Of a stretch of 64,000 nucleotides of DNA, positions 1 through 64,000 are shown piece by piece. The notes under the pieces were generated by a model. The model searched no databases. It saw nothing but the letters and a program-made list of their open reading frames with translations, and was not told where the DNA came from. This stretch comes from Rhizophagus irregularis. Lineage: Eukaryota; Glomeromycota; Glomeromycetes; Glomerales; Glomeraceae. The stretch lies in contig NC_089429.1 in assembly GCF_026210795.1 (NCBI RefSeq), positions 3,224,001 to 3,288,000 of the forward strand, in the 5' to 3' direction. The position numbers were made by a program, and so were the translations under genes. Position 1 is the stretch's first letter. Every line of letters begins with the position of its first letter.

Positions 1-174
1 TTGTATCAAAGATCCATCTATAGGTGTCTAATGTCTCATCTTCAATGATAGCACTTGCCACAATTCTAGTCTTATAATTATTATCAATTACTGTTAAGAT
101 GCATAGCATCATTTGAAACCTATTCGTATTATATGTTGTATCAAGTATTACAAAATTATTGTATTTGCTATATA

Positions 175-372
175 CAGTCAGCCCCCTTTATAGTCACACC
201 CCTTGGAACCGAAAAAAAAGGGTGTGATTATAAAAAAAGTCATATGTTGTGATTATAGAGGAGGTTTTTCTAATATATTTATTAGTACATTGGGCCAAAA
301 TATGGTATGCTTATAAAGGGGAATTTTATATGTTGTGATTATACGGGGGGTGACTATATAGGGGGTCGACTG
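175..372. mobile_element. Small TA-target MITE (pogo/Tc1-mariner-like) inside the MULE relic
   Basis: The ends are inverted repeats beginning cagtcagccccctttatag on the left and, reverse-complemented, cagtcgaccccctatatag on the right. A TA sits on each side (173-174, 373-374). The interior has no coding capacity and repeats tgtgattata motifs. CAGTC ends with a TA duplication are typical of pogo-like Tc1/mariner non-autonomous elements. It interrupts the transposase gene just before the first catalytic Asp motif. Confidence 0.75.
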
Positions 373-888
373 TAGTTCCCTTTGTACCGGTGACATCCAA
401 AAAAGAGAGCTTAATTTCCTTGAAATTGGGTCTAGTCTAGGTTTAACTATCCAGAGTGGCTCATCATCCTTCCATTCTAGTAATTGCTAAAGCATCTGGG
501 ATGCATCAGTGGCACCTAGATTGTTTTTCTGACAAAATTGATATACCGCGTTATATAAGTCTTTTTTATGAATAGGTTTGTCTGGATAATCATATCTAAG
601 CAAAGGATATATAGATCCTGAGTCTATTCGTCCTTAATTAACATACTTCTCTATATCTTCTAACATTTTAGGTGTTAATTTACGAAAACGTGATACTATT
701 TCACGAATAATTGGAGTAAAAGAATGATTATGATGATTGTTAAATGAATTGATCTTTACAACACCATTTTTTTTTGGACAGGTGACATTAAGTTTTCAGG
801 AATAGAGTACTCGTAAAGAAAAAGCATTACAGCACTTAATTAGATCTGAAGTGATTTGTGGATTATGTGAGCCAGACTTGGTGCATTC

Positions 889-2272
889 TATACATGCTGC
901 CCAAATTATTTTGGGATGCCATAATTAAAGCTCTGAACGGGTCGGTTTGGTCCGGATTATAGACGGTTTGGATTAGAGTCGAAATCTGTAATAACCGAAC
1001 CGAAAAACTGGCGGTTCGGTTCAGTTTAATCCGATTTTTATAAAAATGCGAAAAATCGAATAGCCAGCAATCTAGCGATCGTATAAAGTCGAGCTATATA
1101 TCATTGGATTCGTCTTGACGAGACGCATCGAATGGTGGTAAGAACATGTCTCTAGCATCGATAGATCACATGTTAACCTACGCTAAATGATTTATCAATA
1201 ATTGGAATTAGCAAGCTATCTATCGGTGCTAGAGACATGATCTTAGCACCATTCGACTCGTTTTAGTGAGACAAATCCAATGAATATAAATTCGTTCGTG
1301 TACGACCACTAGATGGCGAATAATATCAAGTTTCGCATTTTTTTAAAATTTTCGAGCGTTAAAAATTAAAAATTCCGATACATGAATTTATTCCTCGTCC
1401 AATAGTCCTACAAATATGAATTAGGACTCATTGGATTCGTCTCAATGAGACGAGTCGAATGGTGGTGAGATCATGTCTCTAACATTAATAGATCGTAGGT
1501 TAATTCATGCTAAATAATTTATAAAAAATTAGCATTAGCAAGCTATCTATCGATGCTAGAGACGTGATCTTACCACCATTCGACTCGTCTCATCGAGACG
1601 AATCCAATGAGTCCTAATTTATATTTGTAGGACCATTGGACGACGAATAAATTCATGTATCGGAATTTTTAATTTTTAACGCTCGAAAATTTTAAAAAAA
1701 TGCAAAACTTGATATTATTCGCCATCTAGTGGTCGTACACGAACGAATTTATATTCATTGGATTCGTCTCACTGAGACGCGCCGAATGGTGCTAAGATCA
1801 TGTCTCTAGCACTGATAGATAGCTTTCTAATTCCAATTATTTATAAATCATTTAGCATGGATTAACGTGTGATCTATCGATGCTAGAGACATGATCTTAC
1901 CACCATTCGACGCGTCTCATCGAGACGAATCCAATAATATATGGCTCGACTTTGTACGATCACTAGATGGCCGGCTATTCGATTTTTCGCATTTTTATAA
2001 AAAATCAGATTAAACCGAACCGAACCGCCGGTTTTTCGGTTCTAATACCCGAACTGAACCAAACTGAATTTTGAGCCAGTTTCGGATCGGTTCCCCGGTT
2101 TAGTCCGAACCATTCAGAGCTTTAGCCATAATTATAATTTGGGATGCCATAATTCATTCGGTTTATATATAATTTACTATGTAAAGTACCAAAATAATTT
2201 GGGATGCTATAATTGAATTTGGGATTTTACTTATAATTACGGCAGTCCAAAATAATTTGGGTGGCATGTATA
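889..2272. mobile_element. 8-bp-TSD MITE (TATACATGC family), copy 1, carrying a nested foldback
   Basis: Ends are tatacatgctgcccaaatt and, on the right, its near-perfect inverse ending ggcatgtata. It is flanked by a perfect 8-bp duplication gtgcattc. Without the nested 926-2124 insertion it is about 177 bp and matches the copy at 12637-12813 along its length. It has no coding capacity. An 8-bp duplication points to a hAT-type transposase, but the family is not otherwise diagnosed. Confidence 0.8.
926..2124. mobile_element. 1.2 kb palindromic hAT-like foldback element
   Basis: Two arms of about 600 bp form an almost complete inverted repeat centred near 1525. The termini are taaagctctgaacgggtc and its inverse, with CGGTTCGG-type subterminal repeats like those of Ac-type hAT elements. 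A perfect 8-bp target duplication gccataat lies at 918-925 and 2125-2132, within the host MITE. Each arm holds repeated copies of a module containing the palindrome cgtctc-n-gagacg followed by rattcgaatggtggtaa (six copies in alternating orientation). It has no ORF. A transcript could fold into a long hairpin. Confidence 0.82.
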
Positions 2273-2905
2273 GTGCATTCATAAGCAACCCTTCTCAAAA
2301 TTCCTTGTTCTTTTTCACTTATTCTAATCTTATGATCAAATCCTTCTTTTAATGCAAATTTGTCCAACCACTTCTTGAATCTATCCCAACTTGCGAAAGT
2401 GAGCCCTGGGACCAATTCCAAAAGTTGATCATCATCTGATTCATCATCTTATAAAGTGTCATCTGACGTTGGCAAACTTGGCTCAGAAGGCTATTTAGAA
2501 ACATGAATAAATCAGACGAAATATTAACAAAAAGCCATGATAAGTAAATGGATAACCAACATACATATGACATGGGACATGTTGGAGAAGCATATTGTAT
2601 CAGAGTATTATCAGCATCTGGAGCAACAAATTATGTAGGTTGTGTCAGAGCGGTATCATCAATATTTGATGTGAAGTGTGCCAGAGTAGCAGCGTATCTA
2701 TCTGGAGTGTATGATATGAAATGTGTTAGAATATCATCAGCATATTGTTCATCTGGGGCAATATATGACGTGAGGTGTGTTGGAGAAGTATATTGTACAT
2801 ATGATGTGAGGTTTGTATATTGTTCATTTGTATCTAGAACTTTATCTTGTAAAGTGTTATCAAATGTTGACAGGTATGAATCAATAGGCTATTAAGAAAA
2901 AAATA

Positions 2906-3105
2906 CAGTCAACTCTCTCTATAGTCACTCCCGTTATAGTCACATTCTACTATATAGTCACACCAGTTGAATGTTCAAAACAATTTATTATTAAAATCTA
3001 TCCTATATAGTCACAATCTATCTATAGTCACTATCACACTTATCCTCAAAAATCTTATATTAAAAAGAACCGTTTATAATCACAGTTATATAAAGAATAT
3101 ATTAA
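2906..3105. mobile_element. Terminal fragment of a TA-type element (cagtcaactctctctatag end)
   Basis: It starts cagtcaactctctctatag after a TA and carries several tatagtcac repeats. It is nearly identical over 200 bp to 29994-30193. Both copies stop being alike at the same internal point (atattaa), and no matching inverted end was seen downstream of either. I read it as one end of a larger or truncated pogo-like element. Whether it is the left end of the element carrying the neighbouring transposase gene cannot be settled here. Confidence 0.6.
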
Positions 3106-3219
3106 TTGCTAGTCCGGATAAGATCTGCAGTGACACATATAGCTATTTACTATAAAAATTGGGGATAAGTAACATATAAAAAATATATTGTTTTTGAATC
3201 TCAAAGTCGTCTCTTTTTT

Positions 3220-6200
3220 ATGGCGCCTAAAGCTCGTGAAATTGTTGTTACCTTGTTAGTAGTAGGTTCTATACTATTAGACTTGCACTATGGGCCATAT
3301 TCGCGTCTTTGGTGGCAAAAAAATAGTGACAATAAAGAAAATGAAATCTCAAATTATTTTCCGATTCGTATTGGTCAAACCACAAAAGCTGTTCTAAATG
3401 AAATGGACTTTTATACCACTATTTTACTAGGAAATTCTGAAAACTCTTTTGCTCCTGGGTTTATTTGTACTTCAGGCGTCTTTTCAAGCAGTGTAGAAAG
3501 TAGTTCTTCTGCTGCAGTTTCGAATCTATACGCTAGCATATTTCAAAAACGAACGCGTTTTTCTGGTCCACTTGTAATAGGATGGAATGATAAGGATATA
3601 ATTTCACAATTATCTCAAAATATTCCTTTTTTTCCTTTCTCTTTTCTTCTTGGAAAATATCTAATATTTGTTTATAGTATTGGCACTTCATTACGCGAAG
3701 ATTGGAATAATGGTGGGTTAAGATACAAAGCTTCACTCAACAATAAATATCATGATAAACCGGCAATATTTGTATCTACAATTGAAGATAAAGATTGTAC
3801 ACTTGAAATTTATCAAGATTACAAAATTAAAAACCGGTTTGTAGCCAATTCTCCAAATGAAGTATGGGAAATTTCAAAGTTTATAAAACAATATAAAGGA
3901 ATCCAACTTTTTGGCCTTGAAAATTCCTTTACAAGAAAATTTATTCAAGAGAATTCAAAACCCACATGCTCGCCAGATAATTGGCACAATTTTCCTTTAT
4001 TAAAATCTGTATTTGATTACAATCTTAAACGTCGAACACTTGCAAATGTAAAATGGTATCAATTCTTTGAATCTTGGGCTAAGAGTGAAAATCCAATAAT
4101 TGAATTTACGTCTAGTCTTGAGAAACTTTATCCAAGTGAGTATGAGTTTAGTGATCGAGAATTGAGAGCATGGAAAACAACATTACGTGCTGCAGGTTGT
4201 CACAATATAACGCCTTGGTCATCTCATGAATCTGAGGTATGGTAATGTGTAAAAATTTATTTTTATGTATAATTTAATTTGTAAAAATATGTGTAGAAAA
4301 TAGAGTAACTAAAAATTATTAGTATGAAATATATTTCAATAGTAATTATTATAATTTAATTTAGTAAAAAGATATGGCAAAATATCATGTAAAGAAAGTA
4401 TAAATAGAATTTATCAAATTTTCGTTACAAAGTAATAAAAAATCTTATATGTTATAGTAGTATCCAAAAAGAGAAAAATATTCGAAGTATTATTTATACC
4501 AATTATTATTTTTTTTTTAAAAAAAAAAAAAAAATTACGGGCAAAAAAAAATTTAGATTCTCATGACCCGACCCATCAAAGAAAATTTATGATATAGCAA
4601 ATAACCACCATTTTTTTTATTATAAGCTAATAAAATAATATTCTATCATCACTCTAAGTGGCAATTTTGGACGCGGTCAATTGATTACAAAAAAGATGAG
4701 AATTTATTATACATGTTATATAAATCAGGATTTCTCCAGACCAAGCCCCGACATATTCCAAACCAAACTCTAATTTTTTGGGATTGCTTTATACGTGCAA
4801 TGATGATAAATAATAAGACTCCAGATGGCAAGCGACGTATATTATCAATTATTGCTGATGATTTTACATATGCTGAATTAGAATTACAATTGGGAGTAAG
4901 ATATTAGTTTCAAATTATATGAATAATTAATTCTTTATTTTAAATTCTAATATCAGATATTAAATATTTAAATTTAGGTCAGTGCACATACCATTCTTGA
5001 AGCCCGTAAACATGCACGATTTATTGGCTATGGTGCTCCACCACTATTCAAACCTATTGTTCAACGAGTTAAATTATCAGAGGAATCATTAGTTCAATTT
5101 GAAGTTTTTTTTTCAAACAAAGAAAATGTAAATATGAGTAGTTATAAGACCGATAGTGAAACTGGATTGCCTGTACTGTACCTTCAAGATACTAAAGCAT
5201 TGTTATGGAAGAAGTTTTCAGAATCATTCCCTAATGGTATGCGAAGAACTTCATTTATGACACGTCTCCAGGGAAATCGATATCAATATAAAGAGGATTT
5301 GGGAGGCCTATGCTCAACCTGTAATGAATGTGGATACGAAGTTTTTGTGGAGATTGAAGATTTGATTGACAATTATGTTTCTGATATTCAATTACGGGTA
5401 TATATTTACCTATTAATTAATGAATAAATTATTTTAGTATTTATACTTCTAATTTAAATTTTTAATAGAAAGAATTAAAAATACAAGCACAAGTTTTGAG
5501 ACGTTATTTGCGTAGAGATTTTGCAAAAGAATTGAATATTGATTCATCAGGTTGTGCGAAACATAGTAAATGTATCAGTCATTGCCTACCCCATGCATTT
5601 GGTGAATGTTATTTGGACCATCCAGATACTTGTGACAACTGTGAATCCCTTTTATCATTCTTTCGATACTTTACAAAATAGCCTTGAACAAGAACAACAA
5701 GAAAAGTTACCAGCCTATCAAAATCGGTTGATTATTTTTATGGCACATCATGCTCGCAAATCTTACCTCAATGCACAGTTTAATGCTCAATTCTCTCAAC
5801 TTGATTCAGATGGAGCTTTAATAATTGTAGATTATAAGATGAAAATTCTTCCCAAAAAAGCTCGTGAAACAAAAAATGAATGGTTCGGAAAAAGAGGATG
5901 GACGCTTCATTCTGTTCTTGTGTATACGAAAAATCTTGAAAATAATAACCTGGAAGTGCAAGCTTTTGACCGTTGGTCTGGAGATACTCGGCAGGATGGG
6001 TGGTTTACGGCGTCCTCATTACATTCAGTAATAGAAACTTTGGAGCGAAAACCAAAATGGGTTACTATTATTTCAGACAATGGAGGACATTACCGTAATA
6101 CAGAATTAATGATTATTATAGGCCATTGGAAGGAATGGAGTCCTCGTAGATGGTTATTTTTGGAAGCAGGTGAAGCAAAAACCGCAATAGACTCTCACCA

Positions 6201-7314
6201 TGCTCAGGTATGAACAAATACCTGATTTTTTTGTATTATTAGTAATTGATACATATTATTATTTGTTTTAGATTTCTCACGCAATAAAAAGATGGGTAAA
6301 AATAGGACATGAAATAGAAGAAGGAGAAGACATTGAAAATGCCATCAAAGACCTTTCAGGTACTCATGTATCTCATCTTGAACCAGATCGTGATAAAGGT
6401 AAATATTTAGTTTCGTTTTTTTTTTGTTGAGAAAATGAATGATAATATATTTTGAATAGAAAAAGGAAAATTAGGAACGATAAATGGTATATCAAATTGG
6501 CATGAGTTTACTTGGCCTGAAACAGGAGAGAACACTGGATATATATGTACCCGTGCGCTGCCAGAATTTGGTAATTGGAATAAAATTTCCCACTGTCAAA
6601 TTGATAAAATTACAAAATCACGCACCTTTGGAAAACCAACTCCGATCTATACAACACATACACAACCTTCAAAATCATGGACTGTACCATTGACATCAAG
6701 AAAAGGTAATTTTTTCAACAAAATTGTTCCGTAATTAATTTGTATTGACAAACATCATGCTTTTCAGAAAATACCCAAGGAGATCAAGAAATTCAGGAAG
6801 TAAGTAAAACGAAACATATCAATGTTTATTTTTCGTCAGGATACCTGATAAAAGAGTTGTAAACACTAAACAGGTTGAAGAAGAACAAATCGAAGATATG
6901 GATATTGATCCAATATCAAAAAGGTATGTTGTACTCCTCTATATCGTCAGTGTTATTTGAATTATCGTGAATATATTCATATTTTTTGTTTGTAGTGCCA
7001 TTGTATTTGGTTGTGGATGGGCACTATCTGAAAATTTAAAAGTGAATCAAAAAGTACCAACTAAACGAATCACAGAACATGTCAAGGGATTGCTTACTAT
7101 AATGTTTCACTCTGGTACTGCTAATCCTAGGCTCAAAATGAATGCTAATGAAATGCACGAGGAGCTTTTGAAAAGAGTGACTGATAACGAAATTTCCAAA
7201 GATGACGTACCAAAAGTTTCCACAATTGCGAATTGGATAACAAGCACGTCACGATCATTCAAGAAAACCATGGCACTAAGGCTTCTTGAGGAAGCGGAGT
7301 CATCTGAGCAATAA
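3220..7314 (+). pseudogene. Nine-exon transposase-like gene (unclassified DDE-type) with one apparent frameshift
   Basis: Consistent GT-AG exons can be drawn: 3220-4236, 4740-4895, 4978-5397, 5469-6207, 6272-6398, 6460-6705, 6768-6799, 6874-6923 and 6996-7314. Phases match except in exon 4, where one extra T (TTT at 5661-5663) breaks the frame. Total length is about 1,030 residues. Exons 3-4 hold Cys/His clusters (CSTCNECG; CISHC...CYLDHPDTCDNC), probably zinc-binding. Exon 4 then has candidate acidic catalytic motifs: IIVDYKMK, IISDNGGHY and GEAKTAIDSHH. The C-terminal exon is a basic helical domain of unknown role. The pattern suggests an RNase H-fold cut-and-paste transposase, but I cannot name the superfamily and see no paired ends. 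The link between exons 1 and 2 (4237-4739) is the least certain. Alternatively it could be a domesticated gene with a sequencing error at the T run. Confidence 0.6.
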
Positions 7315-7319
7315 GTTTG

Positions 7320-8235
7320 TATTCAATTATGCAAATAAAATTAGATAATTTTGTTTTTGTTTTATTTACTATATAATTTGTATCACGATCCAATATATGA
7401 TTGTGGAAAGAAAATAATAATAATAAATCTATAGCTAAAAAAAAAAAAATTCTAATCTAATCGAACCTAAATCAATAATCTAAATTTAAAAAAAAATAAG
7501 ATTGCGAAATATTCTCAAATTGCACAACAAATTCAAAAGGACTAAAAGATAAAGAATAAAATCAATAAAAAAAAATAAAAATAAAATCAGAAAAAAGATC
7601 ACTTCAGAACCTCTAAAAAAATCACCGAAATTAAAGGATTCCAGGCAAATCGTTCCTAAAAGATAAAAAAAAAAATCAAAAAAAGAAACAAATCGAAACA
7701 ACACCCAGAAAAAAAGATCCCACTTCCGAATCTCATAAAAATTACCGTGAAATCCTAGGACAAAAAAGATCAATTTCCTCTCCAACTCATAAGAAAGACG
7801 AGAGCGATGAACTGTTACTAAAAGATAAATAAAAAAATCAATAAAAAGAGACAAAATAAAAAAAAATCTAGAATAAAAAGGAAAACCCTTCCCATCTTCG
7901 AACCTTAGAATAATATTTACCACAAAATCCAAGGATAAATCAACAAATTCTACTTTGGATCCATAAAGAAAGAGAAACAACGCGAGGACGAACTGTTTCT
8001 AAATATTGATCTACAAAAAAATTTACAATGAAATAAATCAACTAAATAGAAATATTTCCAACTTCCGAATACATAAACTGTTTCTAATGATGAAAAATAA
8101 AATCAATAAAAAGAAAAAAAAAATCGTAATCACCAAAAAACTTACCACGAAATCCTTAAATCTAAGAAAAATAGAACTCAATGTTGACAAAAAAACTGTG
8201 GTGTCGTAACTTTTTGAGGAGTCTAAACCTTTCAA
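7320..8235. repeat. A-rich degenerate tandem repeat region
   Basis: A block of A-rich sequence repeats units of roughly 130-190 bp containing aaaagataaa, aaaatcaataaaaa and ttccgaatctcataaa-like words. Long reading frames here (for example 7486-7980 on the minus strand) are Phe/Leu-rich artefacts of this composition. No gene is supported. Confidence 0.6.
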
Positions 8236-8562
8236 ATAAACAAAATTTATATTACTTTATTATGGAAAATTGCTAAATGCATATTTTATAATTTTCATAA
8301 TTTTCTTGGAATCCAGCGTTCGTACATAGTAAAGTCGTTAAAAATACAACTAAAGACTGTTTTATGAAGGCTTATTCGAATTCTCTGGCCTTTTTTGCAT
8401 TAGATCGTATGATTTTTGTGTGCACAAAAATAGTTTGTGTAAACTTACTATTTAAGCGTTTTGTGCCATATTGAAGTGTTCAATAAGTGATCGGCAAAAT
8501 TTTACCCCAAATTCTTATATCAAATTTCTGCTGATCATATCCGAATCGGCAATTAAATAACT
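8236..8562. other. AT-rich spacer with no recognised feature
   Basis: I see no ORF of note, no inverted-repeat ends and no similarity to other parts of the window before the foldback arm begins at 8563. Confidence 0.5.
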
Positions 8563-8657
8563 TGGCATCTAATAATCGTACAAAGATGTATCATAGCTTG
8601 TTAGAATCGTCTCACTGAGACGAATCGAATGGTGGTAGTTTTATCCTTTTCCTTTGC

Positions 8658-9905
8658 TAGTATTTACGGCCAGACCACCCATTGCCTCTTATGAGACTAA
8701 TTTCGGGTCTGTGTCCTATCATCTTCAATGGGTAACCATTAAACCGAGTACTTAATTCCTCAGGTAACAGCACCACTACAGAAGACATCATCCATCAGGC
8801 CACATTTAAGGCTGATCTGAAGCTAGGAATACACTGCCTACTCATCCTATACCCATTGCATGATACTGGTACTCAATTTATTTTACGACCTTTAGAGAGC
8901 ACCTACAGGTAGCATTAACCATCTAGTACCCTTCCATAAGGACCCCGGATATCTAATATAAAGGTCATAATGGACTTTTGGCCAAAAACACCCCTTTTTG
9001 CTGAAACTCAAAAAATCGTTTTTTGTAAATATCTCAGCATCCAGTAATTCAATTTTAATGAACTTTTTTTTATTTTGTAGCCCTCATTTAGCTCTACAAT
9101 TTAAAAAAAAGTTCATCAAAATTGGACCACTGGATGCCGAGATATTTACAAAAAACGATTTTTTAACCCCTGAAAAATGGGCCAATCTGCCGAAAGTGTG
9201 ACTTATGACCTGTTTTGGAGATATCCGGGGTCCTCTTTCATACCACCATTTTAGGTACGAGGTTTCACTCAAAGGCTACTACAGTCCGTGATTACCTAGC
9301 ACTGATAGTACGGTTGTTTACCCCCAAGCGGTATACAGAGTGACCACTCCGATAATAAGCTTACACATCTGTTCAGGATCACCTCTTATGGTGGGTATCA
9401 ACTACCAGGGATCACCAACCAGGACCCAAAGAGTAGGGAATCGAACTCCATAACCATGCTACCTGTTCTGTGCACGAACACCTTGGTTGGCCTAAGACCT
9501 AACAGAAGGTCTAACTACCACTAAGATATTGCACCCTCAGCTTTACCATCTATGACGACCATCTAGCCATTACTGACCTCAAGCGGTATCGTAGAGTGAC
9601 CACCTGGACAGGAAGTCCCCCCTAAGGTATAGTAGTAACTAGTGACCTCAAAGACAGGACTGTGCACATGCCAATGGCCTCATAGGGTAACGGGCGTTGT
9701 GGTTGACATTGCTTAATTTTGGGCCAAATGTGCAGCCTAACCATACACACTAATTCACTATGATGCAGTCCAATTACGCTAATCTCTGTACCTTCACGCT
9801 ATTAGTTGTAGTGTCTGCAATAAAATTCGTTTAATTTCTGTGATTGGTGGAATTGAACCTGTGACCTCATACTCAGGCTTAATGAGGGTCTCAGTCACTT
9901 ACCAC
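8658..9905 (-). mobile_element. tRNA-headed SINE-like element, copy 1 (about 0.95 kb without its insertion)
   Basis: Read on the minus strand it starts gttgatcaccctttttcagtgg, an A-box-like segment, followed by a B-box-like ggttcaattcc. A second tRNA-like module lies near 9430-9540 (ggggttcgattcccta in the parent family). It ends at a 3' edge followed by caaaggaaaaggataaaact. It aligns along its length to 30295-31266 and to 45660-50091. The MITE at 8939-9234 interrupts it. No protein is encoded. A matching target duplication on the 5' side was not found. Confidence 0.7.
8939..9234. mobile_element. 296-bp MITE with gaccccggatatct ends inside the SINE
   Basis: The inverted ends are aggaccccggatatct and agatatccggggtcct. 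The flanks are cttccata (8931-8938) and ctttcata (9235-9242), an 8-bp duplication with one mismatch. The uninterrupted SINE reads straight through this point in the copies at 30.6 kb and 45.9 kb, confirming the insertion. The interior is a palindrome around aaaaaatcgttttttgtaaa and atctcagcatcc, also found in the partial copy at 17379-17652. Confidence 0.8.
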
Positions 9906-10214
9906 TGAAAAAGGGTGATCAACCCTTTTGGTGCATCTTTCTACGATTATTGGATGCCAAGTTATTATGTGAAACGTAATATTTTTAGGTTTCGACAATT
10001 TTGACATGTTGAAACTATTTCGGCATTTCAGCATTTCGACAGATTTTAGTTTCAACATTTCGACAATAGCCTGTAAAATTTCAGCAGGCAACTTTATACT
10101 TAGCCTCATGAAAATTAAAATACAAGTAGATTTAACTTGCTGAACAACCTTACTTAAGCATAAAAGATAATTTGATATAATCAAAGTGGTGAGTAATAAA
10201 ATTATATTTTAAAG
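9906..10214. other. Remnant sequence flanking a nested hAT-like insertion
   Basis: From about 10088 the sequence matches 15221-15345 at the edge of another element (tttaacttgctgaacaa, aagcataaaagataatttga). The match resumes at 11044-11130, after the insertion at 10215-11035. The earlier part (9982-10087) is a TTTCGGC-rich stretch without a clear identity. Confidence 0.5.
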
Positions 10215-11035
10215 TAGTATTGTGATCCAGATGAATCCATCATCCGTTCAATTCAGTCCAAAAATAAATGGATGATCTGGATGAAAATCTGATTTAATCT
10301 AAATGGAAAAAGTTATATGTACAATCTGGATGATTTGGATCTAATCTGTTAAAATATAGAGATAATAGATAGCGGATTGGTCCAGATGAATGATCTGAAT
10401 GATCCAGACAGGACCTTAGATATTACATATACAACTTAGTGGCAACTTTTTCGCAGATTGACCTAAATTTCACAAAAAAAAATCAGTTTTTTGCAATTAT
10501 CTCGGCATCCAGTAGTCCAATTTATGCGAACTTTTTTTGTTTTGTAGCTCTCATCGAGCTCTACAAAATAAAAAAAATCTGCATGAATCAGATCACTGGA
10601 TAACGAGATAATCACAAAAAACGGAAAATAAAAAAAGAGCAAATTGGGGTTTTTTTGGCAAAAAGTCAGTCGTGAGTTCTATAAAAGATGTCCAGAGTCC
10701 TATCTAAGGTTGCTTGCCTAAACCTTTCCAAAATTCTACAATTAGTTTCTCCAAGATTTTACTATAGTTTTATTATAGTTTCGGCAAAGTTTCAGCAGTT
10801 TTAGTATTTATAATAAGTTTCATCAGGTTTCACCTGGTTTCACCTTTCTCCAGAATTTCGCTAACTTTTTAATAAGACTTTCATATAGTTTTGGCAAAGT
10901 TTCGCTATTTCGGAATTTTGCCAATTTGCCAAAACCTCCTAATTTTTCCAGCAACCTTAGTCCTATCCAGATAATCCAGATGATTTTTAAATCAGATAAA
11001 TTCACAGATTGATGGATTGATGGATCGCAACACTA
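10215..11035. mobile_element. 821-bp hAT-like non-autonomous element
   Basis: Inverted ends tagtattgtgatcc and tagtgttgcgatcc (right end reverse-complemented) are flanked by a perfect 8-bp duplication ttttaaag (10207-10214, 11036-11043). The empty site is visible in the related sequence near 15340, which reads ttttaaagtaaaac without interruption. The interior has repeated gatgatctggat-like words, an inverted repeat around 10490-10620 and the nested MITE at 10705-10959. It has no coding capacity. Confidence 0.82.
10705..10959. mobile_element. TAAGGTTGC-family MITE, copy 1
   Basis: Ends taaggttgcttgcc and its inverse (cagcaacctta) are flanked by a perfect 8-bp duplication gtcctatc. The interior carries gaaact/agtttc and tttcggcaaagtttc repeats shared with the copies at 19080, 25261 and 61286. 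Non-coding. Confidence 0.85.
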
Positions 11036-11136
11036 TTTTAAAGTAAAACATATTTACAGTAATTTTATTTAACAAAATAAACATGTATAAAATATAATAT
11101 ATTAAAAATAATACACTATTTAAAGAAAGTATTGCA

Positions 11137-11854
11137 TAGAGTTCCGAATGGATCAGGTCAGGTTAGGTTAATTGATAAACCTGACCTGAAATTTTTTTTT
11201 AGGTTAGGTCAGGTCAGGTTATATCAGGTTGTCTGTTTAACCTGATATGACCTGAAACCTGAAAATTTTTAGGACTATTTTTATTAAAAAATTGAAAAAA
11301 ACGGTACAAAACTTTTTTTTTTTTAATATAATATTATGAAAAAAAATGTTTTTGCAACGTTTTTTATTAAAATATTGAAAAAAAATATTGCAAAACGTTT
11401 TTTTTAATATAACATTATGAAAAAAATGTTTTCGCAACGTTATTATTGAAATATCAAAAAAAAATGTTACGAAACATTTTTTTAATATAATATTATGAAA
11501 AAAACATTTTTACAACGTTTTTTCTCGAAATATTGTGATTCTATATTAAAATCATATAAAAAAGTGAATCGCAATATTTCAACTCACTTCTATTATATAA
11601 AATTAATATAAAAAGTGAATTGCAATACCACAACTCACTTTTTTTATATAGAATCTATATAAAAAAGTGAATAGCAATACTGCAACTCACTTTTATTATA
11701 TAGTAGAATCAATAGTTTCAAGTCAACAGGTCAATCAGGTCAGGTCAATCTTCATATCTGACCTGAATTTTTTTCAAAAATCTCATACCTGACCTGAATT
11801 TCAGGTCAAGTCAGGTCAGGTTACCTGAATTTGGCTGTCCTATTTGGAGCTCTA
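11137..11854. mobile_element. hAT-like element with caggtcagg subterminal repeats, no clear target duplication
   Basis: Left end tagagttccgaatgg and right end inverse tagagctccaaatagg match the ends of the element at 37767. Subterminal caggtcaggt repeats occur on both sides. The interior contains imperfect tandem units: acgttttttt/aatataatattatgaaaaaa at 11280-11530, and a ~63-bp unit with aaaaagtgaat...caactcactt repeated three times at 11550-11700. The flanking 8-mers (gtattgca and agtgtgta) do not match. With LINE-C broken exactly at its right edge, this suggests a rearrangement rather than a clean insertion. Confidence 0.65.
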
Positions 11855-13665
11855 AGTGTGTAAAACAGGATTCGTAGAATGGTCAACAAATACTCGATCA
11901 AGAACAATATGAGTATATGACGTCGAGTTCTTGATAAAGCAGACTCAATAAAAGTGGAAATATCATTGGTGAAGTTATCATTCCTAGCATCAATCTTGAC
12001 TTGAATGGATGAAACTTGAAATTCTTTTTCTTTAAGCAAAAGCAGGCTCGTAAGAGCAAAGTCATATTTTCTAATTTGCTAAGCAAATCAACGAAATCAT
12101 CAGTACGTCCTTCATAAAGAGAAGGAGGAAGAATTATGGGAACTGAAAAAGTACGACTATAAGTCGATAAAAGGTTATTAAGTCGTATAAAATATGATGA
12201 CCATTTGGATTCAAATTGTGAAGAATATAAAGCAAAAGTCTTATGAAGAAGACGAATAGATTTAGCCACTTTGGAAAGAAATCGATAAGATTGTGTTAAA
12301 GACTCTAAGTCTTTAGGCTTCTTTGAAGTATAAGTGTTGCCAACAGTAACCAATAGCAATTTAACTTTCGCAGCTCTAAGGATCCTAGAGTAAAGATATT
12401 CACATTTTTGATTAAGTGGCCAAGCGTCAAAACTAATTTGGTTAATTGAACATAAAACATCCAATTCATCAGCAAAGGTTGTCCATTGTTTAGCAGAAAC
12501 AGAGTCAAATTTAAAGACACGTCAAGTGTTACGATTCAATTGTCGAGCATGAGCAGATTTGATAGCATCTGTTAAAAGTGATGCGTCAAAATATGTGATG
12601 ATAGGATTATGCATGGTCAGAGATGTGCATATCATGTATACATGCCACCCAAATTATTTTGGACTGCCGTAATTATAAGTAAAATCCCAAATTCAATTAT
12701 GGCATCCCAAATTATTTTGGAACTTTACATAGTAAATTATATATAAACCGAATAAATTATGGCATCCCAAATTATAATTATGGCATCCCAAAATAATTTG
12801 GGCAGCATGTATAATATCATGTACATCAAAAATGAACACAGTCAACATATAACGGTGAAGAAGTGGGCAGGACCAAATGAAACCTATTAGTGTAATAGTA
12901 TCAAGGTGATGATAAGTGCCTAAAGTGGGAGATGAATTTAAAGGGGTACAATCTTCGTAATTATAAGAAAGTAAATAATAAAATAATCTATGAACACGAT
13001 TATTAGTGACCTGGGTTGTTGAAGAAAAATAGGATAAAATTTGTCCAAATTCATATTAAAATCACCACAAATAGCAATTATAGCATGATGAAAGTTTTGG
13101 GAAGCAGCCAAGGAGAGAAGTGAAATTAACTGATCAATAACTGCATTACCAAGTATAGGATCATTGGTAGGTGGGATATATACAACAAAAATTCGCAATT
13201 TAACATTGCCTTTAAAATATAAATCTACCGATAAAATATGTGAAGAGTGGAATTCATAAAATTGAACATGTGTGGCTAAAGAATTGTGAATGAACAAAGA
13301 AACACCACCAGAGGAACGGCCATGTTTGGTCGAGTCGAGATCAGAATGAAAAGAGGAATAATCTTTAATTCGTTTAGATAAAAATTTTATTATTTAGGAG
13401 ATAAATGGGTGTCAATGACACCAATAAAGGAAATATGTTGTTGAGTGAAAAATGAAGAAATTTGGTCGATCTTAAAAGCACCTTGACCAGGAGTTTTAAG
13501 ACCATTAACATTAAAAGAAGAAATGTTAAATGAGTTGGGAATGGGGGAGGTTAAAGAGGAAAAAGAAAATAACATATCAGATAAAGAATCGTTAAAAATA
13601 TCATTATAATCAATAGGGTTAGGGAGATTGCACACAAAGGTATCATATTCTATATTATTGTTCAT
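11855..13665 (-). pseudogene. LINE-C ORF2 fragment: APE-type endonuclease and linker
   Basis: The minus strand starts MNNNIEYDTF at 13665. It shows the endonuclease entry motif FNVNGL, the IDTHLSPK stretch, and further on the GDFN motif (ICGDFNMNLDKF) near 13040. APE-like endonucleases of LINEs nick the target for target-primed reverse transcription. After the MITE at 12637-12813 the linker continues (about 12620-11898, YFDASLL...SVSAKQWTTFADELD...). It aligns with the region between endonuclease and RT in LINE-A and LINE-B and ends in IESALSRTRRHI. Several stops and frame changes are present, and the RT palm is missing at the left edge. Confidence 0.75.
12637..12813. mobile_element. TATACATGC-family MITE, copy 2
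   Basis: Ends tatacatgccacccaaatt and inverse ggcagcatgtata are flanked by a perfect 8-bp duplication atatcatg (12629-12636, 12814-12821). It is full length, 177 bp, and gives the intact form of the copy interrupted at 889-2272. It sits in the LINE-C ORF2 linker. Confidence 0.87.
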
Positions 13666-13699
13666 TATTAATGCACCATAATAAAAATTACAGGGTGAA

Positions 13700-16600
13700 A
13701 AGGGAGGTTAACAAATTAATCAGACGAAGTCTTATTGACTAGGTCTGAAGAAGAGCCACCAAAAATGGAGCTAATAAATCTTTCAATAGAGCCAGATAAA
13801 TGATCAAATTTGTTATCTAAAGATCGTTAAAAAGAATAAATTTCAGCACGTTCTTTATTAATAGTAGCTTCATCAGCAGTTTCAGGAATGAGAGAGGAAG
13901 GATTGTTGAAGCAGGAAGCAGGGACCATTGGAGGAGGGAGAGCCGGGCTGGAAAAGGACCTAGTTGAAGTGGGTGGGTTAGATTGTGTTATATAAGGGGG
14001 GTACTTTGGTGATTATCAACTAGCATGTGTGAAAAATTATTTGGATCAGGTGTGAGAACATCGTCTTACTTATGTCCAAAAACTCAAAGTTCTAGCCGAG
14101 ACATTCTTTGGTCAGCTAATTCAAGAGCATGTATTCTAGCATAGACACTAGCCATATCGTCTTGAAGGCTTTTAAGCATTGAAAGGATCTCTTGAATTTG
14201 GGAGCAATTGGGATTGACCAATGGGGTTTGTGGCCAGATGAGTTAGATGCAAAGGTATTATGGTGCTGAAAAGTAGAAAAGGAGACTGAACGGTCTTTGC
14301 CTTTATGCTCATTAGATCGAGGTCATTGAGCAGATTGATTAGGATTAGTTAGATTAGCAGAATTGGGCGAGGAGGTATTGTTGATATTATTATTATTCTG
14401 TCCAGTATTATTAGCCGAATGGTTACGCTGTCAAGAACTAGAATGATCTTTGGACTGAGAACAGGAGCGTTGTCTACTGTGATTAGCAGAAGAGTAGGAC
14501 CCAGAAAATACTTATATATGTAAGGTCCCAAAAATATTTTTTATTAGTAGCTCTAAGCATAGGTTTTTACTATAATCGCTAAGCATTGTTGATATCTAAC
14601 CTTAAAAATTATATAAAAATAAGCAAATCAATCTTCTAACCTAATTAAATTTTTATTATAACACATATAATTTATAAAATATATTTATTAATAATTAATA
14701 TATTTTATTAAATCTAATTTTAAATATGTTGTGAAGCTAAACTAAACATAATATACAAGTAGATTAACAATATTCAATTAATAAAGTTAATAAACAGTAA
14801 AAGAAAAATTCAAAATTAATACTATTACAAAAAATGTAAATTTCTCCATAAGTATTATACTTACACCCATAAAAATTAATATGTGGGTAGTTTCGAACTT
14901 GTTAAACAATTTTCAATTAATTTAGAAAGTCGATTTCATTTGACCAAAGAGGTGTAATTACGCTCTGAAGTTGTAAACGGAGAAATGAAAAATTCGGAAG
15001 TTAGTACCGTTATGAAAAATGCACTTTTCTCCATAAGTATTATACCCACACTCATGAAAATTAATATATAAGTAGTTTCGACCTTGCTGAACAACTTTCA
15101 ATTAATTTAGAAAGTCGATTTCATTTGACTGAAGTGGTGTAATTACGCTCTGAAGTTATAAACGAAAAAGTGAAAAATTTAAAAGTTATTACTGTTAAAA
15201 AAAATATGCTTTTCTATATAAATATCATACTTAGCCTTATGAAAATTAAAATACAAGTAGATTTAACTTGCTGAACAAACTTATTTAAGCATAAAAGATA
15301 ATTTGATATAACCAAAGTGGTGAGTATTGAAATTATATTTTAAAGTAAAACATATTTATAGTAATTTTATTTAATAAAATAAACATGTATAATATATTAA
15401 AAATAATACACTGAGTTTAATAAAAATTAAAAAGATACTATTGACAGACAATTAATAAAACATTGAAAAAAAAAAATGAAATTTCATCAAAAAAAAATTT
15501 TTGTTTATGTATTTATATAAAATTGTGAAATGTAATACAAAATTAATACTCACCGTTAGTGAAAATAAAATAAAAATTAATTATAAATTCAATATATAAT
15601 ATTTTAAAAAGCTATATAAATATGAAAAATAAGCAACTAAAAACTCTTAGTATTTTAAAATAATACCAAAAATATGCAATTTAATTATTTTACATAGTAT
15701 AAAATTTTCTTAAAATTAAGCATTATAAAATTCTTACATCATAAAACTTTACTATGTTGGCTAAGCATCTTGGTACAGTACATATATAAGCATTTTCTAG
15801 GGTACTAGAAGAGTTATTATTATTAGATTGCCCAATATTGAAGCGTTCTTTTAAGTATGCAACAGGGTTACGAGTACAGAAACTGCCTCTAGAGTAGTTC
15901 AATGGGCATGCAGTGAGGGCGCAACCGAGTTTGCCGCATCTATGACAAAGCTTGTTGGTATTTTCTGGGAATTCCCATTGGAGTTTACGACCTTGTAAGA
16001 CAATTGATTGTTCCATCACAGAGTCCATCATTTGTTGTGATTTAAAAGTGATGTAAGCCCATCTTTTAGGTTTATAAGCAAGCCATCTAAAACCCAAAGA
16101 AAAAAAATAAATGAATGTTAGCTGTTATGAATGAAGTTGAAGGAAAAATTCCCACATAATTAGGGTTGGATTGGTCCTAGCGAAGACCGGTCCTGCATCG
16201 GTCCCAATTGAGGGATGGGGAATATTAACGGCCATAGCACCAATTTCTCGTACCAAGGGCGTTAAATGTACATCTTTGGTGTTGGGAGAGAGCTGAGACA
16301 AAACAGCGACAAATTCACATCATGATTTCTTTTGATCGAGGATAAAAGAACATGGCGTAATGCGTAAACAAGTGGAATAACAATAAATTGCCCACTGCTT
16401 GTCAATAAAATGCCAGATGGAGAAAACGTCATCGTAAACAATACGAGCTTATTGGACTTTAGCATTAGTATGTGTATGAAGGCAACAGGATTGTATTTTG
16501 CCATATTTTTTGAAAAGAACAGTAACATTATCTTTCTTGATAAAAAATGGGATATCAGTGACTTGGATAGTATGGAGATCTTTATCAGTTTGGAGTTGCT

Positions 16601-17317
16601 GTGGGTTGTGTAGGAAAAACTGGAGATCAGCAAGATTATCATATCAGAGAGAAAAGTAGGCATCACGTTCTTTGATCGAATTAAAGTGGATAACCAATCT
16701 TTTAAGGTAACCAGAACCAGAGATGCGGGCACAGCTAGTATATGAATGGTAAGTTTCCAAAAGGAGGTTGTTGACAGCGTTAATCATAGCTCGATTGGTA
16801 GGATATTTTTTAACAAATTCAGGGGAAGCATTAAGCGCCACAGCAGCCTGATAATCACACCTAAGAATGGTAATAGTGGACATGTCAAGGAGAGGAGGAG
16901 AAGTATCATTGGTGTTCATAATATTCTTATTAGGAGACGCGTTTAGAAGTGAAGTTTCTTTGTCCTTTGGAGCATGCATGGATGCGTTAGTATCAGACAT
17001 AATAGAACCAGACGCAGAAGGCGCAGCAGTATCTTTGGGAGGAGGAGATGAAAAATTGTCAGTATTATTTGTTGAGGAGGAGTAGTATTGCTTCCTCCAG
17101 CATCAGCCGCTGAGTTAGCGATGAAGTCTTCTTCCATGGAATTTTCAGAAAGCGTACGGGTACATTTGGAAGGGTTGTTTTTATTGTTTGTTTGTTTGAT
17201 ATCAGAGTTTGAAACATCGGAGCCAGAATCTTTGTTATTATTGTTTCATTTGTCTTTGCGCTTAGCAGGCCTCTTTTGGTTGCTGCCAGCTTTATTAGTA
17301 CTTTTATTAGTCATAGT
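13700..17317 (-). pseudogene. LINE-C ORF1: RRM-like RNA-binding protein with zinc knuckle, broken
   Basis: The minus strand begins MTNKSTNKAGSNQKRPAK at 17317, close to the LINE-B start MTNRRNNKASG. Recognisable in order are a low-complexity N-terminus, an RRM-like fold around 16590-16450 (VTDIPFF...LFKKYGKI), a second folded unit near 16050, and a zinc knuckle at about 15965-15925 (CHRCGKLGCALTAC). After the insertion 14500-15801 come an Asn/Ser-rich tail and a predicted coiled coil (QEILSMLKSLQDDMASVYAR) near 14200. Several stops and frameshifts make it non-functional. ORF1 proteins of this type bind LINE RNA. Confidence 0.7.
14500..15801. mobile_element. 1.3 kb TIR element with CCCAGAAAAT ends, holding satellite units
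   Basis: Left end cccagaaaatacttatatat and the reverse-complemented right end cctagaaaatgcttatatat match at most positions. Flanking triplets are gga and gta, an imperfect 3-bp duplication. It splits LINE-C ORF1 in its Asn/Ser-rich tail. The interior contains about two and a half units (14860-15330) of the ~180-bp satellite also found at 27.7 kb and 39.9 kb. No ORF is present. The C-rich start and 3-bp target size resemble the 39022-44459 element; superfamily unknown. Confidence 0.65.
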
Positions 17318-17378
17318 AGTAGAATATAAGGTTGTGTTAGTACGAAGAGATAAAAATTTCTTCCGCGAAATTTTTGAC

Positions 17379-17652
17379 AAGTCACACTTTTAGCAGATTG
17401 GCCCATTTTTTAGGATCCAAAAAATCATTTTTTGTAAATATCTCAGCATCTAGTGGTCCAATTTAGATGAACTTTTTTTAAATTGTAGAGCTAAATGAAG
17501 GTTACAAAATAAAAAATAGTTCATTAAAATTGAATCACTGGATGCTGAGATATTTACAAATAATGATTTTTTGAATTTCAGCAAAAAGAGGTGTTTTGGG
17601 CCAAAAGTCCATTATAATCTTTATATTAGATATCCAGGGTCCTCAAAAAACC
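17379..17652. mobile_element. Partial copy of the gaccccggatatct MITE
   Basis: This is the inverse orientation of the MITE at 8939-9234, with the same palindromic core (atctcagcatct...tccaattt, ttcattaaaattga). Its right end is intact (tagatatccagggtcct). Its left end is truncated at gacaagtcac, so the outer inverted repeat is lost. It lies at the 5' edge of LINE-C. Confidence 0.7.
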
Positions 17653-18660
17653 TGTAGACCTACAAAAATAAGAAGAGAAACGTTAGTAAACGTTTCTTAA
17701 AAAAAAATTAAAAAATAAAGTTTCATAACATCAAGTTTCGCAATAGATGTTGCGAAACTTACCATTCTACCCAAAGTCCAATACCTGCAAAAAGAAAAAG
17801 AAAGAAATGTTAGTATTGTTTCTTTAAAAATAAAAAAATTAAAGATTTTGAAGTTTTACCTTCAAAATCCCGTTTAGAAAACAATCAGGAATCTGTAGGC
17901 CTAAAAAAGAAAGAAAAATGAAACGTTAATCACGTTTCGTATAAATTTTTTTAAAAAAAATAATTTAAAAAAAAACAAAAAATCGAAATGTTAGATATGT
18001 TTTGTTAAAGATAAACAAAATCAAAAAAACTTTGAAGATTTACCTTCAAAATTTCTGTCCATGAGCCATCTGAAAGCTGCAGTTCTAAAAAAAACAAAAA
18101 ATTGAAACGTTAGATACTGACATTTTGTTAAAGACAAACAATTAAAAATTTTGAAGGTTTACCTTCAAAATTTCCGTCCATGAGCCATCCAGAAAGCCAC
18201 AGTCCTAAAAAAAATAAAAAATTGAAATGTTAGATACGTTTCGTTAAAATAAACTACTAAAGTTAAAAAATTTAAAAAAATTTTGTTGTTTACCTTCAAA
18301 ATTCCATCTGTGAGAAAGTAATTCAATAAAAATTAAATTAAAAAAAAAATTCTGAAATATTTAAAAATATTTCGATAAAAAAAAGTAAATTAAAAAAAAT
18401 GAATCAAAATGTTAATAAACACTTTGATAAAGAAAGAAAAAAAAAGTAAATCAAAACGTTTAAAAATGTTTTGATAGAAAATTAAAAAAATATTAAAAAA
18501 TCAGAATGTCAATAAACGTTCTGATATAAAAATTAAAAAAAAAACATTTCAAAAAAAATAAAAAAGAAAATTTTGAAACGTCAGGTATAGAAACGGTTTG
18601 ACAATAAAATTAAAACGAAATGTAAGTAAACGTTTCGTTGAAAAAGTAGTTTTTTTTTAA
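17653..18660. repeat. Tandem A-rich repeat array with (t)gaaacgttag(t)aaacgtttc words
   Basis: Units of roughly 115-125 bp recur at 17770-18310 (ttaccttcaaaatttccgtcc, atgagccatc, gaaacgttaga). Beyond 18310 they decay to shorter A-rich repeats. Each unit has a small inverted pair of the form aacgttagtaaacgtt. A similar array lies inside the DNA transposon at 48880-49500. It is non-coding. Confidence 0.65.
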
Positions 18661-18890
18661 CGAAAAAATGAAAACATTACCTAACGTTTCATTATATAAC
18701 TATAAAAAAACTAAACATAGTTAAATTATTAATATTATAATTTAATTATTAGTATTTGTATTAATTTTTATGTTTTATATAAATTTTTAATTAAAATTAA
18801 CATTTTATGAAGTTATTTGTAAATTTTAAATATTTATTATATTTATTATTGTATAAAATTGATCTGTCATGACATTTGTATTATGTGGTA
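18661..18890. other. AT-rich spacer without recognised features
   Basis: Almost pure A/T sequence between the tandem array and the second MULE relic. I see nothing in it. Confidence 0.5.
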
Positions 18891-19079
18891 AGATCAAATA
18901 AATGATCAGCAAATGATTGGCAAATTAGTGATAAAATAGAGATATTCGCTATACTCTATAGAATTGCTTATAGAATCACAACTATCTTGTACTGATAACT
19001 TAAATACAACTAGCTATCAATATAAACTCTGTATAGGTGATAATTTTAATGATTGATTATCTGTTGATTTGTTCATGCA

Positions 19080-19323
19080 TAAGGTTGCTTGCCGAAACCT
19101 AGGGGTTTAGACAAGATGGCGTTTCGCCGAAAAGCGAAATTCTGCTGAAACTATATTAAAGTTATATTAAAAAACTGGCGAAACTTTGGAGAAAGGCGAA
19201 ACTGCCAAAACTTATTATAAATGCCGAAACTGCCGAAACTCTGCTGAAACTATAATAAATCTATAGTAAAATTTTGACAAAACTAATCGTAGGATTTTGA
19301 AGAGGTTTAGACAAGCAACCTTA
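19080..19323. mobile_element. TAAGGTTGC-family MITE, copy 2
   Basis: Ends taaggttgcttgcc and ggcaagcaacctta are perfect inverses flanked by a perfect 8-bp duplication ttcatgca (19072-19079, 19324-19331). It splits the FAR1 domain of the MULE relic, and removing it with one duplication copy rejoins the frame (SVDLFMHKYCREKG). Confidence 0.88.
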
Positions 19324-19912
19324 TTCATGCATAAATATTGTCGGGAAAAAGGCTTTGAATGTCAAATTTTTTGAAATGATAAAGATTCAAATGGCTATTC
19401 TATTATTAGATGCAAATTTTTTTATTGTTCTTTAAGTAGAACTTATAAAGTTTGTAAAGTTATTAATCAGAATTTGCATCATCAATGGAATTCTAATAAA
19501 TTTAACTGTGTATGGCATCATAACTTTACGTTGCCAAAATCAAAAAATCAAATAAGATGTACAACATTAGTGAATGTACATAATCATGAGTTAGTAAATT
19601 CAACTCAAATAGTTTTTTATAGATTGTAAAGTTACACCTATCATACAATTAAAAATTTTCAAAAAAAAAATATCTTTAACATGTTTTCATAGACAAGATG
19701 TCTATAATTCAATTTATAAATTGTGTGAAAATTGTAAAAATAATGAAAAACTTGATTCAGGCTCATTATTTAATGCTCTTTTTAAAAAAATAATGGAAAA
19801 TCTATATTAGAAGGTTTTTATTTAACATTCAGGTAATAAGCATCATTTATTTGGTATATTTTAGATGTCTTCAGAACTCAGAAATATATATACAGGAGTA
19901 GGTACACAGATA

Positions 19913-21244
19913 CACTACCCTCCAAAAAGTATCCGGTCAAGCTCTTTTCGATTTTCTCAAAATTGAATATATAAATTATCATTTTTTTTAAAAAAACCAA
20001 TTCTCCTGATTCTCAAGATTAAAATGGATGTATTTTTATTGTGTTATGATGCATGTACTGGATTTGGCGATTAAAACAAATAATAACACCTCAATTTTGC
20101 CAACAACGATCTTTACTTTTTTTGTTCACTATACCACTTGGCTATTTTAAAATGGAAAAAACTCGTGAGTTGAGTGAGTTTGAACGTGGGCAAATTATTG
20201 GCCTCTGGAAAAAAGAAAGAACTCATGAAGCTATCAGTCATGTCCTAAAAATTCCAAAAAGTACCATTACAGACACAATTGTCTGATACAAAAATTTTAA
20301 TACTGGATTAACAACTAAAAGAACTGGAAGACCATGTTCCATGAATAATAATGATTGTCGTAAACTTTTGAAAATTATTAAAAAGAATAATAAACTTTCT
20401 TTGGGTGAAATTCAGCAGAAATTTCATAGTTCACAGGATAAACAGATTTCAGCTAACACTATTCGTAAAAACCTTCATCAAATGCAAATTTATTCCCGGG
20501 TTGCTGTGCCGAAACCACTTCTTACAGAGTCTCAACGTGAAAAACGGTTGTCATGGTGCATAGAACGGCAAAGTTGGTCTGTGCAATAATGGAAAACTAT
20601 CATCTGGAGTGACGAATCCAGATTTACACTTTTTCAAAATGATGGTCCTAGTCATGTTTGGCAAAAAAATAGAACCCGATACAATATCGAAAATTTGACT
20701 CCTACAGTTAAACACGGTGGTGGTAGTATTATGATGTGGGGATGCTTTTCAGGAAAAGGACTGGGACTATTGGTAAAAGTAGACGGTAAAATGAATAGGT
20801 TAGATTATATTGATATTTTAGAAAAAAATTTACTGCCATTCATTCAATCAAAACATCACAGGCAACGGTACGCATTTCAGGATGACAATGGTCTGGTTCA
20901 TACTGCAAGAGATGTTAAAAATTAAATTGTACAGAAAAAGATTAAGATTCTTCCAGATTGGCCTTCCCAATTCCCGGATCTTAATCCTATTGAACATTTG
21001 TGGCATGAACTTGAATGAAGACTTCAAAAATGATCTGCACATCCAAAGAATTTTGTGAACTTGAAGAAGCATTGCAAGATGAGTGGGAAAGAATCCCACC
21101 CGAAACTTACATTAATTTAATTGAGAGCATGCCACGTCGAATTGAAGCATGCATTAAAAACAATGGATGGCTAACTAAATACTAATTATTATTAATAAAA
21201 ATATAATCTTTATTATTTGACTGGATACTTTTGGGAGGGTAGTG
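19913..21244 (+). mobile_element. Tc1/mariner transposon, 1332 bp
   Basis: Inverted ends cactaccctccaaaaagtat and its inverse (right end with one substitution) are flanked by TA on both sides (19911-19912, 21245-21246). Length and single-ORF layout are usual for the family. The transposase inside is inactivated. Confidence 0.9.
20152..21185 (+). pseudogene. Tc1-type transposase (DD34E-like), inactivated
   Basis: The translation starts MEKTRELSEFERGQIIGL, a paired helix-turn-helix region. A GRP linker (KRTGRPC) follows, then the catalytic domain with IWSDESRF (first Asp), QDDNGLVH (second Asp) and [13 protein letters not shown] (Glu). The protein would excise and integrate the element at TA dinucleotides. 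Stops interrupt it at about 20284, 20587, 20923, 21016 and 21031, and a frame change follows in the C-terminal tail. Most stops are TGA or TAA where family members carry Trp, Arg or Gln, in keeping with C-to-T or G-to-A decay. Start chosen at the Met preceding the conserved EFERGQI motif. Confidence 0.9.
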
Positions 21245-22190
21245 TACATTGTCATTATAGTAGAATTAGATAGAGTAAAGTTTTAATTTGCGTACAATTT
21301 TAGAATTTTTCATCTATAGTTAGGTTATCAAGATTGCGTATTTTTTATCAAAATTTTTATATGTAAAAAATTAGTTTGCATATTTTTGGTCTAAATTTGA
21401 CTGATCTTATATATATAATATATTTACTGTACGTATTTATTTAATCAATTGCATTGTAATATTTAGTATTAATTGAAAGAAATTTTTAAGGGTTAAAAAA
21501 AGACCCTGAATAATACTAATATAGGTAGGAGCTGAAGATGCGTCATCATCTTAGTAGCTATCAATATGTTAAAATTTGGGAATACGTATAATTATCAAAA
21601 ATTATTTGATTTTGCATAATTTTGATTGGATTTTAGAATGGTAAGATGTTGGATTTGCTTATTTTTGGTACATTTTTAGAAATAAGTTTCCTTTTTTTGT
21701 AATAATTTAATTTTATTAATGATCATAAAATAAATTTTTTTTCAAAAAAAATCTTTTCTGTATTACATATATAATATTTTATTGGAAATAATATGGTAAA
21801 TAAAGAGTAATTGGCTCATATTATTAATGCAAATCAAATTAAACTGCAGATATGAAGAAATTATTTAAATAGTCATGTAGTATGTTCAGAATATAAAACA
21901 GACGAAGACAAAGAATAATTTGATACAATTAATAAAAGAGCAATTAAAATTTTAAAAACTGACTTAAAGTTAAAGAATTAAAATGTGCATTTTGTAATAA
22001 TTTTAGGGGTTAGAAGTTATAAATGCGTACTGATCATAGTTAAAAGTGCTGCATATAGCTAATAGTAAATTTTTTTTTCTGGACCTTACCTATATCAGTA
22101 TTGTTCAGCAGGGTCCTGTTATAAAAAGTAAAATTTTAGAAAAATATAGTAAATTTTATTTTTTTACATTAGTATTTAGTTTTATAAATA

Positions 22191-22374
22191 CAGTCAAACC
22201 TTCATATAACGATATGTCGGGACATATATGAAATTTTTAGAAAATATTGTTATATCAAAGTTATACCGATATTTATATGTCCTTACATATAGTCAGAAAA
22301 TAAAATTTTATCAGTATATCAAGTTTTTAATAGTATATTGATATATCGAATATTGGTATATCGAGGTTAGACTG
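22191..22374. mobile_element. 184-bp pogo-like MITE
   Basis: Ends cagtcaaaccttcatataac and inverse cagtctaacctcgatatacc are flanked by TA (22189-22190, 22375-22376). The CAGTCAAACCTC-type ends with ATAACG/ATATCGA words are characteristic of pogo-like elements. Non-coding. Confidence 0.82.
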
Positions 22375-25005
22375 TAATATAGAAATCATGATAAAAATAA
22401 TTAATAACTTAATATCTGAAATTTTATTTGCATATTTTTGCAGGATTTCAATATCAAGTATTAATTATGCGTAATACTCATATAAAAAGTCTCTTCATAT
22501 AGCTTATAGTAAAAAAAATTTTTGCCACCTGACCCCTATATATATATTTCTGAATCCTATGTCTCTTTTACAGCAAGATTTATATCAACAATTTCATGAT
22601 GTGATGTTAAATGATAACATATGTAAAACAAATAAATACAACATGTATTTAATTTTATATGATTAAAGAAGGATCCCAAAAAATACATAAATAGTCACAT
22701 TTGAGTTTGCTTAAAAAGAACCAAAATTTTTATGAAAATCTTGCCTTTTTTAAATAATGCCGGTCTAAGCTATTTGATCATTATGTATCATAAAGTATGA
22801 ATTATATTAATTTTAATTATTAAGAAATTTGATTTTTTTTTTAAATAATAGTTTAAAAAAGTTTTTACGTAAAATTGATCATTCAAATAACAATCATTTT
22901 ACGGGTTAACGAGAAATCTGCTGTAAATCTATTAATTTATTATTGCATTTTATAGTATCTAATTTACTCACCGATTATGTTTAATTTTTAATATAATAAA
23001 CCATTTTAATATTGGCCAGCATTATTATAATTCTGATTCTGAAAAGTTACTTATTTTAGGCCAAAATCTTGCCAATCATTTATGACCTCCATATGTATTT
23101 TTTGGAGTCTTATTAAAGATAACTATGAGAAATTTCACAATGTAGCAAATGCTCTTGTAGAGAAAGAAATGATATCAACGTATACTTAAATCTTATAATG
23201 TATTATGAAAGCAATAGATAATATTATACTAAAATCTTTTTGAACAGATGCCAAATCTGACTTAATTAATGTAATTTCACTTTTACTGCCTTTTTTATAT
23301 ATAGCAAAATATTATTAAATACTTTAAAACAAAACTAAGCTCAAAATTTAATTCATTTAGTACTTATTTTTATTCATATAGAAATGCGTTAAGTATAAGA
23401 ACATTATATCCAAATCATTCTAGTTAGGCCATCTTTTTAATTCAATACAGGCATTTAAAACATGCAATCTGTAGAATCATTTAATGCTATTATTAAAAAA
23501 TCTTTAAATAGTGCCAGCATTTTATGTGATATTGAGAAAGTAATTAAGGGACAAATCGCCACTCAACTGGAGAATTTTAATAATGCCGATTTACGCAAAT
23601 TATCGCTAAAAATGGCTAATACTCCTTTTTTACTGGATTGTCATATCATCATATGATATGATACACAAATTTTAAAAATGGTAATTAATAGTGACAATCC
23701 TAGCTAAGCCACTTGCAAAGTTTGAAATCGCTAGAGTTTCGCGTCTTTGACTTTTCTATGTAGGAACGCAAGATTCTGACGGTAAATTTCCTATTAACCC
23801 AAATATTGGATGAAAAATTTTTGAACATTTTTCACTGTAACTAAGCTATATTTGGTTTTTTATTTAGTTTTTAAATCTTTATTTAGTTTTATTTGAATCT
23901 TTTTAATATTCACATTCTTTGTTAAACTTGTACAGTTTCTACTAAAACTACATATGTATACCTATAGTGCAAATTTATGAAATATTTTTTTTGGACATAA
24001 AAGTTATTGTATACTGTTTTTTTTCACTTATTGGAAAAAAAATTATAGTAAAGAACAAGAAATTCCAAAAAATTTTTTTTTATTAATTACAAAGCCCGTA
24101 AAATTAATTATAGAATGTCGATCATTTTCTCTGGTTGAATGACGATCTGTCTCTTAATGATAAAAGACATAAAAGTAAATTTCAATATTGCAAATTGGTT
24201 AATTTTAAAGCTCAGCAAACAACAGTAGTACTTTTCTATTTATTTTTATAATTCTTTTCTAATACAATTCTTACTTAATTTTTAATGCTTCTTATTTTAT
24301 CTTGGCAAAGATTTCAAATCTTTCAATTATTACATATAAAGGATATTTAATGAAATCTTTTATTAATGATGAGGCAAATATTATTTTATTAAATTATTTG
24401 CATGATGTTATACAACTTAATAAACTAATATTTTCTATATAAAATAAAAGATTTTGGATTCTGATACCACTAATAAAAGTTTTATAAAAGATATTGTAGA
24501 TGAACTACAAATAACTTTAAAATCACTTTTAAATAGTAATACTTAAGGTTCAATTATTGAAATGTGAAAAATTCAAAGAATTAGTAGAATTTTATGTAAA
24601 AAAAATATTGTAGTCCTTTTTACCAATGAAATTCATTATTACACATATTTGGAAACTATTACAAAAGGTATAATCTTTATTATTTTTGACGTATTATGCT
24701 TTATTCAAGTTTAGCACAATTTTACATTTGAATTATTTCTGTTAGATGGTATAATAATAATGTTTTAATTAATCTGGATATTAATCTTAAGAATTCTCCT
24801 ATTTTTACAGCAGTAGAACCTTCTAATTCAACATTATTATCTCAAGTTGATTTATATTTCAGAGTTTATAACAGTTTTAAGGATCAGCATTAGGAAGTTT
24901 GATAAGCGTTAATTTATACTAGTATATATGTTGATTAACACTAGCTAGTTGTTCAATATGATTTACATATTAATCAATATCATATACTGGAGTATATCAA
25001 CATAT

Positions 25006-27046
25006 CCTATGAAAAGTTTTTATACTTAAAATATACTTAAAATTTTATTAAAATATATTTAAACTAGAATTTAAGTATAATATAAGTGTATTTTTTACAT
25101 GTTTAAAATATTCTTAAAATGTGCTTAAAATTCAATTTAATTGCCAATCTGCCACTCAACGATACAAAATTGATTAGTAGATCTGTCGCAAGTTCTTATA
25201 TGAATGACATTGATTGGCACATTTCAACTTCGATTTTGTCCTACATAAGTCATGCTTAATTAAAGTTGCTGGAGAAACTAGAGGGTTTTGCCAAGTTGAC
25301 GAAATGCCGAAATAGGGAAACTTTACTGAAACTATATGAAAGTCATATTAAAAAGTTAGCAAAACTCTGGAGAAAAGCGAAATCTGACGAAATTTATTAT
25401 AAATGCCGAAATTGCTGAAACCTTACTGAAACTATAATAAAATTATAGTAAAATCTTGGAGAAACTAATCGTAAAAATTTGGAGAGGTTTGGATAGGCAA
25501 TCTTATGCTTAATGTAACCATACTTTACCAATCAATAATGCAAAACGTGAATATGTTATAAAAAAAAAATTTTTTTTCGTTTGCTATAAAATTTAAAGAG
25601 TTTACTTTGGAGGAAGTCACCATTCCAGCTCATATTTTAGGTAACTTTTCACCAATTATTCGCGAATTTTGCAAATTTTACAAAGTTTTTTTGTATTATT
25701 ATATAATATATCACTCAATGTTCATGTCACATGACATATCGATCACTAATTAAAAAATTGTACCGCAAAAATGATCTGCACAAAGTCACAAATGTTTCAA
25801 AGTTTTCTCTTAAGTAAAGCCTTTTCAGACATTAGTAAACTTTTATTCTTCAGGTTCTTACCTACTCGTTTCAACCTTTTATTTAACAAAATAATGCTTA
25901 TTTGAGAAGTTTATATTAGGCTAACTTTTCCTACTTTTTTGACTTCAACATCCAGATGCAAGTTTGTATGAAAACTAAATATTATTTAAAGTACTTAAAT
26001 ACATGTAAATTTTTACAAGGAATCGAAATGCTTAGTGAGTAAAAGGTTAGTTTGATAATAAAATATTTATTAAATCCATGATTTTTGTTTTTTTCTATAG
26101 TTTATCTATATTAACATTGCAAAAATTACATATATAAATTTAATTTTAACAGCATAAAAAGAATATTTGACGTATATTACATACTGTAATCAAATAATAA
26201 ATAAATATTTTTCAAATTTAAAAATCTTTTATATATTAAATAAAATGTAAAAGTCATCATTAATAAAAATTTTTCAATATATATTTAATTTCAATAAAAA
26301 TTGACTTACAAAGACTTTAAAATATTTTGAATTTATGTGCAAAATTTCAGTATATATTATTATGTAGGATGGAGTAAAAATTTACTGTTACACAAATTTT
26401 ATAGTAAAAAAGTCCCTATGCCGATCCGTGATATGACCGGTGTTTGATATGGTATATTCTTGCTTAGATTAACAAAATAATGTTTTAAAAAAAAAATAAA
26501 TAAAATAAAATAATTTTTTTTTTTTTTTGCAATGTTTTAGTTTTACCAGTTTTATAAAACTATACTTAAGTAATGTAACACCTTTTTTTAATGTATTTTT
26601 AGGGCATTTATATTACAACAAAACGTTTTCAAACTTGTGCAAACGCCATTCAGAAGCAATAGTATTTAATATAAAAATGTCCGACAAGATTAATTATAGA
26701 TTGCTGATCATTTTGTATCGCTGAGTGGTGAATTGGCAATTAAGTATATTTTAAGTATATAAAAAATACACTTATATTGTACTTTAATTTTAATTTAAGC
26801 ATATTTTAAGAATATTTTAAACATGTAAAAAATACACTTATATTGTACTTAAATTCTAGTTTAAGTATATTTTAAGTATAATTTAAGTACTTGGGCAAAA
26901 ATAAGTACATTAAAAGTATATTTTAAAAGTATTTTAGATACATTTTAGGTATATTATAAGTATATCATGAATTAAAATTGAACTTATTTTAAGTATATTT
27001 TAATAAAATTTTAAGTATATTTTAAATATAAAGACTTTTCATAAGG
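25006..27046. mobile_element. 2 kb element with long (about 170 bp) inverted ends
   Basis: Left end cctatgaaaagtttttatac and the reverse-complemented right end ccttatgaaaagtctttata continue in parallel through a tttaagtatattttaa-rich stretch, up to the shared gagtggcagattggcaatta segment (about 25140-25165 and 26722-26745). The body is AT-rich and non-coding and holds the MITE at 25261-25505. I found no clean target duplication. The repeated aagtatattttaag words make exact ends uncertain. Confidence 0.55.
25261..25505. mobile_element. TAAGGTTGC-family MITE, copy 3
   Basis: Ends taaagttgct and inverse taagattgcc are slightly diverged. They are flanked by a perfect 8-bp duplication tgcttaat (25253-25260, 25506-25513). 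The interior is clearly homologous to 19080-19323 (gaaactatatgaaagtcata, attataaatgccgaaattgc). Confidence 0.85.
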
Positions 27047-27154
27047 GTATATTGTTAATATACATGTCATTCAACTCTAATGTATAGTTCAATACATTAT
27101 ACATTATTCAATGCCTATTAATATAACTATATATATATATGAAAAGAAACTATA

Positions 27155-27332
27155 CCGTATTTTATCAAAATTAAGCACCTCATTTTGCAAGAGTTTTGGA
27201 CGAAAAATTTGGGGTGGTGCTTATTTTTGATATTATTTTTATTAGAAATATATATAACATTTGCATAAAAAATTTCGAAAAGTTTATGAGAGTGCTTATT
27301 TTTAAGTGATACTTAATTTTGATAAAATACGG
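27155..27332. mobile_element. 178-bp TA-target MITE with ccgtattttatcaaaatta ends
   Basis: Ends ccgtattttatcaaaattaa and its perfect inverse are flanked by TA on both sides (27153-27154, 27333-27334). The inner part has a second inverted pair around gtgcttattttt. Non-coding. Confidence 0.82.
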
Positions 27333-27455
27333 TAAATGTTGTTATATTTTACTTTAAATAGTAAATGGCAGTAAGTAAAATAGTGCGTTGATTATGTATG
27401 CACAGTACATATATTTTTAATTATTTTATTTTAACCACTGTACTATTTAATTTAC

Positions 27456-29359
27456 AGCTGATTGCAAAATTGTAAGACACCTTATGATTTTCAATTTGAA
27501 AATTTGATATTTTGAATTTTTCTAGAATTAGTAAAAAAGCTAATTTAAATACCTATTTTGGTAATAACTTTAGAGTATTGCTAAATCTCACCAGTGGTAA
27601 TTCTCATCAGTGGTGATTTTTACCGTTATTAATGTTGGCAGAAATTATGATTTAGCCAGAATTATAAAAAATTTTTTGCAAATTTTTACCAAAAAAAAAA
27701 ATTAAATGCAAGTAGTTTTTTTAAATATTGAACATGTTTTACTTAATAAAAAAACTTAATTTATTTGACTAAAGTAGGGAAAATTATACTTTAAATTTAA
27801 TAAACAGAAAAAAAAAATTTGAAAGTTAATAACATTATGAGAAATGCAATTTTTTCCAAAAGTATTACATTTACACTCATGAAATTTGATACACAACTAA
27901 TTTTGATATTGCTGAACATTTGACCAAAGTAGTGAAATTACACTCTGAAATTAACAAACAAAAAAGAAAAATTCAAAAGTTAGTACTGTTATGAAAAATG
28001 CGATTTTCTCCACAAGTATTAAACTTACACTCATGAAATTTGATATACAACTAGTTTCAAACTCGCTGAACAACTTTCACTTAATAAAGAAAGCTGATTT
28101 CATTTGACTAAAGTGGTGAAATTACGCTCTGATGTTCACAAACAGAAAAAAAAAATTTGAAAGTTAGTACTATTATGAAAAATGCGATTTACTCCACAAG
28201 TATTAAACTTACACTCATGAAATTTGATATACAACTAGTTTCAACCTCGCTGAACAACTTTCATTTAATAAAGAAAGCTGATTTCATTTGACTAAAGTGG
28301 TGAAATTACGTTCTAAAGTTCACAAATGGAAAAATAAAATTCGAAAGTTAGTACCATTATGAAAATGCGATTTTCTCCACAAGTATTAAACTTACACTCA
28401 TGAAACTTGATATACAACTAGTTTCAACCTCGCTGAACAACTTTCACTTAATAAAGAAAGCTGATTTCATTTGACTAAAGTGGTAAAATTACGCTCTGAA
28501 GTTCACAAACAGAAAAAAAATTTGAAAGTTAGTACCGTTATGAAAATGTGATTTTCTCCACAAGTATTAAACTTACACTCATGAAATTTGATATACAACT
28601 AGTTTCGACCTCGCTGAACAACTTTCAATTAATAAAGAAAGCTGATTTCATTTGACTAAAGTGGTAAAATTACGCTCTGAAGTTCACAAACAGAAAAAAA
28701 ATTCGAAAGTTAGTACCATTATGAAAAATGTGATTTTCTCCACAAGTATTAAACTTACACTCATGAAATTTGATATACAACTAGTTTCAACCTCGCTGAA
28801 CAACTTTCACTTAATAAAGAAAGCTGATTTCATTTGACTAAAATGTTGAAATTACGCTTCGAAGTTGGTAAACAAAAACAAATATTTAAATGTGTTTTTT
28901 CTTTCATAAATATTATATCTAATGTTATGAAATTGAAATATACTCCTATGGGTTTAATAGTGTAACAAAAGTAATATTTTTTGTATTAAAAACACATAAA
29001 ATATTAAAAGAAAAGAAAAGCAAAGCAAGCAAAGCAAAACAAATTTCATAAATATGAATATATGATAAATATATGTTATGTTATGTAACATAAGTAATCA
29101 CATAATTATATGACCGGTGAAAATCACCACCGGTAAAAATTTGACAATTCCATAACTTTAACTCCTTAAAATTAATAAAGATTTTAAAGTAATTTATTTA
29201 TATTGAATCATATGATATATTTCTATTTTTATTTAAGGAGTTGAATAAACAGGTTTTTAACTTGATTTTTTACTGGTTTTTGAAAAATTTAAAATATCAA
29301 ATTTTCAAATTAAAAAATCATAGGATGGTCTACTGATCTTACAATTTTGCAATCAGCTA
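27456..29359. mobile_element. 1.9 kb TIR element filled with a ~180-bp satellite
   Basis: Ends agctgattgcaaaattgtaa are inverted and continue as a ~100-bp imperfect TIR (aatttgaaaatttgatattt). TA lies on both sides (27454-27455, 29360-29361). Subterminal palindromes of the caccagtggtg type occur at about 27590-27620 and 29115-29145. The centre is the satellite listed next. No ORF is supported. Confidence 0.75.
27690..28870. repeat. Satellite array, about 6.5 units of 177-180 bp
   Basis: Each unit reads roughly aagaaagctgatttcatttg, actaaagtggtgaaattacg, ctctgaagttcacaaacag, gaaagttagtaccgttatg, ttttctccacaagtattaaa, cttacactcatgaaatttga and acaactagtttcaacctcg. Successive units are close to each other in sequence. 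Related units lie at 14860-15330 (same strand) and 39880-40740 (opposite strand). Confidence 0.88.
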
Positions 29360-29372
29360 TAAGTATATATAT

Positions 29373-29551
29373 GTTGTGCCTCAGATTGATTCTTGTCTCA
29401 GATTAAAACTACCAATAGGATGTGACGAATTATGTATATACATGTGATGATCTACATAGTAAAATTACCATATATGTAATGCACGTGATCTGGTGTTGAT
29501 CTCACGCAGCGTGAGTTTTAATCTGAGGCAAGAATCAATCTGAGGCACAAC
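29373..29551. mobile_element. 179-bp palindromic MITE with gttgtgcctcagattgattc ends
   Basis: Inverted ends of about 36 bp (gttgtgcctcagattgattc onward) flank a short centre. It sits in a tatatat run that prevents a clear reading of the target duplication. Non-coding. Confidence 0.75.
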
Positions 29552-29993
29552 ATATATATATATATTAATAAAATTAATATTTTAAAAAAAAATTATTTCA
29601 GTATACTCTATATTATATGTATCATGTAATACTAGATTACTAATTAGTAATTACTATGGTGCAGAACCTCTATAATAGGAACTTAAAAAATTTTAAATAA
29701 AATTTGATTTTATGGTTGAATTTTAATTTTATAAAAAAAATTAAACTCCATTTATTAAAAAGAATTGATTTATAAAATAAAAAAAGTCTCAATTTTTCAG
29801 ATTATGTAAGCATCACGTGATACATATATTAACCAATCAGAAATTAGGATTTTATAAGTTATATGATATAAAATTTATATAGTAATATATTTATTTATTG
29901 TATTTCATTATAAACTGATGAATCAGGTATACAATGATAAGATTTGTATTTTATTATATGTATTTTTTGACCAAATTAAAAATTAAAGTAATA
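29552..29993. other. AT-rich spacer
   Basis: No ORF, no inverted ends that I trust and no similarity to the other repeats of the window. Confidence 0.5.
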
Positions 29994-30193
29994 CAGTCAA
30001 CTCCCTCTATAGTCACTCCCGTTATAGTCACATTCTACTATATAGTCACACCAGTTGAATGTTCAAAACACTTTATTATTAAAATCTATCCTATATAGTC
30101 ACAATCTATCTATAGTCACTATCACACCTATCCTCAAAAATCTTATATTAAAAAGAACCGTTTATAATCACAGTTATATAAAGAATATATTAA
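29994..30193. mobile_element. Second copy of the cagtcaactccctctatag terminal fragment
   Basis: It is nearly identical to 2906-3105 and ends at the same internal base. It joins directly to ataacttggcatctaataat, the foldback arm also seen at 8563, so this junction is a chimera of two element families. Confidence 0.65.
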
Positions 30194-30273
30194 ATAACTT
30201 GGCATCTAATAATCGTACAAAGATGTATCATAACTTGTTAGAATCGTCTCACTGAGACGAATCGAATGGCGGT
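30194..30273. mobile_element. Foldback arm bordering the first SINE-LINE array
   Basis: It is identical to 8563-8636 apart from a few substitutions, including the cgtctcactgagacg palindrome and aatcgaatggcggt. It marks the 3' boundary of the array that runs from 30274 to 50276. Confidence 0.7.
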
Positions 30274-30294
30274 AGTTTTATCCTTTTCCTTTGC

Positions 30295-31266
30295 TAGTAT
30301 TTACGGCCAGACCACCCATTGCCTCTTGGCAGACTAATCTCGGCTGTGTCCTATCATCTTCAATGGGTAACCATTAAACCGAATACTTAATTCCTCAGGT
30401 AACAGCACCACTATAGAAGACATCCCCCATCGGGCCATTTTAGGCTGATCTGAAGCTAGGTACACACCGCCTACTCATCCTATACCCATTGCATGATACT
30501 GATACTCAATTTATTTTACGACCTTTAGAGAGCATCTACTTTCATGGAGGACTTTCGACAGGTAACATCAACCATCTAGTACCCTTCCATACCACCATTT
30601 TAGGTACTAAGTCTCACTCAAAGCCACTACAGCCCGCGATTACCCAGCACCGATAGTACAGTTGTTTACCCCAAGTGGTATACTTTGTAGTGACCACTCG
30701 AACAGGAAGTAGCAGGCATCTGTCCAGGATCACCCCTTATGGTGGGTATCAACCACCAGGGATCACCAACCAGAACCCAAGGAGTAGGGAATCGAACCCC
30801 ATAACCATGCTACCTGTTCTGTGCACGAACACTTTGGTTGGCCTAAGACCTAACAGAAGGTCAAACTACCACTAAGATATTGCACCCTCAGCTTTACCAT
30901 CTAGGACGACCATCTAGCCATTACTGACCCCAAGTGGTATCGTAGAGTGACCACCCGGACAGGAAGTCCCCCCAAAGTATAGTAGTGACCTCAAGGACAG
31001 GACTGCGCACATACCAATGGCCTCATAGGGAACGTTAGAAGGACACCACGACCCTTAGTTGAAATGTGCGGCCTAACCGTACACACTAATTCACCATGAT
31101 GCAGTCCAACTACACTAATCCCTGTACCTTCACGCTATTGGTTGTAGCGTCTGCAGTAAAATTCTTTTTATTTTCGTGGTCATGGAAATCGAACCTGTGA
31201 TCTCACCATACTCAGGCTTAATGAGGGTCTCAGTGACTAACCACTGAGATAGGGTGACCAACCCTT
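30295..31266 (-). mobile_element. Full-length SINE-like element (972 bp), 3'-most member of array 1
   Basis: Read on the minus strand it starts gttggtcaccctatctcagtgg (A-box-like), with a B-box-like ggttcgatttcc about 55 bp later (31190-31260 region). A second tRNA-like module is at 30787-30883. No protein is encoded. It is flanked by aggaaaaggataaaact on both sides (31267-31286 and 30274-30294 on the plus strand as agttttatccttttcc). The length is unusually large for a SINE. It aligns to 8658-9905, 45660-50091 and, for its 5' half, 59271-60805. Confidence 0.75.
30787..30883 (-). promoter_or_regulatory. Second internal Pol III-like A/B box module in the SINE
   Basis: On the minus strand tatcttagtggtag (near 30860-30875) resembles an A box and ggttcgattcc (30788-30798) matches the B-box consensus. 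Together they look like a degraded tRNA-like unit downstream of the head. The same module occurs in the copies near 9440-9530 and 49632-49710. Promoter activity is inferred from motif match only. Confidence 0.55.
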
Positions 31267-31568
31267 AGTTTTATCCTTTTCCTGTGCAAACAGTCTTATG
31301 ACTTTATCTTTTATTTATATTTTAAATTTCGAAAACATAATCGAACAGTATTACAAAAATAAGAAAATAAACTAATAAAAAATAAAAAGAGTAGCTTCAC
31401 GACTCATACAAGTAAAGAAATCTAAACTAAAATAAAATCAAAGCAAAGAAAAACTAAACTATTACAGAATCGCATACCCCAACTTTACCCGAAGGCCAGT
31501 GTGAGTCAACTATCCAACATCCAAAAATCCAGTTCGTTACCAGAAAGAAATCCTAAGAGGTTGAACTG

Positions 31569-34500
31569 TTAAGTGGCGCAGAAAATCCAGGTGCGAGATC
31601 CATGATCACCCCGAATTATAGAAGAGGATATCCAAGAAATCCAGGAATCCTGAGAAACTGTCGCCAAAGAAGAGTTGTGTTTTTGTGAAGAAGTAGCAAA
31701 AGAGGAGAAATTTGTATACGGGCCATGTAATTTGGAAGCAGCCGAGATACCCTGCGACTCTTCCCAAGCATGGAAAAGAACGTTCTGACACAACCAAATC
31801 TCACCATAAAGTTCGACTTGGAAGTTATTAAGAAGAGGAGAAATAATCTTATATATGACAGAAAGAGGAAAATGTTGGTGTAAAAATGCCGTTAAATGCG
31901 CAGGTAAAAGTCCTCTAGTAAGCCAAAGACAGGACGGAGAAGGAGAATCATAGTCCCAACAATCTAGAGCAAAAAATCCAATTTGGAAGGTAATATCCAG
32001 AGGTTTCAGAGTTGAGAACGAAGATAAGCAGGAATCTCTAAATTTAATAATTTCAGAACGATGTGTCAAGCACGGATTTAAATCCGGAAGAATATAAGGA
32101 CAAGTCCAAAGATAATTCAAATCTTCAGGAGCTGAGTTGCATTGTGGACAAAGCCAATCGGGAGAATACAAATAAGGTTTGCGTTGTTGAAGAGTAGTTA
32201 AAGTAGGCAACATATCCAAAAGGAGTTTGATACGAAAGATCCAGAATTCAGAACGACCATTCTTATGCGAAGCAAAACCTTTAATTTGTGAAAGGCAAAA
32301 ATATATACCAGCCCAGTCAAAAAGCGAAAGAGAACCAAGAGCAGTAAAGCGTGCCAGTGAACAGAAAGATAAAAGAGCACGAGCGTCTGCTATAGAGCGG
32401 AGAAAATGACGAATATTCATGTCAATAGGCAAAGAGTTAAAAGTTAACAAGCATGGAGCATAACAAAATGCCAAAGGCGAAACAGTAGGTTGTAAAGACG
32501 AATGAGCATCTTTAGCCAGAGAATCCGCTTGTATATTGTAGATGTCATCGCCATGAGCAGGGACTTTAATCAAATCGACTTTAAGATTACGATCCATGAT
32601 AAGTTGTCGAATAAAAAGCCAAAGAAGATGATTAGGTTCTCGAAGCAACTTCGGTGAGAAGGGAGAATCAACTAAACGTGTCCATAATGAAATTAATTGA
32701 CTACAATCAGTATAAATGGAGATTGAAGAGTCATGGGAGAGGGCATTCAATCCTAATAAAACAGCATAAATTTCAGAACGTAGAGCTGAAGGGAAACAAG
32801 AAGGAAGATGCATGGATGAAGATTCAAGGATAAATCCATCATCATCAAGAGCAATCCAAGCAGAAGCCATGGAAGAAGATAAAGAATCTTTGGCAGGACG
32901 GAAAGAACCATCGGTATACAGAGATTGTACAGAAGGCGGCAAGACAACTGCTTCTATCCCATTCTTAACGGGAGGAGAAAGGGTGAAAGAAGCGGTTGAA
33001 GGCGGGTTCGTCAAGTGAACAAGAGCCAAAGAGGTAGCAAAACTCCAGGAAGTAGATAAGGTTATGGGAAGATAAGCCGCAAATACTTTGGCATTTCTGG
33101 TAGGATAACCCATAGTATCCGATAGGATTACATTGAAAAAACACTTTTCGCTATTACAGCGTTGTTTAATGGCAGATTTTCTGGACAATGCGGGAATGTT
33201 AAGAGCACAGCCAGGACAAGGGTTACAGGTTCGTTCATCAGCCGAGGTAGATACAGGAAGCCAATGAGACATAATAGCCGAGTTTTGTTTACCTGAGGTG
33301 ATACATACACGGCCAACAGATAAAGTTTGAGTAGCAGAATCAAGATTAATAGCCCATTGAGGATAAAAATGATAATCTTTAACAGTATGATCTAATAAAC
33401 AAGGAGAAGCTAAAGTAAAAGAAGAATTAATATAATACAAAGACAAAAGTAAAGAAGAAGAAGAAGAAGAAAGTAAGTTATTTTTAATAAAATTAAACCA
33501 AATAGGAATTCGTCCTTTACGACCAATAATACCAAGGTATTGAAGATCAAGCCAATTCATAAGATAGCGTCCACAAGGAGAAACCAATTGAGCAAGCACA
33601 AATAAATTCAAGTTTTTCCAAAGTTTCCAACTTGTTTGAAATATGGAATGTGGTAGAATAGATCGAGGTAGAGACGGATATTGTGATTACGCCTCAGAGG
33701 CCGGAAGGAAAGAGACCACGTGATATTAAGTCGTGAAGAAAACAGAAGGGCATTAAATAAAGTATGTGTCCGTAAAGAAACAATTTGTGACCACGGCTCT
33801 AGGTTGATGATAGTTGGACAGCTTTCCGCGCTTAAAAAGCCTTGAAGATATGAAATAGCATAACTGGCAAACTCTCTAAAATCTGGATGGGTAAAAATTT
33901 TTTGCCAAGAAGCTACATGAGAAGAGAGAAATCAGTAAAAGGCATTTTGAATAGAGAAAGGAAGTTTCAAGAAGAGCAAAGCTAATGGAGTAGTAGCGGC
34001 GAGACCAGCTTTCCTTCTTATGACTGAAAACATGGGTGTAACAATTGATTGAATAGTGTTTTCAGAGAAGAGAGTAGTTTGAAGTCGAAATTTCAATCGC
34101 GGCAGGAGGACAGCATTGTAGAGATAGGCCACATGTTGCGCCAATAGTTTTTTTGGGCTAAGGAGAGCAGCCATATCTTTGACCATAGAGCGCGCTTGTT
34201 TAAGCACAAATTGGGAAAGAGGCAGATAAAGAAAACCAAACTCCTAAAAAACGGAAAGAAGTGTTCAAAGACAAAGAGGAAAGGGAGAGAGCCAAGTTGG
34301 AAACTAAAGGCGAAGGTGAAAGATCAAAAACAATCCTCAAAGAAGGGGAAGAAAACGAAAGAAGAACATATTTAGCTGAATTAGCTTGAACATTATTTAA
34401 AGTATAAAATTCAGCAGTAATAGAGAGGCGATCTTCAATTCCAGCTTTCGAAGAAGCTACAAGTGTAGAATCATCCATGAAAGTTAAATGTGAAATTGGT

Positions 34501-36923
34501 AAAGAATGTTGTTCAAATTCAAGTGGAGAATAATCTAAGAGAGCTGAAGATTTCAAGACAAAAGGATCTCGTTCATCTCGATTTAAAACAGTGAGTAGAG
34601 GGTTCAAATAAATAACCCAAAGTAAAGGCGAAATGATTTCTCCTTGATCGATACCAACACGTATTCAGTAAGCAGCTGTATCGCCATGACAAGTTAAAAT
34701 TTTGTTGTTACGTCATGTAAAAAGATTCAAAATAAATTGCACTAAAAGTGCAGGAATGTGTAATCTAATTAAAGCTAATTTAAGCATATTCAAATCCATA
34801 GAGTCAAAAGCTTTAGAGATATCTTGAGAAACGATCCATAGTTCCTGATCATCAGAAGAATCATGTTTATGCTGATGGATAATCGCATCAAGCATTTTGA
34901 TAGGAACATCAGTGGAACCACCAGGTAAACCCGCAAAGTTGCCTCCTTGCAGAATTTTACCATCAGCAAGGATATTAGAAAGACGATTAGTGACAACCTT
35001 AACTACACATTTTCGAACCGTTTCCAGAAGAGTAATAGGTCGAGTGTTCTTGAGCTGAGCATCAAAGTCATGAGGTTTAGGAATGGGATAAATCACGGCT
35101 TCACGCCAGTCAGCAGGAATATCACCGCGAGAAAGGCAAGTATTGGCAATTAAAAGAGAGAAATCCAAGGCTTTACCGGACAAATATTTAATCATCTCAT
35201 AAGAAATTTTTGAAGGGCCGGAAGCTTTGTTATTAGGCATGGAGGAGATCACAGCAGACCATTCTTGTAGAGAAATAGGTGCCAATACAGGATCATATAA
35301 AGAAGCGGACACACCAGAGAGGGGAGTGTAAGCTTATTGCCACCGAGCAGAAAATAAAGCAGTGGAAGAATGATGGACCAACGGAGGAGAAACAATAGAT
35401 TGAAAATGGGCAATAGCAGCTTGTTTAATGTCCGAAAGATCCGTCAAAAGAGTAGGAGTAGAGTCCAGGACAACCAGGACGTGGTCAAGAACAATCGAAC
35501 GTTTTTCAACTGATAGAGCAGAGTCTATAAAGGTGCCGAGCGAATTCGAAAAGTGTTCATCACGTAATGCGGTATAGTATTCCACAGAGTCTGTGAGATG
35601 TTGGGCGAATTTAGTAGATAAAAAGGCAGAAACTAAATTCTTCTGCGATCGTAAAAATGATTTAAATGCAGATACAGGAGTTGTGGAATAGGTAGGAACT
35701 GAATAATCAGGAAGCAAGGATGCAAAATTCTCAAGATGGGAAGGTAAAGCAGCAGTCATTTGCGCAATTTGAGTAGGCCGATTGGAACGACGAGTAGTAA
35801 GGCGATATAAAAATCGATCTAAAAACTTGTTAATAGCAATAAGTTTAGTTAATTCAGGAGAGTACGAATGTCGATGTGTGTTGGAGACTTTTTGAAAGGG
35901 TAATGTTTCAATTGCAGCACTAAGTATAGCAGCTTTCAAAGCATGCCACATACGATCAAGAGAAAGAGAAGAGAAATCAAGACGAGAGCTATATTGTCTA
36001 TCTAAATAAACTCCAAGAGAATCATCCACTTCAGCAGTAAAATTATTCCATTGTTCAGTTGAAGTGGAAGTATAAGAGAAAATAGTACGCATTTCTTTTT
36101 TTTGTTTAAGTCGAGATTTAGCCAAAATAGCAAAACAAGAACTGAAATCAAAAATAGTTGTAAGAACTTTGTGATCGGTAAAAGGACGATCCAGAAGATT
36201 AGGACAAGCGACCACTTGCGAAAAAAGAGCAGGAGCAGGAAAACCAGGCGAAGACCAGATATAATCCAGTCGGGAAGAACCATTGGCATAATAAAAAGTG
36301 GGATCAGGACCATTAATAGAAGAATGAGCTTGATGGTCGGTAAAAACCCAAGAAGAAAGTAAACGAAGAAGTTTAAAATGATTGGATGAGTAGTGGGAAT
36401 GAGCGACTTCATCAATGTTGAAATCGCCAAGGATAATTACAAAATAATCATTAGTTCAGGCATGATCGAGCCAAGAAAAAAGTTTGGCAATAAGATCATT
36501 ACAAATAGATTGATGAACAGAACCAGAAGGAGGATAATATAAAGAAATAATAGAAATTTTTGTTTGATGAAAAAAAAGGTCTAATTTAAGAAGACGACCG
36601 TTCCAGGAATCAATTGTTTGAACATGTTTATGAAGGGGATTACGTAATAAAATACCAACACCGTCATGAAGACGAGAAGAAGATGAGCAGGCCCAATAGG
36701 ACCTAAAATGATGTTGGAAATGTTCATTTTTGAAAATAAATTTAGCATTTGAAGGGGAAAGGCGGGTATCATTAATAGATAAAGCTCCAAAAGAAGAATG
36801 AAGAAAAAAATTAAGCAAATGTTGCTGTCGAACCGGAGAACATAAACCATTAACATTAATTTGACCAAATTTGATAAGAGGAGAAGGGTGAGGAGAAAAG
36901 TTATGTATTTTGTTGTCCATCAT
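31569..36923 (-). pseudogene. LINE-B ORF2: endonuclease, reverse transcriptase, RNase H
   Basis: The start is MMDNKIHNFSP at 36923. APE-type endonuclease motifs follow: INVNGLCSP, LGDFNIDE near 36430, SRLDYIWSS and FTDHKVL. The RT has QDISKAFDSMD, GIDQGEIISPLLW and the catalytic FMDDS near 34490. RNase H has YTDGS, LRSEIYAV, YTDCSQL and QADSLAKDAH. Near the end is a zinc-like CPQCN...LWTCPYI motif. The product would perform target-primed reverse transcription. Stops at about 36456, 35334, 34713 and 34665, and frame changes near 34210 and 33615, inactivate it. The last 680 codons (33611-31569) are fully open. It is closely related to LINE-A ORF2. Confidence 0.9.
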
Positions 36924-37766
36924 TACTACACTATGATAAAAGGGTAAGTAGTAAAGGGAAATAATTGGGAGTTAAGAATTATTGGGAGTTCGCGTTATCG
37001 CAAGCAGCCAAGAATTGTTTTTGTTGAGCCATGCCTTGTTGAACTGTTTTAGTGAGTTCGGTAACTGTAGCAGTAAGAGAGGAAAGGCGATCTTGTGGTG
37101 AAGTGGCAGGACCAAGGATCAAACTCATACGGGGAGGGAGAGGAATATGCGATTGAGCAGTGAAATTGGGGCCATTTGGTGGCGAAGCTGGAGAACTAAA
37201 ATCCATGAGATTGTCACTAAGACGTCTAGGATCAGAGGATTCAGCATTATCCCATCCTTGATTCATAGGCTCTGGTACAGGAACAAGGGGAGTCTGAGGA
37301 TGCGGGATTTTGGAGATAAGAGGAGGAGAAGAAGAATGTTGATCTTCCAACCATTTGACATGATGTTGAAGTTGGGCAAATTCTGTAGTGAGGTGAGTAA
37401 TCTCTTCAAGTATAATAGTGATTTGTTCAGTAATATATTGCCAATCCATCAAAGGCGGAACATCCATTGCAGCAATGTCGTGATCCAAATCCGATTGAGA
37501 AGAACGATGAGGATGACGACGATTATTAGGATGAGAGCGTGAACGTGAAGATCTAGGGCGAGATTTGGATCGGGAAGGAACTCTTCTACCAGCGGTATCA
37601 GCATAAGAGCTGTGTTCTGAATTAGCAGGACGCGCAAAACGATTATGACGTTTAGCGGGGTGGGAAGGAGGTAAGTGTTTGTTGTATAATTCACGCAATT
37701 TATCATTGCTAGACCATGGACGAGAAGGACGTTGCGGAGCACGTGATGAAGCACATTTGTCCGGAT

Positions 37767-38863
37767 TAGAGCTCCGCACGGGTCAGGTCAGGTCGAGTAA
37801 TTTGTCTGATCCAAACCGAAAAATTTTTATCAGGTCGGGTCGGGTCGGGTAACCTGCTCTGACCCGACCTGACCCGTCTGACCTGAAAGTATTCAGGTCA
37901 TTTTTCTATAAAATAATATGAAAAAACGCTGTTTTGGCGATTTTTTTCATAAAAGAAGTGGGGAAAAATGCCGTTTCGGCATTTTTCCATTAAATAATAT
38001 GAAAAAACGCTGCTTTGGCGATTTTTTTTATAAAAGAAGTGAAAAAAATGCCGTTTTGGCATTTTTACATAAAATAATATGAAAAAATGCCGTTTTGGCG
38101 ATTTTTTTCATAAAAGAAGTGAAAAAAAATGCCAAAACGGCATTTTTCCATAAGATAAATGAAAAAATGCCACTTTGGCGATTGTTTCATAAAAGAAGTG
38201 AAAAAAATGCCGCTTTGGCAATTTTTTTCATAAAAGAAGTGGAAAAAAATGCTGTTTGGGCATTTTTCCATTAAATAATATGAAAAAACGCCGTTTTGGC
38301 GATTTTTTTCATAAAAGAAGTGGGAAAAAATGCCGAAATGGCATTTTTCCATAAAATAATATGAAAAAAGCCGCTTTGGCAATTTTTTTCATAAAAGAAG
38401 TGAAAAAAAATGCCAAACCGGCATTTTTCCATAAAATAATATGAAAAAACGCCGTTTTGGCGATTTTTTTTCATAAAAGAAGTGAAAAAAAATGCCGAAA
38501 CAGCATTTTTCCATAAAATAATATGAAAAAACGCCATTTTGGCGATTTTTTTCATAAAAGAAGTGAAAAAAATGCTGAAACGGCATTTTTCCATAAAATA
38601 AAATGAAAAACGCCATTTTGGCGTATTTGTTTATAAAAAACAATGCTGAAACGGCGTTTTTTTCATAAGGTAACATGAAAAAACACCATTTCAGAGTATA
38701 AACATTTTTTTTGAGCTAAAGTATTCGGGTTAACAGGTCAATCGGGTCAGGTCAAACCTGTAACCCGACCTGATACCGGGTCACGAATTTGACAACCTGA
38801 CCTGAATATTTTGGGTCAATCCGACGGGTCACCTGAATTGACTCTTACCCGTGCGGAGCTCTA
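37767..38863. mobile_element. 1.1 kb hAT-like element with internal minisatellite
   Basis: Ends tagagctccgcacgggtcag and inverse (right end gacccgtgcggagctcta, with a short difference) are flanked by gtccggat and gtccagat, an 8-bp duplication with one mismatch. Subterminal caggtcaggt and gggtcgggt repeats are typical of Ac-like hAT ends. It sits within the LINE-B ORF1 knuckle region. No transposase is present. Confidence 0.83.
37915..38690. repeat. Minisatellite of ~40- and 80-bp units inside the hAT-like element
   Basis: Alternating units contain cataaaagaagtgaaaaaaa, tgccgaaacggcatttttcc, ataaaataatatgaaaaaa and cgccgttttggcg. The unit cores gccgttttggc and gccgaaacggc are short inverted pairs, so the array can form many small hairpins. 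Long reading frames across it are repeat artefacts. Confidence 0.85.
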
Positions 38864-39340
38864 GTCCAGATTACAACCAGGGCGACCACAACGATGACAA
38901 AGAGAGGAGACTTCGGTAGGTTCATGCCAAGTAAGGCCAGTAGATTTGAGAGCACAAGTGATCCCCATAGCCGATTCTTTAGTAGCAGCAGAGGAGAAGT
39001 GTACATAGGCATAAGGTTTGGCCCTATAAAAAATATGTATACGGTTTTTATACTGTATATACGTATTTTTGATACAGTTTGCATTTTTACATACGGCATA
39101 TCAGTATAATGTATACTGTTCGCAAAATGTGCTTAGTAAAAAATACAATAAAGTATACGGTAAACATACTGTGTGATACAGTATATTAAATTCATACGTC
39201 TATAACGTATATCATTTCTACTGTATATCAGTATTTTGTATACGGTTCACAAAAATATTGTAAATAAAGGATACGGTATACGTATTATTCTACAGTATAT
39301 TAAAATTCATACGTTTATAACGTATTTTCTACAGATATAC

Positions 39341-41084
39341 ACAGGTCAAATAAATAAAAATTAGATTTTTGCCCTTTTTAATATGGCTGTCTGATTTTTT
39401 GGCAATTTTAATATAATATTTCCGATTTTAATAATATTTCTGATTTTTAACATGAAATTGCCGATTTTTGGTTATTTGTAATAGGATTTTTCGATTTTAA
39501 TATATAACATGTGATTATGTATTACGGTTTAATATTTATTTATTAACTTAGATTTTTTTTTTTTATTTCAGTTATAATTATTTTTTTGCCTTAAAAACTT
39601 TACTAAAATACTTTTTAAATACTTTATAAAATAGAATTAAAATATTTTTTTTCTTAAATATAAATACATTTAAATTAAATAACTCATAATTTAAAATATA
39701 AACAAATATTATATTTTTTTTATATATATTTCAAAGTATGGTTTGAGCATTTTGGCTGAAGTAAATCTTATTCTTTTAATTAAAAGTAGTTTAGTAAGTT
39801 TAAAACTGTTAAGATCATAAAAGTACAGTTAATATTTTTGGAATTATTTACATTTTTTATATTATACAATAGTATTAAGTTACAAATTTTTTTACCTTCA
39901 GAGCGTATTTTGAGATCTTTAGCCAAAGTAAATCAACTTCTTATATTAATTGTAAGTTGTTCGGCAGGTTAAAATCTACTTGGATATTAATTTTCACGAA
40001 GGTACAGTTAATACTTGATGAGTTATTTACAATTTTCACAACAGTACTTATTCACGACTTTTATTTTTTTCATTTTGTCACTTCAGAGCGTATTTTGAGC
40101 ACTTTATCCAAAGTAAACCAACTTCTTATATTAATTGAAAGTTGTTTAGCATGTCAAAATCTACTTGAATATTAATTTTCACGAGGGTACAGTTAATACT
40201 TGATGAGTTATTCACGATTTTCACAATGGTACTCATTTACGAATTTTATTTTTTTCCGTTTTGTCACTTCAGAGCGTATTTTGAGCACTTTAGTCAAAGC
40301 AAATCGACTTCTTTTATTAATTGAAAGTTGTTTAGCATGTCAAAATCTACTTGAATATTAATTTTCACGAAGGTACAGTTAATACTTGATGAGTTATTCA
40401 CGATTTTCACAATGGTACTCATTTACGAATTTTATTTTTTTCCGTTTTGTCACTTCAGAGCGTATTTTGAGCACTTTAGTCAAAGTAAATCGACTTCCTT
40501 TATTAATTGAAAGTTGTTCAGCAGGTCAAAATCTACTTGGATATTAATTTTTACGAAGGTACAGTTAATACTTGATGAGTTATTCACGATTTTCACAACG
40601 GTACTCATTTACGAATTTTATTTTTTCCATTTTGTTACTTCAGAGCGTATTTTAAGCACTTTAGCCAAAGTAAATCGACTTCTTTTATTAATTAAAAATT
40701 GTTCAGCAGCTTAGAATCTACTTGAATATTTATTTTAATGAAGGCACAGTTAATATTTGTGGAGTTATTAATTTTTTATAATTGTGCGTATTGCATTAAA
40801 TTACAAGTAAATTTATATTCTTAATGTATTTTGTTTAAAATTAATTAATTATTTATTTAAGATTAGTTTTTTATTTAATATTGCTTAATAAAATATTTTT
40901 TAAATTTTAATTCAATATTACAATATAATTTTTTATAAAAATATATATTTCATAATGTATATACAATTTTTTTGTATAGTGAAAAAACTGAAAAATGTGG
41001 TTAAGAATTGGTAATACGGCTGTAAAAAGTCACAAATCGGACAAATATAGCTAAAATCAGCCAATTTTTATTTATTTGACGTGT
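39341..41084. mobile_element. Inner TIR-bounded segment holding satellite units
   Basis: Left edge acaggtcaaataaataaaaa and right edge inverse acacgtcaaataaataaaaa form a ~22-bp inverted pair inside the larger element. Flanks (agatatac and gatagagt) do not give a clear duplication. The centre holds the satellite at 39880-40740. Confidence 0.55.
39880..40740. repeat. Satellite array, ~4.5 units of about 180 bp (reverse orientation)
   Basis: Units contain cttcagagcgtattttgagc, ctttagtcaaagtaaatcga, ttaattgaaagttgttcagc and aatctacttggatattaatt. They are the reverse complement of the 27.7 kb satellite with moderate divergence. Short reading frames at 39957 and 40514 are repeats of the same unit and not genes. 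Confidence 0.85.
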
Positions 41085-41157
41085 GATAGAGTAAGTTTTT
41101 CTACACTTTAAAGCATCAAACAATACTAGTATCTGCTAATATGTACTACCCAAAAAC

Positions 41158-41400
41158 TAGAGGTAGGGTCCGGTCATCCGTTCAATCCGTTATTTCATCC
41201 GATCACGTGATGTAGATCACGGGTATGTAGATCATATCCTTTTAGGCGATACCCGTTCCACAAAAATATTTTTCTAAAAATCGATCTTACCGATTTTGGA
41301 AATTAGTGTAACATTCGACCTAAAAAAGGAAATGATCGACACAAATCACGTGATTTGACCGGATGACCGGATTTACGTTTTTCACCGGAGCCTACCTCTA
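41158..41400. mobile_element. 243-bp hAT-like MITE with tagaggtagg ends
   Basis: Ends tagaggtagggtccggtcat and inverse tagaggtaggctccggtgaa are flanked by a perfect 8-bp duplication ccaaaaac (41150-41157, 41401-41408). The interior includes cacgtgat motifs on both sides (gatcacgtgatgtagatcac). Non-coding. Confidence 0.87.
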
Positions 41401-41479
41401 CCAAAAACTCACTGATGTAAAATCACAATTATTAAAAAATTCACAAGAATTTTTGTTAATACTGTTTAATTTTTAAGTT

Positions 41480-41880
41480 CAAAGTCCGATTGATAATACT
41501 AAATTCAAAACTCAATTATAAATCATTTTTATAAATTATAATTTAAAAATTAAGCAGTATTAAGGAAAATTCTCATGAATTTTTCTTAATACTACTTAAT
41601 ACTAATTTAACTAATTTAGTATTAAGGTTTTAATTTAAAAATTAAGCAGTATCAAGGAAAATTCTTGCGAATTTTTCTTAATACTGCTTAATTCTAATTT
41701 AACTAATTTAGTATTAAGGTTTTAATTTAAAAATTAAGCAGTATCAAGGAAAATTCTTGCGAATTTTTCTTAATACTGCTTAATTCTAATTTAACTAATT
41801 TAGTATTAAAGCTTTAATTTAAAAATTAAGCAGTATCAAGGAAAATTCTTGCGAATTTTTCTTAATACTGCTTATATCTG
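41480..41880. repeat. Tandem repeat of ~116-bp units with ttaagcagtatcaaggaaaa core
   Basis: Three to four units alternate ttaagcagtatcaaggaaaa, ttcttgcgaatttttcttaa, tactgcttaattctaattta and actaatttagtattaa. Each unit holds an inverted pair (ttaagcagtat / atactgcttaa), so it can form a hairpin. Further units lie at 42980-43215. Confidence 0.8.
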
Positions 41881-44100
41881 CCAATTCGTGAAATTAGCCA
41901 AACATAAAGATTTGCACATTTTAACAAGAATTATGTTTCACAAGCTTAAATTGTATGTGTTACATAATCAGATGATCTAAATCTATCAAAAAATAAAAAA
42001 AAATTTTTTAACGTTTATTCAAAAATAACAATGGCAACTACTTTCTTTTACAATCACTTTTCAATCACTTTTCAATCAGATTTTTGTTAGGTGACTTAGA
42101 AAAGTTTATAGGCATATATAGCAGGTTTTTTTTAATCAGTAAGTAAGAAAACAAATATTAATAATTTTTATTAATAAGAAAAATCTTTTTTCATTTATTT
42201 TTAACCTTATTTCCTTTTTTTTTTTAGTAAAAATATATACAAAATAAAAATGTGAGTTATGATTTAGAGTTTTTGAGATGTTTTTTTTTGTTTTTTACTA
42301 TACTAATTTTATTCTACTTGTTAATTACTTTTTAAAATTGATTTTATTAATTTATTCAATTTAAAACAGAAATGGCAAATAAAAACTTGTTAAGTAAAGT
42401 AAAAAGAGCCCAATAATACCTGTAAAGATCATCTTTTGGTAAGAATTATAATTTTAAAAATTTTTGTGTCAGAGTTTTATTCAATTAACAAAATCGTTAA
42501 TATCTCGGCGTACATGTATGCTAAACACATATATTTATATTCATATGAAAGCCCAGAATCTACTCTACCTGAACGAAAAAAGATTATTCAAATCGAATTA
42601 CTAGATGTGAAGATATTAGCGATCAAAGTCAAAGGTTAAAAATAAATATATTGAACGTAATTATTCAGCAACTTGTGATCCAATTCATGTGATATTTGGT
42701 TTATGGATAGCTCTTGATTACCTCTTTCTAATGAATATAAATTCATTCATCTAGCACACATACACGTTAAGTTATTCAATATTTTGTCATGACAATTATA
42801 TTTAAATTTTTTAATTTTAATGATATTATTAAAAAAATCAAAAAATAATATAATCAAATCAATTTTATTTATATCAGCGGTGTGAATCTATCATTTTCAT
42901 GTAAGTTGTATTAGCATTTTCTTAATAAAGTTAGTTTTTTGAATATAAAAACTTAATTCCATAAATCAGTCCATATGTTAATTCTAATTTAACTAATTTA
43001 GTAGTATTAAGGCTTTAATTTAAAAATTAAGCAGTATCAAGGAAAATTCTTGCGAATTTTTCTTAATACTGCTTAATTCTAATTTAACTAATTTAATATT
43101 AAAGCTTTAATTTAAAAATTAAGCAGTATCAAAGAAAATTCTCAAATTTTTCTTAATTCTAATTTAGCTAATTTAGTATTAAGGCTTTAATTTAAAAATT
43201 AAGAAAAATTTTTACAAATTTTCTTATTAAAAAAAAGAACTTTTAAATTACTAATTAAACTTTAAAAACAATCTGTATGATTTAAATTTTAAAAAAATAC
43301 TTCTGCTTTTTAATTTTCGCATTTCTACATTTAACCAATTAAAATTCAGCTGATCGCCGATCACATGCATTAATAACACGTTATTGTTTATTTTTTGTTT
43401 ATTTTTTCAAAAATATTCTTTTCTCTTCTTTTTTTTAGAAAAAAAAGACAATAAAAATGAATACCAAAATTATTTTAACATATAATAATAAAAATTAAAT
43501 AAAAAACTTATTTTGATAATATATAATATATATATTTGTACCAAACTACTAATTATACAAAAAGTGATATGCACGTATATCAATTAACAATTACTTTCAC
43601 TAATATCTCTCTGGAATTGTAATGGTGAATTTTAACAATATTAATTAAACAACTATATGTACACCGTTTTATGTTTTTATTTTTATATTAATATTATATG
43701 TTAACATATATTAATTATATTTTTTTTTTACTTTTATGTATTTTATTTAATTTTTTTAATATATTACTAACATTACTTCTATCGTTTTATTACTTTTTTA
43801 TATCTAACTAATATATTAATAATATTACTAACTTTTTATTATTTTTTTTTACTAACCTTTTATTATTCCTTTTTTATATTTAAAATAATGATAATATTAC
43901 TAATTAAATTTCTTTTTTTTTTGTTTATATTTTGCTAATATTATTTTTTTTACAAATAGTATATTATTTTATACTAGTTTTTTATTTATATTATTTATAA
44001 AAAAATATTTGTATATTTAATATTATTTAATAAAAATTTTATTGATTATAAATGCATTTTAAATTCTGTTTGCAAATATAAAATATACGATTTAATTGAA
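41881..44100. other. AT-rich non-coding interior of the 5.4 kb element
   Basis: Apart from the repeat units at 42980-43215, I see no coding feature. A segment at 42500-42620 resembles the atctcggcat/gaaagccc/agatattta module at 63050-63220. Small reading frames here lack any recognisable motif. Confidence 0.5.
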
Positions 44101-46448
44101 TAATATATACTATTTATCAGTACAAAATATGCAGTTTAAACTGGAAAAAAGTACTGTTTATCAGTATAAAATATACAGTTTATCCTGGAAAAGTATACTG
44201 TTCGCATTATAAAATATAAAACAATATACTGTTTATTGGTATAAAACATACGGTTTTTCTACTGTTTACAAGTATAAAACATACGGGTGAAACTGGAAAA
44301 ATATACTGTATGCAAACCGTATATATGATACGGTGTGCAGAATACCGAATATATACAGTATGTGAAAATACTGTAATTATACGGTAATAATACTATAAAT
44401 ATACTGTTCGCAAAATACGAAAATACAGTATACTAACCGTATATATATTTTTTATAGGGTGGGATTGTAAGAGTTGTAGGAGAAAGGGATGTTAACGCTT
44501 TTAGCGGAAACTTCTTCGGCAATTTCAGAAAGGTCAGCGGCAACAGAACCGCGTAGCGCCAGCAAGTGCAACATGAGCGCGTTTGACAGCGCGTTGATCA
44601 GGTGAATGAGAAGCAGGACAGACGCGTAAGCAGTATCCAGTACAAAGTACAGCCCACGTGTTTTCAAATTGATCCATGGAGGCGGCGGAGTCAAAAACTA
44701 TATACGCAGTGTGATAAAGTTTTGAAAGACGCGTGCGGCAGTGGGTAACAATACCATAACGGGAGAATGTGCCCCTTAATTGTGCATCGGTGACAAAGAG
44801 AGGGATGTCGGTAACTACCAGGGTACAAAGCTGTTCATCTGCCTTTTTAGCAGATGGGTCATGCTCGTGGAACTGTAGATCATGCAGGGAGGCGATAGGC
44901 GTAGCGATAGCTTTTTCCATATCAGGTTTGGAACGAAAGTAGACAACGATAAGTTTATTATCGCCTGATCCTTGAGTGGTAGCTTTACTACCATAAGAGG
45001 AAAAAGAGGAGAATTCTTGGTCGGTCGCGTCGCAAGCTTCGTGATTGGTTTTGAAGTGGGTCAAAATTCTTCAATAGTAGAGGGCGCAGCCGCAGCGCCC
45101 GCCGAAGGGGGAAGATTGTATAGCGGCAGTAGACGTGTCAGGAGACGCAGCGCGTTCGAGGTTCAGGAGGTGAAATTTCCACAGATTTTCCTTTATCTGC
45201 AGAGTTAGAAGGGGAATGTTGAGTCGTCATGGGAAGTACGAGTCGGGGAGGCGAAGGGGACGCGTTGGTGTCAACGAGAGGGGGAGACAAAGTTGAAGTA
45301 TTTTCCTGAGGAGCAGGAGGAGTCAAAATATTGTCTTGGTCCATAACAGGTTCAGAAGAAACCCGTGTGCGTTTTGCAAAGTTGTCGGTCAAAGGTTGCG
45401 AAGTAGGACCAGGAGTAGAAGCAGAAGAACCTTGACCTTGAACGTTGCCAGAAGGAGGACTCTGGGCAGGACGTTTTGGAGCAGAAGTACCAGAAGCTTT
45501 ATTATTTCGTCTGTTAGTCATAGCTAAAAGTAGAAGGGAGAACTAAAATATGTAATAGTTAGTAGTAACGCAAAGTAAATAATAAAAATACTTCAAAAAA
45601 ATCTTTTTTATTTTTTGTCGCAATATTGTCATGAAGGCAGTTTTATCCTTTTCCTTTGCTAATGTTTACGGCCAGACCACCCATTGCCTCTTATGAGACT
45701 AATCTCGGGTCATGTCCTATCATCTTCAATAGGCAACCATTATACCGAGACTTAATTCCTCAGGTAACAGCACCACTATAGAAGACATCCCCCATCGGGC
45801 CATTATAGGCTGATCGGAAGCTAGCGAGACACGCCGCCTACTTATCCTATACCCATTGCCCATTGCATACTGATACTCAATTTATTTAACGACCTTTAGA
45901 GAGCATCTACTTTCATGGAGGACTTTCGACAGGTAACATCAACCATCTAGTACCCTTCCATACCACCATTTTAGGTACTAAGTCTCACTCAAAGGCCACT
46001 ACAGCCCGCGATTACCTAGCACCGATAGTACAGTTGTTTACCCCAAGTGGTATACTTTGTAGTGACCACTCGGATAGAAGTAGCAGGCTTCTGTCCAGGA
46101 TCACCCCTTATGGTGGGTATCAACCACCAGGGATCACCAACCAGGACCCAAGAAGTGGGGAATCGAACCCCATAAGGGGCGTGCCAGAAATCAGCTGATT
46201 TCACTCAATTAGTAAGGCTAACCCTCCCACCCCCACCTGATCATTTAATCGATCATTTTGATTGGCTAAAACATTTTATATATAAGATTATAATTTCGCT
46301 TTACATCTGACTATCCGATCATTGGTTGAAAAATTTAATAATAGATATTGATTTTACATTGTTTAAAAAAAATTTTAATGATAAATAAAAAATCTTTACT
46401 ATCTATTTTCAAATAAAGTATAAATACATAAAAAAAAAAAAATAAATC

Positions 46449-48671
46449 ATGCAAAGTTTTTTAAAAGCACCAAATTTTAGTAAAACGTTTTTTTATAAAC
46501 AACCACAAAATAAATACCAAGAATTTTGTAATGCATATGCATATTACAAGCAAGCAACGCTATGTGATCCTAAATTAAATCGTGAAAAATTATCCCAAGA
46601 ATGTGCAAGTGAATGGAAAGATGTTAAAAAACATGATAATGTTTTTATTGAAAGTAAAATTTGTGAATATTATGAAACTATACCTACCACTGTTCGTTCT
46701 CATCAACAAATTCTTATATCACGTAATGCAACGCCTAGTTCTCATCATACTCCTACACCTTCAACCTCAAAGCAATATAAAGAATATATTGACATTACAT
46801 CTTTACCAAAAAATGCCAAATCGCAATATGATGCAGCTGTAAAAATTAATTCAGCTATGAAAAAAATATCTGAGTGTGAACAAATGATGGAGATTGCATC
46901 AGACGATTCAATGAAAGTTATGTTATCATCTAAATTAATTGAAGAACAGAAAGTTGTATCAGAACAAAATGCACGGTTAAACAAATTAAAACGTCATGCT
47001 GATGCACAAGCAAAGCTAGCAGCAAAAAAGGACAAACTTTTTGAAGAGGGAATTGTAGAAAGATATGATACTCCAGGAAGGCCATCTGCAGCTATGAAAG
47101 ACCCAGAACTATGGGATAAAATACATGATAGTATTGAATTTGGAGCTGCTCATGCTAAACGTAGAAAAGTAGTTATTAAAGTAAGAACAATAAAACATTT
47201 ACGTGAAACTTTAGAAGAAAAATATAATACCTATTTATCTCGCCAATGCTTGTCAACTTATCTTCAACCTCGCCATCAGAACACTTTTGCTGCACGTCGT
47301 CATCATCATCCAACAAAAGTAGGCCTTGCCTCTGTAGCACGAACAGAAATGAAAACTCATATTGATGAGCATTATTGTCTAGCTTCTGTTAAAGCTGCAA
47401 GAACATTTGCTGAAGTTTTTGCAGATGAAACAATTATTATTTCTCAGGATGATAAGGCAAAAATTGGATTGGGAATACCTGCAGTTGGACGCACATTTAA
47501 AGCAATTCAAACAACAAATGAACCAGTAACTGTTGAGGATCATGATTTTCCGATGGGTTCAAAGATGAAATTAATACCATCTGTTTATCTAATAATTAAT
47601 CCAGCTGATTCAAGTGATACTCTTCGAACTGGGCAGCTCTCTATTTTCATTAGACCAGAATATTTTATTGGAACGTCATCTGCAACTCATATGGTTGATT
47701 TAAAAAATATTATTTCTAATGAAAAATTTTCTGCAACTTTAAAAAAAGAAAATGAAGTTAAACCAATTTTAATTCTTCTTGTTGATGGTGGGCCAGATGA
47801 AAATCCAAAGCATATGAAAAATATCATTCAATATGCTCACCTTTTTCATACCCTTGACTTAGATTATTTAACTATTCGCACTCATGCTCCAGGTCAAAGT
47901 GCATATAATCCAGTAGAACGAAGCATGGCATCTTTATCTGCAAAACTTGCTGGTATTACTTTACCGATAGGAGAATTTGGATCACATCTAAATAGTCAAG
48001 GAAATGTAGTGGATGAAGAATTAGCACGAAAAAATTTTGAATATTCAGGTAAAAGGCTTTGTGATATATGGGAAAGAGATGACATACATGGAAAACCTGT
48101 TACGGTTAAATATATCAATCAGGAAAAAAACCCGTTTGATAATGAGCCTCCAATATTATGGAACTGGATAGAACGTCATGCACAGATGTGTCGTTACTCA
48201 TTAGATATAAAAAAATGCAAAGACCGAGAATGTTGTTACGAGTACAGAGCGCCAGATGTAGCAACCCTTTTGGACGAAAATAATGGATTTCTTCCTTCAA
48301 TCATAAAAGGAAGAGATGGTCATTTCATTAACTCAATTCATGCTCTTGATTATTATGATAAGCTTAAAATTCAAGAGTATGATCGTTATTGTCCTTCAAT
48401 TTCACAGGAATTATATTAACGCTTATGTTGTAATATATGCGGCAAATATTTTCCAACTCTTAAATATATATCTGAATACAAACGAAATATACATTCTTTA
48501 AAACAAACTGCCAGGAAATCAAAACGAGTCCAGAAACAAAATAACGAAACAGAAATGGAATGTGTATTTATTGTAAATACAAACTTTAATGAAGCGGAAG
48601 ACATATTTCAAAGAGTTCCGTGGCAAGAAACAGTACAAGATTTTTGTGCAGTTCAGTCAGACGAAGAATAA
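46449..48671 (+). CDS. Large DDE-like transposase, 656 codons open then an in-frame TAA before a zinc-finger tail
   Basis: The first 656 codons (46449-48419) are uninterrupted. Residues 1-60 are basic. Residues 140-190 are a predicted coiled coil (EQMMEIASDDSMK, EEQKVVSEQNARL). About 215-290 is a possible helix-turn-helix region. Candidate catalytic motifs are ISQDDKAKIG (about 332), LVDGGPDEN (about 443) and AYNPVERSMASLSAK (about 485), giving D...D44E-like spacing. After TAA at 48417-48419 the same frame stays open to 48671 and encodes CNICGKYFPTLKY...NIH, a C2H2 zinc finger with the first His replaced by Tyr, then an acidic tail. Either the stop is an inactivating mutation or the tail is read through. 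Superfamily unknown to me; transposase function is inferred from the TIRs and acidic motifs. Start chosen as the first Met after the AT-rich leader. Confidence 0.75.
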
Positions 48672-48879
48672 ATGGTATTGTTTTTAATGTTTATAAGATA
48701 TAATTTTTTTTTTATTTTCAGTGAATTTGTGATACATAATACAACATAAAACTGAATAAAGAAAAAATTTGCCGAACTATATAAAATGTAAATCAATTTG
48801 CCGCAGTGAAACTAATTAACTAACTAATTTCTGATTTCTGGCTATAGAGTTTCAGTCCGAAACTAAACTGTTCCTAAAA

Positions 48880-49500
48880 AAAAGAGAACGTAAGAAAGCC
48901 TTTTTTGGAAAAAATTAATCAACATTATCTCCCAACCTTCATTTACCTGTATTTTCGTACACCAACCTCCAACAACCCTACAAAAAGAAAAATAGAAATG
49001 TTAGTATATTCGTTTTTAAAGGAAACAACGAAAAAACTCCTCTCCCGGTCTCTCCTTACCAAAATCCAGAAGTTCAGTGACTCCGGTCATGCTGTTCGTC
49101 CGGAATCCCTATAAAAAAGAATGAAAAAATAAATTAAATTTCCTAAAAAAAACAAAATTATAAAATAACGAAAAAAACCTCTCTACCTCAATTCAAAAGT
49201 CCAGTCACGTTTCTTGTCTGGAAATCCTACAAAAAAAGAAAAATATATATTAGTTACGTAGTTGCATTCTTTTTAAAAAAAAAATCAAAAACGAAAAACC
49301 TCTCCTTCGGACTTTCCTTTCTCAATTCCAGAAGTCCAGTCCTATTTTTCATTCGGAAACCCTACAAAAAAGAAAAATAAAATAAATGTTAAATTTATTA
49401 AAAAAAAAATAAAAAATATATCGAAAAAACTTTTTACCTCAATTTCAAAAAGTCTGGCCTGTTTTTCGTCCGGAAACCTTACAAAAAAGAACCTAATTTC
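48880..49500. repeat. Tandem ~100-bp repeats downstream of the transposase
   Basis: About five units contain ccctacaaaaaagaaaaata, aaacctctcc, caattccagaagtccagtc and gtccggaaa. They resemble the array at 17653-18310 in composition and in the cctacaaaaa/gttagta words. Non-coding, inside the 3.45 kb transposon. Confidence 0.7.
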
Positions 49501-50112
49501 GGCAGTCGACCTTAAATTATTATATGTAAGAAATTAACCAATAAAAAGCATGTCACGTGATTAAAGACCTGATCCGCAGACTGAACCCCCCACCCCCTAT
49601 CAAATCAGCTGATTTCTGGCACGCCCCTAACCATGCTACCTGTTCTGTGCACGAACACCTTGGTTGGTCTAAGACCTAACAGAAGGTCAAACTACCATTA
49701 AGACATTGCACCCTCAGCTTTACCATCTAGGACGACCATCTAGCCATTACTGACCCCAAGTGGTATCGTGGAGTGACCACCTAAACAGGAAGTCCCCCCA
49801 AGGTATAGTAGTAACCTCAAGGACAGGACTGCGCACATACCAATGGCCTCATAGGGAACGTTAGAAGGACACCATGACCCTTAGTTGAAATGTGCAGCCT
49901 AACCGTACACACTAATTCACCATGATGCAGTCCAACTACACTAATCCCTGTACCTTCACGCTATTGGTTGTAGCGTCCGCAGTAAAATTCTTTTTATTTC
50001 CGTGGTCATGGGAATCGAATCTGCGACCTCACCATACTCAGGCTTAATAAGGGTCTCAGTGATTAACCACCGAGATAGGGTGACCAACTCTAGTTTTATC
50101 CTTTTCCTTTGC

Positions 50113-50260
50113 TAATGTTTACGTCCGACCACCATTCACTCTTATGAGACTAATCTTGGGTCTGTGTCCTATCATCTTCAATGGGCAACCATTATACCGA
50201 GTACTTAATTTTTCAGGTAACAGCACCACTATAGAAGACATCCCCCATCGGGCCATTATA
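50113..50260 (-). mobile_element. 5'-truncated SINE fragment, 5'-most member of array 1
   Basis: It matches only the last ~148 bp of the SINE (minus strand: ggcccgatgggggatgtctt ... ggtcggacgtaaacatta). The junction repeat agttttatccttttcc lies at 50092-50107 and again at 50261-50276. 5' truncation is expected for target-primed reverse transcription products. Confidence 0.75.
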
Positions 50261-50276
50261 AGTTTTATCCTTTTCC

Positions 50277-50747
50277 GATTACTGGCTGACGAGTTATTCA
50301 ACAAAATGTTAAACATCGGCATTATAATATTTTTTGATTTACGTTTACTGCGCCATTTAACATTTTGCTAGATTTCTCGGTACCTAGTGATTGTAAAAAG
50401 ACGATTTATAGCTCGTTGGAATCGCCTCATCGAGACAAATCGAATGGTGGTAAGTTCATCTTTCTGTGATCTGTGATCAATATTGATGGAGTTATTACTT
50501 AAAAACCATTTAATATTTTTTAATTTCGGAAATTAATTTAGTGATTGGATTTCGACGTATTTTATACCATTAGAACCGTCTCATCAAGACGAATCGAATG
50601 GCGGTAAGATCATCTCTCTACGATTAATATTGGTGAAGTTACGATACAATAAAGTTTTAAGTATAATTTTGGCTAAAATTATGTTAATTTTTGGCCGGAA
50701 TTATGATATGCAAATATAAGAAATTTTTTATATAGTCACATCTCTTT
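50277..50747. repeat. Region with two direct copies of the cgtctc/gagacg foldback module
   Basis: Copies at about 50370-50460 (cctagtgattgtaaaaagac, ttggaatcgcctcatcgaga, aatcgaatggtggtaag) and 50540-50625 (ttagaaccgtctcatcaaga, aatcgaatggcggtaag) share the module found in the foldbacks at 926, 8563 and 62467. A truncated TA-type MITE end (tatagtcacatctctttat) follows at about 50731-50747. Confidence 0.65.
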
Positions 50748-50762
50748 ATAATCACCAAATAT

Positions 50763-51231
50763 TGATCCTGGGTAACACCTACAAGCTTACTGTCCAGGTG
50801 GTCACTACAAAGTATACCACTTGGGGATTACAACTGTACTATCGGTGGTGGGTAATCGCGGGCTGTAGTGGCGCTTTGAGTGAGACCTGTTACCTAATAT
50901 GGTGGTATGGAAGGGGTCTAGATGTTTGAAGGTTATCGACGAAAGTCCTTCGTGACGTAGTAGTGGTGAGGGGTTATAATAGTAGCCGTTACAGTATCGT
51001 ACAACAGATTAAAGGACGAGTAGGGTGGTGTTCGGCAGATTCGAAGGCCTTCGGGTCCCTGGGATAAGTCCTTGCGTTTCGGTTGTGGTGTTGAATTGTC
51101 CCTGTTAAAAAGGTGGCGGGGATGGTTACATCATGGCTTAGTGAGGATGATGCAATGAACGACCTACCTCCATAGCCTTCAATAGAGGGTGCGGAAAGTA
51201 GTGGCCACTAAACTTACAAAACACTTGTAAA
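50763..51231 (+). mobile_element. 5'-truncated SINE, first member of array 2
   Basis: It corresponds to the 3' half of the SINE at 59271-60805 (taacacctacaagcttactg to cactaaacttacaaaacact). It is flanked by ataatcaccaaatat at 50748-50762 and 51232-51246. It lacks the tRNA-like head. Same orientation as LINE-A. Confidence 0.78.
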
Positions 51232-51387
51232 ATAATCACCAAATATGAGGATCATTGCAACTCTTTCCTGAATTTTTGAAAATACTAATAAAATTAATTT
51301 TTGAAATTTTCGTTCGAAAATTTCTAAGTGCTCGTTCATAATACTAATATTTCCACAGTTGCTTTCCTCTTTACTGAGCTTTATACT

Positions 51388-53520
51388 ATGACTACACCTC
51401 CAGCTCCTTTTGTTATTAACCCAGATATTCTGCCGCCACCGCGTCCTGTTATCTCTGCTTCCCTTCCCTTCCAGGACCGACCCCTTTACCTTTCATTTCC
51501 CACCTAATACCGCCGGCGTACCAAATAAACGTTCGCGTACTGTCTCGAGGACGCTATGAATGTTGATATAACTTCGCCCTCTGCTCCTGCTCCCAACCTT
51601 ATTTCTACCGTTCCTTCTGGTCTTCCTGTCAACAAAGTCCATGTGATTACACCTCCTCAAAATACTACCACTCCTGTTGAAACTGTTGATGCTTCTATCC
51701 ATGCTCCCTCTAACACCAGTAATAAAGGCAAAGCTGTCGTCTTTGATATCCCAGAACGACGACCATCTCCTGATGGGAATGCTGCTGCTATCAAATCCGC
51801 ACCTTCTCGTTATCATGCTGTGGCCTACTTACACGACACGCCTGACGCGTTCAAAGCTAAATTCACCACCAACTGCTCCATGTGTGACGAAGTGGATTGT
51901 TCGCTCTCCTGTTATTCTTCTTATGGTGCTCGCGCACGATGTGAAGGATCAGCTGATAACAAGAAAATCCTTATCTTCTTCAATAATCATGATGATTATA
52001 CCGATTGTATCACCTCCCCACGTGCCGATCTCCTTGATTTGGCCTTCAGTCATTATTCTCCTGCAGACGCCAAGCTCAGTGATGAAATGAAGTCTTTGTT
52101 CGTCACTGATATCCCACTTTTCCTAACCGAGACTCAAGTCCGTCAGGCATTTTCCCGATATGGCACTGTAATCAAGTGCAAACTTACTCCTAGGAAATAT
52201 TACTATAATGGACATATCCAGTTTTCCTCCGCAGATGCAGTTACCCAATTTAATGATATTTGGACGATCATTTGCCTTGGTAATTCTTTACGTGTCTGTC
52301 TGGCATCTTTTTCGAAATCCCAACGCGATAGCCGCAGAGAACATGTTGCTATCCTCGCCGGCATCCCAAAGAATATTAAAGAAGCTGACCTGTTGGAAAT
52401 TGCTACTCAAGTTAACGCTAAGGCCCTTAACGTTCCTCTATCTATCAGTTCCTACAAGCCTAAACCCTATGTATATTTGAATTTCTCTTCATTTGAATCT
52501 CTTGAAGCTGCCAAAGAAATGACCGTGGCTTTCCGCGGCAAAGGATTAACATGGCACCCTCCCAATGAAGCACAAACTTTATGCCAGGTTTGTGGGCGTC
52601 CTGGTTGTTCTCCCTCTGTATGTAATCCTCATACCACACGGAAAGTGGATGATCGCCTTAATAAACTTTATTCTCGCTTCAATGCTGGCTCTAGACGTGG
52701 TCATCAGGATTCACGCCAATCACGTAAAAATTCCAATTCCCGTTCAAGATCGCGATCCAATTCTAGATCCCGCAATAATAATTCCTCTTCATCCCGCTCC
52801 AACAACAATAACAATAATACTAACACTTCTCGTCCCAATACTTCTCGAAGTAACAACCGGACCAACAATAATACTAATAATCACAGGAACAATGAAAATT
52901 CTTCCGGTTCTACTCAACCTCCATATAAACCTCATTCTGTCAGTTATACACCACCTACTTCTCCATCTGACAATCCTGCCCATACACTTCCTCAACATAT
53001 TATTGATGATTTAAAGGTGCAGATCAAAGAGATCGTTAACACCCTACATACTCTAGAGGAAACTGTCTCTTGGATGAATGATACTATCACGTCCCATGAG
53101 TATAGGCTATCTGAGCTTGAATCAATGATGAATTATGACAACCCTGGTGACTCTGATTTGTATCTGCCTCGTGATGATCATGAAAATCAAAATCATTCTT
53201 ATGATAATGGATGGGATGATGCCCCACCCCATGACACGAATTCTGGATTCAATCTTCCTCTCCATACTTCCCCTTCTCTCATGGATACTTCTCCTGATGC
53301 TTCTTTCTCAGCTCTGGATCCTAACTCCGTCTTATCAAGAAGACATGTCCCGTTGCCTAACTCCCGACCTACTATTATTGCTCCCGATGCTAATACTTCC
53401 CGTTTGCAATTGGAGATTTCTAATGTCACCAATACACAAAAGAATCTTTCTGCCCAACTTGGTTCGATTATGGAAAAATTGGACTCCTTCTCTCCCTCAA
53501 AAACCCTCCCCTTCCAATGA
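51388..53520 (+). pseudogene. LINE-A ORF1: two RRM-like domains, zinc knuckle, SR-rich and coiled-coil tail
   Basis: The long open part is 51556-53520 (654 codons). A probable true start MTTPPAPFVINP at 51388 is separated from it by two small frame changes (about 51490-51510 and 51540-51555), judged from alignment with LINE-B. Counting from 51556: RRM-like 1 at residues ~178-250 (LFVTDIPLFLTETQVRQAFS), RRM-like 2 at ~262-335 (VAILAGIPKNIKEADLLEIA), CQVCGRPGCSPSVC knuckle at ~343-356, Ser/Arg/Asn-rich at ~375-450, and coiled coils at ~484-525 and ~615-648. It should bind LINE RNA and assemble into RNPs. Its stop TGA overlaps the ORF2 ATG (ATGA at 53517-53520), suggesting coupled translation. 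Confidence 0.85.
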
Positions 53521-56500
53521 TTGAACACCAATTTATATCGGGTGGTTCACAGGGATCTCACCCCCCTGATAGTGCGCTACTTAATATTAATAGTCCTAAT
53601 AACTCTCCTTCTTCCTTTTCCCCTCTTATTAATTTTGGACAAATCAATGTTAATGGTCTGTGCTCCCCTGTTTGTCAGTTGCATTTGTTAAATTATTTTC
53701 TCCATTCTTCTTTTGGCATTTTATCTTTAAATGATACTCGTCTTACTTCTTCTAGTGCTAAATTTATTTATCAAAATGAACATGCCCAACATAATTTTAA
53801 GTCCTATTGGGCTCCTTTCCCTTCTAATTCACGACCTCATGATGGTGTTGGTCTTTTACTTCGCCATCCCTTACATAAACATGTTCAGAAAATTGATCCT
53901 TGGAAAGGTCGCCTTTTAAAATTAGATCTTTTTTTTCATCAAACAAAAATTTCTATCATTTCTGTTTATATTCCTCCCTATCATTCTGTTCATTATAAAG
54001 AACGTGATGCTATTTTTGCCCAACTTAATTTATGGCTTGATAAAGCCCGCTCTAATAACTATCACGTAGTCATCCTTGGTGATTTTAATGCAGATGAAAT
54101 TTCACATTCATATCTCCCTCAACATTATTTGAAAATTTTACGATCACTTTCTTCTCGATATTTTACGGATCATCAATCTTATATTTCTTCAATTTCAGGT
54201 CCTAGTCCTACCTTTTATCATCAGAATGGTTCTTCTAGACTTGATTATATTTGGTCATCCCCTGGCTTTCTTGCTCCCAGTCTTTTCTCTCATGTTGAAT
54301 CTAGTCCTAAGTTGAATGATAACCAATTTACTGACCACCGTGTACTCATAACGGCCTTCGACTTTAATTCTTGTTTCGCTACTTTAGCCAAAGCTAGACT
54401 AAAACAGAAAAGCGAACAACGCACCATTTTTCTCTATAAGAATTTAAAAGAAGACACGTGGGACACATTTTCTAATGAAGTAAACTCACGTCTTGAGTTG
54501 TACTTGGTCACACACCATCCTTCTGTATCTTCACTTTCAGCTCTTTCATTAGACAAACTTTGGTACGCTCTTAAACGCTCTATTCTTGGTGGTGCCATTG
54601 ATTCTCTTCCATTTCAACATGTATCCAATACTTATCACCATAAATATTCTCTGGAACTTACGATGCTTATTGCTATCAACAAATTCTTGGATAGATTATT
54701 GTTTAAATTGACCACATCTCAGACTACTCGCCCCGCTCAAATTTCACAAATGATCAATTCTTTACCTACACAATTAACTCTTTTGAAATTCCTTTTAATA
54801 GATTATACTATACCTACTTATAGTACAACACCACTTCCTGCTTTTGTCAAATTTTTGCGTTCACAAAAAGCTTTGGTCTCTGCTTATCTTTCCACGCAAT
54901 TTCATCAACATCGTGTGGATTCCATTGAATTTTATACTGCTCTTAGAGATGAACATTTCTCTACGTCGCCGGGTTCTTTTATCTCTTAAGCTCTGTCAGT
55001 GGAACATCGCTCTATCGTTCTTGATAGAGTTTTGGTTGTAATTGACTCCAAACCTACTTTACTTACTGAACCTTCAGACATCAAACAAGCTGCTATCAAA
55101 CACTTCCAATCGGTTGTTACTCCTCCATTGGTTCAGCATTCTTCTATTGATAAATTTCCTCCACGCTGGCAAAGAGCATATACTCCTATTTCTGACATCG
55201 ACTCGTCTTTATACACCTCGGTCATGTCTCCTATTTTGGATGATGAATGGATAAATATTCGCAAATCTATGCCTAATAACAAAGCCTCTGGCCCCTCTAA
55301 AATTTCTTATGAAATGCTCAAACATTTAACTGGAGAAGCTTTCAATTTGTCTCTTGTTTTAGCCAATGCCTGCCTTATTCATGGTGATATTCCTGCAGAT
55401 TGGCGTGAAGCGCTTATTTATCCCATTCCGAAGCCTCATGAATTTGACGCTCAATTAAAGAATACACGACCTATCACTTTATTAGAAACTGTTTGGAAAT
55501 GTGTGGTCAAGATCGTTACAACTCGTCTTTCAAAAATTCTAGCTGATAACCAAATACTTCAGGGTGGTAATTTTGCTGGATTACCAGGTGGATCTACTGA
55601 CATTCCTATCAAAATGCTTGACGCAATTATTCATCAACGCCGCTTTGATAAAACTGATGACCAAGAGTTATGGATTGTTTCCCAAGACATTTCTAAGGCC
55701 TTTGACTCGATTGATTTAAATATGCTCAAGTTGGCTTTAATCCGTTTACATATCCCACCCTTGTTGATAAAATTTATTATCAATCTTTTCACAAGACGCA
55801 ATAACAAAATTATTACTCATTATGGTGATACTTCCGGATATAGAGTTAGAATCGGTATTGATCAGGGTGAAATTATTTCCCCGTTATTATGGGTGATTTA
55901 TTTGGATCCTTTACTTACAACGCTTAATCGAGAAGCTTGTAATCCTTTTATTTTGAAATCCTCTGCTTTATTGGATTATTCCCCGATTGAATATGAACAA
56001 CATAACCTTCCTGTTTCACATATCACATTTATGGATGACTCTACTTTGATTGCTTCATCTAAACGAGGAATTGAAGATCGCCTTTCCATTACAGCTGAAT
56101 TTTATACTTTAAATAATACTCAAGCTAATTCAGCTAAATATATCCTTCTTTCTTCTGAACAATTCTCTCAAACTATAGTGTTTGATCTTTTCCCATCTCC
56201 TTTAATCCAAACTTGTACTCTTACTTTAAAAGCTTTAGCTTTATCCAAGTCTTTTCGCTTTTTAGGTGTCTGGTTTTGGTTTTCAGCTTCTTCTCGCTTT
56301 GTTCATGATCAAAGTATTTCCATGGTCAAAGACATGGCTGCTTTACTCAGTCCTAAGAAACTTTTGGCACAACATGTGGCTTATCTTTATAACGTTGTCT
56401 TACTTCCAAGGCTAGAATTTCGCCTACAAACCACATTATTTGCTGAATCCATTATTAATCGTATGGTTTCTCCAATGCTTTCTCTTATTCGACAAAAGGC

Positions 56501-58990
56501 TGGTTTAGCCTCAGTCACTCCTCTTTCCGCGCTTTTCACATTGTTGCCGTTCTCTATTCAACAAGCATTTGGTCGATTTCTATCATCTCATGTAGCTTCA
56601 TGGCAAAAAATTTTTTCTCACCCTTTACATATAAAACCTTTGCCAATTATATGATTACTTATCTCCAAAGCTTCCTAGATTGTGATGCCTGTTCTTCTAC
56701 TATTGACTTGGAACCATGGTCCCATACATTTTCCTTGCGAACACATTCTTTGTTTAATTCTTTATTATTCTCTTCTCGTTTGAATATCACGTGGTCTTTA
56801 TTGTTCCGACCTCTGAGGAAAGATCTACGTCTGGCAATTCCACTCTGGTCGATTTTACCAAAAGACTTATTCACTTCCATGAAAAATGTTCAGAAAAAAT
56901 TTTGTACTCGTTTTCTTGCCCAATTGGTTACTCCGTGTGGCTCTCGGCTTCTTCCATGGAAAGATTTACGCTTTCTTAAATGAGTTTCGAACAAAGGATC
57001 TGTGCCTGCTTGGTTTACTTATTTATTTAATTTAGTTGTTATTTCTAATTCTTCTTCTTTTTTTCTTTTACCGCAATTTAGAATACCTAATTCCTATACT
57101 GTAGCTTCTATCTGTTCTATAGATATTAGTCGAAATTATTTGTTCAATCCACAATGGGCTATTTTTTTTAATCGCGATACTAACTCTTTCCTTGTTGGCC
57201 GTGTGATCATTACCTATCCTGCTCCGCGAAATGAAGCTCTTATTTCACATTGGATTGCGTCATCTATCGATGACTTATTATCAGAATTCACTGCATGCCA
57301 AGGTTGTGCCTCTGCTATTCTGCGATCCTCTACTTCCAAAACATTGTTTAAACGATGTCCCTCTGAAAAGTGCTTCTCTTATATGCCTTTATCAAGTCTT
57401 ATCCGTTACCTTACGAAGCCTCATACTTATATACATGTGGATACTCGTTCGGTCTCACTTTCCGCTTCGTTAGGCTATGCCAAATCTCTTTTACTATTTT
57501 ATCTTTTTGCTCCAGTTCGGTTACCTCCTATGCTTAACCAAGTGTCTAGGATTTCTGATATCCAACTTCCTTCTTCGGTGTCTACCCTGTATATTGATGG
57601 ATCCTTCCTTCCTCCTTCTAGTCATCCGACACCTTCGATGGCTTATGCATGGACTGCTATCGATTCTGATGGTTTTATTCTTGAATCTCATTATAATACC
57701 ATTCCTTCACTCTTTCCCTCTGCATTGCGTTCCGAAATTTTTGCCTTATTGCATGGATTGGACTCCCTGCCTCGGTATTCCAAGATCACTGTCGCTACTG
57801 ATTGTGCTCAATTAATTTCCTTATGGACTACGTATGTGGATGCTCCGTTCATTCCTAAAATGCTCAAAGAATTCAACCACCTTCTATGGTCTTCGGCACG
57901 AGCTATTATTTCACATAAGAATCTGGAAGTTACTTTAATCAAGGTTCCTGCTCACGCTGACGATTCTTTGAATAACCATGTTGATGACTTAGCGAAAGCT
58001 GCTCATACAGACTCATGTCTTTCCTTTATTTCGCCTGCATTTTTAGCTCCTTGTATTTTACAATTTAATTCTTTACCTGGGGATATGAATATCCGGAAAT
58101 TCATTGGAGATATTTTTGACGCCAAGAGTCTTTTGACTCTTGCTTTATTACCAAGATTCAATCTTAATTCCTCTTTTTCGGATATTGATTGGGCTTGTAC
58201 CAAATTTTGTTTTAATAATAAACAATTACAATCCTCCCATCGAAATGGCCGGTCTGAATTTTGTGCTTTCCGTATCAAGATTTTATTGGATATGCTTCTG
58301 ACACTCACAACTTTTCAAAAACAAAAGCCTCATATCTATGATCCGAGTTGGCTCTATCCTCAGTGCAACTCCTCTCCTGAGACTTTAGACCACTTATGGA
58401 CTTGTCCTTATATTTTACCTGAATTTAGTCCTTTTAATACTTTTAAAACACTTCTGCTGGACCTTAAAACCGTTTGTCTTGGAAAATTTCTCTCTGCAAC
58501 TCCTTTGAAATCTTTACCGGACTATTTCGCTGTGAAATTTATGGCTATGGATTGTTGGGACTGTAACCCTCCTTCAAATTCTTGTCTGCGATTTGCACGT
58601 GGACTTATACCGATGTCTCTTACTAGTTTTCTTGGAACATATTTTTCATCATCCACTATTTGTTCTATTTTTGATACACCTTTACATGAATTTCATTTTG
58701 ATCTCTATGTACAAATTTGGTTGTGCCGTTCCGTTTTCTTTCACCATTGGGAATTAGCTCAAGGCATTACCAATAAAATGAAATCGTCCGCTATTGGACT
58801 TTCTCCTATTATTCGTCCTTTCTCAAATGTTTCTCCTTATTCTTTGACACCTTCCTTGGCGACAGCTTCCTTGGATTTCTGGGTTTCTTGGGTTTCCTCT
58901 TACATAATCCATGGGGGATCTTGGATTTCGCATTTGGATTTTTGGCACCGCTTAACAGTTCAGCCTCTACTTAGGATTTCTTTTTGGTAA
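53517..58990 (+). pseudogene. LINE-A ORF2: endonuclease, reverse transcriptase, RNase H, zinc tail; lightly broken
   Basis: The start MIEHQFISGG overlaps the ORF1 stop. The APE endonuclease spans about 53630-54360 (INVNGLCSP, LGDFNADE, SRLDYIWSS, FTDHRVL). RT follows with QDISKAFDSID near 55690, GIDQGEIISPLLW near 55860 and the catalytic FMDDS at 56028-56042. RNase H lies in 57590-58000 (YIDGS, LRSEIFAL, ATDCAQL, DDLAKAAH). A C-terminal Cys motif near 58360 reads YPQCN...LWTCPYI, with Tyr in place of the Cys seen in LINE-B. Lesions: in-frame TAA at 54987-54989, a frame change near 56630, and TGA at 56981-56983 where Trp is expected. The product copies LINE RNA at a nicked target. Confidence 0.9.
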
Positions 58991-59285
58991 CAGATTGGAT
59001 CTTCGGATATGCTGGATAGTTGACTAACATTGGCCTTCGGGTAAAGTTGGGGTATGCGTTTCTGTAATAGTTTAGTTTTTCTTTACTTAATTTTATTTTG
59101 TTTAGATTTCTTTACTTGTATGAATCGTGAAGCTAGTTCTTTTTATTTTTTATGTTTAATTTTCTATATTTTATTTGTAATATTGTTCGATTTGAGTTTT
59201 GTACTTTTCGTTTAAAAATTTATAATAAAAGATAAAGTCATAAGACTGTTTGCTCATAATCACCAAATATATGAGTTGGTCACCC

Positions 59286-59352
59286 TATCTTAGTGGTTAG
59301 TCACTGAGACCCTCATTAAGCCTGAGTATGGTGAGGTCGCAGGTTCGATTTC
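59286..59352 (+). promoter_or_regulatory. Pol III-type A and B boxes in the SINE head
   Basis: The A-box-like tatcttagtgg lies at 59286-59296 and the B-box-like ggttcgatttc at 59342-59352. The ~56-nt spacing fits a tRNA ancestor with a long variable arm (Ser/Leu type). Function is inferred from consensus match. The head is conserved in the copies at 9.9 kb, 31.2 kb and 50.0 kb. Confidence 0.65.
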
Positions 59353-59862
59353 CATGACCACGGAAATAAAAAGAATTTTACTGCGGACGCTATAACCAAT
59401 AGCGTGAAGGTACAGGGATTAGTGTAGTTGAACTGCATCGTGATGAATTAGTGTGTACGGTTAGGCCGCACATTTCAACTAAGGGTCATGGTGTCCTTTT
59501 AACGTTCCCTGCGGCCATTCGGCATGTGCGCAGTCCCCTGTCCTTGAGGTCACTACTATACCTTAGGGGGGACTTCCTGTCTGTGTGGTCACTCTATGAT
59601 ACCGCTTGGGGTCAGTAATGGCTAGATGGTCGTCCTAAATGGTAAAGCTGAGGGTGCAATGTCTTAATGGTAGTTTGACCTTCTGTTAGGTCATAGACCA
59701 CCCAAAGTGTTCGTGTACAGACAGATAGCTTGGTGGCGATTGGCTCAATTCCTCTCCGACGCCTTGCATGGCGTATTCCCTTGGCAGGGTTGATACCCAC
59801 CAATTAGGATGATGATCCCGTAACACCTACAAGCTTACTGTCCAGGTGGTCACTACAAAGTA

Positions 59863-60386
59863 CACAGTGAAATTCGATAAACCGGATCTATCGGTTCCAC
59901 TAAAAATATCCGGTTTATCGGGATATCCGGTTTAGCGAAAAAATTTCGATATATTGAAAATCTATTATATTGAATTTTTAAAAAATTTTCATGCTAATAA
60001 AACTAATATACACTATAATTTGATTTTTTTCATCTAGTTTTAAGTTATAGGAGGTCATGAAAATGAATATAAAATATTTTAATTGAATATATAAGTAATA
60101 TTAACTTCAGCCGGAATTAAGATTTTTATAATTCCGGCCAAATTTAAGATTTACCGCATCACGTTACTTAAATTTTATTGGTTCCGAGCTACGTGATCCG
60201 GTTTATCGAATCATTTTTACTATAGCTGGTTAGAAAATTGATCCGTTATAGCGAATATCGAGCTTTTACTAGTAAACTCCGGTATATCGAGCCTATTTTA
60301 ATATACGTGATTTGGTTCCAGCAAAAAAGTCCGGTTTAGGCCCAAATCCGGTTTATCGAATATCCGGTTTATCGAATTTCACTGTG
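59863..60386. mobile_element. 524-bp TA-target TIR element inside the SINE
   Basis: Ends cacagtgaaattcgataaac and its perfect inverse are flanked by TA (59861-59862, 60387-60388). The uninterrupted SINE at 50802-50812 reads caaagtatacc, giving a direct empty site. The interior repeats atccggtttatcg words. Ends and target fit pogo-like Tc1/mariner non-autonomous elements. Confidence 0.9.
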
Positions 60387-60820
60387 TATACCACTTGGGG
60401 ATTACAACTGTACTATCGGTGGTGGGTAATCGCGGGCTGTAGTGGCCTTTGAGTGAGACCTGTTACCTAATATGGTGGTATGGAAGGGGTCTAGATGTTT
60501 GAAGGTTATCTGACGAAAGTCCTCCGTGACAGTAGTAGTGGTGAGGGGTTTATAATAGTAGCCGATTACAGTATCGTACAACGGATTAAAGGACGAGTAG
60601 GGTGGTGTTCTTCCGATTCAAAGGCCTTCGGGTCCCTGGGGTATGCCTGATTGATGGACGTGCTGGATAAGTTGTCTTGGTTAAAAGGTGGCCTTGATGA
60701 CATCTGGTGGTTCAATGATGGTGAGGATACGAACGACCTACCTCCATAACCTTCAATAGAAGGTGCGGAAAGTAGTGGCCACTAAACATACAATACACTT
60801 GTAAAATAATCACCAAATAT

Positions 60821-60859
60821 GGACTGTCCCAAATGTGTGACTATAAAGAGAGTTGACTG
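60821..60859. mobile_element. Right end of a TA-type MITE that hosts array 2
   Basis: The sequence gtgactataaagagagttga then ctg, followed by TA, is the inverse of the cagtcaactctctttatagtcac end. The corresponding left part at 50731-50747 is degraded. The array therefore inserted into a small MITE. Confidence 0.6.
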
Positions 60860-60861
60860 TA

Positions 60862-61277
60862 TAATACTTTTATAAAAAATTTATGTTATGCTAACTTTTA
60901 TAGTTTCAACCTCCAGATGTTACTTATTAGTGAAAGGTAAGTATTACTTTTAAATATATAAATATATGTATTTTTCTATGAAGAATCAGTTTACTTAATA
61001 AATAAAAAGCAAGTTTCTTAATAAAATTTATGGTAAATCTAAATTTACAATTTTAGCAAAAATTAGCCAATATTAAACTTATAAAATGTATATAAATAAT
61101 TGCTAATTTTTTTTGTATAAATACAATTTTAATTGCAAATTACATGTTATAATAAAATAATATTTTAAATATCTACAATATTTAACAAATTTTATAATTT
61201 GACTAATTTTTAAAAGTTGTTAATAGTAAAAGTATTTCAATAACTATTCAATTTTAATATAATTTAATATATAATTA
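60862..61277. other. AT-rich spacer
   Basis: No ORF or repeat that I can support. Confidence 0.5.
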
Positions 61278-61285
61278 CTTTTAAA

Positions 61286-61482
61286 TAAGGTTGCGGGCTA
61301 AACTGGTTTTTGAATTTGGCAAAACGTCTAAACCTCAGTTTTGTCAATTTTTTTATAGGAGTTTATTATAGTTTTGTCATTTCATATGATTTTTATAATC
61401 AAGTTTCGCCAAATTTTTATTAATATTTTAATATAGTTTTATCAGGTTTCATGTTTACTATGGGGTTTCGCCCACAACCTTA
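61286..61482. mobile_element. TAAGGTTGC-family MITE, copy 4 (197 bp, diverged)
   Basis: Ends taaggttgcgggc and inverse taaggttgtgggc are flanked by a perfect 8-bp duplication cttttaaa (61278-61285, 61483-61490). The interior retains gtttcgcc and tatagtttt words of the family. Confidence 0.85.
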
Positions 61483-61490
61483 CTTTTAAA

Positions 61491-62464
61491 GGATATAAAA
61501 TAGCCTGTAAAATTTTAGTATATATTATTATATAAAATATTTAAAAATATTAATTAGTATTTTACATATCAACTAAATGATCTGCATTTTGTGTAATAGT
61601 ATACTTTGGTTTTCAATTTTTATCATGAAACTTCAAATTATCACATATTAATAATTTTGCATATAAAAATTAAAAATTATATAAATTATTTAATTTAAAG
61701 TTATATAACAATAAAAGGTGCCATATTTTATTTTTTTTCTTATTTAGGCATTTACTTTGCTTTGCACTTTTTTATAATTTAATTATTTTTTAATAAAATG
61801 AAACTTGTGATCGGCAAATGATCATCAAAGTGATATAAAACATATTCGCTAAGATGTTCTATAGGTAGTTCTATAAGTAATTCTATAGGTTGTTCAATAG
61901 ATTCTTTTAAAAGGTTATTATTAGGTGATATAGTATTTTCTAACTCAGTACTTTCAGTACTTTCATTAAAAAAATTTATTGGTATAAAGATATCTTCTGA
62001 AAAATTTATAAATGTTTCACAACCTGCTTTTATTATATAATGATTTTTGCCAAAGGAGTTTGTAAAATAACATCACATTAACTGGCATGTCTTTATTAAA
62101 TATATGTTAACAAAAAACATATGGGCTGATTTGTTTACTTTGCATTAAAAAGAGTTATTGAATTGATTTGCACAATTTTCGTTACTTAAAATTGTTTTGT
62201 AATACCAAAAAATTATCTGATTGATGATCACTTGACTAAATAATAAGTTGAACAAAAATTTACATTTGCAAAACTTAAATTATTAAATGTAAAAGAGCTG
62301 TGAAAAAACCCATTTCACTAATAAAAAATCCATTTCTCATATATATGGAATTTTTAACATATATTATTAAAAAGTAAGTATATTTTAATAAAATATAAAG
62401 TAAAATAAAAATTTATATAGTCTTAGTAGCTATAAATGTTTATAAAAGTATAATAAAAATATCA
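61491..62464. other. AT-rich region with a possible decayed MULE N-terminus
   Basis: At 61800-62040 short open stretches exist on both strands (minus: ESIEQPIELLIELPIEHLSEY). They resemble the N-terminal low-complexity part of the MULE relic near 18970. No conserved domain follows, so I do not call a gene. Confidence 0.3.
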
Positions 62465-62466
62465 TA

Positions 62467-62988
62467 CATCAGGAAATTTGTTTAGGCGTAATTTAGTGTA
62501 ATATTTCGAAGGTGGTGTAAAATTTCGAAATATTACACTAAAAACGTAATATTACAAAAGTTTACGCTCTTAAATTTGAATAATTATAGTAATTTAAGAA
62601 TATCTCGCTATCTACTGATCCAATTAAGACGATCTATAGCTCATTGGAATCAGCTCATCAAGACGAATCGAATGGTAGTAAAATCGTATCTTTACGTTTG
62701 ATAGATGACTTTCTATTAATTTAAAACTTTACTGCATACTATAAAGCGTTCTATCAACTGTAGAAATGCGAATTTACTACCATTCGATCCGTCTTGATGA
62801 GCTGATTCCAATGAGCTATAGATCATCTTGATTGGATCAGTAGATAGCGAGATATTCTTAAATTACTATAATTATTCAAATTTAAGAGCGTAAACTTTTG
62901 TAATATTACGTTTTTAGTGTAATATTTCGAAATTTTACACCACCTTCGAAATATTACACTAAATTACGCCTAAACAAATTTCCTGATG
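62467..62988. mobile_element. 522-bp near-perfect palindromic foldback element
   Basis: Ends catcaggaaatttgtttagg and its inverse are flanked by TA (62465-62466, 62989-62990). The arms pair over almost the whole length, with the centre near 62725. Each arm carries the module atctatagctcattggaatc and gacgaatcgaatggtagta found in the other foldbacks. Non-coding; a transcript would be a long hairpin. Confidence 0.85.
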
Positions 62989-63034
62989 TATAAAAGATAG
63001 TATCATAATAGATATTTTCAAACAATAAAAATAA

Positions 63035-63405
63035 TTATTTTATGTTGGAATTTGTATTACCATCTTTAGACGCAAATATATCAAGATTCACTAATCCGTT
63101 TTCTATAATTTTAGGCTCGTTGGAAAGCCCTTATTCTGGACTTTATAGGCGAAAAAAGAGCTCACCGATTGAATCATTAGATCCAGAGATATTTACGTTT
63201 AAAGTTGAGGTACGAACTTTTTAACATGCTTAAATGCAAATATCTTGGGATCCACTGATCCGTTTTTTATAAATTTAGGCTCTTCGGAAAGCCCTTGATC
63301 TGGTCTATATGAGCGAAAAAAGAGCTTGCCAATTAGATCATTAGATCTGGAGATATTTATGTTTAAAGTTGAGATACAAATTTTTAATATATATAGTAAG
63401 TGCTA
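63035..63405. repeat. Two tandem ~186-bp units with an atatct...gaaagccc...agatattta module
   Basis: Units 63050-63235 and 63236-63405 share aggctc-ttggaaagccctt, ggcgaaaaaagagctc, gattgaatcattagatcc and gagatatttacgttt. The outer parts are imperfect inverses (atctcgggatcc-like and gatccagagatat). The short reading frame at 63042-63224 is one such unit and not a gene. Confidence 0.65.
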
Positions 63406-63654
63406 AGAATTATATTAATTTAAAAGAAATATTTACCAACTTATAGTATAATAACATTAAATAAAAGTTTTTTAATACTCACCTCCAATTTACTGTATAT
63501 TATATAGTATTTTATATAATAAAAATGTAATAAAATCAATATTTTAATTAAAGGTAGACAAATTAGCCTATATGATTTTTTTATTATATGCATAGGTGTA
63601 ATGAATACTATAAAAAAATAATTACGTAAAATTTATATAATATAAGTTAAGATA

Positions 63655-63835
63655 AAAATCACCAGTGGTAAATTAGAATTTAAAAATAATAAAAATCACC
63701 AGTGGTAATTAAAATTAAAAAATTACCAGAGGTAAATTAAACATAAAAATCACTAATGGTGAAATTAACATTTAAAATTATTAAATTCACCAATGGTGAT
63801 TAAAATTAAAAATTCACCAGTGGTAAAATCCAAAT
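63655..63835. repeat. Array of caccagtggtg-type palindromes
   Basis: About seven short palindromes (caccagtggtaa, accagaggtaaa, cactaatggtga, caccaatggtgat and similar) recur every 25-35 bp in AT-rich sequence. The same palindrome occurs near both ends of the element at 27456-29359. Confidence 0.7.
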
Positions 63836-64000
63836 AAATTCTAAATTATTATATTATAATCATCTAATTTATTGTATAAAGGTTATATAAATAATTAAAA
63901 TCAGAAATTTAATTAGGATAATATATAAGATTAATTTTAACCTAAAGTGATTTAACCTGAATAATTTAACCTATTAGTAAATTTTCAACAAAAAAATGTA

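What the first reader, a model, noticed from the sequence alone, without database searches (positions are those of the whole stretch)
50748..60820. Array 2: the same SINE-LINE-SINE stacking with a different 15-bp junction repeat
ataatcaccaaatat occurs at 50748, 51232, 59256 and 60806, flanking a 5'-truncated SINE, LINE-A and a full SINE, all plus strand. The site lies in an unrelated MITE, so this is independent of array 1 yet has the same order (truncated SINE, LINE, SINE). Two such arrays in one window suggest a mechanism: an endonuclease re-cutting its own duplicated site, or coupled SINE/LINE priming.
Basis: partly seen in the sequence, partly recalled or inferred. Interest (0 to 1): 0.82.

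Follow-up and report, generated by a model that had tools for sequence, protein, structure and literature searches.

The report
Retrotransposons stacked at a regenerated target
In this genome one family of jumping genes and its short hitchhiker insert at one 15-letter site inside another mobile element, and because each insertion copies that site, further insertions pile up there like beads on a string.

Summary
In detail: the 15-mer ATAATCACCAAATAT (T_A) occurs exactly four times, separating a truncated SINE, an 8.0-kb LINE and a full SINE, all on +. T_A occurs 646 times in the window's genome, its reversed control once. T_A is the target of a sequence-specific, APE-type LINE (LINE-A) and a roughly 1-kb SINE (SINE-A): 39 of 39 LINE-A tails and 16 of 16 SINE-A tails examined outside the window, chosen without reference to the target, end at T_A. 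T_A lies in a 965-bp non-autonomous DNA transposon, with at least 288 empty sites. Each insertion duplicates T_A, so later insertions can land there: one array carries a rare T_A variant at all eight junctions. Neighbours occur in every order, so SINE-LINE-SINE is no rule. Array 1 works alike: its repeat (T_B) is the target of LINE-B and SINE-B and lies about 627 bp away on the other strand of the same host transposon, not in an unrelated MITE. The mechanism has precedent (R1 arrays with SIDEs). Less usual are two targets in one DNA transposon and SINE tails that do not resemble the LINE tails.

The parts
50261..50747 (+). host DNA transposon (non-autonomous, TA-flanked), part left of target T_A; about 140 bp shorter between the two targets than the 8 copies
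   Evidence: blastn of one 965-bp host copy (host 283-667 and 585-927); host defined
50748..50762 (+). T_A copy 1 (ATAATCACCAAATAT)
   Evidence: left flank host, right flank truncated SINE
50763..51231 (+). 5'-truncated SINE-A
51232..51246 (+). T_A copy 2
51247..59255 (+). LINE-A, full length (8009 bp)
   Evidence: other copies start and end at closely similar sequence
51556..53520 (+). LINE-A ORF1, 654 aa, partial RRM match
   Evidence: PF00076, profile positions 1-32 of 70
53517..54989 (+). LINE-A ORF2, APE-type endonuclease part; in-frame stop at its end in this copy
   Evidence: PF03372, PF14529
54999..56654 (+). LINE-A ORF2, reverse transcriptase part; reading frame shifts near its end in this copy
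   Evidence: (PF00078)
57002..58990 (+). LINE-A ORF2, C-terminal part with RNase H; preceded by a stop in this copy
   Evidence: PF00075
59256..59270 (+). T_A copy 3
59271..60805 (+). SINE-A, full length (1009 bp without the insertion)
59863..60386 (+). TA-flanked MITE-like insertion inside SINE-A
   Evidence: 27-bp inverted repeat ends, TA included
60806..60820 (+). T_A copy 4
60821..60861 (+). host DNA transposon, right end
   Evidence: host 910-965 at 60806-60861, 100%
49624..50276 (-). second small array in the same host copy, at T_B (50276-50261 and 50107-50092): truncated SINE-B, then a SINE-B cut off at its 3' side
30274..46175 (-). array 1: SINE-B part (46175-45671), T_B, LINE-B (with inserted repeats), T_B, SINE-B, T_B (30289-30274), then host

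Best explanation
LINE-A is a target-sequence-specific non-LTR retrotransposon. Its endonuclease is inferred to nick the bottom strand at the left edge of T_A and the top strand at its right edge, so that target-primed reverse transcription leaves each insert between two intact T_A copies. T_A occurs naturally in a multicopy DNA transposon. SINE-A is inferred to use the same machinery at the same site. Because T_A is regenerated, any T_A, in host DNA or at an array junction, can be hit again; arrays grow by serial independent insertions in any order. Shown by sequence: the fixed junction, the 15-bp duplication, the empty sites, the shared rare variant and the lack of a fixed order. Inferred: the nick positions, target-primed reverse transcription, and mobilisation of SINE-A by LINE-A.
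For: Of 646 T_A sites (control 1), exact strings account for 288 empty hosts, 106 LINE-A tail junctions and 66 SINE-A tail junctions. 39 of 39 LINE-A tails picked by tail similarity end at T_A with at most 1 mismatch. Of 100 listed LINE tails (of 178) with an exact 15-nt tail motif, the script puts 54 at T_A (up to 3 mismatches), 44 at T_B (up to 4) and 2 at 'other', which by eye are T_A or T_B with a few extra bases. 16 of 16 SINE-A tails end at T_A, 15 exactly; 20 of 20 SINE heads picked by head similarity abut T_A (6) or T_B or a close variant (14). At 90 T_A sites the left neighbour is host (65), LINE tail (19) or SINE tail (6), never another element. The variant ATAATCAACAAATAT occurs 17 times in the genome (control 2), 8 of them at the 8 junctions of one array: LINE, four SINEs, LINE, LINE (the interiors of the first and last LINE were not read). 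Endonuclease, RT and RNase H domains are present.
Against: No enzyme was assayed. The LINE and SINE samples are taken from best-scoring matches, so old decayed copies are under-sampled. SINE-A and LINE-A tails share no detectable sequence (shuffle P 0.966), so the usual tail-sharing evidence for a SINE-LINE pair is missing. Arrays are more clustered than a model in which every T_A is an equal target (13 occupied of 64 hosts with 25 elements, expected 18.2, P 0.008); later birth of empty hosts or uneven access could explain this, but neither was tested. Within-array LINE heads are slightly more alike on average than between arrays (89.6 v 85.1).
Confidence: 0.93

Rival explanations
1. Arrays arise by tandem duplication or unequal crossing-over between repeats, not by repeated insertion.
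For: Array units are head to tail; the eight T_A copies of the C12 array are identical; LINE heads within arrays are on average slightly more alike than between arrays (89.6 v 85.1).
Against: The four neighbouring SINEs of the C12 array are only 86.3-93.3% identical. LINE heads within three arrays are 86.9-94.5% identical (10 pairs), not above the best pairs between arrays (110 pairs, max 95.5). Truncated copies start at different points directly after T_A.
Confidence: 0.04
2. SINE and LINE are copied together in one event, by coupled priming or template jumping.
For: SINE and LINE copies abut frequently; template jumps are reported for R2 (PMC3414825, passages).
Against: A single event would not leave a T_A copy at the internal junctions, yet they carry one. 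All four neighbour orders are about equally common.
Confidence: 0.02
3. The junction repeats are internal parts of one composite element.
For: Two arrays in this window share the order SINE, LINE, SINE.
Against: 18 of 40 LINE-A tails are followed by host and 22 by other elements; the target exists empty at 288 exact sites.
Confidence: 0.005
4. SINE-A is moved not by LINE-A but by another, unseen element with the same target.
For: SINE-A and LINE-A tails do not resemble each other.
Against: At 90 T_A sites no third kind of element ends at T_A.
Confidence: 0.1

Closest known systems
R1 of Drosophila and the R2/R1 hybrid SIDEs (PMC3414825; passages read, parts of the abstract among them)
   Same: Site-specific LINE with a fixed 14-bp target duplication; several copies stacked in tandem in one target, separated by the duplication; non-autonomous elements interspersed in the same arrays. 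That target-specific members of the R1 clade have an APE-type endonuclease is stated in PMC4640811 (passage).
   Different: The target is a 28S rRNA gene, and the SIDEs carry R1 3' end segments. Here the target is a DNA transposon and the SINE tails do not resemble the LINE tails.
Tx1L in the Tx1D transposon of Xenopus (recalled; in calls only a reference title on Tx1L/Tx2L endonuclease target specificity was seen)
   Same: LINE specific for a site in a DNA transposon (recalled).
   Different: I recall no SINE sharing that site and no two LINE families using opposite strands of one host; not checked beyond the searches listed.
Utopia in U2 snRNA genes (PMC4640811; passages read)
   Same: Target-specific LINE, occasionally inserted in tandem in its target.
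   Different: Restriction-like endonuclease; target is a small RNA gene.
LINE and SINE families of Rhizophagus irregularis listed in PMC11075540 (passages read)
   Same: Possibly the same elements, if the window is from that species, which no call established.
   Different: The main text has no occurrence of 'site-specific' or 'target site'.

Membership tests
Target-sequence-specific APE-type LINE | APE-type endonuclease plus reverse transcriptase | tested here: met
   PF03372/PF14529 and PF00078
Target-sequence-specific APE-type LINE | 3' ends joined to one fixed target sequence | tested here: met
   39 of 39 LINE-A tails at T_A; 12 of 12 LINE-B tails at T_B or a slightly altered T_B
Target-sequence-specific APE-type LINE | fixed-length target duplication, with empty sites holding one copy | tested here: met
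Target-sequence-specific APE-type LINE | endonuclease cuts the target in vitro | not testable with these tools
   needs purified protein
Tx1 or R1 clade | position in the reverse transcriptase tree | not tested
   no reference LINE set at hand; the best PDB matches were R2 and human L1 proteins, which do not place the clade
SINE | tRNA-derived head with Pol III A and B boxes | tested here: inconclusive
   ARAGORN: 0 of 17 heads at normal settings, 10 of 17 at a lowered threshold with no control run; GGTTCGATTCC in 10 of 17, which fits a recalled B-box consensus
SINE | 3' end shared with a partner LINE | tested here: not met
   last 120 nt of SINE-A and SINE-B against LINE-A and LINE-B tails, shuffle P 0.698-0.98
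SINE | same insertion site as the partner LINE | tested here: met
   16 of 16 SINE-A tails at T_A; 20 of 20 SINE heads at T_A or T_B
Non-autonomous TA-flanked DNA transposon (host) | terminal inverted repeats with TA outside them | tested here: met
   CAGTCAACTC...GAGTTGACTG, 951-962 bp in 8 copies; TA on the right in 8 of 8, on the left in 4 of the 4 whose left flank was printed; superfamily not tested

The most novel reading that the evidence does not exclude
The duplicated target may be the shared 'tail'. SINE-A and LINE-A copies are followed by T_A, so read-through transcripts of both would end in T_A and could pair with the nicked bottom strand that primes reverse transcription. A SINE could then use the LINE machinery without any copied LINE tail, just by sitting at the right site. 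This would explain the exact 3' junctions of LINE-A and SINE-A, the absence of tail similarity, and why SINE-A and SINE-B share a 5' part but differ in 3' part and target. The insertion site would itself be the licence for further movement, tying each SINE to its LINE's target and making arrays self-feeding.
Probability: 0.25. Interest if true: 0.75.

Novelty: new variant of a known kind. Interest (0 to 1): 0.55.

Why it matters
It is a natural laboratory for LINE target specificity. Two related LINE families (endonuclease 69%, RT about 75% identical in the window copies) use different sites on opposite strands of one host transposon, each with its own SINE, and hundreds of empty and filled sites sit in one genome. 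It also offers SINEs that follow a LINE's target without copying its tail, which bears on how a LINE recognises SINE RNA. It shows how a transposon can serve as a landing pad in which arrays grow; the one dissected here spans about 30 kb.

Tried and rejected
Looked for LINE-like tails in the SINEs: none by local alignment against 500 shuffles, and the predicted folds of the last 120 nt did not resemble each other by eye. The first run of that test had cut 16 nt off SINE-B and 3 nt off LINE-B; one search repeats it with the right ends and gives the same answer. Looked for a tRNA gene: none in the window; the first test of SINE heads used pieces mostly too short to hold one, so repeats it on 17 heads of up to 160 nt: 0 of 17 at normal settings, 10 of 17 at a lowered threshold without a control. 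Rfam gave only two sub-threshold matches, both inside the inserted MITE. The endonuclease part had no PDB sequence match at E 0.001. A search for site-specific LINEs with arbuscular mycorrhizal fungi listed one general review, not read. Target choice is not mirrored in the endonuclease alone: between LINE-A and LINE-B the ORF1 (42-52%) and the C-terminal part (46%) differ more than the endonuclease (69%). Which T_A of an array is hit preferentially (left or right) could not be settled.

Full report
Observation. The 15-mer is exact at all four stated positions and rare by chance in the window. It separates a 5'-truncated SINE, an 8009-bp LINE and a full-length SINE on the + strand. The LINE carries an ORF1 with a partial RRM match and an ORF2 with APE-type endonuclease, reverse transcriptase and RNase H. 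This copy is broken by a stop after the endonuclease part, a frame change near 56.6 kb and another stop before 57.0 kb. The full SINE contains a TA-flanked 524-bp insertion.

The 15-mer is a target, not just a duplication. In the window's 146.7-Mb genome it occurs 646 times against 1 for the reversed control. I fetched 86 sites outside the window; with the 4 in the window these are the first 90 of the 100 places listed, of 646. Left neighbours are host transposon (65), LINE tail (19) or SINE tail (6). 51 of 90 are empty hosts, 13 are host followed by an element, 13 element followed by host, 12 element followed by element, and 1 has host on the left and an unclassified right flank. Whole-genome exact strings give 288 empty sites, 106 LINE-tail junctions and 66 SINE-tail junctions; I did not partition the remaining sites.

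Specificity tested without selecting on the target. The best 40 of 347 candidate LINE-A tails include the window copy; all 39 others end at T_A with at most one mismatch. A separate census by a 15-nt tail motif lists 100 of 178 tails: 54 T_A, 44 T_B and 2 called 'other' by the script, which by eye are T_A or T_B with a few extra bases. SINE-A tails: 16 of 16 fetched, from 43 matches, 15 exactly and 1 with one mismatch. SINE heads: 20 of 20 fetched (ranks 2-21 of 40) abut T_A (6) or T_B or a close variant of it (14).

Stacking is common and has no fixed order. After T_A, 22 of 40 LINE-A tails meet another element (11 LINE, 11 SINE) and 18 meet host; in the 90-site sample 8 of 19 LINE tails meet another element. 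Of 16 SINE-A tails, 9 meet another element and 7 host (counted by eye). Among 166 exact junctions (100 of 106 LINE, 66 of 66 SINE), 54 have another junction upstream on the same strand within 1,100 bp (SINE) or 8,100 bp (LINE): LINE then LINE 14, LINE then SINE 15, SINE then LINE 13, SINE then SINE 12. Within the same distance in either direction on the opposite strand there are 4. For LINEs 19 of 27 distances are 7.9-8.1 kb, and for SINEs 12 of 27 are 1.01-1.03 kb, the lengths of the two elements. LINE copies lengthened by later insertions are missed by this count.

Serial insertion is shown by a marked target. The variant ATAATCAACAAATAT occurs 17 times in the genome (control 2); eight of these are the eight junctions of one 30-kb array, host-LINE-SINE-SINE-SINE-SINE-LINE-LINE-host. 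I read all eight junctions, the four SINEs and one whole LINE; the interiors of the first and last LINE were not read. The four SINEs are 86.3-93.3% identical to each other. LINE heads in three arrays (10 pairs, 86.9-94.5%) are not above the best pairs from different arrays (110 pairs, mean 85.1, max 95.5), though their mean is higher, 89.6. This fits separate arrivals of different copies into one site that was duplicated each time, and argues against tandem duplication as the main cause; rare duplications remain possible.

Array 1 is the same phenomenon with another target. Its junction repeat GGAAAAGGATAAAACT (T_B) occurs 467 times, control 0. Of 41 LINE-B tail matches I fetched 12 (from the top 17); all 12 end at T_B or a slightly altered T_B, and 7 of 12 are followed by a SINE, 5 by host (counted by eye). 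T_A and T_B lie 626-628 bp apart on opposite strands of one TA-flanked DNA transposon in 8 of 8 copies; these eight were picked because both sites were listed near each other. At 23 T_B sites outside the window the left neighbour is host (10), SINE-B tail (10) or LINE-B tail (3) (by eye); I had left out listed sites already known to lie in such host copies, so these shares are not a fair sample. The host copy of array 2 also carries a small T_B array (49624-50276, minus). On its 3' side array 1 runs into another copy of the same host (host 1-298 at 29992-30289); its other side was not resolved.

LINE and SINE relations. LINE-A and LINE-B tails are alike. Their proteins in the window copies are 69% (endonuclease), about 75% (RT), 46% (C-terminal part) and 42-52% (ORF1) identical. 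SINE-A and SINE-B are 86-95% identical in the first 400 alignment columns, 66-72% in the next 200, 89% in the next 100, then 66% and finally 40-45%. Neither SINE tail resembles either LINE tail (shuffle P 0.698-0.98). Since no third kind of element ends at T_A in 90 sites, LINE-A is the only visible helper for SINE-A; this is inference.

Precedent. Drosophila R1 elements stack in 28S genes separated by their 14-bp duplication, with SIDEs interspersed (PMC3414825, passages). Utopia is occasionally tandem in U2 genes (PMC4640811, passages). Transposons are named among LINE targets in PMC5035012 (passage); Tx1L is recalled. So the mechanism is known in kind; the two-target host and the partnership without a shared tail are the unusual parts. 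My searches listed no paper that I recognised from title and abstract start as reporting this system, but the library holds open-licence papers only and I read passages of seven papers.

Clustering. Treating 64 hosts and 25 elements as a sample, 13 occupied hosts is fewer than expected if every T_A were an equal target (18.2, P 0.008) or if only host T_A were used (20.8, P 0.0001). Re-use of array sites therefore fits better than host-only targeting, and some extra clustering is unexplained.

Noticed in passing
window 49624-50276 (-): A second small array in the same host copy at T_B: a truncated SINE-B and a SINE-B that stops abruptly at its 3' side; the left part of the host was not found beyond it.
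   Followed up: partly
window 8552-9966 (-): A SINE-B copy has T_B and host at its 3' side, but its 5' flank is a short inverted piece of the host (host 202-234) instead of T_B; an aberrant 5' junction. Another host piece (1-202) lies at 2904-3105.
   Followed up: no
LINE-B junctions: LINE-B tails join T_B with variable first bases (e.g. GG, GC, GT, AT), whereas LINE-A tails join T_A at the same base; the start of reverse transcription seems less precise for LINE-B.
   Followed up: no
host transposon, L120-L127: The host carries several internal copies of a repeat around GACGAATCGAATGG; the window copy is about 140 bp shorter between the two targets.
   Followed up: no
window 37.9-43.2 kb: Stretches of tandem repeats lie inside the LINE-B copy of array 1 (14-mers recurring at spacings of roughly 80-190 bp).
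   Followed up: no
window 46449-48419 (+): An open frame of 656 aa next to array 1 that looks like a DNA transposase by eye; not searched.
   Followed up: no
5' junctions after T_A: LINE-A starts as GGAGGATC, GAGGATC or with an extra AT; the host continues GGACTG, so a short G(GA) overlap may help 5' joining.
   Followed up: no
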